From Dehalococcoidia bacterium (GTDB lineage Bacteria; Chloroflexota; Dehalococcoidia; Lucifugimonadales; SHYT01), in assembly GCA_009693055.1 (NCBI GenBank), contig SHYA01000002.1, forward strand, positions 124,001-188,000: DNA of 64,000 bases. Reading direction: 5' to 3'. The notes beneath the pieces are model-generated. The model saw only the letters and a list, made by a program, of their open reading frames with translations. It was not told where the DNA came from and made no database searches. Each line of letters starts with the position of its first letter. Position 1 is the first letter of the stretch. A program made the position numbers and the translations under genes. Shown here in pieces: positions 1-64,000 of the stretch.

Positions 1-1
1 C

Positions 2-1066
2 TCCACGGAGAACTCCGCCTTCCACCCGACGCGCAACCCGTGGGACACCGGGCGCGTCCCCGGCGGCAGCAGCGGCGGCAGCGCGGCAGCCGTCGCGGCG
101 GGTGAGGCGTTCTACGCCCTCGGCTCCGACACCGGCGGCAGCATCCGCCAGCCCGCCGCGCTCTGCGGCGTCTCCGGCATCAAGCCCACCTACGGCCGCG
201 TCAGCCGCTCCGGCCTCGTCGCCTTCGCCAGCTCCCTGGACCAGGTCGGCCCCATCGCCCGCGACGCCGAGGACTGCGCCATCGTGCTCCAGGCCATCGC
301 CGGCCACGACCCGCGCGACTCCACCTCCCTCCCCAACCCCGTCCCGGACTACCGCGCCGCGCTCAAGCCCGACCTCACCGGCGTGCGCGTCGGCGTCCCC
401 AACGAGTACTTCGGCGAGGGATTTGACCCGGAGGTGGAGCGCGCCGTCCGCGAGGCCGTTGCCGTCCTCCAGCGCCTCGGCGCCACCGTGGAGCCGTGCT
501 CGCTGCCGCTTACCCGCTACGGCCTCCCCGTGTACTACATCATCGCCCCGTCCGAGTGCTCCGCGAACCTCGCCCGCTACGACGGCGTCAAGTACGGCTT
601 CTCCTACGACGGCCCCGGCACCATGTGGGAGGCGATGGAGCACACCCGCCGTCTCGGCTTCGGCCCGGAGGTCCGCCGCCGCATCATGCTCGGCACCTAC
701 GCCCTCTCCGCCGGCTACTACGACGCCTACTACCGGAAGGCCATGCAGGTGCGCACCCTGATCAGCCGCGAGTTTGAGCAGGCGTTCCAGCGTTTTGACA
801 TCCTGGTCACACCCACCACGCCCACCGTCGCTTTCAAGCTCGGCGAGAAGACCGCCGACCCCGTCGCCATGTACAAGAGCGACATCTGCACCATCCCCGT
901 CAACATCGCCGGCATCCCCTGCATCTCCATCCCCTGCGGCTTCGCCACCGGCCTCCCCATCGGCATGCAGGTCATGGCCAAGCCCCTCGGCGAGGAGGCG
1001 ATTTTCCACGCCGCCTACGCCTACCAGCGCGCTACCGACTGGCACACCCGCCGCCCTCCCCTCTAG
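2..1066 (+). CDS. gatA: Asp/Glu-tRNA amidotransferase subunit A, 3' part
   Basis: The reading frame is open from the window edge, so the gene lacks its 5' end; 354 residues are present. GatA is the amidase of the GatCAB complex. It releases ammonia from glutamine to convert misacylated Glu-tRNA(Gln) or Asp-tRNA(Asn). The amidase-signature core is visible: [14 protein letters not shown] at about residues 21-34 and [13 protein letters not shown] at 41-53. Ser23 matches the cis-serine and Ser47 the nucleophile of the Ser-Ser-Lys triad; the lysine lies upstream of the window. Aligning to the S. aureus enzyme (Ser178) suggests about 130 residues are missing, consistent with a normal length near 485. 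Codons are almost entirely C/G-ending. No terminator-like hairpin follows directly. Confidence 0.95.
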
Positions 1067-1107
1067 TCGCCCCGCTGGCCCGCTGCCACTCCTGGCAAAT
1101 CAGCTCG

Positions 1108-1126
1108 CCCTGAGCCTGTCGAAGGG
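1108..1126. repeat. Dispersed short repeat, copy 1
   Basis: The sequence ccctgagcctgtcgaaggg, read on the other strand, matches 17 of 19 bases of a copy at 28174-28192. Related elements built on 'tcctgag...gaag/cgaaggg' occur at 23173-23200, 27725-27746 and 28017-28040. All are intergenic. Short repeats of this look are common in environmental bacterial genomes; the function here is unknown. Confidence 0.6.
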
Positions 1127-1405
1127 CGACACTCCAAGATGCCCACAGCATGATTTCTACCGCCACCCGAGGCATTAATGCGCAGGCCCAAGGACTACCG
1201 TCGCTCTGAGCGCAGCACAGCCATTAGCAGGGTGCTCACGGTCAGGGGGATGAGGTCATCATCCCCTCCTAGCGCAAACGCCCCCGCCGCTGTACACTGT
1301 GCGCGGCAAGCGCGGCCTCTCGCTTTCCGTGCTCAGGAAAAGCGAGGTTGACTCCCAGGGGAATCCGCGTTGTGTGCCGGCGGAACAACAAGGTGCTCAC
1401 GGCGT

Positions 1406-1432
1406 GGAGAGAGGGGCGAAGCCCCTCTCTCC
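1406..1432. repeat. Perfect 12-bp inverted repeat (hairpin)
   Basis: ggagagaggggc is followed by the loop gaa and its exact reverse complement. No T-run follows on either strand, so it is not a classical intrinsic terminator. It is continuous with a C/G-rich 'cccccgcccttcgcaaagggagaggggg' type segment. The same style of C-rich hairpin recurs at 58708-58730, which suggests a dispersed intergenic element. Confidence 0.6.
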
Positions 1433-1489
1433 ACAATCATTACCCCCCGCCCTTCGCAAAGGGAGAGGGGGTACGGGGGTGAGGGTTCC

Positions 1490-2305
1490 ATGACCACCCA
1501 GCGCCCAGGGCCTCCTGGCTGGCCAGGCCAACCTCCCCAACAGCCTCCCGACCAGGAGCAAGACGAGGGGATGGAGGGGATGCAGGTCCTCGGCTACCAG
1601 CCCTTCCGCGCGCCGGAGGGCCACCTGGGCCAGGCCATGCTCGTCGTCACCAACCGCGGCAACATCTTCTGTCTCTACCACCCGCCGCAGAAGATGGACG
1701 CGGCTGTGATCTGGGTCGGCGGCGCGCGCGGCGGCGTCATCGGCCCCGCGGGCGGCCTCTACCTCGCTCTCGCCCAGGACCTCGCCTCCCAGAACATCGG
1801 CTCCCTCCGCCTGGACTACCGCGCCCCCAACGACCTGTACGAGTGCGTCCTGGACGCCCTGGCCGCCACGGCGCTGCTGGAGGGCGTCGGCTTCAAGCGT
1901 CTCGCCATCGTCGGCCACTCCTTCGGCGGCGCCGTCGCCGTCGCCAGCGGCACCAGCTCCCCCAACGTCGTCGCCGTCGCCGCACTCTGCAGCCAGGACA
2001 CCGGCTGCGAGCAGGTCGCCCAGCTCTCCCCGCGCCCCCTCTTCCTCGCCCACGGCACCAACGACGAGCGGATCCCCATCCAGGCCTCCGAGAACATCTT
2101 CAACGAGGCCAAAGACCCCAAGGAGTTCCACCGGCTGGAGGGCGCGGGCCACGGCCTGATGGAGTGCAAAGACCAGGTCCGCGACCTGCTCGGGGCGTGG
2201 CTCGTCAAGCACCTGGGTCCCGATACATCGGGGCCCGACCCCACTCCGCCCCCGCGCCTCCTCCGCCCCAACGACCCGCCGCCCGGCCCTCCTCCGCGGC
2301 GCTAA
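1490..2305 (+). CDS. Alpha/beta hydrolase, dienelactone-hydrolase-like
   Basis: Predicted 271-residue cytosolic alpha/beta-fold hydrolase. The nucleophile elbow GHSFGG is clear. A later HGTNDERIP segment fits the acid residue, and GAGHGLME supplies the likely catalytic histidine, so the triad looks complete. The substrate cannot be read from sequence; the length and the late 'LFLAHGTNDE' strand resemble dienelactone hydrolase/serine peptidase relatives. The first 30 residues are rich in Pro and Gln and the last 30 are Pro/Arg-rich; both ends look disordered. I chose the ATG at 1490 because the frame upstream runs through the repeat element. The Shine-Dalgarno is only G-rich sequence (gggtgaggg). 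Confidence 0.8.
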   Translation: MTTQRPGPPGWPGQPPQQPPDQEQDEGMEGMQVLGYQPFRAPEGHLGQAMLVVTNRGNIFCLYHPPQKMDAAVIWVGGARGGVIGPAGGLYLALAQDLASQNIGSLRLDYRAPNDLYECVLDALAATALLEGVGFKRLAIVGHSFGGAVAVASGTSSPNVVAVAALCSQDTGCEQVAQLSPRPLFLAHGTNDERIPIQASENIFNEAKDPKEFHRLEGAGHGLMECKDQVRDLLGAWLVKHLGPDTSGPDPTPPPRLLRPNDPPPGPPPRR

Positions 2306-2532
2306 CGTCACCCGCAACCCCCTCCTCGTCTACCTCCTCACACCCCTGCCCGGAGAAAACAATCAAACGCCCGTGCCCATGCGCCCGTCCACGGCCAAGT
2401 TCCTCAACCAAACAGCCCCGTCCGTCAATCAATCAGCCTCATAACAATCAGACCCCTCGAGCACTGTAAAAGGAGCGCGAGGAGCCGCGCTCCTCGCCAT
2501 GCCCCCCGTATTGCGCGCGTCCGCCCATCCAC

Positions 2533-2561
2533 TGGAACCCGCCGCCGCCGCCTGCTATAAT
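2533..2561 (+). promoter_or_regulatory. Extended -10 promoter for the CADD-family gene
   Basis: TGCTATAAT at 2553-2561 is a perfect extended -10. A weak -35 (tggaac, 2533-2538) lies 17 bp upstream. The transcript would start about 20 bases before the Shine-Dalgarno AGGAGG at 2578-2583. The rest of the 283-bp gap (2306-2588) shows nothing recognisable. Confidence 0.6.
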
Positions 2562-2588
2562 CCCCACGACAGTCATCAGGAGGACAGC

Positions 2589-3287
2589 ATGACATCAGAC
2601 CTGATCACCCGGCTCGAGGCCCGCATCCAGGAAAAGAGCCTGCTCAAGCACCCCTTCTACCAGGACTGGCAGCAGGGCAAGCTCAGCCTGGACGACCTGC
2701 GCGTCTACGCCGCCCAGTACTACCGCTTTGAGGCCGCCTTCCCCGTCATGCTCAGCGCCATCCACAGCCGCTGCCCGGATCCCGCGGTCCGGCAGGTCGT
2801 CCTGGACAACCTGTGGGACGAAGAGCACGGCCCCCGCAACCACGCCTACCTGTGGCTCCAGTTCGCTGAAGGCCTCGGCCTCTCCAAGGCGGACGTTGAG
2901 GCCACCCCCGCCTTCCCCGAGACCCAGCACCTGGTGGACACGCTCAAGACGATCACCTCCACCGGCTCCTACCAAGAGGGCCTCGCCGCCATGTACGCCT
3001 ACGAGGCGCAGGTCCCCGCCGTCGCCGCCGAGAAGCTGCGCGGCCTCAAGGAGTTCTACGGCCTCACCTCGCCCGAAGCCACCGAGTTCTTCGCCCTCCA
3101 CAGCACCCTGGACGTGGAGCACTCGGAGGGCGAGGCGCAGGGCATCGTGGCGCAGCCGCTCACCAGCTGGCAGGAGCGGGGCGTGGAGCGCGCCCTGGAC
3201 CAGGGCTTAGACGCCCTCTGGGGTTTCCTGGACGGTGTGCAGAACGCCCGCGTCGGTGTGGCGGCAGCCCCGCTAGGCTTGTCCTGA
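2589..3287 (+). CDS. CADD-family diiron protein (putative pABA synthase)
   Basis: A 232-residue heme-oxygenase-fold protein of the CADD/PqqC-like family. The chlamydial homologue makes p-aminobenzoate for folate, apparently from one of its own tyrosines. The six expected metal ligands are present at Glu78, His85, Glu139, His171, Asp175 and His178. Each is exactly three positions before the ligand I recall for chlamydial CADD (81, 88, 142, 174, 178, 181). Tyr24 in HPFYQDW is likewise offset by three from the sacrificial Tyr27. This strongly supports the family and suggests the chemistry is kept. AGGAGG sits 5 bases before the ATG, and the extended -10 lies upstream. The gene appears monocistronic. 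Codons are C-ending, like gatA and the hydrolase and unlike the genes that follow. Confidence 0.88.
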   Translation: MTSDLITRLEARIQEKSLLKHPFYQDWQQGKLSLDDLRVYAAQYYRFEAAFPVMLSAIHSRCPDPAVRQVVLDNLWDEEHGPRNHAYLWLQFAEGLGLSKADVEATPAFPETQHLVDTLKTITSTGSYQEGLAAMYAYEAQVPAVAAEKLRGLKEFYGLTSPEATEFFALHSTLDVEHSEGEAQGIVAQPLTSWQERGVERALDQGLDALWGFLDGVQNARVGVAAAPLGLS

Positions 3288-3333
3288 TCTTGGGAGTCAC
3301 AGCGGACTCCCCGGTTCTCTGGCGCTATAACCT

Positions 3334-3362
3334 TTGACGACCCTTTCCAACACGGGTACACT
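3334..3362 (+). promoter_or_regulatory. Promoter of the MarR gene; implies a leaderless mRNA
   Basis: TTGACG (3334-3339), a 17-bp spacer and TACACT (3357-3362). The predicted start point, 6-7 bases downstream, coincides with the GTG start codon at 3369, so the mRNA would be leaderless. No Shine-Dalgarno is visible, which agrees. Hexamers and spacing are identical to the rpoB promoter at 55588-55616. Confidence 0.7.
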
Positions 3363-3370
3363 ACCCCTGT
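3350..3370. promoter_or_regulatory. Candidate MarR operator (21-bp imperfect palindrome)
   Basis: acacgggtacactacccctgt reads ACA-c-GGGTA-cac-TACCC-c-TGT: eight of nine arm positions pair around a 3-bp centre. It covers the -10 box and the first two bases of the GTG start. Binding here would block RNA polymerase, as expected for an autoregulated MarR repressor. The size fits MarR operators. Confidence 0.6.
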
Positions 3371-3926
3371 GAAAACCATTTCGGGAACCGAAGCGTTTCT
3401 CCCAAACCAGATAGACCAGCTCCTAGCGACGCTCCCCGTCATTGTGCGCTGGCTCCGTCAGTCCACTCCTCCGCCCACACCTGTGGAAGAGGAGCGGCCC
3501 ATGACCCTGAGCCAGGTGCGCATGCTGCTCTACCTTTTCCAGAACGGTCCGCTGACCATGGGCGAGCTTGCCCACGGCCTTGGCGTCTCCTGCTCGGCGG
3601 TTACCGAGTGCGTTGACTCACTGGAAGAGCGGCGCGCTGCCATTCGCCATCGCTCAGAGACCGACCGTCGCCTGGTGCTCGTCAGCATGACGCCGGAAGT
3701 GGAGGCGGTGGCCGTCCAAGTCCTCGGTCAGTGGAAAGCCGTGCTTCACCACGCCTTGGTACAGCTTTCCCCCGAAGAGGGGCAGGCGTTCGTGAAGGGG
3801 GCCAGGCTCCTCGCGCAGGCTGCGGAATCTTGGATGGAGCGGAACCTCTCATTTGAGCACGACCTATCCAGGGCGTCCGTTCCATCATCTGTTGACTCTA
3901 GTGCAAACGTGGCGGCGCGAGTCTAA
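3369..3926 (+). CDS. MarR-family transcriptional regulator
   Basis: A 185-residue winged-helix regulator, probably dimeric. The DNA-binding core is clear: LTMGELAHGLGVSCSAVTE forms the helix-turn-helix at about residues 59-77, and the following RHRSETDRRLVLVSMT is the wing with the family's D-R signature. Flanking helices would form the dimer interface. The GTG start is set by the promoter, which leaves no room for a leader. A palindrome over the -10 box suggests autoregulation. The gene sits 34 bp before four MFS exporter genes, with no promoter between it and the first, so it is probably cotranscribed with and controls them, the usual MarR-efflux arrangement. The ligand is unknown. Confidence 0.88.
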   Translation: MKTISGTEAFLPNQIDQLLATLPVIVRWLRQSTPPPTPVEEERPMTLSQVRMLLYLFQNGPLTMGELAHGLGVSCSAVTECVDSLEERRAAIRHRSETDRRLVLVSMTPEVEAVAVQVLGQWKAVLHHALVQLSPEEGQAFVKGARLLAQAAESWMERNLSFEHDLSRASVPSSVDSSANVAARV

Positions 3927-3960
3927 AGGCTCCTCAGCCCGCTACCGAGAGGGGATGGTC

Positions 3961-5400
3961 ATGGCAGATAGACCCAGGCAAGGGTCATTACCCAAGGTGT
4001 TCGCCGCTGTGGCACATGCGAACGGAGCCGCGTCCAAAAACGGTGGCTCGGAGTCCAACGGCGATCACCGGCAACCACCGCCAACCGCGACGCGGGCGCA
4101 CCCCGGGGGCTTTCTGGACGCGTTCCGGTACCGCGACTACCGCCTTCTGTGGGTGGGAAGCCTGTTCTTTAGCTTAGGGATTTGGCTCCAGATGGTCACC
4201 CTTGGATGGGTGGTGTACGACCTGACGGCATCCAGCAGCCGCCTCGGCCAGATCCTTGGCATTGGTGCGATCCCGATGCTGCTCCTCGTCCCGGTCTCGG
4301 GCGTAGTTGTAGACAGGTTGAACCGTCGGGTGGTCCTGGTGGCCACGCAGCTCGCCATGGCGGTGTTCTCCTTCGGTTTGGCGATCGCGCTGGTTACTGA
4401 CAGCGTCCAGCTGTGGCACCTGTTCGGCTTCGTGCTCCTCACGGGTATCTGTCAGGTCTTCTTCATGCCGGTCCAACAGATATTGATGTTCGGCGTTGTG
4501 CCGCGCGAAAAATTCCCCAACGCCGTCGGCCTCATGATGCTCTCCTTCAACATCACGCGTTTGCTCCCGCTCGCCGCCGGGTACATCATCGCTTGGGTTG
4601 GGCCGGAAGGGAACTTCTTTATTCAAGGCGCGGCGGTTATTGGTGTCGCGGTAACGGCGTTGCTGTTGAAGTTTCCGCCCCGGCCATCCGTCGCAAGGGA
4701 GCCGGTCCTGCGCAATCTCGCTGCGGGCGCTCGGTACGCCGTTCGGACTCCGCTCGTGCGCGTCATGCTCTTCCTTGGCATAGTCCCACCGCTGCTGCTG
4801 ATACCCGCATTCATGGGGCTTATGCCCGTCTTCGCCAAGGACGTTATCCACACGGGGCCAACAGGACTGGGGTTGCTCCTCTCGTCCATGGGGGTGGGAG
4901 GCATTTGTGGCGCGCTCTTTACGGCGTCGCTTGGTCGGTTTGAGCGACGCGGCCTTTTGCTGCTCGGCGCGATGGTCGCCTTCAGCCTGCTCATCTTCGC
5001 GTTCTCGTTCAGCCGGTCTATGGCGATGGCCCTTCCCATCCTTGTTGTGACCGGCTTTTGCGAGATGGTTGCCATGAGCACCACCCAGGCGCTCCTGCAA
5101 CTCTGCGTTGCCGATGCGATGCGGGCACGGGTAATCAGCATTTCAAACATGGGGATGGGGCTCATCCCCCTGGGCATCCTGGGCGCCGGCATCGGCGCCG
5201 AACACCTGGGCGCGCCGCAGATGGTCGCCATTTGTGCGGCGACTGCGCTCGGAATGACTGTGCTTGTTGCCGTGCTCGTGCCCGACGTGCGAAGGTTGAG
5301 CCTCAGCCAATTGACTGGAGGGAAAGGCGGTGTGCACGCTCCGGAGGGCTCCGCTCTTTCGGCGTCAGCCCAAAGCAGCAAAGGGCCGGCGCGTGTCTAA
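3961..5400 (+). CDS. MFS exporter 1 (pair A), EntS/MFS_3 type
   Basis: A 479-residue transporter with about 12 membrane spans, preceded by about 50 residues of polar, low-complexity sequence. The start of the fold, FRYRDYRLLWVGSLFFSLG, and the loop VVVDRLNRRVVL (motif A between spans 2 and 3) are typical of the MFS_3 group that includes enterobactin exporter EntS and macrolide exporters. It probably uses the proton gradient to expel a small molecule. The ATG at 3961 is preferred because gagagggg lies 6 bases upstream; an in-frame ATG at 3955 is the alternative. It is closely related along its whole length to the next gene, so the two arose by duplication. Confidence 0.85.
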   Translation: MADRPRQGSLPKVFAAVAHANGAASKNGGSESNGDHRQPPPTATRAHPGGFLDAFRYRDYRLLWVGSLFFSLGIWLQMVTLGWVVYDLTASSSRLGQILGIGAIPMLLLVPVSGVVVDRLNRRVVLVATQLAMAVFSFGLAIALVTDSVQLWHLFGFVLLTGICQVFFMPVQQILMFGVVPREKFPNAVGLMMLSFNITRLLPLAAGYIIAWVGPEGNFFIQGAAVIGVAVTALLLKFPPRPSVAREPVLRNLAAGARYAVRTPLVRVMLFLGIVPPLLLIPAFMGLMPVFAKDVIHTGPTGLGLLLSSMGVGGICGALFTASLGRFERRGLLLLGAMVAFSLLIFAFSFSRSMAMALPILVVTGFCEMVAMSTTQALLQLCVADAMRARVISISNMGMGLIPLGILGAGIGAEHLGAPQMVAICAATALGMTVLVAVLVPDVRRLSLSQLTGGKGGVHAPEGSALSASAQSSKGPARV

Positions 5401-5462
5401 CCCTCAAAGTCCGGTCACGTGTCGGCGCAACGTCCGAGCCCCCCGGCGTTCATAGGAGAAGC

Positions 5463-6854
5463 ATGACAGACCAGCCAGAAGCTACCCCGCCATCGCAGGT
5501 GCCCTCCAAAGCGGCACGCTTCAGTGGCGTGGTGTCATCAAACGGTGGCCCGGTGACACCCGGCGCTAATGGGGTGCACACTCAGCCGAGCGCCGAGACG
5601 CCGGGAGCTAGTGGAAGCGCCTTCGCCGCGTTCCAGTACCGCGATTACCGACTCCTGTGGACGGGCAGCCTCTTTTTCAGCGTAGGTATCTGGCTGCAGA
5701 TGGTGACGCTCGGCTGGTTGGTGTATGACATCACCGGGTCCAGCAGCCGTCTGGGGCAGATCCTGGGCATTGGCGCCATCCCGATACTGCTCTTGGTCCC
5801 GCTTTCGGGTGTCGTCGCAGACCGGATGAACCGACAGCGGGTCTTGGTGGTCACGCAGGTGGGCATGGCGGTGCTCTCGCTCGGCCTGGCGCTGATCCTG
5901 TTCACCGATAGCGTCCGGCTGTGGCACCTGTTCGGCTTTGTGATCCTCACCGGTATCTGTCAGGTCTTCTACATGCCCATCCAACAGACGGTGCTGTTTG
6001 GTGTGGTGCCCCGGGAGAAGTTCCCGAGCGCCGTGGGCCTCATGATGCTCTCATTCAACCTCACGCGGGTGCTACCGCTTGCAGCGGGCTATATCATCGC
6101 GGCCGTGGGACCGGAGGGGAACTTCCTCATTCAGGGTATCGCGGTGCTGGGTGTCATTGTTACGCTGCTGCTGATGAAATTCCCTCCGCGGATGAATGTC
6201 GCAAGAGAGCCGGTCCTGCGGAACCTCACAGAAGGCGCTCGGTATGTCATCCGTGCTCCTCTCGTGCGAGCTATGCTCTTTATTGGCATAGTTCCGCCGT
6301 TGCTGCTGATACCCGCATTCATGGGCATCATGCCGGTCTTTGCTAAGGACGTCATCCACACCGGACCGACGGGGTTCGGGCTTCTCCTCTCTTCCATGGG
6401 AGTGGGGGGCATTCTCGGAGCTCTCTTTACCGCATCGCTCGGGCGGTTTGAGCGGCGTGGCCTCCTGATGCTCTGCACGTTGGTTGTCTTTAGTCTGCTC
6501 ATTCTCGCCTTCTCATTCACCAGGTCTATGGCCACGGCGCTTCCTGTCCTTGTCGTGACCGGCTTTTTCGAGATGACCTTTTTTAGCACCAGCCAGGCGC
6601 TCTTGCAGCTTTGCGTGGCAGACGAGATGCGTGGGCGGGTGATTAGCCTTTCCAACCTGGGGATGGGGCTTATGCCCCTGGGGATCCTGGGCGCCGGCAT
6701 TGGTGCGGAGCACCTGGGTGCTCCCAAGATGGTGGCGATCTGTGCACTCATCGCCTTGGGGATCACTGTTGCCACCGCGGTGTACATGCCGAGCCTGCGG
6801 GCGCTGCGCCTGAGCCAGTTGGCCCGGGTGAACGGCGCGGAACAGAAGCTTTAG
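5463..6854 (+). CDS. MFS exporter 2 (pair A), EntS/MFS_3 type
   Basis: A 463-residue paralogue of the preceding gene. The two align without large gaps from FQYRDYRLLWTGSLFFSVG to the last span; the N-terminal linkers differ most, although both are rich in Gly, Pro and Ser. Twelve spans are predicted, with motif A as VVADRMNRQRVL. The ATG at 5463 follows AGGAGA at 5454-5459, which rules out the longer upstream frame running through the end of exporter 1. The gap to exporter 1 is 62 bp. The substrate is unknown; recent duplication suggests dosage gain or split substrate range. Confidence 0.85.
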   Translation: MTDQPEATPPSQVPSKAARFSGVVSSNGGPVTPGANGVHTQPSAETPGASGSAFAAFQYRDYRLLWTGSLFFSVGIWLQMVTLGWLVYDITGSSSRLGQILGIGAIPILLLVPLSGVVADRMNRQRVLVVTQVGMAVLSLGLALILFTDSVRLWHLFGFVILTGICQVFYMPIQQTVLFGVVPREKFPSAVGLMMLSFNLTRVLPLAAGYIIAAVGPEGNFLIQGIAVLGVIVTLLLMKFPPRMNVAREPVLRNLTEGARYVIRAPLVRAMLFIGIVPPLLLIPAFMGIMPVFAKDVIHTGPTGFGLLLSSMGVGGILGALFTASLGRFERRGLLMLCTLVVFSLLILAFSFTRSMATALPVLVVTGFFEMTFFSTSQALLQLCVADEMRGRVISLSNLGMGLMPLGILGAGIGAEHLGAPKMVAICALIALGITVATAVYMPSLRALRLSQLARVNGAEQKL

Positions 6855-6893
6855 AACGTGGCGGTTTCCACAGCGGGGTAGCTAACTGCGGTG

Positions 6894-6907
6894 CAGAGAC
6901 GTCTCTG
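6894..6907. promoter_or_regulatory. Perfect 14-bp palindrome before MFS exporter 3
   Basis: cagagacgtctctg is fully self-complementary and lies in the 99-bp gap between exporters 2 and 3. It could be an operator separating the two exporter pairs. It does not resemble the GGGTA-TACCC palindrome at the MarR promoter, so a different regulator or a chance match is possible. Confidence 0.35.
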
Positions 6908-6953
6908 ACGTTTACGAGCGAACCTTTCCCGATGGGACATTCAGGGGAACGCA

Positions 6954-8294
6954 ATGCCGGAAAATCCCGAAACGAAACTGCCCACAGGCGCGGTGACTAC
7001 GCCCCCTTCTGCAGCCGAGCCCGCTCCCAGCGGGAATGGCCAGTCGGGAACCCCGAGCACAGTAGCCGTTGCACCCGCCCCTAAGCGGACCCTAGGCTCC
7101 ACGTTTGAGGCGCTTCAGTACGCCAATTACCGGAACCTGTGGTTCGGCAACCTGTTTGGCGGCGGCGCTCTCTGGATCCAACAAATCACCGTCCCGTGGC
7201 TGGTCTACGACCTTACCGGCTCCGGCGCCATGCTGGGGCTGATCAATGGCATGTTTACCCTTCCGATCGCGTTGGTGGCCCCCTTCAGTGGCGCCATGGC
7301 TGACCGCGTGGACCGCAAAAAGATTCTGATAACGGCCCAGGTTTACCTGGGGATGTTATCTGTCCTCTTTGCGGTGGACGTGGGGCTTGACTATGTAGAG
7401 GTGTGGCACGTCTTTGTTTTCGTCCTCCTCATCGGTGCTGGGTTCGGCTTCATGTTCACGACCGGCCAGACGCTGATTCCAACCACGGTGCCACGCAAGG
7501 CGATTGTGAATGCAGTAGCCCTTAACAACACTTCTCTTAACGCTACACGGGCCATCGGGCCTGCCGTCGGCGGCCAACTCATCGCAACATTCGGCATTGC
7601 GGGGAACTTCTTCGTTCAGGCTGCTTGTTACTTCCTGGGTCTCATCTTTCTCTTTCGCGTGAAGCTTGACCCTGTTCCGAAGATTGCAGTTAGGCCGCCG
7701 TTTTTCCAGACCATGCAAGAGGGGTTCAAGTACGTGGGCTCGGATAAGGCGATACTGGCCCTTATCATCATGGGTTTGGGGCCGACGTTGTTTCTCTTCC
7801 CCACTGGCGCACTCATGCCAATCTTCGCTGTCGATGTATTCCATCGTGGCGCTCAGGGGTTTGGCATTCTCCTCACGGCCATCGGGGTCGGTGCGCTGAT
7901 TGGGGCGCTCAGCGTGGCGGCGATTGGAGAGGTCCGGCGGAAGGGGATCATCATGTACGCTCTGCTCTTCGCGGCCTTTGGCATGGTGCTGCTCTTCGCG
8001 TGGACCAGGTCTCTGCCGCTCGCCCTTCTCGTCTTGGGTCTCCAGGGGGCGTTTCAGACCGCGTACCTGGCTATTCAAGGGTCAACGCTTCAGCTCAAGG
8101 TGCCCAACCAGATGCTTGGCCGCGTGATGAGCGTGTCCATGCTGAACATCGCCATGTTCCCACTCGGCGGCCTTGTCGGCGGGCAACTGGCCGACGTGAT
8201 GAGTGGGCCATGGGCCGTTACCATCCTGGCGTTGGGCGGAATCACCTTCGTCGCGGCCACCATCGTGGCGTTGCCTGCATTTCGCAAGCTCTAG
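6954..8294 (+). CDS. MFS exporter 3 (pair B), EntS/MFS_3 type
   Basis: A 446-residue, about 12-span transporter of the same MFS_3 group. It belongs to a different branch: the core begins LQYANYRNLWFGNLFGGGALWIQ in place of the YRDYRLLW of pair A, and motif A is AMADRVDRKKIL. The first 45 residues are hydrophilic and rich in Pro, Ala and Thr. GGGGAA precedes the ATG at a suitable distance. It is closest to exporter 4. The 99-bp gap upstream could hold its own control; a perfect palindrome is there. Confidence 0.84.
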   Translation: MPENPETKLPTGAVTTPPSAAEPAPSGNGQSGTPSTVAVAPAPKRTLGSTFEALQYANYRNLWFGNLFGGGALWIQQITVPWLVYDLTGSGAMLGLINGMFTLPIALVAPFSGAMADRVDRKKILITAQVYLGMLSVLFAVDVGLDYVEVWHVFVFVLLIGAGFGFMFTTGQTLIPTTVPRKAIVNAVALNNTSLNATRAIGPAVGGQLIATFGIAGNFFVQAACYFLGLIFLFRVKLDPVPKIAVRPPFFQTMQEGFKYVGSDKAILALIIMGLGPTLFLFPTGALMPIFAVDVFHRGAQGFGILLTAIGVGALIGALSVAAIGEVRRKGIIMYALLFAAFGMVLLFAWTRSLPLALLVLGLQGAFQTAYLAIQGSTLQLKVPNQMLGRVMSVSMLNIAMFPLGGLVGGQLADVMSGPWAVTILALGGITFVAATIVALPAFRKL

Positions 8295-8349
8295 GGATTG
8301 CGTTACTACAGGACGAGCGCTTCCGAGCGAACGGGGCTGGGGGACATCG

Positions 8350-9729
8350 ATGCCAGACGAAACCAAACACACTCCGGCTTCACCGGTTGGCGCGGTAACG
8401 CCGACGGGAAACGGCGCGACTCCAACGGCGGGCGGCGCCGCCGCGAACGGCGGAGGCGGGACGCTGCGCGTTGCCACGTCCGCCGAAGCGCCTCCTGCGA
8501 AGCGCAAAATATCGTTCTTCTCCACCTTTGAGGCGCTGGGGTACCCGAACTTCCGGTCCTTGTGGATCGGGAACTTCTTTGGCGGCGGCGCCCTCTGGAT
8601 TCAGCAGATCACTGTGCCGTGGCTTGTGTATGACCTTACCGGCTCAGGAAAGTTACTCGGCCTGGTTCAAGGCGCGTTCGTCATCCCCATCGCTTTAGTA
8701 GCGCCGATCAGCGGGGTATTGGCTGACCGCATGGACCGCGCGAAGATCTTGATGGCGGCCCAGCTTTACCTGGGCATCGTCGCAGCGCTGTTTGCCGTCA
8801 ATGTGCAACTTGGCCACGTTCAGGCCTGGCACGTCTTCGTCTTCGTGCTGCTGATTGGCGGCGGGTTCGGCTTCATGATGACCACGGGCCAGACGCTTAT
8901 CCCCACCATGGTGCCTCGTCACGCCATTGTCAACGCCGCCGCGTTGGGCAGCACCTCCCAAAACGCCACACGCGCGATCGGCCCCGCCATTGGCGGCCAG
9001 CTCATTGTGGCGTTCGGTGTCGCGGGGAACTTCTTTATTCAGGCCGTGTTTTACGTCCTGGCGTTTGTGTTCGTTTCCCGTATCAAGCTGAGCGAGGAAG
9101 CGCGGCAACAGCAGCTTGCGACCAAACGGATGCCATTCTTCAAGACGATGGGTGAAGGGTTCAGCTACCTCAAGTCCGACAGGCCTGTGCTTGCCCTGGT
9201 CATCATGGGCGTGATCCCCATGGTCTTCCTCTTCCCAACGAACGCGCTGATGCCCATCTTCGCGGAGGAGGTGTTCCATCGCGGCGCCAAGGGCTTTGGC
9301 ATTCTGCTGACCGCCATCGGAGTCGGAGCGCTCATTGGGACCCTGGGCGTGGCGGCTATCGGGGACATGAAGCGCAAGGCTCTGGTCCTCCTCTCGCTGC
9401 TTATGGGGGCCTTCGCCATGGTCATCCTGTTCGCCTGGACCACCTCACTTCCGTTGGCGCTGCTCATGTTGGGTGTCCAGGGAGCCTGCCAAACGGCCTA
9501 CTTTTCCCTCCAGGGCGCGACGCTTCAGCTCAAGGTGCCGAACCATATGCTTGGCCGCGTGATGAGCGTCTCCGCGCTCAACATCGCGATGATCCCGCTG
9601 GGGGGCCTGGTTGGGGGAGTGCTCGCGGATGGGTTGAGTGCCCCGTGGGCGGTGACCATCCTGGGCGTTGGTGGCGTGAGCTTTATGGTGGTGGCCGCCT
9701 TCGCTCTGCCGGCCCTCCGCAAGCTCTAG
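8350..9729 (+). CDS. MFS exporter 4 (pair B), EntS/MFS_3 type
   Basis: A 459-residue paralogue of exporter 3; long stretches such as NYRNLWFGN/NFRSLWIGN and FGGGALWIQQITVPWLVYDLTGSG are nearly identical. About 12 membrane spans follow a 60-residue linker dominated by Thr, Pro, Gly and Ala, predicted to be disordered. The ATG at 8350 follows gggggac; the frame upstream is exporter 3 sequence read out of frame. It is the last gene of the MarR-exporter block and converges on gmk, with only a weak hairpin in the 54-bp gap. Confidence 0.84.
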   Translation: MPDETKHTPASPVGAVTPTGNGATPTAGGAAANGGGGTLRVATSAEAPPAKRKISFFSTFEALGYPNFRSLWIGNFFGGGALWIQQITVPWLVYDLTGSGKLLGLVQGAFVIPIALVAPISGVLADRMDRAKILMAAQLYLGIVAALFAVNVQLGHVQAWHVFVFVLLIGGGFGFMMTTGQTLIPTMVPRHAIVNAAALGSTSQNATRAIGPAIGGQLIVAFGVAGNFFIQAVFYVLAFVFVSRIKLSEEARQQQLATKRMPFFKTMGEGFSYLKSDRPVLALVIMGVIPMVFLFPTNALMPIFAEEVFHRGAKGFGILLTAIGVGALIGTLGVAAIGDMKRKALVLLSLLMGAFAMVILFAWTTSLPLALLMLGVQGACQTAYFSLQGATLQLKVPNHMLGRVMSVSALNIAMIPLGGLVGGVLADGLSAPWAVTILGVGGVSFMVVAAFALPALRKL

Positions 9730-9783
9730 ACCTCGGCGGTGAGACCCGGTAAACGGGAAGAGCACCTTTCAGGCGCAGGCGGA

Positions 9784-10389
9784 CTAGAGGCGCACGCCGC
9801 GGGGGCGCGGCCGGTGGCTTTCCGCGGTGATAATCGCTTCCACAGCCGCCACCGTCCTGTCTAGCTGGTCTTTCCTGTTGACTACCACGTAGTCAAAGTC
9901 CGCGGCGCGTTTCATCTCCTGGCGGGCGGTCAGCAATCGAAGTTTCAGGTCGGCGGGCTTGATTGGCCCTCGCTGACGGACGCGCCGCTCAAGCTCTTCG
10001 ATTGAGGAGGGCTTGAGAAAGATGAGCACCGCCTCCGGCACGAGTGATTTTATGCTGGACGCTCCCTGAATGTCCGTGCGCACCAGAATGGTTTTGCCCT
10101 CCGTAATCGCCTTGCGGACCTGGTCCTTGGGAACGCCGTACTCGTGGTTGTACACCCGCGCCCATTCCAATAGCTCGCCGCGCTGTCTCAGCTTGCCAAA
10201 GGCGTGCTCGCTGAGGAAGAAGTAATCCACCCCGTCCCTTTCCGCGGGTCGTGGCGCACGAGTGGTTGCGGTGATGATGAAGTGGTAAGGATGGCCCAGC
10301 TCCTTCAGGCGGCCCAGCACCGAGTCCTTGCCCACCCCGGAGGGGCCGGAGAGCACGACCAGCAGCGGGGACGCGTGAGCGGCCGTCAC
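9784..10389 (-). CDS. gmk: Guanylate kinase
   Basis: A 201-residue enzyme phosphorylating GMP to GDP with ATP. The P-loop is GPSGVGKD at about residues 15-22. The GMP-binding region TTRAPRPAERDGVDYFF and the lid region RVRQRGP are in place, and the length is typical. The GTG start overlaps the aroA stop by four bases (GTGA), so translation is probably coupled. It is the last gene of a minus-strand group with aroA, tyrA and an M50 protease. Confidence 0.95.
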   Translation of the reverse strand: MTAAHASPLLVVLSGPSGVGKDSVLGRLKELGHPYHFIITATTRAPRPAERDGVDYFFLSEHAFGKLRQRGELLEWARVYNHEYGVPKDQVRKAITEGKTILVRTDIQGASSIKSLVPEAVLIFLKPSSIEELERRVRQRGPIKPADLKLRLLTARQEMKRAADFDYVVVNRKDQLDRTVAAVEAIITAESHRPRPRGVRL

Positions 10390-11684
10390 GCCTGGCCGAT
10401 CCGGGTGAGCGCGTGCAGTTGCTCCCAGAAGCCTGGGTAAGAGACGTCAGCGTGCTCGCCCCCCTCTATCACCGTCTCCCCTTGCGCCAGCAGGCCGGCC
10501 ACGGCCAGCGCCATAACCAGCCGGTGGTCGCGATACCCGCGGCAGGCCCCGCCGTTCAGCTTGACCGGCCCGCGGATGAGCATCCCGTCTTTCAGCTCCT
10601 CAATGTCCGCGCCCATGTGCCTCAACTCGGTGACCGTAGTGTGGATGCGGTCAGACTCTTTCACGCGCAGCTCCTCCGCATTGCGGATGGTTGTTGTCCC
10701 GCGCGCAAAGCAGGCCGCCACTGCCAGAACGGGGATCTCGTCCTGGACGTTCGGCACCAGCTCTCCGGAAATCTCGGTAGCGCGCAGCTCTGAGGACTCA
10801 ACCACCAGGTCGCCGGTCGGCTCTCCGCCTTCCTCAGGCCCGCTTGAGACGGTGATGACCGCACCCATCGCCTTCAAGACGTCCAGGACGCCGGTGCGCG
10901 TGGGGTTCAGTCCTACACCTTGGATCCTCAGCCTGGCGTTGGGGTGAGCTGCCGCCGCCACCAGCCAGAAAGCGGCAGCGCTGATGTCGCCCGGCACGCG
11001 GATGTCGGTGGCCTGCAGCTCGCTCGCCCGGACAGCGGCGCTTCTCCCCCGCAGGTCAATCCGCGCGCCCATCACGCGGAGCATCTGCTCTGTGTGGTCG
11101 CGGCTAGGGGCCAGCTCGTGCACCACCGTGGTGCCCGAGGCCAAGAGGCCGGCCAGCAGCAGGCACGACTTGAGCTGCGCGCTGGCAACCGGCATCTGGT
11201 ACTCAATTCCAGAGAGCGGGCCGCCTCGGATGACGAGTGGCGGAAGGGTATTGCCCTTGCGACCTTGAATGGATGCGCCCATCTGTTGGAGGGGGGCAAT
11301 AATGCGGGCCATCGGACGCGAGCGGAGGGAGGCGTCCCCGGTAAGGATGCTCAGAAACGGCTGCGAGGCGAGGACGCCACTGAGGAGCCGCAGCGTAGTG
11401 CCGCTGTTGCCGCAGTTCAACACCTGGGCCGGCTCTTGGAGCCGATGGTTGGCCCCTTCGATGACGAGGGTGCCTGGCGCCGCGCCTTCTTGCTGGATGC
11501 GGACGCCTAAGGCGCGCAGGCAACGAAGGGTTGAGGTGCAGTCCGCACCGGGGGAGTAGTTGCGCACAGTGGCGGTCCCCTGTGCGAGCGCGTTGAGGAT
11601 GGCGGACCGGTGCGAGATGGACTTGTCGCCGGGGAGGACAACCGTGCCCTCCAGCCGCGGGCTTGGGAGGACCCGTTGCCGCAT
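10386..11684 (-). CDS. aroA: EPSP synthase (3-phosphoshikimate 1-carboxyvinyltransferase)
   Basis: A 432-residue enzyme joining shikimate 3-phosphate and phosphoenolpyruvate, the sixth step of the shikimate pathway. Diagnostic segments are LPGDKSISHRSAILNALAQG near the N-terminus, CGNSGTTLRLLSG at about residues 89-101, RPMARIIAPLQQMGA, and the RVKESDRI loop in the C-terminal half. Full length with both lobes. The ATG lies two bases after the tyrA stop and the stop overlaps gmk, so it sits in the middle of an operon. Its partner tyrA uses the pathway's end product, which supports both calls. Confidence 0.96.
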   Translation of the reverse strand: MRQRVLPSPRLEGTVVLPGDKSISHRSAILNALAQGTATVRNYSPGADCTSTLRCLRALGVRIQQEGAAPGTLVIEGANHRLQEPAQVLNCGNSGTTLRLLSGVLASQPFLSILTGDASLRSRPMARIIAPLQQMGASIQGRKGNTLPPLVIRGGPLSGIEYQMPVASAQLKSCLLLAGLLASGTTVVHELAPSRDHTEQMLRVMGARIDLRGRSAAVRASELQATDIRVPGDISAAAFWLVAAAAHPNARLRIQGVGLNPTRTGVLDVLKAMGAVITVSSGPEEGGEPTGDLVVESSELRATEISGELVPNVQDEIPVLAVAACFARGTTTIRNAEELRVKESDRIHTTVTELRHMGADIEELKDGMLIRGPVKLNGGACRGYRDHRLVMALAVAGLLAQGETVIEGGEHADVSYPGFWEQLHALTRIGQA

Positions 11685-11686
11685 GC

Positions 11687-12685
11687 TTACCTCTTCTGGT
11701 CCCCCGGCTTTGGCTGGCTGCCTGCCTCTGCGCGAGCTTTCAAGCGCTTGGTCAGCGCGTCGCCCCAGAGAAACGAGGAGATGACCTCAGAGGGCTTGGG
11801 CATCGGCACGGTGCCGTCAGAGGCGGGCGGAACGCCGCCCACCCAGCGCGCCCGGGCATCGCGGGCGGCGTAGAACAGCGCTTCCAGCTTGGTGGTGTCC
11901 CCCTCTTTGAGAAGGGTGCGCATCTCATAGAGCTGCTTGATCGTCTCGTCAAGCCAATGCACCAGGTTTTCGTGGTTGGTTGCGCAGATGCCCAAATGCA
12001 TCACCGGGTCCCCGGCGGCTAGCCGGGACAGATCACGATAGCCGCTCGCCGCCAGCTTGTACATGTCGCGCCAGGAAGGGCTTTGTGACGTCGTCGCCAC
12101 CAAAGCCACGGAAAGCAACATCGGTAGATGGCTGACGGCCGCAACGTAGCTGTCGTGCTCCACGGCGTCAATGAAGTGGGGTGTTGCCCCGATCGTCTCG
12201 GCGAGGTTGCTCACCGTCCTTGCGGCGTCCGCGTGGGCGCGTTTGCTCGGGCACACCAGGTAGACCGCGCCGCGGAACAGATTCTCGTTTGCGGCTCCTG
12301 GGCCGGACTGCTCGCTGCCGGCCATCGGGTGGCCGCCCACGAAGCTCACCGAGGGCGGGAGGAGCTCGTCCGCCCATTCCAGCACGGAGGCTTTGGTGCT
12401 GCCCGTGTCCGTGACCACGGCGCCTTCGTCAAGCTCCGAGGCGATAAACTCCAGCAGCTCGCGCATGGCCGGCACGGGTGTGGCCAAGATGACGACGCGC
12501 GCGCCGCGGACCGCCTCGCTCAGGTTGCCGACCGCCTTGTCTAAAGCGCCGCGCTTCTTGGCCTTGTCGGCGACCCCCCGCTCGCTGTCAAACCCTACCA
12601 GCTCCACCTTCAGGCCGGCCTTCTTGAGGGCGAGGCCGAACGATGTGCCGATCAGGCCCGTCCCAATGATGGCGATGCGGTCCAC
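11687..12685 (-). CDS. tyrA: Prephenate/arogenate dehydrogenase
   Basis: A 332-residue NAD(P)-dependent dehydrogenase of tyrosine synthesis. The Rossmann motif IIGTGLIGTSFGLALKKAG starts almost at the N-terminus. GGHPMAGSEQSGPGAA is the family's substrate-binding signature, and the AAVSHLPMLLS segment carries the second conserved histidine. No C-terminal ACT domain is evident; the tail after about residue 300 is polar. I chose the GTG at 12685 because AGGTGG lies 6 bases upstream and the protein then starts VDRIAIIGTG, as usual in the family. The frame remains open upstream but without a plausible start. Whether it prefers prephenate or arogenate cannot be told. Confidence 0.92.
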   Translation of the reverse strand: MDRIAIIGTGLIGTSFGLALKKAGLKVELVGFDSERGVADKAKKRGALDKAVGNLSEAVRGARVVILATPVPAMRELLEFIASELDEGAVVTDTGSTKASVLEWADELLPPSVSFVGGHPMAGSEQSGPGAANENLFRGAVYLVCPSKRAHADAARTVSNLAETIGATPHFIDAVEHDSYVAAVSHLPMLLSVALVATTSQSPSWRDMYKLAASGYRDLSRLAAGDPVMHLGICATNHENLVHWLDETIKQLYEMRTLLKEGDTTKLEALFYAARDARARWVGGVPPASDGTVPMPKPSEVISSFLWGDALTKRLKARAEAGSQPKPGDQKR

Positions 12686-12773
12686 CAATGTCCACCTATC
12701 CTTAAGCTCAGGTTGGCCCTCATGATAGCACAGCCGCTGCCTCCCACGATTCATGCTCCTGGGCGGCTCGGGC

Positions 12774-13478
12774 TCAAAAGATGCTGTGATCAACTAGCAA
12801 GGTGCTGAGGACGTTCACTACCGGCCCGATGGTCTTTTCCAAGATGGGGACGTCAAAGAAGATGCTGGACATGATGGCCATGAGAAGAATGCCCGGCCCC
12901 CAGGGCTCCAAGCGTTGGAGCCTCTCCCCTAGCTCGCGTGGGAGGATGCCGGGTAAGACCTTGGAGCCATCCAGGGGGGCGAGCGGAATGAGGTTGAACG
13001 CCGCGAGGATGAGGCTGTAGATGACGATGAAGCCGAGCAGGGTTGCGGCGAGCAGGTCCGTGTCGGTGCCGAGCAGCCGGAGGTCAACGGCGATGGGCCA
13101 GTCCACGATTCCTGCGCGGAAGGGGAGTGCGGCCAGGAACGCCGTCATGAGGTTGGTGAGCGGGCCCGCCAGCGCTACGACAGCCGTCTTCCTGAGCGCG
13201 TCCCGGCCGAAGTACGCCGGGTTCACCGGCACGGGCTTGGCCCAACCGAACCCGACAAAGAGGAGCATCAGGCCGCCGAGCGGGTCCAGGTGCACGAGCG
13301 GGTTCAGGGAGAGCCGGCCCGCGCGGCCCGGCGTGCGATCCCCAAACCGCGTGGCGACGACGGCGTGGCTTAGCTCGTGGAAGGTTGCCGCCACAACGAG
13401 GGCGAGGACGGTCAGCAGAAGGAGGACGAGGAACCCTCCCGGCTCGTCGCGGAACAGCTCCCAGTTGCGCCAGATCAT
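12774..13478 (-). CDS. Site-2-protease-type (M50) membrane metalloprotease
   Basis: A 234-residue polytopic membrane protein with the zinc-binding HExxH motif at His34-Glu35-His38 (FHELSHAVVA). The distal metal-ligand motif NLIPLAPLDGSKVL follows in the C-terminal half. No PDZ or CBS domain is present, so it belongs to the minimal SpoIVFB-like group rather than the RseP group. About six hydrophobic segments are visible. Such proteases cut transmembrane substrates, often anti-sigma factors, but no partner is visible here. It lies between tyrA and a gene of unknown function on the same strand. Confidence 0.88.
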   Translation of the reverse strand: MIWRNWELFRDEPGGFLVLLLLTVLALVVAATFHELSHAVVATRFGDRTPGRAGRLSLNPLVHLDPLGGLMLLFVGFGWAKPVPVNPAYFGRDALRKTAVVALAGPLTNLMTAFLAALPFRAGIVDWPIAVDLRLLGTDTDLLAATLLGFIVIYSLILAAFNLIPLAPLDGSKVLPGILPRELGERLQRLEPWGPGILLMAIMSSIFFDVPILEKTIGPVVNVLSTLLVDHSIF

Positions 13479-13571
13479 CGCGCGGCGCTACCAGGGCGCA
13501 CGGCACCCTGGGGCAACGGACTGTCTCCAGGACACGCCCTCGACACCCTGAGCAGGGCCAAGTGCGACACC

Positions 13572-14351
13572 TTACTCGTCGTCGTCCTCGTCCGGCAGCT
13601 GGGCGGGCTGCCGTTCAGACGCGCTGACCACCTGAGGCAGGAGCGCGGTGAATCGTTCCCCCTTGCCTGGGCGGCGAGATGGAACCTCCCGCAGGGCTTT
13701 GTGCAGCTCGGCCAGCGCCTCCGGGCCTACTTGGTCCGCCGATGCCACCAAGCCGTCTACTCCGGCGTCGCGCAGGCATTCCAATTCCCAGGCGGAAGGA
13801 ACGCCGCTGATGGGCAAAAAAAAGGGCTTTCCAAATAGCCCGCGCAGCCCTGCTAATTCCATGAGCCGGTCCAGAGTGAACGGAGGCGCTACGGCCTCTT
13901 GGGAGACGACGCCGTCAATAGGTGTTGCCTCCAGGGCACGGGCCTGCTCTTCGCTGAATTCCTTGGGGACGCTGAGCAAGTACGACACGTCATCGAGTTT
14001 CAGCGCATCCAGAGGGACCGCCAGCGAGTTGAAGATGACAAAGTCGCAGCCCTGCTTCTCGAGCAGCGACGACTGCTCTTTCGTCAACGTGTCCACCTGT
14101 ATCCCCCACGGGAGTTCGCCGGCGGCCTCCGCCAGCTTTTTGACCGCCGTTTGAGTCACCTGGCCGGAAGGCTTGAAGAGGAGGAGGTCGGCGAGTTTGG
14201 CCGCCTCCTGGCTGCGGTCCGCCTTGCCGAAGGATGCTACGAGCAGCATCGCGGGGGCGCGCTCCGGCCGCGCAGCGCGTCCAAGGCCAAACCCTAAAGG
14301 AATCGTCGCGCCTCGGTGAAGGCGCTCAAGCGCCTGGAACAACCGGCTCAT
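13572..14351 (-). CDS. Unknown protein, probable alpha/beta barrel
   Basis: A 259-residue soluble protein I do not recognise. Its strands and helices alternate regularly (for example MLLVASFG, ADLLLFK, GIQVDTL, DFVIFNS, YLLSVP, IDGVVSQE, FFLPISGV, GVDGLVASA), and the order suggests a TIM barrel. The segment LRDAGVDGLVASADQVGPEAL resembles the end of phosphate-binding barrels. The C-terminus ends in an acidic run (DEDDDE). There are no membrane segments and no catalytic signature I can name. It is on the same strand as the M50/tyrA/aroA/gmk group and may belong to that operon; the upstream neighbour is the HAD phosphatase. The directly repeated catcttaggg at 14416-14435 overlaps the HAD stop. 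Confidence 0.65.
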   Translation of the reverse strand: MSRLFQALERLHRGATIPLGFGLGRAARPERAPAMLLVASFGKADRSQEAAKLADLLLFKPSGQVTQTAVKKLAEAAGELPWGIQVDTLTKEQSSLLEKQGCDFVIFNSLAVPLDALKLDDVSYLLSVPKEFSEEQARALEATPIDGVVSQEAVAPPFTLDRLMELAGLRGLFGKPFFLPISGVPSAWELECLRDAGVDGLVASADQVGPEALAELHKALREVPSRRPGKGERFTALLPQVVSASERQPAQLPDEDDDE

Positions 14352-14429
14352 CGTTGCACTCCTCGTTCTGCTTCTTGCTGGGCACTTCTCGGAGAAGCGT
14401 GCTCTCCCTCGCCTTCATCTTAGGGCATC

Positions 14430-15119
14430 TTAGGGCACAGTCGCGTGGGTGCGCCAGCGGAGCGTCGGCCAGTTGCGATGCTGGGCCAGTCTTCGGAGGC
14501 CGCGACTGGCGTTGACCACAACGGGGTGTCCGGCAGCCTCCAAGAAGGGCCGATCACTGGAGTGGTCCGCGTAGGCGTGGCTCTGGTCCAACGCGATGTG
14601 CAGCTCGACGGCAGCGGCTTGGAGCGATGCCACCTTGCCCTTATGCACGGGTATAACGCCGGTGAGCAGCCCGGTGAGCAGCCCGTCCGCTGTATCCATA
14701 TGCGCGGCATAGAGGGCATCGGCTTCCAGGTAGCCCGCCAACGGTTCCAGCATCAGGGAGAGACCTCCGCTCACGATGACGACGAGGTGGCCTTGGGCCT
14801 TGTGCGCCTTGATCCGCGTGACGGCGTCCGTAAAGAGACTGCGCCGCCAAAACCGCTCGCCGGCCCCCTGTTGCCAGGCTTTGACGTCGTCCAATCGGAT
14901 GCCACGGTAGTTGCGCGAAAACCTAGTGTTGAAGAGGCGGCGATCGTACAGGTCGAGAAGCAGGTAGTACGGCGTCCGGAGCGCGAAGCCCGCCAGCCAC
15001 GCCCAGAACCGGAGTCCTTGCAAGCGCGATCGTTGGAAGTCCAAAAACACGACGAAGACGTTGGAGGAAGCCATAGTGCCGTCCACGTCAAAGAAAGCGG
15101 CGGTGCGGAGCGAGGTCAC
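14430..15119 (-). CDS. HAD-IB (SerB-like) phosphatase
   Basis: A 229-residue HAD hydrolase. Motif I is FFDVDGTMASSNV at the N-terminus with the nucleophile Asp and the second Asp two residues on; motif II is VIVSGG; the later lysine (HKGKV) and the DHSSDRPFLEAAG segment are motifs III and IV. The cap helices between motifs I and II are rich in aromatic residues (FWAWLAGFALRTPYYLLLDLY), suggesting contact with membrane or lipid. The GTG start overlaps the stop of the reductase/acyltransferase by four bases. In mycobacteria HAD-IB and PlsC domains occur in one polypeptide (Rv2483c), so a role in phospholipid or lysophospholipid dephosphorylation is a reasonable inference. Confidence 0.85.
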   Translation of the reverse strand: MTSLRTAAFFDVDGTMASSNVFVVFLDFQRSRLQGLRFWAWLAGFALRTPYYLLLDLYDRRLFNTRFSRNYRGIRLDDVKAWQQGAGERFWRRSLFTDAVTRIKAHKAQGHLVVIVSGGLSLMLEPLAGYLEADALYAAHMDTADGLLTGLLTGVIPVHKGKVASLQAAAVELHIALDQSHAYADHSSDRPFLEAAGHPVVVNASRGLRRLAQHRNWPTLRWRTHATVP

Positions 15120-17542
15120 GCCGGTCCGCCCGGGTCCCCGGGCGCCAATGCCTCCACCGCCTGCTGGATCTCCGCGGTGACCTGGCGGGCCAGCTCGGCG
15201 GGGCTTTCGTTTGCGGAGGCGGCCTCTGCGGAGATGGGACGCCCGAAGCGGATGCTCACCCGCCGTGGTCGCGGCAGCGCGCGGCCCTTCGGCATGGCCT
15301 GGAAAGAGCCCGCTATGTAAGCCGGCACCACGGGAACGCCGGACTCCACGGCCAGCAATCCGATGCCCCGTTTGAACGGCTGAATGGCCCCGGTTGGGCT
15401 GCGGGCTCCCTCCGGGAAGAAGATGAGGGGATGGCCGTAGCGGAGGATGCCTAAGGCCAGGCCAAGGCTCTCTCCCACGTGGCTCTGCCGGTCAAAGGGA
15501 GCAGCGTTGAGAAAGACGTGGGACGCCCAACTCTTGAAGGTGGTGTTGAAGAAGTAGTCCTTGGCTGCAAGCGGATGGATGTTCCTGTTGCGGCTGCTCA
15601 GAGCTGCCGTGATCGCTCCCGCGTCAAGGTGGCTGCAGTGATTGGAGACGACGATGAACGGTCCCTGGTTTGGCACGTTCTCCAGCCCTGAAACCTTCAG
15701 GTGCAGGTACCAGCGGAAGCTCAACGTGAGCAGAAAACGCCAGACGCTGCGGGCTGGAAAGACTGGCGGTGAGGCGCGTATCCAGCGCTTGACCTCCTCC
15801 GGCGAAGCGGCAACGATAGCAGCGCCGGCCGGCTTCCGCGTGGCGCTTGGCGCAACGCCGGCCGGCTCGCCCTGCTGTGTTGAGGCGGTCGGCTGCGCGG
15901 AGGGAGACACCTCTTCGGTCTCTTCTGGAGGGGCTGCCGACCGGACGGGCGGCTCTGCGCCGGGCGCCCTGGGGAGCCCCAGCAAGAACTTCCGAATACC
16001 GGGGATGTGCACTTCCTTGAGGTAATTGGCCCAATCAATGCTCTTCATGTCAAAGTTGAAGCGTTGCTGCTCCTCCTCCGTGAGGGAGTCCCAGACGGAG
16101 CGGAGGTTGTGCGTCAGATATTGGCATCGCGCTTCCGCGTACGGGCCGTAGAGCCGGGCGTAGAGGACTAAACGCTGGAGGGACGACCGTTTGGAGTCAA
16201 GGCTGCGCAGAGCTTTCCGGCGGCGCCTCGCGGATGGGATTAGCCTTGCCAGGGCCCCCGTCAGAGTGAGTGGGACCCCGTGGCGAAGGAAGAGTTTTCT
16301 CAAGTAGGCTTTCGTAGAGGGGAAGGTCATGTCAGGTAGCCGCTGCGGCCTGTTTGCACGGCTGGTAAGCGGCCGCTGGCGGAAATGCTCCTGCACCAGC
16401 TCCGCAAAACGCGGCAGGAGCAACGGGTTCTCCATGCCGGTCGCCACGTGGAAGATCTGGAGTCCGCCCCGGTCATGCGCCCAGGGCACGGTGGCAAGAA
16501 CCGCATTCACGACTATGTCCACGGGCACGATGTCCAGGATCCCCTCCCGGTTGCCCGGGAAGTCGGGAAGGCGCTCCCTCCCATACGCCACGATAAGGGG
16601 GTCGAGCATCCGGAACCCGTCCAGCCAGCCCGGTTCAGGTGTTCCTAAGGAGCTCTCGATGATGGAGGGCCGGAGGATGAGCACCGGGACGTCCCTACGG
16701 TGGCGCACGAGCATCTGTTCGCCCATCGCCTTAGTGAACGTGTACACGTCGTTCCATCCGCGACGCTGTGCCCAGCGGAACCCTTCGGCGACGAGCTGCG
16801 CATCAAGCCGCTGCTCTTCGGGCGAGCGAGTGTCGCGCTGGGAGCCGTTGCGGGCGGGCGCGGCCTGGGAAACGGTCTCCCTGGGAACGGCTATTGACTG
16901 CGCCGCTTCGCGAGAGCGGAGGAGGGCGACTCGCGACTGGATGGCGCGGATCTCTTCCTCCACATCGTACGGAGGCTCTCGGCGCCCGTTGATCAGGCCG
17001 ACCGTCAGCGTGGGCGAGAAGGGCTCCTCCGGCACGGGGCCGTGCCGCGTGCCGTTGACGTAGCACGTGGAGATGTGAGCGAGGATGGCCTTTGGCGCCC
17101 CGCGGGTGAACTCCAGCACACGGACTGTGGCCAGCGTGTTCATAGCCAAGGCTTGGTCCAGCGGGGCGTCAAACGAGACCATCGCGGCGCTGTTAATCAC
17201 CACATCCACTTCTGCCTGAAGCTGCCGGTACTGGGCTTCGGAAAGGCCAAACAACTCTTCGCCAAGGTCACCGGAAAGCGGGACCACTTTTTGTTGGACA
17301 AACGCCGCAAAGCCGTCGCCATGACGGGCACGGAGGCGGTTGAATGCAGGTGTGGCCAGGACCTCTTGCGTGAAGCGCGTCTCGGAGGAGACCCCAGCCC
17401 CCTTGGGCCGAATGAGCACGTAAAGGCGGCGCACTTGCGGCAGGTCGTAAAGCAGCTTTTCGATGAGGACCTTGCCCACAAGTCCGGTAACGCCGCTGAT
17501 GAGCAGCGTTTTATCGGAGTAGTAGTCGTCAATGCGGCGCAT
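15116..17542 (-). CDS. Fatty-acyl reductase / PlsC acyltransferase fusion
   Basis: An 808-residue two-part protein. Residues 1 to about 400 form an extended SDR domain of the fatty-acyl-CoA reductase (male-sterility) type: SGVTGLVGK at 16-24 binds NADP and Tyr267-Lys271 (YTFTK) is the catalytic pair. Residues of about 430-535 match the reductase C-terminal domain, with its signature around SIDWANYLKEVHIPGIRKFLL. A Pro/Glu/Ala-rich linker (about 538-595) leads to a PlsC domain with NHCSHLD at about 634-640 and FPEGARS at about 709-715. It would make fatty aldehyde or alcohol from acyl thioesters and acylate a lysophosphatidate-like acceptor. The overlap with the HAD phosphatase points to one lipid pathway. 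The ATG has AGGTAGG upstream. Confidence 0.86.
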   Translation of the reverse strand: MRRIDDYYSDKTLLISGVTGLVGKVLIEKLLYDLPQVRRLYVLIRPKGAGVSSETRFTQEVLATPAFNRLRARHGDGFAAFVQQKVVPLSGDLGEELFGLSEAQYRQLQAEVDVVINSAAMVSFDAPLDQALAMNTLATVRVLEFTRGAPKAILAHISTCYVNGTRHGPVPEEPFSPTLTVGLINGRREPPYDVEEEIRAIQSRVALLRSREAAQSIAVPRETVSQAAPARNGSQRDTRSPEEQRLDAQLVAEGFRWAQRRGWNDVYTFTKAMGEQMLVRHRRDVPVLILRPSIIESSLGTPEPGWLDGFRMLDPLIVAYGRERLPDFPGNREGILDIVPVDIVVNAVLATVPWAHDRGGLQIFHVATGMENPLLLPRFAELVQEHFRQRPLTSRANRPQRLPDMTFPSTKAYLRKLFLRHGVPLTLTGALARLIPSARRRRKALRSLDSKRSSLQRLVLYARLYGPYAEARCQYLTHNLRSVWDSLTEEEQQRFNFDMKSIDWANYLKEVHIPGIRKFLLGLPRAPGAEPPVRSAAPPEETEEVSPSAQPTASTQQGEPAGVAPSATRKPAGAAIVAASPEEVKRWIRASPPVFPARSVWRFLLTLSFRWYLHLKVSGLENVPNQGPFIVVSNHCSHLDAGAITAALSSRNRNIHPLAAKDYFFNTTFKSWASHVFLNAAPFDRQSHVGESLGLALGILRYGHPLIFFPEGARSPTGAIQPFKRGIGLLAVESGVPVVPAYIAGSFQAMPKGRALPRPRRVSIRFGRPISAEAASANESPAELARQVTAEIQQAVEALAPGDPGGPA

Positions 17543-17736
17543 TGCCTACCTGTATGCCAACTGGCGGGGACTTGGGATGCTCTGCGATGAAGGACTTGCA
17601 AGCCGGGACGTCGTGGTTGGATGCCGCAAGCTGTCCTAGGCTGGCGGCGTCCCGCACCTTGCCCGCCGAGCCAATGGTAGCACAAAACCGTTTCGCGTGG
17701 TCAAGGTCGTTACCGCCTTCTTGGGCCTCCGGCGCC

Positions 17737-17765
17737 TTGAGTTGGAAGGCGCCGGGTGCTATCAT
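17737..17765 (+). promoter_or_regulatory. folD promoter
   Basis: TTGAGT (17737-17742), 17-bp spacer and TATCAT (17760-17765), the latter preceded by TGC (extended -10). The predicted start lies near 17772, just before the Shine-Dalgarno GAAGGAGGGG. Confidence 0.65.
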
Positions 17766-17790
17766 CCCGATAGTTGAAGGAGGGGCTGCG

Positions 17791-18699
17791 ATGCCCGCGA
17801 AAATCTTAGACGGCGTCAAGGTTGCCCAAGAGATACGGACCGAGGTGGCCCAAGACGTGCGAGAGCTCCAGCAGACGACTGGGGTCACGCCGGGACTCGG
17901 CGTCGTCTTGGTTGGGGACAACCCCGCCTCCGCCACCTACGTCCGCACCAAGAGCAAGGCTTGCCAGGAGGTAGGGGCTGTCTCTGAGACATTTACCCTG
18001 CCAAAGACGGCTACGGAGCAGGAGGTCCTGGCCCTCGTAGCGAGGCTGAATCACGACCCCCGTTTCCACGGCATCCTCGTGCAGCTTCCGCTGCCTTCTC
18101 AGATCAGCGAGCGCAAGGTGACGGTGGTGATTGACCCAACCAAGGACGTGGACGGGCTGCACCCTCTCAACATGGGTCTCCTTCTTGAGGGTTCGCCTCG
18201 TTTTATTCCCTGCACCCCCGCCGGCATCCAGCAGCTTTTACTGCGGCACGGCTATGACCTGGCCGGGAAGCACGTTGTCGTCTGTGGGCGGAGCAACATC
18301 GTTGGGAAGCCGGTCTCCGTCCTGCTGCTGCAAAAGCAGCGCGGCGCGAACGCCACCGTGACGGTGTGCCATACCGCCACGCGCGACTTGGCGTCCATCA
18401 CCCGCCAGGCGGACATCCTGATTGTGGCCGCGGGACGTCCCAACGCTATCACCGGCGACATGGTCAAGCGCGGCGTCGTGGTGGTCGACGTGGGCGTCAA
18501 CCGGGTCAGCGACCCGGCCGCACCACGCGGGTATCGCATCGTCGGGGATGTGGACTTCGCCGGCGTGGAGCCTCTGGCGGAGGCGATCTCCCCCGTGCCC
18601 GGCGGTGTTGGCCCGATGACCGTCGCGATGCTGCTGGCGAACACGCTCAAAGCGGCCAAGCGCGCCGCTGGGGTGGCCACCGCCAACTCAAAGGATTGA
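17791..18699 (+). CDS. folD: Methylene-THF dehydrogenase/cyclohydrolase
   Basis: A 302-residue bifunctional enzyme interconverting 5,10-methylene-, 5,10-methenyl- and 10-formyl-tetrahydrofolate. Family signatures are clear: VQLPLPSQI and PTKDVDGLHPLN in the N-terminal domain, PCTPAGIQQLL, then the Rossmann segment CGRSNIVGKPVSVLL, and PVPGGVGPMTVAMLL at the end. An ATG with GAAGGAGGGG upstream sets the start, in register with the promoter. Full length. It faces away from the reductase/acyltransferase gene, so the 248-bp gap is a divergent control region. Confidence 0.97.
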   Translation: MPAKILDGVKVAQEIRTEVAQDVRELQQTTGVTPGLGVVLVGDNPASATYVRTKSKACQEVGAVSETFTLPKTATEQEVLALVARLNHDPRFHGILVQLPLPSQISERKVTVVIDPTKDVDGLHPLNMGLLLEGSPRFIPCTPAGIQQLLLRHGYDLAGKHVVVCGRSNIVGKPVSVLLLQKQRGANATVTVCHTATRDLASITRQADILIVAAGRPNAITGDMVKRGVVVVDVGVNRVSDPAAPRGYRIVGDVDFAGVEPLAEAISPVPGGVGPMTVAMLLANTLKAAKRAAGVATANSKD

Positions 18700-18723
18700 C
18701 GGGCCCGGCTGGGCCGCTACAAT
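18696..18723 (+). promoter_or_regulatory. Promoter of the small membrane-protein gene
   Basis: TTGACG (18696-18701), 16-bp spacer, TACAAT (18718-18723). The -35 box overlaps the folD stop codon, so the next gene can be transcribed on its own. Confidence 0.6.
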
Positions 18724-18791
18724 ACCAACTGGAATGGCTTCAATCGCGGTCTGCTGAAACCCACCTGTACGAAGGCCAGACGGAGGTCAGG

Positions 18792-19070
18792 ATGCCGCTC
18801 CGCTTTCGGATTTATCGGTACATGAGGCAGAGCAAAGGCTCACTGGTCCGATTCCTCCTGGCGGACATCGCCGTCCTTGTGGGTTTTGGCCTGCTGGTGG
18901 CCCTCATTGATACCCAGATTGGGACGCCGGAGCTGCGCAAGGGCCTGGTCGTGTGGTACAGCTTTCTCGTCGGCTTCAGCGCGGTGGTGACCTTGAACGC
19001 CAGCATTGAGCTCCTCGGCACGGGGTATTCCACGTACCTCAGGAGCACGAGGCGGCCTTCCGGCGCATAG
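18792..19070 (+). CDS. Small two-span membrane protein, unknown
   Basis: A 92-residue protein with a basic N-terminus (MPLRFRIYRYMRQSKG) and two hydrophobic helices, LADIAVLVGFGLLVALI and VVWYSFLVGFSAVVTLNA, separated by a short polar loop; the end is basic again. Both termini are therefore expected in the cytoplasm. GGAGG lies 5 bases before the ATG and a TTGACG/TACAAT promoter is about 70 bases upstream, which makes it a real gene. No family is recognised. It precedes an exporter gene that has its own promoter. Confidence 0.68.
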   Translation: MPLRFRIYRYMRQSKGSLVRFLLADIAVLVGFGLLVALIDTQIGTPELRKGLVVWYSFLVGFSAVVTLNASIELLGTGYSTYLRSTRRPSGA

Positions 19071-19196
19071 GCGCGCAGAGGTCCACGAGGCTGCACTTCG
19101 TTGGACACAAATTAGATTTCCCTGCCGGCATGTCGGTTCTTTTGACAAAGCCCAAGACCTCAATAGCCTGCAAAAACAAGGCTTGTCCCTCTTTTC

Positions 19197-19225
19197 TTGA
19201 CTGGAAAACTACGGCGTCGTATCGT
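19197..19225 (+). promoter_or_regulatory. Promoter of the EmrB-type exporter
   Basis: TTGACT (19197-19202), 17-bp spacer, TATCGT (19220-19225). The predicted transcript starts about 6 bases before the ATG at 19238, giving an almost leaderless mRNA, and rules out an upstream start at 19130. Confidence 0.55.
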
Positions 19226-19237
19226 GTGGGCGTGTCT

Positions 19238-20929
19238 ATGGCTACAGCCACCTCAATGTACGACCTCTCCCCCCGCACGAAACTCATCGCTCTCGGCGGC
19301 GTCTTTCTGGGGATGTTCTTCATCTCCATGAACTTTCAGATCATTGGGCCTGCGTTGCCGAAGATCGTGGCGGACCTGGGCGGCCTGAACATGTACAGTT
19401 GGGTCTTCGCCGCGCCGATGATCACGTCTACGATTACTATCCCCCTCGCAGGGAAGTTCTCGGACATCTATGGTCGTAAGCCCTTCTTTATCGCGGGTAT
19501 CCTGTTATTTCTCGTCGGCAACACTCTCGCCGGCTTTTCCCAGGATATGCTCCAAATGGTCCTGTTCCGGGGGCTGACAGGCTTTGGTCAGGGCTTGCTG
19601 CTCGCCAACAGCTACGCCGTCATTGCCGACCTGTTCGTGCCCGCTGAGCGGGCAAAGTGGCAGGGGCTTGTCGCCGCCACGTTTGGTGTGTCCAGCGTGA
19701 TAGGCCCGTTGTTGGGCGGGGCGTTTACCGACCACCTCTCCTGGCGATGGGTCTTCTTTATCAACATACCTCTCGGCGTTATTACGCTGGTGGCTATTGT
19801 CCGGACCCTTCCATGGCGCCGTGACACCTCCAAGCGGCCCGTGATTGATTATCTTGGGGCGGCCACCATGAGTGGAATGTTGGTGGCGCTCCTGTTGGGA
19901 CTCTCTTGGGGTGGGGTTGAATATCCGTGGGGCTCCAGTCAGATTATTGGCCTCTTAGTCGGGAGCGGTCTCCTACTCGGCGCCTTCCTGCTCATCGAGC
20001 AGCGCGCTGCGGAGCCTGTCGTGCCGTTGCAGATCTTCAAGAGCTCCGTTGTGACCTTATCCATCCTGGCGACGTTCGGCAGCGGCATCGCGCTTTTGGG
20101 GGCATTTGCTTTCTTACCACTGTTCATCCAAGGGGTGATTGGCTCCTCCGCCACGAACTCCGGCCTGGTGTTGATGCCGATGACCATCGGCATGGCGTTT
20201 GGAAGCATTGCGGCCGGTCAACTCGTTACCCGGATTGGGCGCTATCGCGTGATGGGTGCGATTGGCATGGGCCTGATGACGCTTGGCTATTTGCTGCTCT
20301 CCCTCATGGATGTGAACAGTGGGAACGGCACCATAGTGTTCAACATGATTATCGTAGGGGCTGGGATGGGGATTACCATGCCGGTGTACCTCATCTCCGC
20401 CCAGAACGCCGCGCCGCAGAAGTACCTTGGGGTGGTCACGGGCGCTATCACCTTTTTCCGCTCCGTTGGCGGGACGATCGGCATCGCCATCATGGGCTCG
20501 CTGCTCCTTAAACGGATGGCGTCCGGCATTGACAAGTACACTCCCTCTGAGGTGGTGCAAGTCCTTCCAGCCCAGACGCTTGAGCAATTCCAGAATCCGC
20601 GGACCCTGCTGGACGAGAGCACCCTTGCTAACGTGGAATCCACGTTCAGCGCCCTTGGCTCGCAGGGCCCCGGCCTTTTCGACCAGTTCTTCCAAGGGAT
20701 GCGCCACGCGCTGAGCGACGCCGTTGTGCTGGCCCTGTTTATCGGCTTCATTGCGGTGGCCGCCGGCACATTCTTCGCTCTCTTTGTCAAAGACCTTCCG
20801 TTGACTAGGGGAGCCACAAAGTTGCCTGTCCGAGCCCCACAGCCTGTGGCGGTCGCCGTGGCAGCCCCTGCCGGCAAACCCGCCGCGGGGACTGTTCAAT
20901 CTACTCGGGGTGATCAGTCTAAACCCTAG
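19238..20929 (+). CDS. DHA2/EmrB-type 14-span drug exporter
   Basis: A 563-residue proton-driven multidrug exporter. The family features are MNFQIIGPALPKIVADLGG in span 1, motif A as GKFSDIYGRKPFFIAG, motif C-like GVSSVIGPLLGGAFTDHLSWRWVFFINIPLG in span 5, and more hydrophobic segments than the 12-span exporters at 4-9.7 kb. A long loop before the last span carries KYTPSEVVQVLPAQTLEQ. The C-terminal 35 residues are Ala/Pro-rich. The ATG at 19238 is preferred because the promoter lies immediately upstream. No regulator gene is adjacent and no EmrA-like partner is visible. Confidence 0.87.
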   Translation: MATATSMYDLSPRTKLIALGGVFLGMFFISMNFQIIGPALPKIVADLGGLNMYSWVFAAPMITSTITIPLAGKFSDIYGRKPFFIAGILLFLVGNTLAGFSQDMLQMVLFRGLTGFGQGLLLANSYAVIADLFVPAERAKWQGLVAATFGVSSVIGPLLGGAFTDHLSWRWVFFINIPLGVITLVAIVRTLPWRRDTSKRPVIDYLGAATMSGMLVALLLGLSWGGVEYPWGSSQIIGLLVGSGLLLGAFLLIEQRAAEPVVPLQIFKSSVVTLSILATFGSGIALLGAFAFLPLFIQGVIGSSATNSGLVLMPMTIGMAFGSIAAGQLVTRIGRYRVMGAIGMGLMTLGYLLLSLMDVNSGNGTIVFNMIIVGAGMGITMPVYLISAQNAAPQKYLGVVTGAITFFRSVGGTIGIAIMGSLLLKRMASGIDKYTPSEVVQVLPAQTLEQFQNPRTLLDESTLANVESTFSALGSQGPGLFDQFFQGMRHALSDAVVLALFIGFIAVAAGTFFALFVKDLPLTRGATKLPVRAPQPVAVAVAAPAGKPAAGTVQSTRGDQSKP

Positions 20930-21065
20930 ACCATCTGGAAAGACTTGCGCTGCACTTGCGGGACACGCCCGCTTTGTGCATACTCAGGACAGTTGGAGCC
21001 TGGCTGGGCGGAGGGGAAACGCGGTGAACCCCCTGCCGAACAATCGTCAACAGGAGGAGGGACGC

Positions 21066-22331
21066 ATGCTAATCGGGCATTTCACGGAGCAGCCGTACCA
21101 GGACCCTAAGCATGGAGTCATCGGGTCACCGGCAACCGACCCGGAGCTCACTAACGCTATCTACGATCCAGAGATCGGCTCGCAGCTCTACAACCGGTAC
21201 ATTGACGAGAAGCTGTACGCGGAAGAGGTTGGGTTTGAGGCGCTCATGATGAATGAGCACCACGGCACGCCGTTCTGCATGCAGAGCGTGACGAACGTCA
21301 TGCTGACCATCCTGGCGCGGCAGACCAGGAAGGCCAAGCTGATCCCACTGGGGAACGTGCTGCCCATCTGGGACGACCCGCTCTGGCTGGCGGAGCACCT
21401 GGCGATGGTGGACATGATCTCGGGCGGGCGGCTGGTGTCGGGGATCGTGCGCGGCGCGGGGACGGAGAGCCTGTCGCACAGCGCCAACACCGTCTATAAC
21501 CGGGAGCGGTTCAACGAGGCGCACGACTTCATCATCAAGACGTGGACGACGCCCGGGCCGTTCCGTTGGGAGGGGAAGCACTACCAGTTCCGGTACGTGA
21601 ACCCGTGGTGTCTGCCGCTGCAGAAGCCGCACCCCCAGATCTGGGTGCCGGGCATCGCAAGCCCGGAGACCGTTAAGTGGTGCGCACAGCACCACTATCC
21701 CTACGTCCTCCTGGCGACGCAGCTTGAACCCACCAAGGCGATGTTTGAGCTCTATCACCAATTCGCCGGGGAGTTTGGTTACAAGTCCGGAACGCAAAAC
21801 AACGGGTATCTGTTCAAGGTGCACGTGGAGGACACGGAAGCGCAAGGGGAGGCGGCAGGCCGCCGCTACGTGGAGGGTGTTACCAACCCGTTCCTAGAGG
21901 GGAACCGTGGCGCCGGAGCGATCCAGCCGCACCTCTTCTCGCCGCCGGGGTACATGTCGCGTGCGGCGCTGCAACAGCTTCAGAAGATCTTCAACCCCGC
22001 CTCGGGCAAGTCGCCGTTAGCGGCCTCCTACGAGGACCTGACGAAGAGCTACGGCATTGTGAGCGGCACCCCGAAGTCGGTGATTCCGCGGGTGCGGCAC
22101 GTGCTTGAGTACCTGCGGCCGGGCACGGTGTTCTTCTGGGACGGCGACGGCGCCCAGACGCACGAGGATACGGTGCGCAGCCTGCGCCTCTTCGGGCAGG
22201 AGGTCATCCCCGCTGTCAAAGAGATGAGTAAGGAGCTGGACCTCAAGAGCCCGTATGACACCAATGACGGTACGGGCATCTCGCCGGAGGTCTGGGCAAA
22301 GCACACGTCGGCGCAGAAGGCGGCGCGCTGA
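21066..22331 (+). CDS. Luciferase-like (LLM class) flavin-dependent oxidoreductase
   Basis: A 421-residue TIM-barrel monooxygenase using reduced flavin. Evidence: FEALMMNEHHGTPFC near the N-terminus, the GNVLPIWDDPLWLAEHLAMVDMISGGRLVSGIVRG block typical of bacterial-luciferase-like enzymes, and a later FFWDGDGAQTHEDTVRSLRLFGQEVIP segment. The substrate is unknown; related enzymes attack alkanes, sulfonates, terpenes or aldehydes. AGGAGG lies before the ATG at 21066; the frame upstream lacks any signal. The longer barrel than in short F420-type members suggests FMN use, but that is inference. Large sets of such genes are known in SAR202 Chloroflexota. Confidence 0.85.
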   Translation: MLIGHFTEQPYQDPKHGVIGSPATDPELTNAIYDPEIGSQLYNRYIDEKLYAEEVGFEALMMNEHHGTPFCMQSVTNVMLTILARQTRKAKLIPLGNVLPIWDDPLWLAEHLAMVDMISGGRLVSGIVRGAGTESLSHSANTVYNRERFNEAHDFIIKTWTTPGPFRWEGKHYQFRYVNPWCLPLQKPHPQIWVPGIASPETVKWCAQHHYPYVLLATQLEPTKAMFELYHQFAGEFGYKSGTQNNGYLFKVHVEDTEAQGEAAGRRYVEGVTNPFLEGNRGAGAIQPHLFSPPGYMSRAALQQLQKIFNPASGKSPLAASYEDLTKSYGIVSGTPKSVIPRVRHVLEYLRPGTVFFWDGDGAQTHEDTVRSLRLFGQEVIPAVKEMSKELDLKSPYDTNDGTGISPEVWAKHTSAQKAAR

Positions 22332-22358
22332 CCCGTTCCGTACTCCCAGCAACCTGAC

Positions 22359-22394
22359 ACGTTGCCTCCGGCGAACGACCGCCGGGGGCAACGT
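22359..22394. terminator. Hairpin between convergent genes
   Basis: A 15-bp stem with one G-T wobble (acgttgcctccggcg / cgccgggggcaacgt) and a 6-base loop lies between the ends of the flavin oxidoreductase and the PAP2 gene. It has no T-run, but the position suggests a bidirectional transcription barrier. Confidence 0.55.
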
Positions 22395-22404
22395 GCGTAT
22401 TGCG

Positions 22405-23112
22405 CTACTGGCTCCTGTCACCAGCCGATACTCGATGCCGGTCCTGCAACCACCACCGCAGCAGGAGCGCGAGTCCAAGGATCGGTATGCCGAGCAGGAC
22501 GCCTCCCAAAACGTCGCTCGGCCAGTGGTGTCCGAGAAACACGCGGGAGAGACCCGTCGCAGCTACGGTGCCTGCGTAGAGGGCGATGAGCGCCCAGCGG
22601 GCCGGTCTCCACGGCATGAGCGGCAGGAGAAACGCCGCGAGTAGTCCAAAGAAGACCACGCTGTGGACCACGTGACCGCTGGGGAAGCTGTCGTTTCCCG
22701 GGTGCACGAGCTGGTCTGGCCGCTCCCTGCCGATGACCTCTTTGAGTGCCTGGGTCGCCACTTGCAGGAGACCGGCTGCCAGAAACGGCGCCGCCTGGCG
22801 CGGCCGTCGTAACGCAACCAGGGCAAGGATGAGCGCCGCCTCGGTTGCCACCACCACTTCAACGTTACCCAGCCACGAAACGCCTTTCAAAAACCGGTCC
22901 AAGCCCGGTGCGTCCCAAGACCGGATATGCTCTGCCGCCGAAATGTCCCAGCCGGGCGGCTCTTCCCGAACGGCGATGACCAAGAAGGCAACCCACAGCG
23001 CGAGGGAGGCGGCCATGACCGCCACGAGCAGCAGGCGGCTATTGCGCGCCTTCAGAGCATCATTGGTGAAAGAGTGGTGGGAGGATCGGCTCACAAGGAG
23101 CCACGATACCAC
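22405..23112 (-). CDS. PAP2-family membrane phosphatase
   Basis: A 235-residue integral membrane phosphatase of the PAP2/bacitracin-resistance type. All three catalytic blocks are visible: KEVIGRERP, PSGH and SRVFLGHHWPSDVLGG, with about five or six hydrophobic segments. Likely substrates are undecaprenyl diphosphate, phosphatidate or another lipid phosphate; the active site would face outward. A GTG at 23112 gives the longest form, with AGGGAG at a loose distance; a later GTG is possible. The operon is this gene alone. It could supply a lipid phosphatase for the window's lipid pathways, but nothing ties it to them. Confidence 0.85.
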   Translation of the reverse strand: MVSWLLVSRSSHHSFTNDALKARNSRLLLVAVMAASLALWVAFLVIAVREEPPGWDISAAEHIRSWDAPGLDRFLKGVSWLGNVEVVVATEAALILALVALRRPRQAAPFLAAGLLQVATQALKEVIGRERPDQLVHPGNDSFPSGHVVHSVVFFGLLAAFLLPLMPWRPARWALIALYAGTVAATGLSRVFLGHHWPSDVLGGVLLGIPILGLALLLRWWLQDRHRVSAGDRSQ

Positions 23113-23172
23113 GAACAGGCGCTCCCTGGCGCCACACGCGGCTTAAAAGTCTACGCGCCGGGGTGACGACCA

Positions 23173-23200
23173 GGCTTGTCCTGAGTGAAGCGAAGGGTCG
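23173..23200. repeat. Dispersed short repeat
   Basis: ggcttgtcctgagtgaagcgaagggtcg resembles the elements at 27725-27746 and 28017-28040 (opposite orientation). It sits in the 185-bp divergent gap between the PAP2 gene and etfB, just before the etfB promoter. Confidence 0.5.
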
Positions 23201-23210
23201 TATGCGGATT

Positions 23211-23239
23211 TTGACACTCATCTGAGTGGGTGGTATCCT
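23211..23239 (+). promoter_or_regulatory. etfBA promoter
   Basis: TTGACA (23211-23216), 17-bp spacer, TATCCT (23234-23239): a near-consensus sigma70-like promoter. The start point near 23246 excludes the longer reading frame from 23226 and supports the TTG start at 23298. Confidence 0.7.
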
Positions 23240-23297
23240 GCCCTGTGGCCCATCGCGCCGCTGCGCTGGGGATTCTCACCGTGCTGTAGGTGTCGTC

Positions 23298-24095
23298 TTG
23301 CCCGTCAACATTATCGTCGCCGCCAAGCAGGTCATTGACCCGGAAACCCCCGTTGCCGCGCTGAAGGTGAACGCTCAAGCCAGGCGAATGGAGCCGCCGC
23401 CTAACGTGCCGCCGGTGGTCAACGGCTTTGACGAGAATGCCGTTGAGGCCGCGCTCCGCATCAAGGAAGCCCTGGGCGGGAAGATTACGGTCATCTCCGT
23501 CGGCAGAAGTTTCGTCCTGGACGTCATAAAGAAACCGCTCTCCATGGGGTGTGACGAACTGGTGCTGGTCCAGGATGAGGCGTTGGGAGACCTCGACGCC
23601 TTTGCGACGGCGCAGGTGCTGGCCGCCGCGATAAAGAAGGTCGGTGGGTGGGACCTCATCCTCTGCGGGCGCCAAGCGTCCGACCTGGACCAGGCTCAGG
23701 TGCCGTTGGGTCTCGCGGAGCTGCTGAAGGTGCCGTGCATCACCGTCGCGCAAAAGGTTGAGGTGAGGGAGCGCGACGTCATCGTGGAGCGGGTGCTCGC
23801 TGACGGGACCGAGGTGATGACCGCACAGCTTCCGGTCGTGGTGACCGTGAGCAACGAGCTTGGCCAGCCACGGTACCCGACGCTCCGCGGCATCATGGCG
23901 GCGAGCCGGAAACAGCCCGTCAAGTGGTCGCTCGCCGATTTGGGACAGGACGCCACGCAGCTCGCCGCCAAGGTAGAGGTGGTAGAGATCTCTGCTCCTC
24001 AGCGGAAAAAGACGTGCGAGTTTATCACCGGCCAGAACGACGGGGAGAAGGGCTGGAACCTGGCACGCAGGCTCAGAGAGGCCAAACTGATCTAG
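23298..24095 (+). CDS. etfB: Electron transfer flavoprotein, beta subunit
   Basis: A 265-residue subunit that binds AMP and pairs with EtfA to carry electrons from acyl-CoA and related dehydrogenases. It starts LPVNIIVAAKQVIDPETP, and carries FDENAVEAALRIKEALGG, LDAFATAQVLAAAIKKVGGWDLILCGRQASDLDQAQV and the conserved VVTVSNELGQPRYPTLRGIMAASRK region. The start is a TTG; the promoter leaves no earlier option and no ATG or GTG exists nearby in frame. A weak AGGTG lies upstream. The etfA gene follows after 54 bp. The dehydrogenases it serves are not in the window. Confidence 0.92.
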   Translation: MPVNIIVAAKQVIDPETPVAALKVNAQARRMEPPPNVPPVVNGFDENAVEAALRIKEALGGKITVISVGRSFVLDVIKKPLSMGCDELVLVQDEALGDLDAFATAQVLAAAIKKVGGWDLILCGRQASDLDQAQVPLGLAELLKVPCITVAQKVEVRERDVIVERVLADGTEVMTAQLPVVVTVSNELGQPRYPTLRGIMAASRKQPVKWSLADLGQDATQLAAKVEVVEISAPQRKKTCEFITGQNDGEKGWNLARRLREAKLI

Positions 24096-24149
24096 GCAGG
24101 AGCGGGGCTCGGCCCCGGCCGGGTGGCACGAGCGCAACAAGGGGAGCAC

Positions 24150-25151
24150 ATGACTGACGCGCGCGGGGTCCTTATCGTTGCGGAGCACGCGGACGGCGTG
24201 CTGGCGGGCTCTACCGCCGAGCTGGCGACTGCCGGCCAGAAGCTCGCGGCGGCGCTCGGCCATGACGTTGCCGCCGTGGTCTGCGGCGCTTCGGTTGCAC
24301 GGTTGGCGTCCGAGGTCGCGAAGCTGGGGGTCAAGCGGGTGTTCGCCGTGGAGGCCCCGCAGCTCAGCGATTTTCAGATTGAGGCCCACCTGGCGGCGCT
24401 GGAGCAGGTGGTCGCCCAAGTTGCGCCACGGGTCGTGTTGGTCGCCAAAAGCGTCCAGGGGCGGGACCTGGGGCCCCGGCTGGCCTTCCGTTTGGGCGCT
24501 GGCCTGGCTCAGGACTGCACCGAACTGGGCTGGGACTCGCAACGGAACGCGCTGCTTGGCGTGCGGCCGGTGTATGGCGGAGCGGGCCTCGCTCGCGTAG
24601 CCGTGCTTACGACGCCAGCCTTTTCCACCATCCGCCTCAAGGCGTTTGACCCAGCACCCGCGACTGCGACTAACCCGGCGGAGGTCGTGGCTGTCAGCGT
24701 GAGGCTGGACTCGCTGGGGCCCGTAGCAACCCTTGTGAGCAGCGCCAAGCAGCAGGCCACGGGGATACGGCTGGAGGACGCTCGCGTCGTGGTGAGCGGC
24801 GGCCGTGGCTTGGGCGGGGCGGAACCGTTCAAGGTGCTTCAAGAGCTTGCGGCGGCGCTGCGAGGTACCGTTGGCGCATCGCGCGCCGCGTGCGACGCGG
24901 GCTGGGTTCCACACTCGTACCAGGTTGGGCTCACGGGGAAGACCATCGGCGCCGACCTCTACATCGCGATCGGTATCTCCGGGGCCAGCCAGCATCTGGC
25001 GGGCATATCCGGCGTCAAAAATGTTGTGGCGATCAACAAGGATGGGGAGGCTAACATCTTCAAAGAGGCCCGCTACGGAGTAGTGGGGGACTGGCAGAAG
25101 GTGGTGCCGGCGTTCTTGCAGGCTATCAAGGAGATGGGTGTTTCTCCGTAG
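24150..25151 (+). CDS. etfA: Electron transfer flavoprotein, alpha subunit
   Basis: A 333-residue FAD-binding subunit of ETF. The C-terminal FAD domain is diagnostic: SGGRGLGGAEPF, GASRAACDAGWVPHSYQVG, TGKTIGADLYIAIGISGASQH and VVAINKDGEANIFKEARYGVVGDW. The N-terminal domain is the usual alpha/beta half. GGGGAG precedes the ATG at 24150; a GTG at 24123 is possible but lacks a signal. It follows etfB in one transcript. Nothing bifurcation-specific, such as a second FAD site, can be assigned by eye. Confidence 0.93.
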   Translation: MTDARGVLIVAEHADGVLAGSTAELATAGQKLAAALGHDVAAVVCGASVARLASEVAKLGVKRVFAVEAPQLSDFQIEAHLAALEQVVAQVAPRVVLVAKSVQGRDLGPRLAFRLGAGLAQDCTELGWDSQRNALLGVRPVYGGAGLARVAVLTTPAFSTIRLKAFDPAPATATNPAEVVAVSVRLDSLGPVATLVSSAKQQATGIRLEDARVVVSGGRGLGGAEPFKVLQELAAALRGTVGASRAACDAGWVPHSYQVGLTGKTIGADLYIAIGISGASQHLAGISGVKNVVAINKDGEANIFKEARYGVVGDWQKVVPAFLQAIKEMGVSP

Positions 25152-25172
25152 CTCGTCGTTGGGGGCAGGACT

Positions 25173-25613
25173 GTGAACGGTGACCATCACGCGGATCCGG
25201 AAGAGATCATCAAGGCGCTCAAAGAGGCGGCGACCTTTTCCTTTTTCTTTCCGGCGCTCCGGAAGACGCTGCTGGTTGACCTGCGGAGCAACGCGGCCTC
25301 CGCGCCCTTCGTCAAACTCCTCCCTATGGCTCGCACGCCCGAAGAGCGCATTCAGTATCTCAACCGGATGCGCCCGAACCTGCCGAAGCTCACCACCTTC
25401 GCTCCCATTCCCTGGACCAGGGGAGTCCGGAGCCTGGAGACGACAGGGGTCTTGCGGGTGCTTCTGGAGCTGGTGGCGGCTTCCGGCGACGCCGCCGCCG
25501 TGCGGACTGTCCAGGAGGTGGTTCACGAACTGCTCCGCTTGGAGCAGGTTGAGCTTGTCGCCGCGGTCCGTGGGGACAGCTACCAGACCATCTGGGCCAG
25601 TCCAAAGCGCTAG
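25173..25613 (+). CDS. Unknown 146-residue protein after etfBA
   Basis: Starts at a GTG 22 bp after etfA, with AGGA nearby, and ends 24 bp before an ABC transporter gene, so it is probably in the same transcript. It is mostly helical and soluble: EEIIKALKEAATFSFFFPALRKTLLVDLRS at the start, then a Pro-rich middle and a helix VLRVLLELVAASGDAAAVRTVQEVVHELLRLEQVELVAAVRG. No motif is recognised. Conservation next to etfBA in relatives would be the best guide to function. Confidence 0.65.
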   Translation: MNGDHHADPEEIIKALKEAATFSFFFPALRKTLLVDLRSNAASAPFVKLLPMARTPEERIQYLNRMRPNLPKLTTFAPIPWTRGVRSLETTGVLRVLLELVAASGDAAAVRTVQEVVHELLRLEQVELVAAVRGDSYQTIWASPKR

Positions 25614-25637
25614 CCCGCCGCAGTACAGAGGGAAGCA

Positions 25638-26558
25638 ATGCCGCCCATAATCGAAGTGCGCAACCTTGTCAAGGAGTTCGGCCCCGTCACCGCAGTAGCC
25701 GGTGTTTCCTTTGCGGTCCTCCAGGGAGAGGTCTTCGGCATCCTTGGCCCGAACGGCGCGGGGAAAACCACGGTGCTGGAGTGCATAGAGGGTCTCCAGC
25801 CGGCAACGTCCGGCGAAACCGTAGTCCTGGGAATAGATACCCAGAGGGAGCCGGTCAAGGTCAAGGAACGGATAGGGGTCCAACTCCAAGCGTCCTCGTA
25901 CTTTGACTTCCTCACGCTCACCGAGATCCTTGAGCTATTCGGGAGGTTCTACCCAAGGCGGCTGACGCCACGTGAGCTGCTCGCCAAGGTGGGGCTGGAA
26001 GAGAAGGCCAAGAGCACCGTCGCCAAACTCTCCGGGGGCCAGAAGCAGCGCTTCAGCATCGCGGCGACGCTGGTGAACGACCCGGAGGTAGTCTTCCTGG
26101 ACGAGCCGACGACGGGCCTTGACCCGCTGGCCCGCCGCAACCTGTGGGAGCTCGTGCGCGAGGTCCACCGCGAGGGGCGTACCGTTGTGCTGACCACCCA
26201 CTACATGGAGGAGGCGGAGGCGCTCTGCCAGCGTGTGGCGATCATGGACCTCGGCCTCATCGTCGCCCTTGATTCGCCAATCAACCTGATCCACCGCCTC
26301 CCGACGCCGTACGAGATGAAGGTGCAGAGCGCGAGTCCGCTCCCTGTCAGCGTGCTCAAGGGGCTGCCAACTGTCCAGGACGCCTGGCAGGATAGCGACC
26401 ATGCCTACCACCTTGCGGTGGGCGACGCCGCCAGCGCCGTTCCCGCGCTCGTCAGCTGGGCGCAGCAACACGAGATCACGTTTGAGCACCTTGAGGTGAA
26501 ACCCGCGACGCTGGACGACGTGTTTCTGGCGCTCACGGGCAAGCAGCTCCGGAACTGA
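25638..26558 (+). CDS. ABC-2 exporter ATP-binding subunit
   Basis: A 306-residue ATPase. Walker A is GPNGAGKTT, the signature is LSGGQKQR, Walker B is VVFLDEPTTGLDP and the H-loop is LTTHYMEEAE. The C-terminal extension of about 80 residues is typical of the DrrA/CcmA-like ABC-2 group. With the permease that begins 16 bp later it would form a drug, polysaccharide or lipid exporter. No substrate clue is present except that the gene may be cotranscribed with etfBA. Confidence 0.93.
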   Translation: MPPIIEVRNLVKEFGPVTAVAGVSFAVLQGEVFGILGPNGAGKTTVLECIEGLQPATSGETVVLGIDTQREPVKVKERIGVQLQASSYFDFLTLTEILELFGRFYPRRLTPRELLAKVGLEEKAKSTVAKLSGGQKQRFSIAATLVNDPEVVFLDEPTTGLDPLARRNLWELVREVHREGRTVVLTTHYMEEAEALCQRVAIMDLGLIVALDSPINLIHRLPTPYEMKVQSASPLPVSVLKGLPTVQDAWQDSDHAYHLAVGDAASAVPALVSWAQQHEITFEHLEVKPATLDDVFLALTGKQLRN

Positions 26559-26574
26559 GCAAGAAGGCGTTGAG

Positions 26575-27669
26575 ATGACGGTCTGGCACCTGTTCATCGC
26601 GAACCTCAAGATGATCTTCAGGAACCAGCAGGCGCTCTTTTGGGCGCTGGTCTTTCCGCTCATCTTCGTTGTGGTGTTTGGTCTGTTCCGACTGGACGAG
26701 CCGGTCGTCGCCAACCTTGCGGTGGTTGACCAGGCCCAGAACACCGTCTCGCGCGGCCTGATTGCGGGGCTGAAGACGGTGGAGCTGGTGAAGGTGGACG
26801 AAAGCAAGACGCTCGTTGAGGCGCGGCGCGAGTTGGAGAAGGGGGACATCCCCTACGTGCTCGTCATTCCGCCGGGCTTGACGCAGGACCTCCGGCCTGG
26901 CGAAAGCGGCCAACAGCCTGTTTCGCTGGTGCTGCTCTACGACCAGTCCGAGGTACTGGAGAGCCAGCGGATGTTCACCATCATCAGCCGGTTCGTGGAC
27001 CAGGCGAACCTTGTCCTTAACGAGGCGAGGCCGGTGGTGACGTTGCAGCCTGCGCCGATCCGCGCCCGCCAGGCCGGCTACTTTGACTTCATCCTCCCGG
27101 GGCTGGTCGGCATGGGCGTTATGACCTACGGCGTCATCGGGATGGCCACGGTGCTTGCCCAGTACCGCCAGCAGAAGATTCTGAAACGGATGCTAGCGAC
27201 GCCGCTCTCGGTGCGCAACTTTTTTACCGGGCTGATTCTGGCTAACCTGGTGCTTGCCGTTGTCCAAGCGGCGATCATCCTGGCGGCCGGCATGCTGCTG
27301 TTCAACGGCCACGTGTATGGGAACTTCCTCTGGGTCTTTCTGCTGGTCATCCTCTCCAATATCGTCTTTCTGAACCTTGGATTTATCGTCGGCTCGTTCG
27401 CCAAGACGGTGGAGGCAGCTAACGGGCTGGCGAACGTGGTTGCCATGCCGATGATGTTCTTCTCCGGCGTGTTCTTCGGCACGGACACCTTGCCCGCCGC
27501 AGTGCGGACTATCGTGCATTACCTGCCACTCTCGCCGATGCTGGAGGCGCTGCGCGGGGTGACGCTGGAGGCCAGGGGCTTTTGGGAGTTCCCGACCGAG
27601 ATGGGCATCTTGGGGGCATGGATCGTGGGGTCGTCGGTTGTGGCCGTGCGGGTGTTCCGGTTCCACTGA
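26575..27669 (+). CDS. ABC-2 exporter permease subunit
   Basis: A 364-residue membrane subunit. Span 1 (ALFWALVFPLIFVVVFGLF) is followed by about 150 residues of outside domain, then five more spans from FDFILPGLVGMGVMTYGVIGMATVL onward. The QQKILKRMLATPLSVRNFFTGLI loop and the MPMMFFSGVFFGTDTLP segment are typical of ABC-2 permeases. It pairs with the preceding ATPase; the ATG is 16 bp after that stop. The gene ends just before a repeat-rich gap, with only a 6-bp dyad (27680-27693) downstream. Confidence 0.92.
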   Translation: MTVWHLFIANLKMIFRNQQALFWALVFPLIFVVVFGLFRLDEPVVANLAVVDQAQNTVSRGLIAGLKTVELVKVDESKTLVEARRELEKGDIPYVLVIPPGLTQDLRPGESGQQPVSLVLLYDQSEVLESQRMFTIISRFVDQANLVLNEARPVVTLQPAPIRARQAGYFDFILPGLVGMGVMTYGVIGMATVLAQYRQQKILKRMLATPLSVRNFFTGLILANLVLAVVQAAIILAAGMLLFNGHVYGNFLWVFLLVILSNIVFLNLGFIVGSFAKTVEAANGLANVVAMPMMFFSGVFFGTDTLPAAVRTIVHYLPLSPMLEALRGVTLEARGFWEFPTEMGILGAWIVGSSVVAVRVFRFH

Positions 27670-27770
27670 GACCCATTCACCCGACACGTCGGGATCAGGG
27701 CAGGCCTAACCCTCCGTCCCTTCTCCTTCGGCTTACTCAGGACAGGTTCTCGCAGGGAAGGGGATCGGGC

Positions 27771-28135
27771 TGTCTGCAGATTTCCGAGACGGGATTTGTT
27801 TTCGCCTGAGTCCACGCCGCCGAAAAAATGCTGAGAAACAATTCCTGGGATTGTCCGCAGATTGCGCGAATGGCGATTTTTAAAATTGGAGAAACGAATC
27901 CCCTGACTGTCCGCAGGATTGCGGATGTGTCGCGAGCGCGGTACGTGGTCATGGAACGAGGGTAGGGGACACGGGCAGGTTGGCGCTAGGGGCGGATGGC
28001 ACAAGGGCGAAGCCCCATTCGCTGCGCTCAGGGCAGGCTCTTGACCCTCAGTAGTTAGACCTGGCTTAGGAGAAAGGCGTCCTAGGTGGGGGGTCTGCCT
28101 TCTGGCGTGTCCGCAATTTCGCAGATGAAATCCGC
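27771..28135. repeat. Four degenerate copies of a tgtccgca-type repeat
   Basis: Copies begin at 27771 (tgtctgcagatttccgagac), 27852 (tgtccgcagattgcgcgaat), 27908 (tgtccgcaggattgcggatg) and 28108 (tgtccgcaatttcgcagatg). Spacing is uneven (81, 56 and 200 bases) and copies differ, so this is not a CRISPR. Several have internal partial dyads (gcagatt...aatctgc-like), suggesting a decayed mobile or structured repeat. Confidence 0.5.
28017..28040. repeat. Dispersed repeat (gctgcgctcaggg type)
   Basis: attcgctgcgctcagggcaggctc belongs to the same family as the elements at 23173-23200 and 27725-27746, and shares gctgcgctcag with the one at 30990-31019. Confidence 0.45.
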
Positions 28136-28173
28136 CCGTGTTGTTGAAGGGGCGAGTCTCCATATATTGGTCG

Positions 28174-28192
28174 CCTTTCGACAAGCTCAGGG
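28174..28192. repeat. Dispersed short repeat, copy 2
   Basis: cctttcgacaagctcaggg is the inverted partner (17 of 19 bases) of the copy at 1108-1126. It lies 47 bp beyond the 3' end of the shortened PSP1 gene. Confidence 0.6.
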
Positions 28193-28238
28193 TGAACGGG
28201 GGCCGTCATCAGTCCAAACTGCTGTACAAACTTAGAAT

Positions 28239-28463
28239 TCAGGCCGCCTTTCTCACCACGGTCGGGAGGTCGGTGGCCGCGAGGTCGCAGTGGACAAGCT
28301 GCTGTGGCGTAATGACGACGGTGCCTTCGGCCTCGCCGGAATCGGTCTGGACGAGCACGCGGTCGTGGACGGCCAGCTCCAGGTCGCCCGCGGCGCAATA
28401 GCGGACCGGCCCGGAGCGTGTGAACCGCACGCCTGTAAGCTTTCCGTGGACGAGCGATGTCAT
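28239..28463 (-). CDS. Shortened PSP1-domain protein (RicT/YaaT-like)
   Basis: A 74-residue protein. VHGKLTGVRFTRSGPVRY..AGDLELAVHDRVLVQTDSGEAEGTVVI matches the first part of the PSP1 domain (family pattern: VGVRF...GKIYYFDPGDL.L..GD.VIVET..G.E.G.VV). The usual protein runs to about 270 residues; here a TGA follows DLPTVVRKAA, and no continuation exists in any frame downstream, where repeats begin. Its ATG overlaps the holB stop by four bases. In Bacillus, yaaT also lies next to holB, which supports the identity. It may be a truncated remnant or a genuine mini-PSP1 acting with the replication or RNA-processing machinery. Confidence 0.7.
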   Translation of the reverse strand: MTSLVHGKLTGVRFTRSGPVRYCAAGDLELAVHDRVLVQTDSGEAEGTVVITPQQLVHCDLAATDLPTVVRKAA

Positions 28464-29503
28464 CTCTGTCCTCCAACGTTCGCTCCGCTCAGCGTTTCCG
28501 CCTCGGTCCCTGCGGGCAGGCCGAGCATCAGGTGTTCCAGGGCCAGACGCGGGTTGACGTTGAGCTCCAGCAGGCGCTTCGTCTGCAGGAGCAGTTGCAC
28601 AAAAGCGGCCGCCTCCGCGGGTTGGTAGCGGGCCGCGAACTCTCTGAGCTCTGCTGTGCGGTCATGGTTCCACACGGCCTCAGGGGTTCCTGTAGTAAGC
28701 ATGAGGATGTCCCTCCACCAGGACGCCCAGAGGTCCAGGGTGTCGCGGAGGGCCGTCCGCTCGCGGGGCACCAGCGTAGCGAGCTCCGTGGCGTAGCGGA
28801 AGCGCTCCTCAAAGGACGCCCCGACGAGGCCTGCCAGCCGGTCGAGCGTCCTCGTTCGCGTTTCAAGAATGCCTGAATCGGAGAGGGCGAGCACCGCCCA
28901 ACCAAGGGCCCCCTTGGCGAGTCGTTCCAGGAGCTGCGCCTGCTCGAGTGAGGCAGCCCAACGGTCCTGGAGGGCCTGGGCCATCTGGTCCGCCGGCATA
29001 GGGCGCAGGGCAAGGCGTTGACAGCGGGAGCGGATGGTGGCGGGCAGCGCCTCCTCATCAGCGGCGAGCAACAGCCAAAGGACCCTTGGCGGCGGTTCCT
29101 CCAGGGTCTTGAGCAGCGCGTTGGCGGCGGGGTCGTTGAGGTACTCCGCGCCATCCAGGATAAAGACCCGCCATGCGCCTTCGTACGGCTGCAGGCTTGC
29201 GGCGCGCAGGGCCTCTTTGACCTGTTCAAGGCGAATCGCCTTGTGCCCCTCCGCCTCCTCCACGGCGAGCGTGGTGACGTCGGCGTGGCGCCCGGAGGCG
29301 ATCCGCTGGCACTGGCGGCACACGCCGCAAGGACGTTCGTGCGGCACCGCCTCGCAGTTGACGGCTTGAGCGAGGTCGCGGGCCAGGGTCGCCTTTCCTG
29401 AGTGCGGAGGCCCAACGATGAGGTAGGCGTGCGCCAGCGTTCCCTCACGGAGGGATTGCTTGAGGGCTTGCACCATGCGCTCTTGTCCCAAGACGGTCCA
29501 CAT
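28460..29503 (-). CDS. holB: DNA polymerase III clamp-loader subunit delta'
   Basis: A 347-residue AAA+ clamp-loader subunit. The N-terminus WTVLGQERMVQALKQSLREGTLAHAYLIVGPPHSGKATLA carries the P-loop. The zinc module has the cysteines of CEAVPHERPCGVCRQC. ANALLKTLEEPPPRVLWLLLA and TIRSRCQRLAL contain the Walker B-proximal and SRC motifs. The P-loop keeps GK but follows it with Ala-Thr rather than Thr/Ser-Thr, a hint that ATP binding may be weak, as is common for delta'. The start codon lies 38 bp after lysA and the stop overlaps the PSP1 gene, so the three genes form an operon. Confidence 0.93.
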   Translation of the reverse strand: MWTVLGQERMVQALKQSLREGTLAHAYLIVGPPHSGKATLARDLAQAVNCEAVPHERPCGVCRQCQRIASGRHADVTTLAVEEAEGHKAIRLEQVKEALRAASLQPYEGAWRVFILDGAEYLNDPAANALLKTLEEPPPRVLWLLLAADEEALPATIRSRCQRLALRPMPADQMAQALQDRWAASLEQAQLLERLAKGALGWAVLALSDSGILETRTRTLDRLAGLVGASFEERFRYATELATLVPRERTALRDTLDLWASWWRDILMLTTGTPEAVWNHDRTAELREFAARYQPAEAAAFVQLLLQTKRLLELNVNPRLALEHLMLGLPAGTEAETLSGANVGGQR

Positions 29504-29541
29504 AGCAGCTCTGTCCCCGCGTTAGCGGATGCCGCGACTTC

Positions 29542-30858
29542 TTACAGCACGTCGTTGCGCATCAGGTCCTGGTAGGTCTCTCGGCGGCGGATGAGGCGGG
29601 CGCGGCCGTTCTTGACCAGCACGATGGCGGGACGCGGGTTCAGGTTGTACGTGCTCGCCATGGACGGGGCGTACGCTCCCGCGGCCGGCAGCGCGAGCAG
29701 GTCGCCAAGAGCCAGCGGAGGAAGACGCGTGTCCCGCACCAGCAGGTCGCCGGACTCGCAGTATTTTCCCGCAACGGTGACCGTGTCGGTCTCGGCGTCG
29801 GCCAACCGGTTGGCCGCGACCACCTCGTATTTGGCGTCGTACAGCGCCGGGCGGATGTTGTCGCCCATCCCGCCGTCCACCGAGGCGTAGGTGCGAACGC
29901 CCGGGATGGGCTTGACCGAGCCGACAGTATAGAGGGCCACGCCGGCCGGTCCAACGATGGCGCGCCCCGGCTCCAACACCAGGGTCGGCAGCGGCAGCCC
30001 CAGCGCCTCGCAACCCTGGCGCGTGGCGCCGCCAATCACCTCCGCGTACTCTTCCGGAGCGGGCGCGCGCTGCGTCCGCAGGTAGTTGATCGCATAGCCG
30101 CCGCCGGGGCTGAACTCCTGCAGCGCGAGTCCATCCTTGGCCAGGCGCGCGGCAAAATCCAGCACAACCTGGATGGCAATGGCGTAAGGCTCCAGCTCAA
30201 AGATGGGCGAGCCGAGGTGGAAGTGGAGTCCGACCAGTTGGAGATGAGGCGACGCCAGCGCGGCTTTGACGGCTTGCTCCGCCTGCCCGGTCGCAAGGGG
30301 AAAACCGAACTTGCTGTCCAGGATGCCGGTGGTGGTGTGGCTATGCGTGTGGGGGTCAATCCCCGGGTTCACGCGCACCAGGATCGCGGCCTTTCTGCCG
30401 AGGCCCTGAGCGAGTTGCTCCACGCGCGCCAGCTCGTCCAGGTTGTCCAGGACAATGCGCCCCACGCCGTACTCCAGCGCCTCTTTCAGCTCCTGGGTCG
30501 ACTTGTTGTTCCCGTGGAAGTAGACCTGGCCGGGGGGGAAGCTGACCGACTTGGCGACGGCCAGCTCGCCGCCTGAAACGACGTCCAGGCCAAGCCCTTC
30601 ATCTCGGAAGATGCGCGCCAGCGCCGGGTTGATGTAAGCCTTCCCCGCAAAGAGCACGCGGACGTTGGGGTAATGGGCGCCAAAGCCCTTGAGAAAGGCG
30701 CGGCATTGTCCCCGCAGCGTCTCCTCGCAGAAGACGTACAGTGGCGTGCCGAACTCCTGCGCGAGAGCCGTAGCGTCACAGCCACCAAGCTCCAGATGGC
30801 CCTTGGCGTTGGCTCTGGCTGTCGTCGGGAACAGGTGTGCGACTTCGCTGAACGGCAT
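29542..30858 (-). CDS. lysA: Diaminopimelate decarboxylase
   Basis: A 438-residue PLP enzyme making lysine from meso-diaminopimelate, the last step of the pathway. The lysine that binds PLP is in LFAGKAYINPALARIF. GLHFHLGSPIFELEPY, the glycine loop FSPGGGYAIN, EPGRAIVGPAGV and the C-terminal CESGDLLVRDTRLP segment complete the fold type III active site. Full length. A TATAAT lies about 70 bp upstream. It is the first gene of lysA-holB-PSP1. Confidence 0.96.
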   Translation of the reverse strand: MPFSEVAHLFPTTARANAKGHLELGGCDATALAQEFGTPLYVFCEETLRGQCRAFLKGFGAHYPNVRVLFAGKAYINPALARIFRDEGLGLDVVSGGELAVAKSVSFPPGQVYFHGNNKSTQELKEALEYGVGRIVLDNLDELARVEQLAQGLGRKAAILVRVNPGIDPHTHSHTTTGILDSKFGFPLATGQAEQAVKAALASPHLQLVGLHFHLGSPIFELEPYAIAIQVVLDFAARLAKDGLALQEFSPGGGYAINYLRTQRAPAPEEYAEVIGGATRQGCEALGLPLPTLVLEPGRAIVGPAGVALYTVGSVKPIPGVRTYASVDGGMGDNIRPALYDAKYEVVAANRLADAETDTVTVAGKYCESGDLLVRDTRLPPLALGDLLALPAAGAYAPSMASTYNLNPRPAIVLVKNGRARLIRRRETYQDLMRNDVL

Positions 30859-30927
30859 CGCGGCCTCGCTTGGAAGGGACCGTCGTTCGCAACCTTCCGA
30901 GGAAGGATGGCGTAAACGCGTACGACC

Positions 30928-30933
30928 ATTATA
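30928..30933 (-). promoter_or_regulatory. -10 box for the lysA operon
   Basis: A consensus TATAAT on the minus strand, about 70 bp before the lysA start. A good -35 at 16-18 bp is not present (nearest 'gctccg'), so the call rests on the -10 alone. Confidence 0.4.
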
Positions 30934-30989
30934 GCGGGCATGTTCACTACGGAGCAGGTCTGCTCAACAACCGAACTCCCCGGAGGTTC

Positions 30990-31019
30990 GGATTCCTCGC
31001 TGCGCTCAGAATGACAGGG
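30990..31019. repeat. Dispersed repeat (gcgctcagaatgacag type)
   Basis: ggattcctcgctgcgctcag and the following aatgacaggg form an element of a kind often seen repeated in Chloroflexota and other environmental genomes. An adjacent imperfect dyad (ccgaactcc...gaggttcgg, 30971-30989) may be part of it. It sits between the divergent lysA and hopanoid operons; apart from promoters the 302-bp gap holds nothing else. Confidence 0.5.
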
Positions 31020-31041
31020 ACGGTGGAGGGGTGTTTTTCGC

Positions 31042-31070
31042 TTGACACCGCCATTGCCGTGTGCTAGCGT
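31042..31070 (+). promoter_or_regulatory. Promoter of the hopanoid operon
   Basis: TTGACA (31042-31047), 17-bp spacer, TAGCGT (31065-31070). The -35 is perfect and the -10 weak. It would give an 84-base leader before the ATG at 31161. No other promoter is evident between the fourteen following genes. Confidence 0.55.
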
Positions 31071-31160
31071 TGGGCATCGGATACCTATGTAGTTTCAGCC
31101 GGTGAGGCTGGAGGAGGTGCGGTCAAGGATGCAACATAGGCCTGGCTTGGCCGCGCGGGA

Positions 31161-32216
31161 ATGGTGACTTCGGCGAAGCGGTCCCAAACGACTGGTATCC
31201 CGGCATCCCTTGAGCGATACCGCCCCTTGGTGGTGACGGCGCTCAAAGAGGCGGTGCCCGACAGCGTGACGCCGCTTTACCGCCTGCTCCGCTACCACAT
31301 GGGCTGGTTGGACCAGGAGGGCAGGCCCGCCGAGGCGAGCCAGGGTAAGGCCCTGCGTCCCCTGCTGTGCCTGTTTGTCTGCGATGCGGTGGGTGGAGAC
31401 CCGGCTCAGGCTATGCCGGCCGCCGTTGCGCTTGACCTCATCCATAACTTCTCGCTCATCCATGACGACATCCAGGACGAAGACCGGGAGCGCCGCCACC
31501 GGCCCACCTTGTGGGTCTTGTGGGGCCGTCCGCAAGCCCTGGTGGCTGGGAACGCGATGCGCCTCGTTGCGGACAGGGCGCTCCAGACCCTGTCCAGCAG
31601 AGGGGTTCCACAGGAGCGCGTGCTTGGAGCATCGCGCTACCTCACCGAGCGGTACCTTGAAATGATTGAGGGCCAGTACCTGGACTTGAACTACGAAGGA
31701 CGGACGGACATCACGGTGGATGACTACCTCACGATGATCAGCCGAAAGACCGGCACCCTGCTTGAGGCCGCGATGTACCTTGGCGCCTACCTGGGTTCTG
31801 AGGACCAGGAGCGCGTTGCGGCGCTGCGGCGCTGTGGACGGCTGCTTGGCCTTGCGTTTCAGGCCCGGGACGACATCCTTGGCATCTGGGGCGACGAAGA
31901 CGTGCTTGGCAAAGCAACCGGCGCCGACCTTCGCAAGCAGAAGCGTTCACTGCCGGTGGTGTACGCGCTCCAGATGAGCACCGGGGCAAGGAAGAGGCGG
32001 CTGCAGGAACTGGCCTCGCGGCCTCAGCTCGAAGACACCTATGTGGAGGAAGCCCTCGGCATCCTGGAGCAGACTGGCGCGCAGGAGTTCGCGCAGCGGC
32101 TTGCGGACGAAAAGGGGGCTGAGGCCCTGGAGTGGGCCCGAGCCGCAGCCTTGCCTCAGGACGCTCAGCAGGACCTGGAAGAGCTTGTCCACTTTGTTCT
32201 GGCGCGCCAGCATTAG
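31161..32216 (+). CDS. Polyprenyl (farnesyl/geranylgeranyl-type) diphosphate synthase
   Basis: A 351-residue trans-prenyltransferase condensing isopentenyl diphosphate onto allylic diphosphates. GKALRPLLCLFVCDAVGG, the first Asp-rich motif LIHDDIQDEDRERRHRPT and the second region QARDDILGIWGDE are clear. The second motif reads DDxxG with further acids, as in many geranylgeranyl/farnesyl synthases from this type of bacterium. Two bulky residues before DDIQD (S-L-I-H) fit a short-chain product. First in the hopanoid run, it would supply C15 farnesyl diphosphate for HpnC/HpnD. Confidence 0.9.
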   Translation: MVTSAKRSQTTGIPASLERYRPLVVTALKEAVPDSVTPLYRLLRYHMGWLDQEGRPAEASQGKALRPLLCLFVCDAVGGDPAQAMPAAVALDLIHNFSLIHDDIQDEDRERRHRPTLWVLWGRPQALVAGNAMRLVADRALQTLSSRGVPQERVLGASRYLTERYLEMIEGQYLDLNYEGRTDITVDDYLTMISRKTGTLLEAAMYLGAYLGSEDQERVAALRRCGRLLGLAFQARDDILGIWGDEDVLGKATGADLRKQKRSLPVVYALQMSTGARKRRLQELASRPQLEDTYVEEALGILEQTGAQEFAQRLADEKGAEALEWARAAALPQDAQQDLEELVHFVLARQH

Positions 32217-32260
32217 GCAAGGCGGCCGCAAAGACGGCAGGCCGGTTGGGAGACGAACGA

Positions 32261-33388
32261 GTGAGTACGCTCCAGATTAAGAAGGCTGAGCCAAAGCTGA
32301 AGACCGCTGAGGAGGCGCTGAAAGAGTTCATGCCGGCCGGGCGCCGCGTGGCCCCCAAGCGTCCCTTTGTGCTGGGGCTCCGATTGTTCGCCTACATGGC
32401 GAAACAGCGGCTGCTCCGCCGTCGCAAGCGCTTCCCGCTCGTCACCATGCTGGAGCCCTTGGAGGCGTGCAACCTGACCTGCGACGGCTGTGGGCGCATT
32501 CGCGAGTACGAGCCGGTGATCCACCGGATGCTTACGGTGGAGGAGGCGGTTGCCGCCGTGGAGGCCTCCGGCGCGCCCATCGTGTCCATCGCGGGGGGCG
32601 AGCCGACGATGTATCCGCACCTTCCCGAGCTTATCAAGGAGCTAGTGCGCCGCAAGTACTTCATCTACTGCTGCACGAATGGGATCCTGTTGGAAAAGGT
32701 GATGAAGCAGGTCCCGCCTTCCAAGTACCTCGCGTGGGTGGTCCACCTGGACGGGATGGAGGAGCGGCACGACGTCTCGGTGGCTCGCCGTGGCGTCTTC
32801 CGGGTCGCCATGCGGGCCGCGAAGAAGGCGCTGGAAGGGGGGTACCGAGTTTGCTCCAACTCCACCTTGTTCAAGGGCGCGGACAAGCAAGACCTGCACC
32901 AGCTGTTTGACCTGGTGACCACCATGGGCTTTGAGGGCATCATGGTCTCCGCCGGGTACGACTTTGCCATGGCGCCGGACCAGGAGCTGTTCCTCAAGCG
33001 GAAGGAGTCCAACGCCCTCTTCCAGGAGCTTCTGGACGACCAGTCCATCAAGCAGTTCCGGTTCTACAACAACCCGCTCTACCTGGACTTCCTCAAAGGC
33101 AGACGGAGCTATCAGTGCACCGCGTACTCCAACCCCACGTACACCATCCAGGGGTGGCGTGAGCCGTGTTACCCGCTTGCGGACCGTCACACGCAGAACG
33201 TGAACGACCTTTTTGAGCCCGCCCTTTGGGAGCGTTACGGCGTTGGCAAGAACCCCAAGTGCGCCAACTGCATGATGCACTGCGGATTTGAGTCGGCCAC
33301 CATCTTTGAGGCCTTCAAGAATCCCAAGGACATGATGGTGATGCTGAAGGGGATCGCGACGCAGAAGAGCGGCGTGGGCGCCAGCTAG
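32261..33388 (+). CDS. hpnH: Adenosylhopane synthase, radical SAM (HpnH)
   Basis: A 375-residue radical SAM enzyme that adds the 5'-deoxyadenosyl radical to diploptene, forming adenosylhopane. The 4Fe-4S motif is C70-x3-C74-x2-C77 (CNLTCDGC), followed by SIAGGEPTMYPHL. The family-specific C-terminal part has YQCTAYSNPTYTIQGWREPCYPLADRH and CANCMMHCGFESATIFEA. The GTG at 32261 is chosen because GGGAGA lies 7 bases upstream; an ATG at 32330 would shorten the N-terminus. Its place next to the nucleosidase, epimerase and cyclase confirms the role. Confidence 0.95.
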   Translation: MSTLQIKKAEPKLKTAEEALKEFMPAGRRVAPKRPFVLGLRLFAYMAKQRLLRRRKRFPLVTMLEPLEACNLTCDGCGRIREYEPVIHRMLTVEEAVAAVEASGAPIVSIAGGEPTMYPHLPELIKELVRRKYFIYCCTNGILLEKVMKQVPPSKYLAWVVHLDGMEERHDVSVARRGVFRVAMRAAKKALEGGYRVCSNSTLFKGADKQDLHQLFDLVTTMGFEGIMVSAGYDFAMAPDQELFLKRKESNALFQELLDDQSIKQFRFYNNPLYLDFLKGRRSYQCTAYSNPTYTIQGWREPCYPLADRHTQNVNDLFEPALWERYGVGKNPKCANCMMHCGFESATIFEAFKNPKDMMVMLKGIATQKSGVGAS

Positions 33389-33394
33389 GCCGGA

Positions 33395-34174
33395 GTGAAG
33401 AGCGCGGTGTTCGTTGTGATTGCGGCCATGAAGGAAGAGGTGAGCGGCATCCGCAGGCTGGGGACGTGGCGTCCCACCAAGGCCGGAGGCTGCGCCGCCT
33501 TCCTCAACGAGGAGCTGGCAGGGGGAGCTACGCTCCTGGCCGTGAGCGGCATGGGGAAAGAGGCCGCCTTGAACGCGGGGCGTCGGCTTTTGGCGGACCG
33601 AGGGCCCAAGGTACTGGTCTCCATTGGTTTTGCGGGCGCGCTCGACCCAGGGCTGCGGCCGGGAGCCCTTCTGGTCGCCAGCCGGCTTCGACCCTGGCCG
33701 GACGGGCGTGAGGGGGCCTTGCGGCCGGACCAAACGCTTGAACAGCTCGCGCATCAGACGGCGGTCACGCTGAAGATGCCGTGCTACGCGGGGGACTGGC
33801 TTACCGTGGACGCGGTCGTTGCATCAGCGGTGGAGAAGCGGCGTCTTCGCCTTGAGACCGGCGCTGTTGCTGTTGAGATGGAGAGTTGGTACCTCGCACA
33901 GGCCGCGCAGGAGGCAGGGGTGCCGTTCGTGGCGATTCGGACGGTGCTCGACGAAGCGGGCCGAGGGCTGCCCCAGGTCATCGCGCGCTCCGCGGGCCGT
34001 CCCAGGGCGCTTGACATGGCGGTGAGCGTTCTCTTGAGGCCGCTTGACACCCCCTCGCTGATCGGCTTGGGCAGGGCGCTGGTCCTGGCTCGTAGGAGCT
34101 TGGCCAGGTTTGTGATGCCGTTCCTGGAGCTTTTGGCGAAACAGTCCGCTCTGCGGGCTTATGGAAGTGGATGA
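33395..34174 (+). CDS. hpnG: Hopanoid nucleoside phosphorylase/nucleosidase (HpnG)
   Basis: A 259-residue protein of the purine nucleoside phosphorylase/MTA-SAH nucleosidase fold. HpnG removes adenine from adenosylhopane to give ribosylhopane or its phosphate. Motifs: the N-terminal VIAAMKEEVSGIRRLG (equivalent to the nucleosidase AMEEE region), SIGFAGALDPGLRPGALLVA, VAVEMESWYLAQAAQEAGVPFVAIRTVLDEAG with the conserved Met-Glu and a later Asp in the catalytic position. It starts at a GTG 6 bp after hpnH and overlaps hpnA by four bases. It could also process 5'-deoxyadenosine, which is relevant to the kinase and aldolase downstream. Confidence 0.88.
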   Translation: MKSAVFVVIAAMKEEVSGIRRLGTWRPTKAGGCAAFLNEELAGGATLLAVSGMGKEAALNAGRRLLADRGPKVLVSIGFAGALDPGLRPGALLVASRLRPWPDGREGALRPDQTLEQLAHQTAVTLKMPCYAGDWLTVDAVVASAVEKRRLRLETGAVAVEMESWYLAQAAQEAGVPFVAIRTVLDEAGRGLPQVIARSAGRPRALDMAVSVLLRPLDTPSLIGLGRALVLARRSLARFVMPFLELLAKQSALRAYGSG

Positions 34175-35169
34175 AGGTCCTGGTTACCGGGGCCACGGGT
34201 TTTGTTGGGAACCACGTGGCCCAGGCACTGGCGGGCCGTGGCGCGGCTGTCCGCGTCCTGGCGCGCAGCGGAAGCCCGCACCTTACCAGGCTCAATACGG
34301 GTTGGGAGCTGGTCCTGGGAGACGTCCAGGACCCCGCCTCGGTGCGAGAGGCCGTTCGCGGGTGTGACGCGGTGTTCCACGTCGCGGCCCGCTACAGCTT
34401 CTGGCCCACCGGCGTCCGTTCCTACTACGCGACCAACGTTGTGGGGACAAGGAACGTATTGCAGGCGGCGCTGGAAGCGGGAGTCAAACGGGTCGTGCAC
34501 ACCAGCTCATGGGTCACGGTGGGCAAAAACCGATCTGGCGGTCTCAGCACGGAGGCGGATACACCGAGTCGGAGCGAGCTCCGCGGCGCTTACCGCTGGA
34601 CCAAGTACCTTGCCGAGCAGGAGGCGCTGGGCTATGCGGCCAAAGGCCTGAACGTGGTGGTGGTGAACCCGACAGTCCCGGTGGGTCCCGGAGACGCGAG
34701 GCCCACGCCGACCGGCAGGCTGGTGGTGGACTTCTTGCGGCGGCGTCTGCCGGCGTTCGTGGACGTGCAGTTGAATCTGGTGGGAGTAGAGGACGTGGCC
34801 GAAGGACACGTGCTGGCGTGGGAGAAGGGGCGGGCCGGCGAGCGGTACCTGCTGGGGTGCAGCAACATGACCCTGGGGCAAATGCTCGGCGTGCTGGCGC
34901 GGCAGACCGGCATTCGGGCGCCGCGTCTCCGGTTGCCTCAGCCGCTGGTCCTGGCGGCCGCCTACGCGGACAACGCGATCGAGGGAGGCTTGCTGCGACG
35001 AGAGCCACGCATCCCTCTGGAAGGTGTCCTGCACGCGGGACGGCGCGTCCAGGTGGACTGCCGGAAGGCGACGCAAGAGCTTGGCTTTCAACCCACCTCT
35101 GTGGAGGAGGCGCTGCTGAGAGCGGTCAACTGGTACCGCCAAAACGGATATGCAAACGAGAGACGTTAG
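34171..35169 (+). CDS. hpnA: Hopanoid-associated sugar epimerase (HpnA)
   Basis: A 332-residue extended SDR. TGATGFVGNHVA binds NAD at the N-terminus; HTSSWVTVG carries the catalytic serine region and YRWTK the Tyr-Lys pair. NPTVPVGPGDARPTPTGR is characteristic of the HpnA group. The exact reaction of HpnA is not settled; it is consistently linked to hopanoid clusters. The ATG overlaps the hpnG stop (ATGA), and the stop is 3 bp before shc. Another SDR at 44603 closes the same gene run. Confidence 0.88.
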   Translation: MKVLVTGATGFVGNHVAQALAGRGAAVRVLARSGSPHLTRLNTGWELVLGDVQDPASVREAVRGCDAVFHVAARYSFWPTGVRSYYATNVVGTRNVLQAALEAGVKRVVHTSSWVTVGKNRSGGLSTEADTPSRSELRGAYRWTKYLAEQEALGYAAKGLNVVVVNPTVPVGPGDARPTPTGRLVVDFLRRRLPAFVDVQLNLVGVEDVAEGHVLAWEKGRAGERYLLGCSNMTLGQMLGVLARQTGIRAPRLRLPQPLVLAAAYADNAIEGGLLRREPRIPLEGVLHAGRRVQVDCRKATQELGFQPTSVEEALLRAVNWYRQNGYANERR

Positions 35170-35172
35170 CGA

Positions 35173-37203
35173 ATGGTTAGGCTGAAAGGGCAGGCCGAGA
35201 AGAGCTCGCTGAAGACGGCCGTGGACATCGCAGTCCAGCGCTCGCGTGAGTACCTCCTTGCCTGCCAGCACACGGAAGGCTACTGGTGGGGACGCCTGGA
35301 GTCCAACTCCACCATGGAGGCCGAGTACCTGATGTTGCAGCACTTCATGGAGGTGCCGGACCGGAGCAAGTGGCCGAAGCTGGTCAAGTACATCCTTACG
35401 CAACAGCGCCAGGATGGCTCCTGGGGGCAGTACTACGGAGCCCCAGGGGATGTGAGCACCGCGGTGGAGTGCTACTTCGCGCTCAAGCTGGCGGGCGTCT
35501 CGCCGGAAACCCTCGCGATGCAGAGGGCGAAGCAGTTCATTCTGAGCAGGGGCGGCGTCCCCAAGACGCGCGTGTTTACCAAAATCTGGCTGGCGCTCCT
35601 CGGGCAGTGGCCGTGGGAGGGCGTTCCCGCCATGCTTCCCGAGTTTACCATCGTGCCGGCCCGGTTCCCTCTGAACATCTACAGCATGTCAAGCTGGGCG
35701 CGGGGCACGGTGGTCCCCATCCTTATCTTGGTGGCCAAGAGACCCGTCCGTCCGGTGCCTGAATCGGCTTTTATCAACGAGCTGTTTCCAGATGGCGCGG
35801 ACAAGCGACAGCACCACATCCGAAGGCCCAAGCCGCTGGTGAGCTTGCCCGGGCTGTTTTGGGGCGTGGACAAGGGTTTGCGGCTGTACGAGAAGATACC
35901 TATCAAACCGGGCCGCGGTTACGCCTTCCGCAAGGCGGAGCGATGGATCGTTGAACACCAGGAGGCTGACGGCTCGTGGGGCGGCATCCAGCCTCCATGG
36001 GTGTACTCGCTCATGGCGCTCAAGACGTTGGGGCGTTCTTTGGACGACCCGGTTATCGCCAAGGGGCTGAAGGGGTTCGACGGGTTTGCCATCGAGGACG
36101 AGGAGACGTTCAGCGTGCAGGCGTGCGTCTCGCCGGTGTGGGACACGTGCCTGGCGATGATTGCGCTCGAAGACGCCGGAGTGCCGCCGGACCATCCCGC
36201 GCTCCAGCGCGCGGCCGCGTGGCTGTTGGCCAGGGAGATCCGCAAGCGCGGGGACTGGAGCGTACGCGTTCCCAAGGCGGAGCCGAGCGGATGGCCGTTT
36301 GAGTTTTCCAACGACTGGTATCCGGACATTGACGACACGGCGGAGGTGCTAATCGCGCTGCACCGTTCGAAGCTCGCCCCTCCGGATGAGGAGCGCAAGC
36401 AGGCGGCCATTGACCGGGCCACCGCCTGGTTGTTGCACATGCAGAGCAGGGATGGGGGCTGGGCCGCCTTTGATAAAAACAACCTCACCGATGCCGTGGC
36501 CAAGCTGCCGTTCAGCGACTTTGGAGAGATGCTTGACCCGCCCAGTGCGGACGTGACCGCACACGTGTTGGAGGCCCTGGGGCGCTTGGGGTACGGGGCG
36601 GACCACGGTGCGGCGCGGCGCGGGCTGGCTTACCTTTGGAAGGAGCAGGAGCCGGAAGGGCCGTGGTTCGGACGCTGGGGAGTCAACTACATCTACGGAT
36701 CGGGCGCCGCCGTGCCGGCGCTTGAAGTGTTGGACCAGGACGTGTCCGACCCGCGCGTTCAGAAAACGGTCGCGTGGCTGGTACAGCACCAGAACCAGGA
36801 CGGTGGATGGGGCGAATCGTGCACAAGCTACGTTGACGCTTCGTGGCGGGGCCGCGGGCCCAGCACCGCTTCCCAAACGGCCTGGGCGCTTCTGGCACTG
36901 ATGGCTGCGGGGCAATGGGGTCACGCCGCGGTGGAGCGGGGGCTGCTGTACCTCGCCGGCACCCAAAAGAGCGGCGGCTCTTGGGATGAGCCGTGGTTTA
37001 CGGGCACCGGCTTCCCCGGCTACGGCATCGGCCGGCCACACCGAAAACAGCCGAAGCCGGGGGAGAACGGCTACCAGGGCGCTGAGATGGCCGCCGGCTT
37101 CATGATCAACTACAACATGTACCGAAACTACTGGCCGCTCATGGCGCTGGGACGTTACAAGCGCCATCAAGAGGGCGTCATCCGGAGAAGCACGGACGGC
37201 TAA
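35173..37203 (+). CDS. shc: Squalene-hopene cyclase
   Basis: A 676-residue membrane-associated cyclase turning squalene into hopene and hopanol. The catalytic DxDD motif is Asp385-Ile-Asp387-Asp388 in WYPDIDDTAE; Asp387 would be the proton donor. Many QW repeats are visible, such as QRQDGSWG, HQEADGSWGG, MQSRDGGWAAFD, NQDGGWGESC and TQKSGGSWDEPWFTGTGFP. The last is the conserved C-terminal region. Full length compared with about 630-680 residues for the family. The ATG follows hpnA after 3 bp. This is the committed step of the operon. Confidence 0.97.
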   Translation: MVRLKGQAEKSSLKTAVDIAVQRSREYLLACQHTEGYWWGRLESNSTMEAEYLMLQHFMEVPDRSKWPKLVKYILTQQRQDGSWGQYYGAPGDVSTAVECYFALKLAGVSPETLAMQRAKQFILSRGGVPKTRVFTKIWLALLGQWPWEGVPAMLPEFTIVPARFPLNIYSMSSWARGTVVPILILVAKRPVRPVPESAFINELFPDGADKRQHHIRRPKPLVSLPGLFWGVDKGLRLYEKIPIKPGRGYAFRKAERWIVEHQEADGSWGGIQPPWVYSLMALKTLGRSLDDPVIAKGLKGFDGFAIEDEETFSVQACVSPVWDTCLAMIALEDAGVPPDHPALQRAAAWLLAREIRKRGDWSVRVPKAEPSGWPFEFSNDWYPDIDDTAEVLIALHRSKLAPPDEERKQAAIDRATAWLLHMQSRDGGWAAFDKNNLTDAVAKLPFSDFGEMLDPPSADVTAHVLEALGRLGYGADHGAARRGLAYLWKEQEPEGPWFGRWGVNYIYGSGAAVPALEVLDQDVSDPRVQKTVAWLVQHQNQDGGWGESCTSYVDASWRGRGPSTASQTAWALLALMAAGQWGHAAVERGLLYLAGTQKSGGSWDEPWFTGTGFPGYGIGRPHRKQPKPGENGYQGAEMAAGFMINYNMYRNYWPLMALGRYKRHQEGVIRRSTDG

Positions 37204-37224
37204 GCCGGAAAGGGAGAGGCGATC

Positions 37225-37788
37225 ATGCTGGGAACCAAACAGGTCACGCGGGTGCAGCTCAGCACGGGGACGGACTGTCCAAAGATAGAGAAGAACGGCA
37301 CCGGCAAACACAGTCCGCGCGGAGCCGTAGAAAAGAGGCCGGGGATGACGACGTACGCAGCGGCGCTGAAGCTTTCCACCACCACCGCCCCCGAGTTTAT
37401 TGACATAACCGAGGACATCCGCCACGTGACCGTGGAGTCCCAGATCCAGAACGGTTTTGTTGTGGTCTTCTCCCGTCACACCACGGCGGCGGTAATCGTG
37501 AACGAGAACGAACCGCTGCTCCTTGAGGACATCAAGAAGCGGCTTGAGGAGTTTGCTCCTCGCCATGATTACTACCGGCACAATGACTTTACTATCCGCA
37601 CTGTGAACATGGAGGAGAACGAGTCTCCCAACGGTCACGCCCATTGCCAGCATCTTCTCCTAGGTTCAAGCCAGACCATTCCGCTCATCGAGGGGAAGCT
37701 GTACCTTGGCCGCTGGCAAAGGATTTTTTTCTTGGAGCTGGACTCGCCGAGGGCACGGGAGGTTGTGGTGCAGGTGGTGGGGGAGTAG
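37225..37788 (+). CDS. YjbQ/UPF0047-family protein
   Basis: The conserved 140-residue YjbQ domain starts near TTYAAALKLSTTTAPEFIDIT. It includes VVFSRHTTAAVIVNENEPLLLEDI, GHAHCQHLLLGSSQTIPLIEGKLYLGRWQRIFFLELD. The histidines of HTTAAV and GHAHCQHLL fit the family's metal site. Relatives show thiamine-phosphate-synthase-like side activity; the true role is unclear. The ATG at 37225 with AGGGAGAGG gives 187 residues including a 40-residue polar extension; the ATG at 37345 gives a standard 147. It lies between shc and hpnC with gaps of 21 and 6 bp, so it is clearly part of the operon, which is unusual for this family. Confidence 0.82.
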   Translation: MLGTKQVTRVQLSTGTDCPKIEKNGTGKHSPRGAVEKRPGMTTYAAALKLSTTTAPEFIDITEDIRHVTVESQIQNGFVVVFSRHTTAAVIVNENEPLLLEDIKKRLEEFAPRHDYYRHNDFTIRTVNMEENESPNGHAHCQHLLLGSSQTIPLIEGKLYLGRWQRIFFLELDSPRAREVVVQVVGE

Positions 37789-37794
37789 CAGCCC

Positions 37795-38700
37795 ATGACG
37801 GCGGTGAAGAGTGGCAAGGCGTTTGGAGCGTTGCCCGCCGGACCGGTGTCCAGTGAGCAGGCTTATCAGCTTTGTCTTGCCCTCGTCCGCGCGCACTACG
37901 AGAACTTCTCCGTCGCCACCCGCTTTCTGCCCCGTGAGCTGCTTCCGCACATGGCGGCCGTCTACGCGTTCTGCCGCACGGTGGACGACCTGGGGGACGA
38001 GGCAGAAGGCGACCGCTTAGCCCTGTTGGACGGCTGGGAGACGGACCTGCTCCGGTGTTACAGCGGCGTGCCGCAGCATCCCTATCTCGTGGCCCTTCAA
38101 CAGACTATCCGCGCGTTTGACATTCCGCGAGAGCCGTTCCTCAGGCTCGTCCAGGCCAACCGGATGGACCAGACCACCAAGCGCTATCCCACGTTCACCG
38201 ACGTGCTCTCTTACTGCGAGCACTCCGCGAACCCGGTCGGCCACCTGGTGCTCTACGTCTTCGGCTACCGCGACCAGGAGCGGCAACGCCTAGCGGACAA
38301 CACCTGCACGGCGCTGCAGCTCGCGAACTTCTGGCAAGACGTCCGGCGCGACTACGCCGTGGGCCGTATCTACTTGCCGCGGGAAGACATGGCGCGCTTT
38401 GGTTGCGCCGAGGATGAACTTGCGCGAGGCGTGGCCAGCCTGGCCCTCCGCGAGCTCATGGCCTTTGAGGTGCAGCGCGCGCGGGAGCTGTTCGTCAAGG
38501 GCCTTCCCCTGGTAGGCATGGTGGCGGGGAAGCTCAAGCTGGACCTCGCCCTCTTTTCCCGCGGGGGCATGAGTATCCTGGATGCCATTGAGCGTCAGCA
38601 GAACGATGTGCTCCGAAAACGCCCTCAGGTGACGGCGGGGCGCAAGGCCTGGCTGTTCCTCCGCACGTACCTGGACCTCAGGCTAGGCAGACTTGGCTAA
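37795..38700 (+). CDS. hpnC: Squalene pathway enzyme HpnC (hydroxysqualene synthase)
   Basis: A 301-residue trans-isoprenyl diphosphate synthase, head-to-head type. HpnC converts presqualene diphosphate to hydroxysqualene. The two acidic motifs are VDDLGDE (in VYAFCRTVDDLGDEAEGD) and FWQDVRRDYAVGRIYLP; HYENFSVATRFLPRELLPH is the HpnC-type N-terminus. The paired gene hpnD follows directly, as in known three-gene squalene routes. The ATG is 6 bp after the preceding stop. Confidence 0.92.
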   Translation: MTAVKSGKAFGALPAGPVSSEQAYQLCLALVRAHYENFSVATRFLPRELLPHMAAVYAFCRTVDDLGDEAEGDRLALLDGWETDLLRCYSGVPQHPYLVALQQTIRAFDIPREPFLRLVQANRMDQTTKRYPTFTDVLSYCEHSANPVGHLVLYVFGYRDQERQRLADNTCTALQLANFWQDVRRDYAVGRIYLPREDMARFGCAEDELARGVASLALRELMAFEVQRARELFVKGLPLVGMVAGKLKLDLALFSRGGMSILDAIERQQNDVLRKRPQVTAGRKAWLFLRTYLDLRLGRLG

Positions 38701-38740
38701 CCAGGCGGCGCAAGTTCCAGCGGGAGAGGGCGGGACAACG

Positions 38741-39625
38741 ATGGCGGTGGCAGTCCCTGTCCAAGAGGCGTATGCGCATTGCCAGCAGGTGACCCGCGCG
38801 GCCGCCAAGAATTTCTACTACGCTTTCATCACCCTCCCCAAGCCTCAACGCCAGGCGATCTACGCGGTGTACGCCTTCTGCCGCGTCTGCGACGACATCG
38901 CGGACGGACCGGCGCCCGTGGAGGAGAAGGCGCTGCGGCTGGCGGACGTCCGGGAGGCGTTGTCTGAGGCGTACCAGGGCAAGCCCAGGGACACGGTGTT
39001 CACCGCCCTTGCCCACACGGTGCAGGCGTACAGTATCCCGCAGCGGTACCTGGACGAGATTGTGCGCGGCGTGGAGATGGACCTCACGGTGAGACGGTAT
39101 CAGACGTTTGAAGAGCTTAGGCTCTACTGCTACCGGGTCGCCTCGTGCGTCGGGCTCGTGTGCACGCGCATCTTTGGCGGCTCCGACCCGAAGCTGGAAC
39201 CTCTTGCTACTGACCTTGGCCTGGCGATGCAGCTGACCAACATCATGAGGGATGTCAAGGAGGACGCGGCGCAAGGCCGCATCTACATTCCGCTGGAGGA
39301 GATGGAGCGTTTCGGTTACACGCCTGACGAGCTTGGCAATGGCGTGCTCAACCCTGCGTTTGCCGGCCTGATGCGATTCCAGGCCAAGCGGGCTCGCGGG
39401 TATTTTGCGAGCGGCATGAGGCTTGTCCCCTTGTTGCCCTGGCGCTCGCGGGCCTGCCCGGCCGTCCTGGCGGGGCTGTATGCTTGTATCCTGGACCGGA
39501 TAGAGGCAAGGGAGTACAACGTGTTCCAGGGGCGCATCCGGCTCTCCTCGCGGGAAAAGCTGTTCCTGGCGTTGCGCATATGGCTTCGGACCGCACTGCC
39601 GTGGCCCAGCCGCAGCGCTGTGTAG
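38741..39625 (+). CDS. hpnD: Presqualene diphosphate synthase HpnD
   Basis: A 294-residue enzyme joining two farnesyl diphosphates to presqualene diphosphate. Motifs: NFYYAFITLPKPQRQAIYAVYAFCR, CDDIADG as the first acidic motif, YRVASCVGLV and NIMRDVKEDAAQGRIYIP as the second. The ATG at 38741 follows gggagaggg and gives the usual short N-terminus; a TTG at 38693 overlapping hpnC would add 16 residues. The 3' end overlaps hpnE by 46 bases, so translation is coupled. HpnC and HpnD are clear paralogues that have diverged in the active-site flanks. Confidence 0.92.
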   Translation: MAVAVPVQEAYAHCQQVTRAAAKNFYYAFITLPKPQRQAIYAVYAFCRVCDDIADGPAPVEEKALRLADVREALSEAYQGKPRDTVFTALAHTVQAYSIPQRYLDEIVRGVEMDLTVRRYQTFEELRLYCYRVASCVGLVCTRIFGGSDPKLEPLATDLGLAMQLTNIMRDVKEDAAQGRIYIPLEEMERFGYTPDELGNGVLNPAFAGLMRFQAKRARGYFASGMRLVPLLPWRSRACPAVLAGLYACILDRIEAREYNVFQGRIRLSSREKLFLALRIWLRTALPWPSRSAV

Positions 39626-40995
39626 TCATTGGCGGCGGGCTGGCCGGCCTTTCCGCCGCTCTTGACTTGCTGGACGCGGGCCACGCGGTCACACTGGTGG
39701 AGCGGCGTCCTTTCCTTGGCGGCCGGGCCTATTCGTTCACCGACCAGGACACCGGCCAAGAGGTGGACAACGGCCAGCACGTTTTCCTGGGGTGCTGCAC
39801 CGCCTACCGAGCCTTGCTTGAACGCCTGGGCGCACAGGGCCGCACCTCGCTCCAACCCTGGCTTTCCGTCCCGGTCGTTGGCCGGAACGGGGTGCGGAGC
39901 ACGCTCGCCGCGGTCCCGTGGTTGCCGTTCCCTCTCCACCTGTTGCCTGCGCTCTTGAGCTACCGGCACCTGTCTTTGCGTGAGCGGCTCACCACCCTCC
40001 GCGTTCTGCTCGTCCTGATGCGGACGGACCGCGAGCGGCGCCATGCCGACTTGGAGAGCCAGTCTTTCAAGGACTGGCTGCTAGCACGCGGGGAACGGCC
40101 GCGCTCCATCCAGCGTTTTTGGAACCTGATCATCCTCCCAACGTTGAACGATGACGTCGGCGCGGTGAGCGCCGCTATGGGCATCATGGTCTTTCAGGAG
40201 GCGCTCTTGCATGGCAAGCACGGCGGGGAGATCGGCTATTCTCGAGTCGGATTGACCGCGCTCGTGAGCGATCCCGCGAAGGCGGTCTTTGAGCGCGCCG
40301 GCGGGCGATTGCTCCTCGGACAAGGCGCTGTTCGGCTTGGCCTCAGAGAGGGGCGGGTGGATGCGGTTGAGCTCTCCGGCGGACATCGCGTAGAGGGCGA
40401 CCTGTTTGTCAGCGCGGTGCCCTGGGAGGCGCTTCTGAAGCTCCTGCCGGAGCCGTGGCCGCGCGATCTCTTCTTTGCGCCCGCGGCCACGCTGGAGGCT
40501 GCCCCGATCGTCGGCGTTCACCTCTGGTATGACCGGGCGGTGATGGACGACGCCTTCGCCGCGTTCCTGGACACCCCGGTCCAGTGGGTCTTCAACAAGA
40601 GCAGCATCATGGGCTTGAGCGGGCCGGGGCAGTACGTGTGCATCTCTTTGAGCGGCGCTTGGGAGTTCGCTCCGATGAGCAAAGAGGAGCTGCGCACGTT
40701 GTTTGTGGAGGAGATGGCGCGCCTCTTCCCAAAGGCGCGCGAGGCGAAGGTGGAGCGATTCATCGTGGTGAAGCAGCTCAGTGCGACGTTCCGCTCGAAG
40801 CCCGGCGCCGCGTCTGGGCGGCTCGCCCAGCAGACGCCAATCGCGAACCTGTTCCTCGCCGGAGACTGGACTGAGACCGGGTGGCCTTCCACGATGGAAT
40901 CAGCCGTGCGCAGCGGGAAGCTTGCGGCTGGCGCCGCCCTGCGCCATGTGCCCTCGTCCCTGGCTTCCAGCCTCTCCACTGAGGGTGAAGCGTGA
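39580..40995 (+). CDS. hpnE: Hydroxysqualene dehydroxylase HpnE
   Basis: A 471-residue FAD amine-oxidase-fold enzyme that reduces hydroxysqualene to squalene. CVVIGGGLAGLSAALDLLDAGHAVTLVE is the FAD-binding motif; RRPFLGGRAYSF and EVDNGQHVFLGCC are typical of HpnE. FLAGDWTETGWPSTMESAVRSGKLA is the C-terminal FAD-contact motif. The ATG at 39580 sits inside the end of hpnD. With HpnC and HpnD it completes the farnesyl diphosphate to squalene route. The stop overlaps the next start (GTGA), which extends the operon beyond known hopanoid genes. Confidence 0.94.
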   Translation: MASDRTAVAQPQRCVVIGGGLAGLSAALDLLDAGHAVTLVERRPFLGGRAYSFTDQDTGQEVDNGQHVFLGCCTAYRALLERLGAQGRTSLQPWLSVPVVGRNGVRSTLAAVPWLPFPLHLLPALLSYRHLSLRERLTTLRVLLVLMRTDRERRHADLESQSFKDWLLARGERPRSIQRFWNLIILPTLNDDVGAVSAAMGIMVFQEALLHGKHGGEIGYSRVGLTALVSDPAKAVFERAGGRLLLGQGAVRLGLREGRVDAVELSGGHRVEGDLFVSAVPWEALLKLLPEPWPRDLFFAPAATLEAAPIVGVHLWYDRAVMDDAFAAFLDTPVQWVFNKSSIMGLSGPGQYVCISLSGAWEFAPMSKEELRTLFVEEMARLFPKAREAKVERFIVVKQLSATFRSKPGAASGRLAQQTPIANLFLAGDWTETGWPSTMESAVRSGKLAAGAALRHVPSSLASSLSTEGEA

Positions 40996-41978
40996 AGGCG
41001 CTGGTGCTGGCGCCGTTCCTTGAAGAATCGCTCGGTGTACTGCGGCGGCGCGTTGAGGTGGTGTACGAGCCGTGGACCGAGACGCGGCGGTTGTGGGACC
41101 CCAGGGAGCTGGCGCAGCGGCTGAGGGCCGAGGAGATCGGTATAGTGGTCATAGAGGCCGATTTCTTGTTTGAGGACGTGTTCGCCGAGGGCACCCCCCT
41201 CCGTTTTGTTGGCGTGTGCCGCGCTGCCTTGAACCACGTGGATCTGGAGGCGGCCACGCTCAGAAACGTTCTTGTGGTCAATACTCCCGGAAGGAACGCC
41301 CAGGCGGTGGCCGAGCATACGTTGGCGCTTCTGCTCGCGCTGACGCGGCGCATTCCACCGGCCCACGCTTACGTGCAGGCCGGGCGCTGGGAAGACCCGA
41401 TGGAGCCCTACATCACGATGCGCGCAGTGGAGTTGGGCGGGAAGACGTTGGGTGTAGTAGGATTAGGCCGCGTTGGACGCCTGGTTGCGCGCCTGGGCAG
41501 GGCTTTCTCTATGCGCGTGGTCGGCAGCGATCCGTACGCGAAAATTCCACGAGGGGTCCAGGCGCTGGCGCTTGACGAGCTGCTTCGGCAAAGCGACGTG
41601 GTGACGCTGCACGCTCCGGAGCCTCCCACCGGCGTACGGTTGCTGGACGCCAAAAAGCTGGCCTTGATGAAGCCAACCACTTACCTGATCAACACCGCCG
41701 CACCCGGGCTCGTGGACGCTGAGGCGCTGGCGGAAGCGCTTCAGGGCGGACAGCTTGCGGGAGCCGGACTCGATGTGTTTGACAGCGCGCCGTTGCCAAA
41801 GAGCAGTCCGCTGCTCTCCCTGGAGAACGTCGTGCTGACTCCGCACATCGGTGGGGCCACCGACGCCACGATAGCCCGTTACTCGCGATCAATGACCGAG
41901 GATGTGCTGCGCTTCTTGGACGGCCGGGTCCCGCTACGCGCCGTGAACCGCAGGGTGTTGGGCCGGTGGCGTGGCTAG
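40992..41978 (+). CDS. D-2-hydroxyacid-dehydrogenase-like protein lacking catalytic Arg and Glu
   Basis: A 328-residue protein of the phosphoglycerate/lactate dehydrogenase fold. The NAD-binding motif is VVGLGRVGRLVARLGRAF. The final His285 (TPHIGGAT) is kept. The segment normally written NTARGGLVD reads NTAAPGLVD, so the substrate-binding Arg is Ala237. The normal DVFxxEP reads DVFDSAP, so the catalytic Glu is Ala266. The spacing of 29 residues equals Arg240 to Glu269 in E. coli SerA, which confirms the register. It is therefore unlikely to run the usual reaction; it may bind a ligand or do altered chemistry. The GTG start overlaps hpnE by four bases and the end overlaps the kinase by eight. 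Confidence 0.85.
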   Translation: MKALVLAPFLEESLGVLRRRVEVVYEPWTETRRLWDPRELAQRLRAEEIGIVVIEADFLFEDVFAEGTPLRFVGVCRAALNHVDLEAATLRNVLVVNTPGRNAQAVAEHTLALLLALTRRIPPAHAYVQAGRWEDPMEPYITMRAVELGGKTLGVVGLGRVGRLVARLGRAFSMRVVGSDPYAKIPRGVQALALDELLRQSDVVTLHAPEPPTGVRLLDAKKLALMKPTTYLINTAAPGLVDAEALAEALQGGQLAGAGLDVFDSAPLPKSSPLLSLENVVLTPHIGGATDATIARYSRSMTEDVLRFLDGRVPLRAVNRRVLGRWRG

Positions 41979-43479
41979 CTCCATCCTTGCCCTTGACCTG
42001 GGGAGCAGCAGCATCAAGGCGCTGGTGGCGGACGGCACCGGACGGCCTGGGACAGCGGCGGTCGCCAAAGCCCCCATTCGCACGCCGCGAGGCGTTGGTG
42101 GCCTGGCCCGTGAGTTCCGGGCGGAGCAGCTTTGGGGCACCATCGTGCACGTCGCGCGGCAGGCGATCGAAGACAGCAGCGTTGCGTCGCGGGACATCGC
42201 GGCTATCGGGGTGACAAGTCAGCGGCAGGGGATAGCTCTCCTGGATAAGGCCGGCCGCGAGTTGTATGTGGGTCCCAACACAGACCTCCGCGCCCTCTTT
42301 GAGGGCGCGGAGCAAGACGAGGCCCACCGGGAGCTCTTTTATCGGACGACCGGGCATCTGCCCCCCTTCTTCATGGCGCCCGCGAAGCTCCAGTGGTTCA
42401 AACTGCACCGGCCACGCCTCTACGAGCGCGTCGCTACCGTGCTGACCCTCGCCGACTGGGCTGTCTTTCGGTTGACCGGCGAGCGCGCCGGCGAGCGGGC
42501 GCTGGCTGGCGAGGCTGGCCTGGTGGCCGTGACGAAAGGCCGGTGGGCCCAGCAGCTTATGCGGACCCTGGGTTTGCGCGACGACTGGTTTCCGCCCCTT
42601 GTGGCTACGGGTGCGGTGATTGGGCACCTCAGTTCGGGGGCTGCCGGAGCCCTTGGGCTGCGCCCTAAGACCCTGGTGGTTGCGGCCGGCCCCGACACCC
42701 AATGCGGCCTGCTGGGTATGGGGGTGAGCAGCGCGGGGCAGGTGGGTGTTGTGGCGGGATGGAGCATGGCGGTACAGCGCGTGACCAGCGCGCCAAGGCT
42801 CGACATGCAGCACCACACCTGGCTTGGGCTGCACCCGCTGCTAGAGCGCTGGGTCTTGGAGGCGAACCTGGGCGACGCGGGAGCGTCCTATCAATGGGTC
42901 GCGCGCACCCTCTACGGGACTCGGCCGGCGGCGTACGCCATGATGGAACGTGCCGCAGCGAAGGTGCCGCCGGGCGCGGAGGGCGCGACAGCCTTCGTGG
43001 GTCCATCCTTCCTGGACATGAGCAACCCGGGCATGCGCATGGGCGGGGTGCTCTTCCCTTTACCACTGGGCCAGGCCGCCGTGCGGCCGGCGAGCATCGC
43101 CCGCGCGGCGTTGGAGGGGACAGCGTTTGCCGTTCGGGAGGCGCTGGAGCACCTGCAGGCGGTTGACGGCCGTGCTGCCGTGGACGTGGCTATGGGGGGA
43201 GGGATGCTTCGCACCGGGCCGCTCCCGCAGCTCGTCGCGGACGTGTGCGGTCGCGAGCTCCGCCTTGCCACCGTGTCGAACGTCTCAGCCTATGGAGCTG
43301 TCCTGGCGGCCGCAGCCGGCATCGGGGTCTTCGTCGGGCTGGAAGAGGCTGCGGCACAGGGCGGCCTCGAAACGCTTCCGGTCCGTCAAAGCCCGGAGGC
43401 GGCGCTGCAGTATAATGACCTGTACCATCGCTGGCGGCGCCTCCGGGCAGAGGTGGAGCGCCTACCCTTGGACGGCTGA
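41971..43479 (+). CDS. FGGY-family carbohydrate kinase
   Basis: A 502-residue two-domain sugar kinase of the xylulose/gluconate/glycerol kinase group. ALDLGSSSIKALVADG is the first phosphate-binding loop; VTSQRQGIALLDKAGRELYVGPNTDLRA is the substrate-side region in xylulokinase-like members. The C-terminal MGGGMLRTGPLPQLVADVCGREL and SNVSAYGAVLAAAAGIGVF form the adenosine site. The sugar cannot be told from sequence. The GTG start overlaps the dehydrogenase-like gene by eight bases, and an aldolase follows after 17 bp: kinase plus aldolase is the standard pair for ketose phosphate cleavage. Confidence 0.88.
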   Translation: MASSILALDLGSSSIKALVADGTGRPGTAAVAKAPIRTPRGVGGLAREFRAEQLWGTIVHVARQAIEDSSVASRDIAAIGVTSQRQGIALLDKAGRELYVGPNTDLRALFEGAEQDEAHRELFYRTTGHLPPFFMAPAKLQWFKLHRPRLYERVATVLTLADWAVFRLTGERAGERALAGEAGLVAVTKGRWAQQLMRTLGLRDDWFPPLVATGAVIGHLSSGAAGALGLRPKTLVVAAGPDTQCGLLGMGVSSAGQVGVVAGWSMAVQRVTSAPRLDMQHHTWLGLHPLLERWVLEANLGDAGASYQWVARTLYGTRPAAYAMMERAAAKVPPGAEGATAFVGPSFLDMSNPGMRMGGVLFPLPLGQAAVRPASIARAALEGTAFAVREALEHLQAVDGRAAVDVAMGGGMLRTGPLPQLVADVCGRELRLATVSNVSAYGAVLAAAAGIGVFVGLEEAAAQGGLETLPVRQSPEAALQYNDLYHRWRRLRAEVERLPLDG

Positions 43480-43496
43480 GGCGGGACGAGAGAGCT

Positions 43497-44168
43497 GTGG
43501 CTGAGAAGTGGCTCGCGGAGCGTCGGCGTGTCATGCTCGTGGCGAAGGAGCTGGAGCGGCTTGGCCTTGTCGCCGGCTCCAGCGGCAACGTCAGCGCCCG
43601 CGTGCAGGAACGGGGCCGTCCACTGCTGGTCATCACGCCAACTTCTCGCTCCTACTCCTCCCTCAGGGTGCGAGACGTGGTCGTGATAGACTATGAGGGC
43701 GAGCCGATGAGAGGCACCTTACCACCCTCCTCGGAGACGATGCTGCACGTGGCGGTCTACCAGGCGCGCCGTGACGTGGGGGCGGTCATCCACACGCATT
43801 CCATCTACGCCAGCGCCTGTGCCGTGGCCGGCCTGGAGGTCCCGCCTTTGCTGGACGAGATGGTTGTCTACCTTGGGGGCGGGATCAAGGTAGCGGAGTA
43901 CGGGTTCCCCGGAACCACGGAGCTTGGCGCGAAAGCGTGCGCGGCCCTAGGAGACCGGAAGGCGGTACTCCTCCGTAACCACGGGATGGTGGGCGTCGGC
44001 GCTACGCTTGAGGAAGCGATGGGAGTCTGTCGCCTGGTGGAACGAGCAGCCCACATCTTTGTCATGGCCTCGCTGCTCGGCTCGCCGACACCGCTTCCCG
44101 CCGATGTCGTGGAGAAAGAGCGCGCTCTTTACGGTATGAGGCTTCGCGCGGAGGGTGGCCCCTCGTGA
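43497..44168 (+). CDS. Class II aldolase/adducin-family protein (fuculose-phosphate type)
   Basis: A 223-residue zinc aldolase of the fuculose-1-phosphate/ribulose-5-phosphate 4-epimerase family. SSGNVSARV binds the phosphate; Glu in PSSETMLH is the catalytic acid; HTHSIYAS and the later RNHGMVGVG supply three zinc ligands. It would cleave a ketose-1-phosphate to dihydroxyacetone phosphate and an aldehyde, or epimerise. The kinase upstream could supply the substrate. The start is a GTG; the Shine-Dalgarno (gggacgagag) is fair. Related enzymes act on 5-deoxyribulose phosphate in salvage of radical-SAM by-products, which is notable next to hpnH. Confidence 0.87.
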   Translation: MAEKWLAERRRVMLVAKELERLGLVAGSSGNVSARVQERGRPLLVITPTSRSYSSLRVRDVVVIDYEGEPMRGTLPPSSETMLHVAVYQARRDVGAVIHTHSIYASACAVAGLEVPPLLDEMVVYLGGGIKVAEYGFPGTTELGAKACAALGDRKAVLLRNHGMVGVGATLEEAMGVCRLVERAAHIFVMASLLGSPTPLPADVVEKERALYGMRLRAEGGPS

Positions 44169-44250
44169 GGCGGGTCCCTCGCGTGGTTGCCGATCGCCGA
44201 GACTACCGTTATCCAGGGACGCCCAGGATACCCTGTCCGTGGAGGGCCGC

Positions 44251-44622
44251 ATGGTAGCTGTGCCTGGCTTTCTCTTGAGGCGGCTGTACGTCAAGGGGAG
44301 CTTGAAGAATACTCACGAAGGGTTCCAGTTCCTGCTCAAGAACTCGCTCGGCTCCGGCTACGCCCGGAAGATGAGTCCCATCTGGGTGGATGGGCAGTCG
44401 CTTCCGCTGGACTCCAGCGCTTTCCATCTGGCTGGGGGGGTGGTCTCCTTCGCCAAGGTCTCGGAGGAGACCCCGATGACCCTCGCGATGAATAAGCCCA
44501 TTACGATCACCACCAAGGGGCACCGGCTGACCCCGGGGCCGCACAAAATCGGGATGGGGTTTGAGGTCCCCGGACTGGGCACCCTGAGCTTTGACTTCAC
44601 GGATGTCGTCCAAGAGGTTTAG
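44251..44622 (+). CDS. Unknown small protein, probably all-beta
   Basis: A 123-residue soluble protein. VPGFLLRRLYVKGSLKNTHEGFQFLLKNSLG, then GGVVSFAKVSEETPMTLAMNKPITITTKGH and GPHKIGMGFEVPGLGTLSFDFTDVV suggest a beta-sandwich ending in a paired hairpin. No catalytic motif is recognised. GGAGGG lies 4 bases before the ATG. It starts 82 bp after the aldolase and its end overlaps the next SDR gene by 20 bases, so it belongs to the same transcript. Confidence 0.7.
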   Translation: MVAVPGFLLRRLYVKGSLKNTHEGFQFLLKNSLGSGYARKMSPIWVDGQSLPLDSSAFHLAGGVVSFAKVSEETPMTLAMNKPITITTKGHRLTPGPHKIGMGFEVPGLGTLSFDFTDVVQEV

Positions 44623-45574
44623 GCAATTCAGGGTGGCGGTCACCGGCGCCACGGGTTACGTGGGCTCCAGGCTGACCCTTGCGCTCTCCCGTTTCGACGA
44701 AGTTGAGTCGGTCCTGGCGCTTGACACGCGCCAACTCCCCTCGCTGCCGCCAAAGGCCCGAATGCTCCTCTGTGACGTTGGGTCCAGGGACGCGCTGGAA
44801 CGTGCGTTTGCGGAGTACCAGCCGGACGTTGTTGTCCACCTGGCGTACCGGATGAACCCCGGTTACGACCGGGAGGCGGCGCGGCGCATCAACGTCGGCG
44901 GCACCGCCAACCTGTTACAGGCTTGTGGCCGGGCGAAGGTGCGACTCATCGTGTATCTGAGCAGCACGTCCGTGTACGGTGCGCATCCCGATAATCCTAA
45001 GCTCCTCACCGAAAAACAACCCCCGCGGCCGGTGCGGGGGTTTGCCTATTCGGAGGACAAGCTCGCGTCGGAACGGCTGTTTGGGGAGTACGCTTCGCAG
45101 CACCCGGACACCATCGTGACGGTGCTGCGGGGGTGCGTGGTGATGGGGCCGCACGCGAACAACTTCATCGCCAACGCGCTCACGAAACCGGTGATGGTGG
45201 GTGTCTTAGGATGCGACCCGCCGATGCAGTTCCTCCACGAAGACGACCTGGTGGAGCTCCTGATCCGCCTTATTCACGAGCCGCAGCCCGGCATTTACAA
45301 CGTCGGCGGTGAGGGGACGGTGCGCTACAGCCGCGTAGTGCGCGCGTCCGGGCGTCCACTCGTCCGGCTGCCGGCTCTGGTGCTCTATCCGGTCATCCAG
45401 CTGCTGTGGCTGCTGCGCGCGCAGAGGGACTCACCCGCGTGTGGCCTTGACCTCGTCCGGTGGCCGTGGGTGGCCAGCGCGGAGAAGCTCAAGGCTGAGA
45501 CCGGCTTCAAACCGCGCTACACTTCGCAGCAGGCGCTGGAAGCGTTTTTGGCGGCCCGGAGGACAAGGAGCTAG
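44603..45574 (+). CDS. NAD-dependent epimerase/dehydratase (extended SDR)
   Basis: A 323-residue extended SDR. VAVTGATGYVGSRLTLAL binds NAD near the N-terminus; LSSTSVYGAH and YSEDKLASERL give the Ser and Tyr-Lys active site. MQFLHEDDLVELLIRLI and GIYNVGGEGTVRYS are typical of sugar-nucleotide epimerase relatives. The ATG at 44603 lies within the preceding gene; a TTG at 44591 would add four residues. It closes the plus-strand run that began with the prenyl synthase. It is a distant relative of HpnA at 34171, so two SDR enzymes bracket the module. Confidence 0.87.
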   Translation: MSSKRFRQFRVAVTGATGYVGSRLTLALSRFDEVESVLALDTRQLPSLPPKARMLLCDVGSRDALERAFAEYQPDVVVHLAYRMNPGYDREAARRINVGGTANLLQACGRAKVRLIVYLSSTSVYGAHPDNPKLLTEKQPPRPVRGFAYSEDKLASERLFGEYASQHPDTIVTVLRGCVVMGPHANNFIANALTKPVMVGVLGCDPPMQFLHEDDLVELLIRLIHEPQPGIYNVGGEGTVRYSRVVRASGRPLVRLPALVLYPVIQLLWLLRAQRDSPACGLDLVRWPWVASAEKLKAETGFKPRYTSQQALEAFLAARRTRS

Positions 45575-45627
45575 CCTGCACGCATCGCGGAGGGACGGGG
45601 CTCATACCGGCGCAGGGCGGCCCGCGA

Positions 45628-46407
45628 TTAGAGCCCCGTGATGTTGTACCCGGCGTCGACGTGGATGATCTCGCCGGTCACGCCGGAGGAGAGCTCGCTG
45701 GCGAGGAACAGGGCCGTGGTGCCCACCTCCCGGTGCGTGATGTTTCGCTGGAGCGGTGCCCGCTCGGCGTGGACGCGCTTCATATCCACGAAGCCGTGGA
45801 TGCCACGCGCGGCGAGCGTGTCCAGCGGCCCGGCTGAGATGGCGTTCACGCGGATATTCTTAGGCCCCAGCTCGTAGGCGAGCTGCCGCATCTCGTGCTC
45901 CAGCGCCGCCTTGGCCGTGCCCATCACATTGTAGCCCGGGAACACGCGGGTGGACGCCTGGAACGTCATCGTGATGATGCTCCCGCCGTTCGCCTCCATG
46001 AGCGGCGCGGCGCAGCGCACGATGGGAAGAAGGGAGTACGCGCTCACCTGGAGCGCGAGGCGGTACCCTTCCCACTCGGTCCGGAGGAACTCGCCGCTCA
46101 GGTCGTCCTTGTTCGCAAAGGCGAGGCTGTGCACCAACACCGAGACGGTGCCAAAAGCATCCCCAATGGTCTTGAAGGCCTGGCGGACCGTCTCCTCCTC
46201 CGTCACGTCGCAGTGCACCATCAGCGGAGGCTGTTTGAGCAAGGGAGCGAGCTTGTCCAGGTTTTCCTTGAGCCGGTCGTTCTGATACCCGAGAGCGAGC
46301 TGCAGGCCTGCCTCGTCCAGCGCTTGCGCGATGGCCCACGCGATGCTGCGGTGGTTCGCGACACCCAGAACGACGCCCTTCTTACCGCTCAGGTCGATCG
46401 TGAGCAC
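45628..46407 (-). CDS. fabI: Enoyl-ACP reductase (FabI)
   Basis: A 259-residue NADH-dependent reductase of the last step in fatty-acid elongation. GVANHRSIAWAIAQALDEAG is the FabI-type cofactor motif; VHSLAFANKDDLSGEF and FPGYNVMGTAKAALEHEMR carry the Tyr-x6-Lys pair. SAGPLDTLAARGI is the substrate-loop region. Full length. A 9-bp inverted repeat (45595-45603 with 45631-45639) lies at its 3' end, overlapping the last codons, and may separate it from the convergent SDR gene. Confidence 0.95.
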   Translation of the reverse strand: MLTIDLSGKKGVVLGVANHRSIAWAIAQALDEAGLQLALGYQNDRLKENLDKLAPLLKQPPLMVHCDVTEEETVRQAFKTIGDAFGTVSVLVHSLAFANKDDLSGEFLRTEWEGYRLALQVSAYSLLPIVRCAAPLMEANGGSIITMTFQASTRVFPGYNVMGTAKAALEHEMRQLAYELGPKNIRVNAISAGPLDTLAARGIHGFVDMKRVHAERAPLQRNITHREVGTTALFLASELSSGVTGEIIHVDAGYNITGL

Positions 46408-46442
46408 GGGGACCTCCTCTGTTCTTGCTGAGACTGGGGAGC

Positions 46443-47489
46443 CTAAGCGCTGGGCTGCGCCCTCTGCGCGCCGGGAGCAAGGTCAGGCAAGCTCAAGACT
46501 TTTGCAACCTGGTCCAACACGCTGGTCGTTGCAAGCAACTCAAGGAAGCGCTTGACCTTTTCCGGGTGATGCACCTGCGGTCTGGTGTTCAGGCCCTGGA
46601 GCCGCTCCATCGCTTCCACCGTGCCAAGCTGAGTGGCCACAATGGGAACGCCGCGCGTCTCAGCCTCGTACACGGCATACTGCACTGGGGGCTTTCCGCC
46701 CGTGAGGACCAGGCCAACGGTGTCGGCTTCCAGGGCCGCCATCTGAAGGTCAGGGCGGTCCCCCCTCACCAAGACTGCCTTCCGCTCCCGGCGGCTAAAG
46801 ACGTAGCGGCCCTCTTCCAGGAACCATCCGCCGACCATGATGTGCTCTACAAGCTCGTCGCCCTTGTCTTCAAAAAGAAGAAAGCGGCCGTCCAGCACCT
46901 CGGCCACCTGCCGCAGCGTAGGCGCCAGCATGCGGCGGTCTTCCGGAAGCACGCCCAGGCACGCAATCCCTGCCGCCTGCAGCGAGCGCGCAAGGCTCTC
47001 TGTGGCGTGGAGCGACCGGTACTCAGGCACCTGGTTGATGAGCACTCCCACGACCCGCTTGCGAAGCCCTCCGAGAGCGGCCACGAGCCGGGCTGCGTCC
47101 AGGTCCGGCCGGTGCCGGGCGATCACGCTGGCTTGGGCGTCAAGTTCCTGGGCGAGCTGCGTAGCGGTGTCCGGCGTCTCTGCCAGGTCAGGCTCGTCCA
47201 GGATGGAAACCTCCGCATCCAGCGTGGCAGCGAGCTGTTGTCGCCAGGAGCCGGCGGTTCCTACCGGCGACGGATTGGGCTTAAGGGCGAGTGGGAGGCC
47301 ACGGGAGTGCGCGTTGTCCGCCACGATGCGACGGTAAAATGGGACGTCCGCGTCGGTACCCGGTTTGGCCGTTACTGGCTTCGCTAAGCGGACGCGCTGA
47401 CCGTGCTGGACTAGCTGATAGGCAAGGGCTGTAGCCAGCGCCGTTTTCCCGGCGCCTCTTTCGGTGCCCAGCACGAGGAGGACCGCCAT
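46443..47489 (-). CDS. BioD-like P-loop protein with DRTGG domain
   Basis: A 348-residue protein. LLVLGTERGAGKTALATALAYQL is a P-loop of the dethiobiotin-synthetase/cobyrinate-synthase type. VVGVLINQVPEY and GVLPEDRRMLAPTLRQVAEVL follow the order seen at the N-terminus of long phosphotransacetylases. Residues of about 215-330 fit a DRTGG domain (VGGWFLEEGRYVFSRRERKAVLVRGDRPDLQMAAL). No C-terminal acyltransferase domain is present, so it is a stand-alone regulator-like ATPase whose function is unknown. It lies 35 bp upstream of fabI on the same strand. Confidence 0.78.
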   Translation of the reverse strand: MAVLLVLGTERGAGKTALATALAYQLVQHGQRVRLAKPVTAKPGTDADVPFYRRIVADNAHSRGLPLALKPNPSPVGTAGSWRQQLAATLDAEVSILDEPDLAETPDTATQLAQELDAQASVIARHRPDLDAARLVAALGGLRKRVVGVLINQVPEYRSLHATESLARSLQAAGIACLGVLPEDRRMLAPTLRQVAEVLDGRFLLFEDKGDELVEHIMVGGWFLEEGRYVFSRRERKAVLVRGDRPDLQMAALEADTVGLVLTGGKPPVQYAVYEAETRGVPIVATQLGTVEAMERLQGLNTRPQVHHPEKVKRFLELLATTSVLDQVAKVLSLPDLAPGAQRAQPSA

Positions 47490-47586
47490 GCATGCTCCGC
47501 TGTTGCAACACTTTTCGCGGCGATTGGCGCGACTTAGGCGTCATTATAGCATCGCGACGATTCCAGACCAGATACGCTCCAAACAC

Positions 47587-47616
47587 AGAGGGCGGCGCAG
47601 TTCTGCGCCGCCCTCT
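47587..47616 (-). terminator. rpoBC terminator hairpin
   Basis: A perfect 13-bp G/C-rich stem with a 4-base loop (agagggcggcgca / tgcgccgccctct) lies 25 bp past the rpoC stop. On the minus strand it is followed by a weak T-rich stretch (gtgtttgg). It also separates rpoC from the BioD-like gene. Confidence 0.75.
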
Positions 47617-47640
47617 CATGAAGCCATGGGTCGCCGGCCC

Positions 47641-51612
<3,972 letters not shown>

Positions 51613-51666
51613 AGCGCTTACTCCTTAGCCTCATTGACTGCGAGCCAGGCGTTGGCGAGACCCGGC

Positions 51667-54600
51667 TTACGAGCCTTCCCCATCGTCCGCGGCGGCACTG
51701 CCCGTGGGTGCGGACGGCACGCCATCGCCTCCGCTCTCCTGCCCGACAAGAGCCAGGTGCGGGACCTGGTCTTCCGGAGCCGTTCCGCCTTCGTCTGCGG
51801 GCAGCAGGGTGACGTCCAATCCGAGCGCCTGGAGCTCTTTTACCAGCACCTGGAACGATTCGGGGATGCCAGGCTGAATTACCTCTTCGCCTTTGACCAT
51901 GGCCTCGTACGTCTTCTTCCGGCCGGTAACGTCGTCTGACTTGACGGTGAGCATCTCTTGCAGGTTGTACGCGGCGCCGTACGCCTCAAGCGCCCAGACC
52001 TCCATCTCGCCGAACCGTTGGCCGCCGAACTGTGCTTTCCCACCCAGCGGCTGCTGCGTGATGATGGAGTACGGGCCCGTGGAGCGGGCGTGAATCTTGT
52101 CCTCTACCAGGTGGATCAGCTTCATCATGTAGATGTAGCCGGTCGTGACGGGTTGGTTGAAGGTCTCGCCGGTCCGTCCGTCGTACAGGACCATCTTGCC
52201 CAGGATGGGCGGCGCGAGATGCTGCTCGCGGTACAGCCGCAAGCATTCGGCGAGCATCTCCTTGCTGGACTTGCCTTTGGGGTTTACGCCGGCCACTTCC
52301 TTCAGCCAGATGGTCAAGCAAGCGTCCCGGGCTTCCCCTTCCACGGCGTCGTCCATGAGGCGGTCCATGTCGTAGCCTCGTTTGGCCAGCCACTCCCGCA
52401 CCTGCTCCCAGCGCACGACTAGGTTGTCAAGGTCACGCTGGTCTAACGCTCCGGCGGCGGTGATGAACCAGGCGCGCCCCAGGTTGTCTTCGATCATCGT
52501 GGTGGAAGCGCCCTGGAAAACGGGGCAGAGCGCCCGGAAGGAGAGCGCGTTGGCCGCGTAGCCCAGATGGGTCTCCAGGACCTGTCCCAGGTTCATGCGG
52601 GACGGAACTCCCAGCGGGTTCAAGATGATCTCCACGGGCGTTCCGTCCTCCAGGAACGGCATGTCCTCCACGGGCATGATGCGGGAGATGACCCCCTTGT
52701 TGCCGTGGCGGCCGGCCATCTTGTCGCCGACGGTCACCTTCCTGGTCTGGGCGACCCACGCGCGGACCAGCTTGTTGACGCCGGCGGACAAGTCGTCCTT
52801 GTTGTCGCGCGTGGACACCTTCACCTGGATCACCTTGCCGCGCTCTCCGTGGGGAAGCCGGAGCGAGGTGTCCTTCACGTCCCTGGCTTTTTCCCCAAAG
52901 ATGGCGCGGAGCAGCTTCTCCTCGGCGGTGAGCTCGGTCTCGCCCTTTGGGGTGATCTTGCCGACGAGAATGTCCCCGGGGCCCACTTCGGCGCCGAGCC
53001 GGATGACCCCGTCCTCGTCCAGGTCCCGCAGCGCGTCCTCACCGACGTTGGGGATGTCTCGGGTGATCTCCTCGGGGCCGAGCTTGGTATCGCGGGCCTC
53101 GCACTCAAACCGCTCAATGTGGACCGAGGTGAACCGGTCTTCCCGCACCATGGACTCGCTCAGGATGATGGCGTCTTCAAAGTTGTAGCCTTCCCAGCTC
53201 ATGAATGCGACGAGCACGTTCTGCCCCAAGGCAAGCTCGCCGCGCTCGGTGGACGATGCGTCCGCGATGGGCTGGCCCTTGGTTACCCGGTCTCCCAAGT
53301 TCGCAATGGGCTTCTGGTTGATGCACGTGCTCTGGTTGCTTCGAACGAACTTGAGGAGCGGATAGTGGTGGTCCTCCCCACGCGCGTCGCGGACGACCAG
53401 CTCCTGGCTACCTACCTCAGTCACCACGCCATCGGTCTCGGACAGCACGACCAGTCCGCTGTCCAGGGCAACGCGAGACTCCATTCCGGTGCCAACCAGA
53501 GGCGCCTGGGGCTTGATGAGCGGGACGGCCTGCCGCTGCATGTTCGACCCCATCAAGGCGCGATTCGCATCGTCGTTTTCCAGGAAGGGAATGAGCGCGG
53601 TTGAGACGCTCACGATCTGCATGGTGGAGACGTCCATGAGACCGATGGCGTCGGCCGGCTGGACGGCGACCTGTGACCCGAACCTTGCCTCTATCTTGTC
53701 GTGGAGGATCTGGCCCTTCTCGTCCACGGCCATGTTGGCGGGGGCGACGACGTAGCGGTCCTCCTCGTCAGCGGAAAGGTAGACCATGTCCTTCGCGCTG
53801 CGGGAAACGAAGGGCCGTACTGGAACAGTCGGGACTCCCCGCAGCCGTTCCAGCATCCTTCCGGTGATGACCTCGCCCGCGCGGGCAACGGCGCGACCAC
53901 GGCCGTCCTTGACCTCCTCGCGGATGGTGCGGCCAACCAGGTCTGTACTGTCGCCGGGCAACTCCCGGAAGACCCGGTGGTACGGGGTTTCAATGAAGCC
54001 GTAGTCGTTGGTGCGGGCGTACGTGGCCAGCGAGCCGAGCAGCCCGATGTTGGGCCCTTCCGGCGTCTCAATCGGGCAGATCCGCCCGTAGTGCGAGTGG
54101 TGGACGTCGCGCACCTCAAAGCCGGCGCGCTCCCGGCTCAAGCCGCCGGGGCCGAGCGCGGAGAGCCTGCGCTTGTGCGTGAGGTCCGCCAGGGGGTTGG
54201 TCTGCTCCATGAACTGAGAGAGCTGCGAGCTTCCAAAGAACTCGCGGATGGCGGCGACCACCGGGCGGATGTTGACCAGGGCCGCCGGTGTGGCCTCTCC
54301 CGGCTCCTGGAGGCTCATCCGCTCTCGGATGACGCGCTCCATGCGCAGCATCCCGACGCGAAGCTGGTTCTGGATCAGCTCCCCGACGGAACGGACGCGC
54401 CGGTTCCCCAGGTGGTCGATGTCGTCCGTGTTGCGCTGCTCGTTGGTGGTGCGGATGAGCTCCCTCACCACGGCGGAAAGGTCGGCGACCCCGAGCGTGC
54501 GCTGGGAGGCGGGCCGTTCAACCCCCAGGGTGCGGTTGAGTTTGTAGCGCCCGACGCGGCCCAGGTCATAGCGGCGCGGGTCGGTAAAGAGCGAGCGGAG

Positions 54601-55482
54601 CAGGGCTTCCGCGTTCTCCAGGTTGGGTGGCTCGCCGGGACGCATCCGGCGATAGAACTCCAGCTGGGCGGCGGCCAGGGCGCGGGCGGCGTCCCGCTCA
54701 TATCGCCGGGATGGGCACCAGCGCTCCCACAGCTTTCCCAGCGTGTCCTCCGAAAGGCTGTTGACGCGCTCGTAGTCCAGGGGCTCGCGCTCCAAGGTGG
54801 CCTTGATGTACTGGTGGTCCTGGTCGGTGTCCACGTCGGCAAAGAGGGCTCGGATATCATCCTCCTTCGGCAGGCCGAGGGCGCGGATGAGCGTGAGGAC
54901 CGAGGCCTTGCGCTTGCGGTCCACCTTGACTGCCAGGAAGTTTCGCGAGCTGGTCTCAAATTCCAGCCATGCCCCGCGGTAAGGGATCAGCTTGGCGTAC
55001 CCCAAACGCCGTCCCGTGTTGGGGTCCTCTTGGGCGGTGAAGTAGGCACCCGGCGAGCGTTGCAGCTGCGAGATGACGACCCGCTCAACGCCGTTGATGA
55101 CGAACGTTCCCTTGTTGGTCATCATTGGCATCTCGCCGAAGAAGAGGCGCTGCTGCTTGATCTCTCCCGTCTCCTTGACCAGCAGGCGCGCGGTCACGTA
55201 GAGGGGGGCTTCATAGGTCGCCTCGCGTTCGCGGCAGTCCCGCTCGGAGACCTTGGGCGCCCTGAACTCGTGCTCGTGAAATGAGAGCTCAAAGCGGCTC
55301 CCCGTGAAGTCCTGAATGGGGGAGACCTCTTGGAGCACCTGCTGGACCCCCTCGGTTTTGAGCCAGTTGAAGGAGCGGAGCTGTCCTTCGATGAGGTTGG
55401 GTACTTCTACGGTCTCAGGGATTCTACCAAACTGCTTACGGGGGAGAATACGAGTACCGTTGGACCGGTTGCCGAATGACAT
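51667..55482 (-). CDS. rpoB: RNA polymerase beta subunit
   Basis: A 1271-residue full-length beta subunit. The rifampicin-pocket region reads [22 protein letters not shown] followed by [18 protein letters not shown]. It is the sensitive-type pattern except for Glu where E. coli has Asp516. [31 protein letters not shown] and [25 protein letters not shown] are also present. The C-terminal tail of about 40 residues is acidic and Gly/Ala-rich. A promoter with perfect spacing lies about 100 bp upstream. No rplL/rplJ lies upstream; instead a divergent copper-response gene faces it. Confidence 0.98.
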
Positions 55483-55587
55483 GCGGTGACTCCTAGTGTG
55501 GAGATTATGGGTGCGAGAGGCAGAGTACGCCCGGAGACGAGGTGGCCGGCCGCGATTAGTTTTGTGGGGACATTACTACGAACTAGT

Positions 55588-55616
55588 AGTGTAGCTGCTG
55601 GGCCTCGTTTCGTCAA
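55588..55616 (-). promoter_or_regulatory. rpoBC promoter
   Basis: On the minus strand TTGACG (55616-55611), 17-bp spacer and TACACT (55593-55588), identical in both boxes and spacing to the MarR promoter at 3334. It would give a leader of about 100 bases before the rpoB ATG. Confidence 0.7.
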
Positions 55617-55734
55617 GGCCTTTATCGCTCTTTTCGCGGCGTTTGACCGGGGTTCCCGGCCGATTTGCCCGTAGGGGGTCACTTTGCCGTTCAAGCCTCT
55701 CTCACTATTGTTTAGCCCGACCGGGAATTAGGAG

Positions 55735-55758
55735 CCCGAGGGGACGAGTCCCCTCGGG
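55735..55758. repeat. 10-bp inverted repeat upstream of the copper operon
   Basis: cccgagggga-cgag-tcccctcggg is a perfect stem with a 4-base loop and no T-run. It lies between the rpoB and csoR promoters and may insulate the two, or be another C/G hairpin element like those at 1406 and 58708. The rest of the 362-bp gap holds only the two promoters and the candidate operator. Confidence 0.5.
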
Positions 55759-55777
55759 AAAGCGTACGAGGCTGGGG

Positions 55778-55806
55778 TTGACGGTGAGGGACAGGCGCGG
55801 TATGCT
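55778..55806 (+). promoter_or_regulatory. csoR-copA promoter
   Basis: TTGACG (55778-55783), 17-bp spacer, TATGCT (55801-55806). The predicted start is near 55813, just before a candidate CsoR site. Confidence 0.65.
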
Positions 55807-55820
55807 GGCCCCTAAACCCG

Positions 55821-55839
55821 TACCCACTGGAAGGGGGTA
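55821..55839. promoter_or_regulatory. Candidate CsoR operator
   Basis: tacccactggaagggggta has TACCC and GGGTA half-sites around a G/C-rich centre, the layout of CsoR boxes. It lies between the predicted transcription start and the csoR ATG and overlaps the Shine-Dalgarno, so a bound repressor would block the operon until copper is present. Confidence 0.5.
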
Positions 55840-55844
55840 GTCGG

Positions 55845-56111
55845 ATGCGCGCGGAAAACAAGGCAGAAGCCATCAAACGCCTCCGGTACGCGGAGGGGCA
55901 CCTTGCCGCTGTCCAGCGGATGGTGGAGCAGGACAAGTACTGCGTGGACATCCTGAAGCAGCTCTTTGCCGTTCGCAAGTCCCTGGAACGGGTGGAAACG
56001 GTCCTCCTGCAGGGGCACCTCCAGAGTTGCGTGGTGGAGGGGATCCGCGGCGGCAAAGAGGGCCAGGTCCTCCAGGAGCTGGTTGATCTGTACGGAGTCG
56101 CCCGCAAGTAG
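55845..56111 (+). CDS. csoR: CsoR-family copper-sensing repressor
   Basis: An 88-residue all-helical DUF156 regulator. The copper ligands Cys33, His58 and Cys62 ([19 protein letters not shown]) have the same spacing (25 and 4) as Cys36-His61-Cys65 in M. tuberculosis CsoR, which supports Cu(I) sensing rather than formaldehyde or persulfide sensing. The N-terminal [22 protein letters not shown] helix is typical. It is upstream of copA by 20 bp, with a suitable operator and promoter. Confidence 0.93.
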
Positions 56112-56131
56112 CCCCGTCCGAAGGACTGCGT

Positions 56132-58654
56132 ATGTCTACGAAGCAGCTCGCCAAGGTCGTCCTGCCTATTGAGGGGATGACGTGCGCCTCGTGTGTCCAC
56201 CACGTGGAGGCTGCGCTGAGCGAGGTGCCCGGCGTGGCGGACGCGCAGGTGAACCTTGCGACTGAGCAGGCGGTGGTGGCGCGGGACGCGGGCGTCGTGC
56301 CGCTGGCCGCCCTGGTTGCTGCCGTGGACGGCGCCGGCTACAAGGTGCCGCTGGAGCGCGTTGTCTTGCGCATCGGTGGGATGACGTGCGCCTCGTGCGT
56401 CCAGCACGTGGAGGAGGCGCTGAAGGAGGCGCCGGGGGTCGTGGCCGCCGCGGTCAACCTGGCCACCGAGCGCGCAACTGTGGAGTACGTGCCTGGCATG
56501 GCCACGCTTCCGGCGCTGCGTTCAGGTGTGGAGGACGCGGGCTACACCGTGGAAGTGATCCTGACCCCGGGCGAGGTTGATGAAGCAGGCGTGAGGGTCC
56601 GGCGCGAGCGCGAGCTAACGGCTCTCCGCCTGAAGGTGACGTTCAGCCTCGTCGTGGCTGCCGCGGTCATGGCGCTGATGTGGAGCCCAGTCCTGGAGGT
56701 GTTCAGCCCGTTCTCGCTCAACCTCCTCCTGCTGGCAGTCGCTACGCCGGTCCAGTTCTGGGCTGGACAGAGCTTCTACGCCGGCGCGTGGCGTTCGCTG
56801 AAATCAAGAACGCCCACCATGAACACGCTCGTGGCCCTGGGCACCTCCGCGGCGTTCCTGTACAGCGTTGGCGCGACGTTCTTCAGCGGCTTCTTTGACG
56901 AGACCCACGGCGACATGGCGGGCGCCACGTTCGGCCACGAAGGCGGCACGTACTTTGACGCCTCGGTCACCATCATCGGGCTTGTCCTGCTGGGAAGGTA
57001 TCTTGAGGCCCGCGCCAAGTGGCGCACCTCAGACGCCATTCGCAGGCTCATGCGGCTGCAGGCGACCTCGGCGCGCCTTCTGCGCGACGGCCATGAGGTG
57101 CAGGTGCCGTTGGAGGAGGTCGTCCCGGGGGATGTGGTGGTGGTGCGGCCAGGGGAACGCTTTCCGGTGGACGGTGTCGTGGTGGCGGGCGCGTCATCCG
57201 TGGACGAGTCCATGCTCACCGGGGAGAGCATGTCGGTGGAAAAGGCGCCCGGCAGCCAGGTGTTTGGCGCTACGGTCAACCAGCAGGGGGGCGTAACCTA
57301 CCGGGCCTCCAAGGTGGGTAAGGATACGATGCTGGCCCAGATTGTCCGGCTGGTGCAGGAAGCGCAGGGCTCAAAGGCGCCAATCCAGGGCGTCGCGGAC
57401 AAGGTGGTTGCCTGGTTCGTCCCGATGGTGCTTGGTGCAGCCGCGGTGACCTTCACCATGTGGGCGGTGACCGGGCCGCACCCTGCACTCACCCTTGCGC
57501 TCTTGAACACCGTGGCGGTGCTGATCATCGCGTGCCCATGCGCGATGGGGCTGGCTACGCCGACCGCCATCATCGTCGGCATGGGGCGCGGGGCGGAGCA
57601 GGGCGTGCTCGTGCGTAACGCCACGGCGCTTGAGATGCTCCACAAGGTGGACGCCGTGATTCTGGACAAAACGGGGACCCTGACCAGGGGCAAGCCCGTC
57701 GTTACCGACGTGGTGGCGGCCAGTGGTTCAGAAGATGAGGTGTTGGCGCTCGCCGCCGCCGCCGAGAGCCGCTCCGAGCATCCTGTAGCGCACGCGATTA
57801 TGGCGGAGGCGCGCCGGCGCGGGGCTCCTTTCGAAGAGCCGTCGGAGTTTGCCGCGCTCGCCGGCCAGGGGGTGACGGCCCGGGTGAACGGCTTTTCTTT
57901 GCTGTTAGGCAACCCAGGCCTGATGCGTGCGCGGGGGATAGTCTTGGACGGCCTGGAGACGCGGGGCGAAAGCCTGGCAAGCGATGGGAAGACGCCTCTC
58001 TACGTGGCGGTCAACGGCCAGGCGGTCGGACTCGTGGCCGTCGCGGACACGCTCAGGCCGGAGGCCGCCAAGGTGGTCAAGCAGCTCCAGGCGCTTGGCA
58101 TCCAGATCATCATGCTGACGGGTGACAACCGCCGAGTGGCGGACGCTATCGCGAAAGAACTTGGGATAGAGCGGACGATGGCGGAGGTGCTGCCTCAGGA
58201 CAAGGCGCAAGTGGTCCGGGCCCTGCAGGCCGAAGGAAGGCGCGTCGCCGTGGTGGGCGACGGCATCAACGACGCTCCCGCTCTGGCCCAGGCGGACGTG
58301 GGGATCGCGATGGGCACCGGCACCGACCTGGCCATGGAGGCCGCCGATGTCACGCTTCTTGGCGGCGATTTGCGCGGCCTCGTGCGCGCCTTTCACCTGA
58401 GCACTGCGACCATCCGCACCATTAAGCAAAACCTTTTCTGGGCCTTCTTTTACAACGTTGCGCTCATCCCCGTGGCTGCGGGGGTGCTCTATCCGGTGTT
58501 CGCCGGCCCCGGCGTGCCCGGTGGGCTGCGCTATCTGCTCGGGGAGTTTGGCTTCCTCAACCCCGTGCTCGCCGCGCTGGCGATGGCCTTTAGCTCCGTT
58601 TCCGTGGTGAGCAACTCCTTGCGCCTTCGGAGGGTGGGTGGACGAGAGGACTGA
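56132..58654 (+). CDS. copA: Cu(I)-exporting P-type ATPase
   Basis: An 840-residue P1B-type ATPase. Two N-terminal heavy-metal domains carry GMTCASC (Cys18/Cys21 and Cys86/Cys89). The membrane metal site is Cys468-Pro-Cys470 ([12 protein letters not shown]). Asp512 in DKTGTLTRG is phosphorylated. SEHPVAHAI and [10 protein letters not shown] complete the nucleotide and hinge regions. Eight membrane spans are expected. It moves Cu(I) or Ag(I) out of the cytoplasm. Co-transcribed with csoR; the small YHS gene follows about 200 bp later. Confidence 0.97.
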
Positions 58655-58707
58655 GTGTCTGGATCTACGGTGCCGCAGGGGCGGGCCGGACTTGGCCTAA
58701 CCCCCGG

Positions 58708-58730
58708 CCCCTTCCCTACGAGGGAAGGGG
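58708..58730. terminator. Hairpin after copA / C-rich intergenic repeat
   Basis: ccccttccct-acg-agggaagggg is a perfect 10-bp stem, followed by a smaller one (ccccg-cat-cgggg, 58743-58755). It may end the copA transcript, but the 'taacccccggccccttccct' context is the same type of C-rich element as at 1441-1480 and may be a dispersed repeat. Confidence 0.5.
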
Positions 58731-58854
58731 CGATTTGCCCCTCCCCGCATCGGGGAATGATTAGGGGGGATGTCAAGCTTCGGGAAGAGACCTACCCGTT
58801 GGGTCTCCCCCAAGTAGGGGTCAAGGGATGAACGCATGCGAGGGAGGAGAGGCT

Positions 58855-59007
58855 ATGGCGGTTGACCCGGTCTGCAAGATGCAGGTGGACGAGAAGAACC
58901 CGCCCGGCGGCAAGGCGGCCTACCGAGGGAAGAGTTACTACTTCTGCGCGCCCGGCTGCCGAAAGTCGTTTGAAAAGTCCCCTGAGAAGTACATCAAGAC
59001 GGCATAG
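58855..59007 (+). CDS. YHS-domain metal-binding protein, 50 residues
   Basis: A complete single-domain YHS protein. [14 protein letters not shown] at the start and [25 protein letters not shown] at the end hold the conserved cysteines of the family (DPVC, FC, GC). The Shine-Dalgarno AGGGAGGAGAGG sits before the ATG. An in-frame ATG at 58828 has no comparable signal. YHS domains are often found fused to, or next to, copper and heavy-metal ATPases, where they probably bind the metal. This one lies about 200 bp after copA and may be read from the same transcript or alone. Confidence 0.88.
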
Positions 59008-59015
59008 CTGGACGG

Positions 59016-59044
59016 TTGCCGTTCTGGCGGGCCGATGCTACGAT
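59016..59044 (+). promoter_or_regulatory. tRNA-Asp promoter
   Basis: TTGCCG (59016-59021), 17-bp spacer, TACGAT (59039-59044) preceded by TGC (extended -10). It lies about 60 bp before the mature tRNA. Confidence 0.5.
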
Positions 59045-59102
59045 AGACGTTGCCCTTCGTTGAGCTGCTTGCACGCGCGGCACTGTTTGCTGTTTCCAAC
59101 GC

Positions 59103-59179
59103 GGCCCGGTGGTGTAGCGGCCTAACATACCTCCCTGTCACGGAGGAGACCGGGGGTTCGAATCCCCTCCGGGTCGCCA
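59103..59179 (+). tRNA. tRNA-Asp (GTC anticodon)
   Basis: A full cloverleaf can be drawn. The acceptor stem ggcccgg pairs with ccgggtc (one G-T pair), the discriminator base is G and CCA is encoded. The anticodon stem-loop is cctcc-ctgtcac-ggagg with GTC. The T arm is ccggg-ggttcgaatc-ccc type with GTTCGAATC. The D arm holds gtgtagcggcctaac. Length is 77 bases with CCA. Confidence 0.95.
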
Positions 59180-59239
59180 AAGCAAAGAGTCCCGCGCCTT
59201 TACTCACTTCCTGCTGCGGCAGTGCCTTGGAGCCGCCCC

Positions 59240-59272
59240 TTAGACCGCAGTGGCCGCGTTCCCCTTCGTCAT
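59240..59272 (-). other. Ten-codon frame with perfect Shine-Dalgarno
   Basis: On the minus strand aaaggaggtga (59284-59274) is a full match to the anti-Shine-Dalgarno and is followed by ATG and a frame for MTKGNAATAV. This could be a leader peptide or the start of a gene whose remainder was lost; downstream frames give nothing recognisable. Confidence 0.35.
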
Positions 59273-59327
59273 GTCACCTCCTTTTTGAGGCCACGGAACG
59301 GACATGCTCAGCAAAAGGTAGGCGCCT

Positions 59328-59576
59328 GTGCAGGCCGACAGCAGCTTATTCGCGGACCCGGTCGTTGTCGTGGTAGCCGCCTTTGCAGGTGGTCTGCTGG
59401 CCCGCCTGCCGTTGTTGCTCGGCTACCTTGGGGCGGGCGTCGTCGAGGGTCCCATGCCCTCCACATTGTGGATGACGCCGGCGGCTCAACCTCCCTGCTC
59501 CGGCGGAGGGGGAGTGAGGATCAGGAGACGCCAGCAAGCGAGTACCCCGCCCAGTCCGGCTTCAAGCAACCTCTGA
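59328..59576 (+). pseudogene. Possible CPA2-type antiporter fragment
   Basis: From a GTG with aaaggtagg upstream, the segment LFADPVVVVVAAFAGGLLARLPLLLGYLGAGVVEGP resembles the first 40 residues of KefB/NhaS3-type cation/proton antiporters (GGLLARRL..PPLLGYLLAGVVIGP). After GP the frame turns into Pro/Gly/Arg-rich sequence, and no later antiporter segment follows. It is therefore probably a decayed gene start. The match is short and by eye only. Confidence 0.35.
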
Positions 59577-59711
59577 ACGCGCGCTACGGCGTGTTCGTTG
59601 AGAGTACCTTTCCAGAGCAGGGCCAGCGCTGCGTATTGACACCCCATCCGGCACCCCACTACCATTGAGCTATTCGGCTCCATCAACTCCTTCGTGAGGG
59701 GGGATAGCCTG

Positions 59712-60890
59712 TTGGAACCCATGCCACTTATCCGGTCGTACATTGGCGTAGAGGAAGAGCAGGAGGTGCTTGCCGCCCTCCGCTCAGGGCTCATCGGCAC
59801 CGGCCCCAGGACTGAACGGTTCGAAAAGGCGTTCGCCGCGTATCTTGGCAGGAAACACGCCATAGGCACCGACTCGTGCACCTCCGCGCTCCACCTTGCG
59901 CTCCGTACCTTTGGCGTGGGTCCCGGCGATGAAGTCATTACCACCCCAATGACCTTTGTGGCCACAGCCAACTCTATCATCTACGCCGGCGCCAAGCCGG
60001 TCTTTGTGGATGTGGAGCCTGACACCCTGAACATTGACCCAGAGCAGGTGCAGCGGGCGATAACGGCAAGGACGAAGGCGGTCATCCCGGTCCACCTGTA
60101 CGGCCATCCGTGCGAGATGGATGCGCTGGCCGCGCTCGCCAAGCGGCACCGCCTGAAAGTGGTGGGCGACTGCGCGCACGCTATTGAGGCCGAGTACCGG
60201 GGCAAGAAGGTGGGCGCGTTAGGCGATGCCGACTGCTTCTCGTTCTACGCCACCAAGAACCTGGCCACCGGGAACGGCGGCATGCTGGTGACGGACGATG
60301 ACCAGGTGGCGGCGGAGGTCCGCTCCCTGCGCGACCACGGGATGACGGAGGGGGCCTGGAACCGCTACCACAGCGGGGAGTTCGCCCATTTCGCCATGAC
60401 CAAGCTGGGGTACAAGTCCATCATGTGGGACCTCCCGGCTGCGCTCGGCCTGCACCAGCTTGCGCGGCTGGAGCAGCGGTACGGCAAGCGCGTGGCACTG
60501 GCGGCGCTGTACGAGGAGCTGCTGGCGCCGCTCGCCCCTGCGGTGCGGCCTTTGCGCCGTAGGGCGCACGTCCGGCACGCCTATCACTTGTATCCGGTCC
60601 TGCTCCACGGGGTGGACCGCGACCGCGTCGCCAACGAGCTGGTGCAGCGCGGGATCGGCGTGGGCGTCCACTACCGCCCGGTGCATCTGGAGCCGTTCTA
60701 CCAGGAGCACTACGGGCACAGACAGGGCGAGTTTCCTGTGGCGGAACAGGCGGCGGCGCGGCTCCTCTCCCTCCCCTTCTGGCCCGAGATGGCCGAAGAG
60801 GACGTGCGGCGCTGCGTGGACGAGTTGGGGAGGGCGGTCCGGGCTGTCGCTCACTCCACACGAGAGACGAGCGGCGACTGGGCAGGCTAG
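59712..60890 (+). CDS. DegT/DnrJ/EryC1/StrS-family sugar aminotransferase
   Basis: A 392-residue PLP enzyme that aminates keto-sugar nucleotides, or acts in cell-envelope glycan synthesis. MPLIRSYIGVEEEQEVLAALRSG is the family N-terminus, TDSCTSALHLALRTFGVGPGDEVITTPMTFVATANSI the cofactor region, and CFSFYATKNLATGNGGMLVT contains the PLP lysine. VGVHYRPVHLEPFY is the conserved C-terminal part. The TTG at 59712 is 7 bases after AGGGGGGA; an ATG at 59721 and a GTG at 59694 are alternatives. The glycosyltransferase 27 bp downstream suggests a small glycan or glycolipid unit. Confidence 0.9.
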   Translation: MEPMPLIRSYIGVEEEQEVLAALRSGLIGTGPRTERFEKAFAAYLGRKHAIGTDSCTSALHLALRTFGVGPGDEVITTPMTFVATANSIIYAGAKPVFVDVEPDTLNIDPEQVQRAITARTKAVIPVHLYGHPCEMDALAALAKRHRLKVVGDCAHAIEAEYRGKKVGALGDADCFSFYATKNLATGNGGMLVTDDDQVAAEVRSLRDHGMTEGAWNRYHSGEFAHFAMTKLGYKSIMWDLPAALGLHQLARLEQRYGKRVALAALYEELLAPLAPAVRPLRRRAHVRHAYHLYPVLLHGVDRDRVANELVQRGIGVGVHYRPVHLEPFYQEHYGHRQGEFPVAEQAAARLLSLPFWPEMAEEDVRRCVDELGRAVRAVAHSTRETSGDWAG

Positions 60891-60917
60891 CTGGAAACCA
60901 AGCTGGAGGCGGCTTAG

Positions 60918-62081
60918 ATGGCGGTTCTTGTACGGACAACGGAAGGGTCAGGCCTGGACCGGTACAGCCAGGAGCTGGCGCGCCTGCTCTCGGTGCAGGT
61001 GGTGACGACCAAGCGGTACAACCTGGGCATCCGGGCCTACTCCCTGGTGCGGGAGCTCGCCCGCTCCAAGCAGCTGGTGCACTGGCCTAACCAGCACTTT
61101 GGCCGCTATTCCTTTCTGGCCTCGCACCCGTTCGTCATCACGGTGCACGATCTTGAACGGCTTTGTTTCCCATCCTCCAAGGAGTCGCCGTGGGAAGCGT
61201 TCGGCTTGAAACTTGACGTGCTGGGCGTGAAGCGGGCCCGCCACATCATCGCCGTCTCTGAGAACACGAAGCGGGACCTTGTCCGTTACCTCAAGGTGCC
61301 GGAGGAGAGGGTCACCGTTGTCTATAATGGTGTCAACACGCGGGTCTTCAAGCCTACGAACGGGATGAATTTCGCGTCCCCGTTCCTACTCTACGTCGGT
61401 TCCGAGCGGCCTCGGAAAAACCTTGGCCGGTTGCTGGAGGCGTTTGCCCGGCTCAAAAAGAGCGGCGATTTCCCTGGACTCAAGCTCGTCAAGCTTGGTT
61501 CTGCCGGCCGGTACGACCGATTTCGACAGGAAACGCTGGGGGCCGTCCGGCGCCTCGGCCTTGAAGAGGACGTGCTCTTTGTTGGGCCGGTGCCGGACGA
61601 AGAGCTCGCGGTGTACTATTCGTCGGCCCTCGCGCTCGTGTACCCCTCGCTCTACGAGGGGTTCGGGTTCCCAGTGCTGGAGGCCATGGCCTGCGCCTGT
61701 CCCGTCATCGCTTCCAACGTCTCCTCGATCCCCGAGGTTACCGGCGGGGCCGCGGTACTGGTGGACCCGTACGACGTGGAAGCGCTCTCCGCGGCGATGC
61801 GGCGCACGCTGACGGAACCCAGGCTGCGCGAGCGTCTTATCTCCCTGGGGCTGGAGCGGGCCAAGCTGTTCCCGTGGAGCAGGGCGGCCGAGGCCACGTG
61901 CGAGATTTACCGGACGGTTGAGGCGTCGCTCCGCGTTGTCCCCGCGCTTGCCTCCAGGCTGGTCCTGCCGAGGAGAGAAGACCTCCAGAAGCTGCCGCCG
62001 CAGCTGGTCGTCAGCGGGTGCATCGGCGCCGTCGCTGCGAGTCCTTACCCTGCGCCCTCCAATCTTGATCCCGGTCAGTAG
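60918..62081 (+). CDS. GT-B glycosyltransferase, family 4-like
   Basis: A 387-residue retaining glycosyltransferase. [47 protein letters not shown] and [23 protein letters not shown] are standard GT4 segments. The E-x7-E motif is [20 protein letters not shown]. The N-terminal domain is shorter than usual. The last 40 residues after the fold (from about position 345) are Pro/Val-rich and possibly disordered. It is paired with the DegT aminotransferase upstream; the acceptor is unknown. Confidence 0.88.
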
Positions 62082-62127
62082 CCCCGTGCTGATGCCTACC
62101 GCCAGCAGAGCAATGAGGAGGATGACC

Positions 62128-62790
62128 ATGCTGTCGCTTCGTACCGTCCGTGTTCCCGCGCTCATTGGTGTCGCTGTACTGTTGCTGACCGCGCTGGCCT
62201 GCGGCTCGGATAACGAGTCGAGTGCGCCCGCGCCGTCGCCACAACCCGCCGCCGCGGCCATGGCATCCGGACCGAAGCGGTGGAGCACCGCGCCCGCGAT
62301 GACGATTGACAAGAACAAACAGTACACCGCGACGCTGAAGACGAGCAAGGGGGCGATAGTCGTGGAGTTGTTCGCCAAGGAAGCGCCGGTCACCGTGAAC
62401 AATTTCGTGTTCTTGGCGCGCCAGGGGTTCTATGATGGCGTGAAGTTCCACCGGATCATCAAGGACTTCATGGTGCAGACGGGTGACCCCCTTGGGACCG
62501 GGAGCGGCGGCCCGGGGTACAGCTTCCGCGACGAGCCCGTGACGAAGCCGTACGTGCGTGGCACGCTCGCTATGGCGAACGCGGGACCCAACACCAACGG
62601 AAGCCAGTTCTTTATCGTGCACCAGGACTACGGGCTCCAGCCCAAATACACCATCTTCGGCGTTGTGCAGCAGGGCCTGGACGTGCTGGACGCCATTGCG
62701 AACACGCCGGTGCAGCGCACTCCTTCCGGAGAGCCCTCCCAACCCACAGAGACGGTGCTCATCCAGTCGGTGGAGATTGCAGAGAAGTAG
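62128..62790 (+). CDS. Lipoprotein cyclophilin-type peptidyl-prolyl isomerase
   Basis: A 220-residue exported isomerase. The N-terminus [26 protein letters not shown] is a signal peptide ending in a lipobox (ALAC). A Ser/Pro/Ala linker follows, then a compact cyclophilin domain: [50 protein letters not shown] and [14 protein letters not shown]. It would aid protein folding at the outer face of the cytoplasmic membrane. The ATG at 62128 is 6 bases after AGGAGG; the ATG at 62122 is too close to the signal. Confidence 0.92.
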
Positions 62791-62839
62791 CGTCACTTCG
62801 CTGCCGGCGCCTTGCGGGTGTGACAAAAGAGGAGGAAGC

Positions 62840-63259
62840 ATGCCGATCAAGTTTACCGAAGAGATGAAGGAGCTGATCAACAACGCGCTGGCGAACAAGA
62901 CTGCGTGTTTTGTGGGGTCGGCGTCCAAGAAGGGCGAGCCGATGGTGACCTACCGGGGGAGCGTGATGGTGTTTGATGACCAGCGCCTCGCCTGGTGGGA
63001 GCGCGGCAAAAAGAAGACGTGGGACAACATCCGGGAGAACCCACGCGTGGTAGTGGTGTTTGTGGACTTCACGAAGCACGCCGCCTGGAAGATCCATGGC
63101 AGTGCCCGGGTCTATGAGACCGGGCCGGTCAGGGAGCAGGTGATGCAGCGGACGGTGCCCCAGGAGCTGAGTTACGATCCGGAGCGCAAAGGCGCGGCCG
63201 TGGTCATTGACGTGGACCTTATCACCGATTTTCTAGAGACCCCGCTCCAGACCAGATAG
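62840..63259 (+). CDS. Pyridoxamine-5'-phosphate-oxidase-fold flavoprotein
   Basis: A 139-residue single-domain split-barrel protein. KFTEEMKELINNALANKTACFVGSASKKGEPMVTYRGSVMVFDDQRLAWWERGKKKTWDNIRENPRVVVVFVD matches the common order of PPOX/FMN-binding proteins, ending with an IDVDLITDF strand. It probably binds FMN or F420 as a dimer, with redox or stress-related activity; the substrate is unknown. Shine-Dalgarno gaggaggaag precedes the ATG. It is in line with the cyclophilin and VOC genes but need not be functionally linked. Confidence 0.83.
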   Translation: MPIKFTEEMKELINNALANKTACFVGSASKKGEPMVTYRGSVMVFDDQRLAWWERGKKKTWDNIRENPRVVVVFVDFTKHAAWKIHGSARVYETGPVREQVMQRTVPQELSYDPERKGAAVVIDVDLITDFLETPLQTR

Positions 63260-63317
63260 GGAGAGCGGCACGCCGGTAGTGGTCTGGCCGCAGGAACCCA
63301 CAGGTGCTGGTGTCTCC

Positions 63318-63713
63318 ATGATTGAGGACCTGGCCGGTGTCATCTTTTGGACCGATAACCTGGAGGAGATGGCCAGGTTTTACCGCGAAGCGCTCAGGTT
63401 GCCGGTGCACTCGGACCACGGCGACTTTGTGGCCTTCCAGGTACGGCCGGGGATGCGCTTGAGCATTGGGAAACATTCCAAGGTGCGCGGCCGCGCTAAA
63501 GACCCGTACAGAATCACCGTCAATCTGCGGGTTGCCGACATTCAGAAGAGCTATCGAGCCCTCATGCGCCGGGGGGTCCAGTTCATCCGGCCACCGGAGG
63601 CTGAGGAATGGGGCGGATGGGTGGCGACCTTTCAAGACCCTGACGGAAACCTGTTGCAGCTGTTCCAGTTCACAGAGCGGGGCGTGAGCAGCCGCAAAGC
63701 CCCCGAACTGTAA
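63318..63713 (+). CDS. VOC-superfamily (glyoxalase/dioxygenase-like) protein
   Basis: A 131-residue vicinal-oxygen-chelate fold protein with two beta-alpha-beta-beta-beta units. IEDLAGVIFWTDNLEEMARFYREALRLPV starts the first and RITVNLRVADIQKSYRALMRRGVQFIRPPE the second. FQDPDGNLLQLFQ ends it with a usual metal-proximal Glu/Gln position. Metal ligands are not certain. The ATG at 63318 has a weak Shine-Dalgarno; a GTG at 63279 would add 13 residues. Function cannot be assigned beyond the fold. Confidence 0.8.
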   Translation: MIEDLAGVIFWTDNLEEMARFYREALRLPVHSDHGDFVAFQVRPGMRLSIGKHSKVRGRAKDPYRITVNLRVADIQKSYRALMRRGVQFIRPPEAEEWGGWVATFQDPDGNLLQLFQFTERGVSSRKAPEL

Positions 63714-63780
63714 TACGCCCGCGCCATGACGGTGTGCTGAAGGCGCTCCCCTCTCGCCTCCAACACACCGACACTGCGGC

Positions 63781-63999
63781 CTAAACCAGTTCCAGTTGGC
63801 GTTCCCGTGGATGGATCACCGTGTCGCCTGCGCACGCCGCTTGACCGTCCAGCCCGTAGCGACGGCGCAGGTCGCGCACCACGGCCAGCACCTCGTCGGT
63901 ATACCGGTCTGGGGCGTACGCGCCTCGATAGAGACGGGCGTACAACGGGTTCAAGTGCGGGTACGCCTCGCGGATAAAGGGCATGAACCATTCCCGCGA
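63781..63999 (-). CDS. Radical-SAM protein (Rv2578c/spore-photolyase-like), 3' end
   Basis: The frame is open to the window edge; 72 C-terminal residues are present. SREWFMPFIREAYPHLNPLYARLYRGAYAPDRYTDEVLAVVRDLRRRYGL is typical of the C-terminal helices of Rv2578c-type radical-SAM proteins, whose cysteine motif would lie outside the window. The end, HPRERQLELV, is a short tail. The 67-bp gap to the VOC gene shows nothing notable. Confidence 0.68.
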   Translation of the reverse strand, partial: SREWFMPFIREAYPHLNPLYARLYRGAYAPDRYTDEVLAVVRDLRRRYGLDGQAACAGDTVIHPRERQLELV

Positions 64000-64000
64000 A

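Follow-up and report, generated by a model that had tools for sequence, protein, structure and literature searches.

Which lipid is made by a protein that joins a fatty acyl reductase (FAR) to a PlsC acyltransferase, and is such a fusion genuine? The question is raised by a locus in a 64,000-nucleotide stretch of a Dehalococcoidia metagenome-assembled genome (MAG), hereafter the window. An earlier reading, made from the sequence alone, had described one 808-residue protein comprising a reductase, its C-terminal domain and PlsC, joined through a disordered linker, and an overlapping gene for an HAD-IB phosphatase. It proposed that the three activities act in one route, leading to wax, ether-type or other unusual lipids. 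The features of the locus are as follows.

15116-17542, minus strand: FAR-PlsC fusion gene (reduced ElbD-like), 808 aa; intact ORF with Pfam and PDB matches, same fusion in G744, L004 and L005
16499-17500, minus strand: FAR NAD(P)-binding domain NAD_binding_4, PF07993, aa 15-348 (Pfam, 1e-62)
17474-17497, minus strand: NADP-binding glycine motif SGVTGLVG, aa 16-23, read from the sequence
16730-16744, minus strand: catalytic YxxxK, intact as YTFTK, aa 267-271
15980-16162, minus strand: FAR C-terminal 'Sterile' domain, PF03015, aa 461-521 (Pfam, 1.6e-13)
15743-15979, minus strand: low-complexity linker, aa ~522-600, no family match
15314-15700, minus strand: PlsC acyltransferase domain, PF01553, aa 615-743 (Pfam, 3.5e-23), NHCSHLD and FPEG intact
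14430-15119, minus strand: HAD-IB phosphatase gene, 229 aa, GTG start (TIGR01490; PF12710, 3.8e-28)

The fusion starts with ATG and runs for 808 codons without internal stops, and the Pfam domains bear out its description as a single protein. The FAR and PlsC halves are each complete, with all motifs intact. Among solved structures, the best match of the whole protein was the fatty acyl-CoA reductase 7eoz (4e-83), and that of the PlsC half was 5kym (6e-19); an AlphaFold model of the fusion (4 sequences) had a mean pLDDT of 50.8 and was disregarded. The linker does look disordered, its length and sequence vary among relatives, and it occupies the site at which ElbD-type relatives carry an acyl ligase and an acyl carrier protein (ACP). 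A motif equivalent to SGVTGLVG was present in all 30 FARs of our FAR tree. The HAD gene overlaps the fusion gene by 4 bp, and its product scored 130.6 bits against TIGR01490 (cut-off 98.3), with both FDVDGT (DxDGT) and DHSSD intact, in agreement with the phosphatase proposed earlier. The mycobacterial HAD-IB/PlsC fusion named in that reading, Rv2483c, is likewise documented (PMC4850399). Elsewhere in the window, two weaker NAD_binding_4 matches lie in frames of 357 aa (~34183-34686, plus strand) and 328 aa (~44822-45148, plus strand), which are probably ordinary SDR epimerases and not FARs. Two tandem related MFS transporter genes occupy 6954-9729 (plus strand).

A fusion seen in a MAG could be an assembly error. 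G744, a genome from the same family, encodes FAR, linker and PlsC in a single ORF (identity of 69% for FAR and 58% for PlsC), which also overlaps its own HAD gene by 4 bp (HAD 51% identical). Five genes next to HAD are common to both loci, encoding a 259-aa protein, an M50 protease, TyrA, AroA and Gmk. Because the fusion, the overlap and the synteny are shared, an assembly error is ruled out. A foreign contig is ruled out by the uniform GC content and by the kinship of AroA, which is 71% identical to that of G744, with identity falling off with kinship. An order-mate (G760) possesses the same block, from a 259-aa-type unknown protein to Gmk, without FAR-PlsC and HAD, so that the two genes were probably gained or lost together. 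The 259-aa protein of the window (13572-14351, minus strand) has no Pfam or NCBIfam match and lies beside M50-TyrA-AroA-Gmk in both G744 (52%) and G760 (34%).

Surveying domain order across genomes, we found FAR-PlsC, FAR-HAD and FAR-ligase-ACP-PlsC forms. The first, together with HAD, also occurs in the Chloroflexota MAGs SAR202-VII-2 (L004) and KW1-S15_215 (L005); among 393 genomes of the class, the full fusion was detected in this genome only, with one fragment in G005. Relatives of ~1460 aa, with the order FAR, AMP-binding ligase, ACP and PlsC, are encoded in MAGs of Binatota type and in one MAG each of 'Acidobacteria' (L006) and Verrucomicrobia (L015); the ligase lies within the FAR protein in L006, L015, L017 and L020. 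FARs of this kind were present in 24 of 400 Chloroflexota genomes, 22 of which belong to one other family (f117), whose proteins of ~790 aa fuse FAR to HAD, PlsC being encoded in the same operon. The three activities are also clustered in Binatota and other phyla. Their joining in different permutations strongly argues for joint action, in line with the single route proposed from the sequence alone.

Several other genes lie at these loci. A FAD-dependent oxidoreductase (DAO) gene directly follows HAD in SAR202-VII-2 (L004:9250-10455, plus strand). At many Binatota loci (L017, L018, L020, L024 and others), the genes downstream of the ElbD-type gene encode a dual-specificity-phosphatase-like protein of 179 aa, a phosphatidylcholine-synthase-like protein and an uncharacterised protein of 599 aa. 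In Latescibacterota, a 664-aa ORF (L007:5827-7818, with equivalents in L008-L016) lies between FAR and the gene for alkyl-DHAP synthase (AGPS); it has a weak acyltransferase match (0.012) and is possibly a divergent DHAP acyltransferase.

In the FAR phylogeny, the proteins of the window, L004 and L005 formed one clade (100/100) adjoining the ElbD-architecture protein L006 (85/70), and a second tree placed this clade with L006 and L015 (87/98). FARs from the AGPS operons of Latescibacterota and those of f117 lie nearby, and the exact sister of the window clade is unsure because several branches are long. In the PlsC phylogeny, the same three proteins fell into a group (92/87) with the PlsCs of ElbD and of cyanobacteria, among the latter L034, which adjoins AGPS; the PlsCs of their class lay elsewhere, and those of f117 were recruited separately. 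The domains of the fusion thus share ancestry with those of ElbD. On the simplest reading of these sequences, the fusion would be an ElbD-like protein in which ligase and ACP are absent, through either loss here or gain elsewhere.

We then searched for the enzymes that would mark the two named products, an AGPS for ether lipids and a wax synthase (WS/DGAT) for wax. Four proteins of this genome contain PF02913 (FAD-oxidase_C), namely a GlcD-like, a GlcE-like, a 987-aa lactate-dehydrogenase type and a generic 463-aa oxidase, and none is an AGPS; a bacterial AGPS used as query had no match in the genome. The 463-aa oxidase (contig C6) was rejected as a candidate: it matches D-lactate dehydrogenase over nearly its full length (8e-49), AGPS over the FAD domain only, and is common in the class in genomes without FAR. 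Searches for AGPS were also negative in L004, in L005 and in all 24 of the 400 Chloroflexota genomes that have a FAR, and the window contains neither an AGPS nor a LarAH gene (see below). A true AGPS (HHHGVGK) adjoins FAR in L006 and in Latescibacterota. WS/DGAT (PF03007) was not detected in this genome, while the same search was positive in 9 of 151 genomes of the phylum. As the MAG is 94% complete, both absences are provisional. The wax product suggested earlier is thus unlikely, given the lack of a WS/DGAT match; the ether-type lipid holds as the leading option, with ElbD and FARAT as precedents, but is unproven, and the canonical AGPS, the one O-alkyl-forming enzyme that is well understood, was not found.

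A different gene accompanies FAR where AGPS does not. At 45 FAR loci outside the window, we found LarAH at 32, AGPS at nine, both at none and neither at four, three of which end at contig ends (L010, L019 and L030). LarAH denotes NCBIfam NF052592 (LarAH14/15/16), a nickel-pincer-nucleotide 'hydroxyacid isomerase'. Of the 400 Chloroflexota genomes, 24 carried FAR and 23 LarAH, with an overlap of 22 (Fisher p 7e-33), a value inflated by shared ancestry that overstates independence, most of the co-occurrence coming from f117. The carriers outside that family, this genome and G601, help in this respect. In all 12 loci L128-L139 (f117 and G601, Chloroflexota), the FAR-HAD fusion is followed by genes for an alcohol dehydrogenase (ADH), LarAH and PlsC. 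This genome encodes a LarAH (809 bits against NF052592, cut-off 740) in an operon with a Zn-dependent ADH at the end of contig C9 (G000:C9:209113-212047; L148:6113-9047), unlinked to the window. The ADH is of the same type as that clustering with FAR and LarAH in other lineages and resembles polyol and sugar dehydrogenases; LarC, the NPN nickel-insertion protein, is encoded on contig C11. LarAH and ADH are further conserved partners of FAR, PlsC and HAD, previously undescribed in that role. Among the ten best matches of our literature search, no paper linked LarA to ether lipids; the supplementary tables of PMC7583248, which give the neighbours of each LarA group, may already note the association. 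In plasmids, we found no LarAH of the LarAH14/15/16 group, and a FAR-like match on one Streptomyces megaplasmid.

LarAH retains the first catalytic histidine (LHR), as well as GGxK and HHN. A histidine at the second catalytic position is absent in 11 out of 11 members, so the reaction may not be a racemisation. Its closest solved relatives are single-histidine LarA-like enzymes (PDB 9q2u, 9q3k and 9q3j). Known LarA enzymes act on 2-hydroxy acids, sugar acids included (PMC11770544), and a LarAH14 of Frankia was inactive on the hydroxy acids tested (PMC7583248). In Binatota, the gene order HAD, LarAH, ElbD-type parallels elbB, elbC, elbD of Myxococcus xanthus, whose ElbC has no assigned function in the published description (PMC9131029). 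From this gene order, we predict that ElbC is a LarA homologue.

We propose, at about even chances, that the fusion belongs to the ElbD group as a reduced form serving the synthesis of alkyl-glycerolipids independently of AGPS, with LarAH and ADH as partners. The FAR half would use NADPH to turn an activated fatty acid into a fatty aldehyde or alcohol. Since built-in ligase and carrier domains are absent, acyl-CoA or acyl-ACP would be supplied from outside. The PlsC half would acylate a glycerol-phosphate-type partner, and the co-translated HAD phosphatase would dephosphorylate the lipid product. The unlinked ADH-LarAH operon probably completes the route, supplying the missing chemistry, and the outcome would be an alkyl-type (ether) glycerolipid made without AGPS. 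The substrates, the order of the steps and the roles of ADH and LarAH are, like the ether product, inferred. More tentatively, it is possible that a FAR/PlsC/HAD pathway to ether lipids employs ADH and LarAH, with its missing second catalytic histidine, in place of AGPS and its reductase, and that ElbC is such a LarA homologue.

The co-occurrence and clustering of LarAH and ADH with FAR, HAD and PlsC could be read differently, as a lipid with a hydroxy acid or sugar acid (such as glycerate or an aldonate) for its backbone or head group. LarAH and ADH would prepare that moiety, FAR would provide an alkyl chain, PlsC an acyl chain, and HAD would remove the phosphate. The known substrates of LarA and the resemblance of the ADH to polyol and sugar dehydrogenases fit this reading. 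However, both halves of the fusion come from lineages that occur in ElbD proteins and next to AGPS, the LarAH group lacks the second catalytic histidine, and the Frankia enzyme was inactive on the hydroxy acids tested, all of which make it doubtful. An ordinary ester glycerolipid or triacylglycerol would assign the role of LPA acyltransferase to PlsC, that of phosphatidate phosphatase to HAD, and to FAR a side role such as removing acyl-CoA or aldehyde, as might be expected from the HAD-PlsC fusions proposed as phosphatidate phosphatases in triacylglycerol synthesis (PMC4850399). We consider it rather unlikely, given how rare the gene set is (the full fusion in one of 393 class genomes), the position of the fused PlsC outside the ordinary PlsC lineage of the class and the retention of FAR with an intact NADP motif in every lineage.

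The remaining explanations concern the two searched-for enzymes. A wax ester or free fatty alcohol, with FAR making the alcohol and PlsC or another enzyme esterifying it, has a parallel in the mycobacterial FAR enzymes that serve wax synthesis (PMC3522743), but HAD has no place in wax synthesis and the WS/DGAT search was negative here, and we judge it unlikely. It is very unlikely that the pathway is the canonical AGPS type, its AGPS gene missing only through MAG incompleteness. The 94% completeness leaves room for such a gap, and FARs of the window group adjoin AGPS in Latescibacterota and L006; yet AGPS was also not found in L004 or L005, which carry the same fusion, or in any of the FAR genomes (24 of 400 Chloroflexota), and it never shares a FAR locus with LarAH.

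Returning to AGPS-independent alkyl-glycerolipid synthesis, the partners named so far for the largely AGPS-free ether-lipid synthesis by ElbD are only HAD, an epimerase and 'unknown' proteins. The FAR/PlsC/HAD/LarAH/ADH set, found in at least three permutations, names specific candidate enzymes and leads to the prediction that uncultured Chloroflexota and Binatota make alkyl lipids. The part likely to surprise the specialist is the association with LarAH, which never coincided with AGPS at the FAR loci read. This association places an orphan group of nickel-pincer enzymes in a context that can be tested. If the replacement of AGPS by LarAH and ADH were true, single-histidine LarA enzymes would gain a function in lipid synthesis and AGPS-independent ether lipids would be explained.

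The domain set of the window is that of ElbD/ElbB and of FARAT, precedents that the sequence-only reading had not named. FARAT (fatA) of Dictyostelium, which fuses FAR to an acyltransferase, initiates ether-lipid synthesis (PMC7375469). It has FAR followed by an acyltransferase in one chain, as in the window protein, but is eukaryotic and peroxisomal, with a GPAT/DHAPAT-type acyltransferase and a separate AGPS, whereas the window protein carries PlsC in a genome where AGPS was not found. The same two differences set apart MXAN_1675 of M. xanthus, a two-part FAR-acyltransferase chain that is GNPAT-like and encoded beside the AGPS MXAN_1676 (PMC9131029). Rv2483c and the rhodococcal PlsC-HAD fusions, proposed for triacylglycerol synthesis (PMC4850399), couple HAD with PlsC as the window does, but by joining them in one protein and with no FAR. 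Regarding the partner enzyme, those of 9q2u, 9q3k and 9q3j lack the second catalytic histidine, like the LarAH of this genome, but they come from Blautia and Streptococcus, fall into another LarA group and have glycolytic genes as neighbours (PMC12611868).

The elb operon of M. xanthus (MIBiG BGC0000871) serves ether-lipid synthesis. ElbD has the architecture FAR-ACS-ACP-AT, and its operon also holds the HAD gene elbB (PMC9131029, PMC9426513), as the window holds the HAD gene at 14430-15119. ElbD is required for most of the alkyl and vinyl ether lipid of M. xanthus, while disruption of AGPS has a minor effect; neither FAR nor acyltransferase activity of ElbD could be shown in vitro (PMC9131029), and genomes with elbD do not always go with ether lipids, as in Pontiella (PMC11868695). 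Both proteins carry an N-terminal FAR and a C-terminal PlsC in one chain, and the window PlsC belongs to the ElbD PlsC lineage. In ElbD, the two domains are separated by an acyl-CoA ligase and an ACP, whereas the window protein has only a linker there, and equivalents of elbA, elbC and elbE are not found beside the fusion. Having no internal ligase or ACP, the window protein is, therefore, placed as a reduced relative of ElbD and not as ElbD itself.

Follow-up and report, generated by a model that had tools for sequence, protein, structure and literature searches.

Hopanoids are sterol-like lipids of bacteria, and their gene cluster (hpn) provides the squalene-hopene cyclase SHC together with HpnA, HpnC, HpnD, HpnE and the enzymes acting on the C35 side chain, where the radical-SAM adenosylhopane synthase HpnH places the 5'-deoxyadenosyl group into its product and HpnG removes adenine. 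The steps after ribosylhopane are the open end of the pathway, and the enzyme taking ribosylhopane to BHT is not established (PMC12583986). In the DHAP shunt for 5-deoxyribose disposal (drdKIA), an MtnK-like kinase, DrdK (PMC6079011), is clustered with an MtnA-type isomerase and the class II aldolase DrdA, and the same logic, in which a ketose-1-phosphate is cleaved to DHAP and an aldehyde, is used in L-fucose and L-rhamnose catabolism. In C-glycoside deglycosidases (CGDs), which separate a sugar from a bulky partner, the β subunit binds the substrate beside the catalytic subunit (PMC12141560).

We analyzed a 64,000-nt stretch (the window) of a Dehalococcoidia/SAR202-type Chloroflexota MAG and found that its hpn genes continue into an apparently undescribed block of five genes for sugar-type enzymes. 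The initial annotation had described a fourteen-gene hopanoid run extended by a kinase-aldolase cassette, and this observation is confirmed: all 14 ORFs are present on the + strand at 31161-45574, bounded by lysA (29542-30858, − strand) and fabI (45628-46407, − strand). The run starts with a polyprenyl synthetase (31161-32216; PF00348, 199 bits), followed by hpnH (32132-33388 from a GTG at 32132, although the GTG at 32261 is a likelier start; TIGR03470, 412 bits, cut-off 225), an hpnG-like nucleosidase/phosphorylase gene (33395-34174; PF01048), hpnA encoding the hopanoid-associated SDR epimerase (34171-35169; TIGR03466, 388 bits, cut-off 368) and shc (35173-37203; TIGR01507, 776 bits, cut-off 431). 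A UPF0047/YjbQ family gene (37225-37788; PF01894 and TIGR00149, 118 bits), which the initial annotation did not name, comes next and is adjacent to shc in 16 of 62 cassette runs. It is followed by hpnC (37795-38700; TIGR03464, 330 bits, cut-off 250), hpnD (38741-39625; TIGR03465, 302 bits, cut-off 279) and hpnE (39580-40995; TIGR03467, 401 bits, cut-off 283). While SHC, HpnA, HpnC, HpnD, HpnE and HpnH exceed the curated NCBIfam cut-offs, the HpnG-like protein does not (TIGR03468, 132.9 versus 187.1 bits), even though HpnG is its best hit and it occupies the HpnG position.

The first cassette gene (40992-41978) overlaps hpnE by 4 bases and encodes a protein with the D-2-hydroxyacid dehydrogenase (2HADH) fold (PF02826, 180 bits). 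It has both Pfam domains, the NAD-binding glycines and the catalytic His (His285, kept in 44 of 44 homologues), and the acidic partner at position 264 is Glu or Asp in 42 of 44. In contrast to the described 2HADHs, the catalytic, carboxylate-binding Arg is absent (Ala237 in the window protein) and was found in 0 of 44 homologues, while a new invariant Arg (Arg77) is present in the substrate loop. The second gene (41971-43479), which overlaps the first by 8 bases, encodes an FGGY kinase (PF00370/PF02782), a ketose/polyol-type kinase whose nearest solved structure is the AI-2 kinase LsrK. In the tree, the cassette kinases form their own branch (support 97), outside the FucK/RhaB clade, although the reference branches are long.

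The third gene (43497-44168) encodes a class II aldolase (PF00596, 166 bits), and all the FucA-type residues, the three Zn-binding His and Glu73, are kept in 49 of 49 cassette aldolases. Its nearest solved structure is DrdA (6btd, 117.6 bits), nearly tied with FucA (112-114 bits), and in a tree with long reference branches and weak aldolase placement, DrdA groups with the FucA sequences (support 85), outside the cassette aldolases. Because of these limits, we used the trees only to state what the cassette enzymes do not group with. The genes neighboring plasmid-borne aldolases were also inspected and lie in other sugar contexts, which was not informative.

The fourth gene most likely starts at an ATG at 44251 (44251-44622) and not at the GTG at 44155, from which the ORF is also open. 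Its product had been taken as unknown, but it is recognizable as a PF25653 small protein (69 bits) with a predicted CGD β-subunit fold, in that the top 17 Foldseek hits of the model (pLDDT 88) are all CGDs (best E 7.5e-8) and a profile search also hit 8umc (E 0.0015). However, the CGD family PF19906 remains below its gathering score (19.6 versus 27.6 bits), and no gene for the α subunit (sugar isomerase/epimerase-like) is found in the block, where the invariable neighbor is the class II aldolase: the aldolase (ald2) and CGD-β-like (cgdb) genes are adjacent in 60 of 62 runs. The fifth gene (44591-45574 from a TTG at 44591, or from an ATG at 44603) encodes an extended SDR (PF01370, 122 bits; model pLDDT 96). 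A fold search with this model returned only generic sugar-nucleotide epimerases/dehydratases, giving no hint of the substrate. The window SDR contains a hydrophobic 19-residue stretch (KD 1.89), but its homologues do not reach 1.6, and we did not use this feature. A promoter/terminator scan gave no more sites than shuffled sequence.

We then asked whether the cassette is linked to hopanoid genes in related genomes, which had been proposed beforehand as the main check, and this check is passed. The block of dehydrogenase, FGGY kinase, class II aldolase, small protein and SDR follows hpnE/hpnD in many families, and this conserved order rules out a chance neighborhood. The cassette marker lies within 25 kb of SHC in 14 families of the order and in one operon in another order (loci L151 and L152). 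Across 117 relatives, the marker co-occurs with HpnH (48/7/8/54, p=7e-17; family level 17/3/3/18, p=7e-6), and HpnH is present in 15 of 15 sponge genomes whose cassette is unlinked. In a sample of the phylum, 22 of 25 genomes with a close marker have HpnH, while 38 HpnH genomes lack a close marker, indicating that the cassette is not needed for C35 hopanoids. Split cases keep pieces with the hpn genes, as in genome G105, where the dehydrogenase gene (hadh) is next to hpnE/shc, and in G023, where the kinase gene (fggy) is 6 kb from shc. The fifth slot is HpnA-like in 16 runs. Conversely, some genomes keep the cassette without HpnH/SHC (G004, G034, G083 and G085; G073 has only short remnants of both) or without HpnH (G417 and G471), suggesting that it may do something else there, and cassette genes are dropped singly in some lineages (no fggy in L058; no hadh or ald2 in L086). 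As far as searched, the five extra genes occur in Chloroflexota only, and no paper in the literature collection searched contains both "FGGY" and "hopanoid".

From these data, the link of the cassette to C35 hopanoids is well supported, and we consider it an optional module of the hopanoid pathway of Dehalococcoidia-type Chloroflexota, working on the C5 sugar side chain after HpnH adds it and HpnG removes adenine. The chemistry is more tentative. In the reading we favor, a redox step by the 2HADH-fold enzyme, whose lost Arg implies a substrate without a 2-hydroxyacid carboxylate, would give the ketose form of the ribosyl/polyol side chain, and the FGGY kinase would phosphorylate its terminal hydroxyl (C35). 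The class II aldolase, helped by the CGD-β-like protein as a subunit that grips the bulky lipid part, would then cleave C32-C33 to DHAP and a C32 hopanoid aldehyde, which the SDR, or an HpnA-like SDR in the same slot, would reduce or oxidize. Such a combination of an oxidoreductase with C-C cleavage of a sugar from a bulky partner would be analogous to the CGDs. While the gene content and order, the co-occurrence, the predicted folds and the active-site residues come directly from the analysis, every substrate and product is inferred. No aldose-ketose isomerase is found in the block, and FGGY kinases and class II aldolases usually act on small soluble sugars. In its strongest form, which we regard as unlikely but not excluded, Chloroflexota would carry a dedicated enzymatic route shortening C35 hopanoid side chains to C32 hopanoids plus DHAP, with a CGD-β-like protein recruited as the lipid-gripping subunit of the aldolase. 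This would be a living source of C32 hopanols and hopanoic acids, which are usually read as products of burial. Plakohopanoid is a C32 hopanoid of sponges, although we do not take it as evidence here. A deeply conserved module that tracks HpnH in uncultured marine and freshwater Chloroflexota gives concrete candidates for the steps after ribosylhopane. If it shortens the side chain, C32 hopanoids in water and sediment could be direct biological products, which changes how these biomarkers are read. The cassette also shows a CGD-β-type accessory protein beside a different enzyme class, a lead for how sugar enzymes are adapted to lipid-bound substrates.

The main rival, which we consider unlikely, is the salvage of a small nucleoside-derived sugar, either 5-deoxyribose from abortive radical-SAM turnover or ribose from nucleosides, in which a nucleosidase frees the sugar and it is isomerized, phosphorylated and cleaved to DHAP and an aldehyde. 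The nearest solved aldolase is DrdA, although FucA scores nearly the same, the run contains an HpnG-like nucleosidase, a nucleoside hydrolase gene (PF01156) follows the cassette in several relatives (L062, L071 and L086 by Pfam; L056, L058 and L074 by eye), and the cassette survives where SHC/HpnH are gone. The only MtnA-family isomerase of the source genome (G000) lies outside the cluster, at G000:C11:244545, beside an MtnP-like phosphorylase gene read by eye on this other contig. However, the kinase is of the FGGY type and not the MtnK/DrdK type, the block contains an extra dehydrogenase, CGD-β-like protein and SDR, and no stoichiometric 5-deoxyribose by-product is expected because the adenosyl group of HpnH ends in its product. 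In addition, a general radical-SAM salvage should not track HpnH, as this cassette does. The interpretation in the initial annotation is thus partly supported: the cassette belongs with the hopanoid genes, the kinase and aldolase do not fall firmly with E. coli fucose or rhamnose enzymes, and an MtnA-family isomerase is encoded elsewhere in the genome, but the proposed gene order of the DHAP shunt is not supported as stated. Its alternative, C5 sugar chemistry of adenosylhopane, fits better than by-product salvage, although no reaction is shown.

Less likely still, the aldolase may work in the synthetic or epimerizing direction (retro-aldol/aldol), making a side-chain stereoisomer or a different head group rather than a shortened C32 hopanoid. 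The same co-occurrence applies here, the class II aldolase family includes 4-epimerases and the run has two SDRs of the epimerase/dehydratase type, but all 49 cassette aldolases carry the aldolase Glu73, where the E. coli AraD epimerase has Asp. An unrelated sugar-catabolic cassette that only happens to sit behind hpnE is very unlikely. Each enzyme family is common in sugar catabolism, the kinase and aldolase are of the same superfamilies as those of L-fucose and L-rhamnose catabolism, and a remote PF25653 homologue (L145) sits, as read by eye, among GH4/GH29-like, FGGY and aldolase genes. This reading is strongly disfavored by the conservation in 14 families plus another order and by the co-occurrence with HpnH when unlinked, and neither a FucI/RhaA-type isomerase gene in the block nor a transporter or regulator accompanying the cassette in the window was found. 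Finally, we considered that the cassette makes 1-deoxy-D-xylulose 5-phosphate in place of the missing DXS, the aldolase building and the FGGY kinase phosphorylating deoxyxylulose, since it lies in one run with the prenyl synthase and canonical DXS is in only 23 of 117 relatives and not in G000 while DXR, also present in G000, is in 110 and HMGR in 0, but this is the least likely reading because cassette presence is unrelated to DXS absence (p=0.36), 52 genomes lack both, and L152 carries DXS and the cassette in one operon.

The 64-kb window lies in a 1.51-Mb genome of 11 contigs (positions 124001-188000 of contig C5 of the genome, G000), whose close relatives are recorded as Dehalococcoidia/SAR202/Chloroflexi MAGs. 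We found that fourteen genes on the same strand fill positions 31161-45574, and that they are bounded by opposite-strand lysA and fabI, which were named from sequence and Pfam. Pfam and NCBIfam searches identify these genes in order as a polyprenyl synthase, HpnH, an HpnG-like protein, HpnA, SHC, a UPF0047/YjbQ protein, HpnC, HpnD, HpnE, a 2HADH-like dehydrogenase, an FGGY kinase, a class II aldolase, a small protein and an extended SDR. The overlaps of 4 and 8 bases, from hpnE to the dehydrogenase and from the dehydrogenase to the kinase, are exact; the fourteen-gene run described in the initial annotation is confirmed. The UPF0047/YjbQ gene (37225-37788) is next to shc in 16 of 62 cassette runs. 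Outside the run, the window also contains a tRNA-Asp gene (59103-59179).

We next examined whether the linkage is conserved, which the initial annotation had proposed as a test. In 18 relatives of the same order whose 10-20-kb stretches were read, the block dehydrogenase-kinase-aldolase-small protein-SDR recurs in that order, and in all but one it is next to hopanoid/squalene genes; in the relative G077 it stands alone, and in G022 the contig ends inside the block. A scan of 84,980 species with the small protein as query gave 54 loci, all in records titled Chloroflexi/Chloroflexota, Dehalococcoidia or SAR202. Over the 62 cassette runs, the aldolase and small-protein genes are adjacent in 60, the kinase and aldolase genes in 53 and the dehydrogenase and kinase genes in 49, while hpnE or hpnD directly precedes the dehydrogenase in 23. 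In family f6 (loci L038, L040, L045 and L047), a NUDIX-family gene sits between hpnE and the cassette dehydrogenase (L038:7217-7705, minus strand). The small protein, used as a marker of the cassette, lies within 25 kb of SHC in 27 genomes of 14 families. In another order of the class (family f47, loci L151 and L152), the operon reads prenyl synthase-hpnH-small X-hpnG-hpnA-shc-ispG-hpnC-hpnD-hpnE-dehydrogenase-kinase-aldolase-small protein, with DXS upstream. A small conserved protein ('GYLFNRN', about 100-126 aa) without a Pfam match is located between hpnH and hpnG in clusters with the canonical-type HpnH (L152:13445-13807, minus strand; also L124, L125, L128 and L151).

In addition to the linkage, we observed that the cassette co-occurs with HpnH. 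Among 117 relatives, SHC is in 59, HpnH in 56 and the small-protein marker in 55. The counts (both, marker only, other gene only, neither) are 48/7/8/54 for the marker versus HpnH (p=7e-17) and 50/5/9/53 for the marker versus SHC (p=7e-18); because the genomes are related, the count by family majority versus HpnH, 17/3/3/18 (p=7e-6), is the safer figure. In the sponge-type genomes where the cassette is unlinked, HpnH is present elsewhere in 15 of 15. In a 400-genome sample of the phylum, 22 of 25 genomes with a close marker have HpnH, whereas 38 HpnH genomes have no close marker. The cassette thus usually goes with HpnH while HpnH does not need it, which is the pattern of an optional tailoring module. 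There are real exceptions, however: the relatives G085 and G034 keep squalene genes and part of the cassette without SHC/HpnH, and G073 (L133:16607-18524 and L134) keeps SHC and HpnH only as short remnants near a kinase and an aldolase-small protein-SDR block that look intact.

The small protein belongs to PF25653. Its AlphaFold model has a pLDDT of 88, and the top 17 Foldseek hits of the model are all C-glycoside deglycosidases (CGDs), mostly beta subunits (best E 7.5e-8, TM about 0.7). Remote homologues form the N-terminal domain of HMG-CoA reductase in other Chloroflexota (L140:88-1632) and the C-terminus of a glycosidase-like protein (L143:6124-8823), indicating that it is a portable accessory domain. 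In CGDs, the beta subunit contacts the substrate next to the catalytic alpha subunit (PMC12141560). In 2HADH enzymes, an Arg serves in catalysis and binds the substrate carboxylate; this Arg is present in both PDB references but in 0 of 44 cassette homologues of the dehydrogenase, while a new Arg in the substrate loop is invariant (44/44). In the aldolase, the equivalents of FucA G28, N29, S71, E73, H92, H94 and H155 are kept in 49/49, and the nearest PDB entries are DrdA (6BTD; PMC6079011) with 117.6 bits and FucA with 112-114 bits. The nearest solved structure to the kinase is LsrK, and the cassette kinases form their own branch. The fifth slot is occupied by an extended SDR (model pLDDT 96), or by an HpnA-like SDR in 16 runs.

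HpnH attaches the 5'-deoxyadenosyl group and HpnG removes adenine, while the enzyme converting ribosylhopane to BHT has not been established (PMC12583986). In this context, a dehydrogenase that no longer needs a 2-hydroxyacid, a ketose/polyol kinase, an intact retro-aldolase paired with a putative substrate-gripping protein and a final SDR may be read as making the ketose, phosphorylating C35, cleaving C32-C33 and finishing the aldehyde, and the products would be DHAP and a C32 hopanoid. The gene order, the co-occurrence and the conserved residues are what our analysis shows, whereas each of these steps, with its substrate and product, is inferred from the enzyme family alone. The functional tie of the cassette to C35 hopanoids is well supported, while the proposed retro-aldol tailoring remains tentative. 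The initial annotation had suggested that the cassette handles the C5 sugar chemistry linked to adenosylhopane or salvages 5-deoxyribose, and this interpretation is supported only in part. The cassette is a real and conserved extension of the hopanoid operon that is apparently undescribed, in that we found no paper mentioning both FGGY and hopanoid in a literature search that left out most subscription journals.

The rival possibility, salvage of a small sugar, is kept alive by four observations. First, the aldolase is similar to DrdA. Second, an inosine-uridine-type nucleoside hydrolase gene directly follows several cassettes (L062:11671-12570, L071:11285-12220 and L086:11315-12250). Third, contig C11 of the window's genome carries MtnP-like and MtnA genes side by side, near SAM synthetase and an SahH-like gene (L053:7613-9537, minus strand; named from sequence, with the MtnA family assigned by a database search). 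Fourth, some carriers of the cassette lack SHC/HpnH.

We also considered whether the cassette could substitute for DXS, but it does not follow DXS absence (p=0.36) and is not a convincing substitute. Among the 117 relatives, HMGR is in 0, canonical DXS in 23 and DXR in 110. Most genomes of this order, including that of the window, have DXR but no canonical DXS and no HMG-CoA reductase, that is, a MEP pathway with no known entry enzyme. A split transketolase (L139:4513-6405) is one putative candidate for this entry step, inferred from sequence alone. The dxr neighbourhoods that we inspected (loci L161, L162 and L163) were without DXS.
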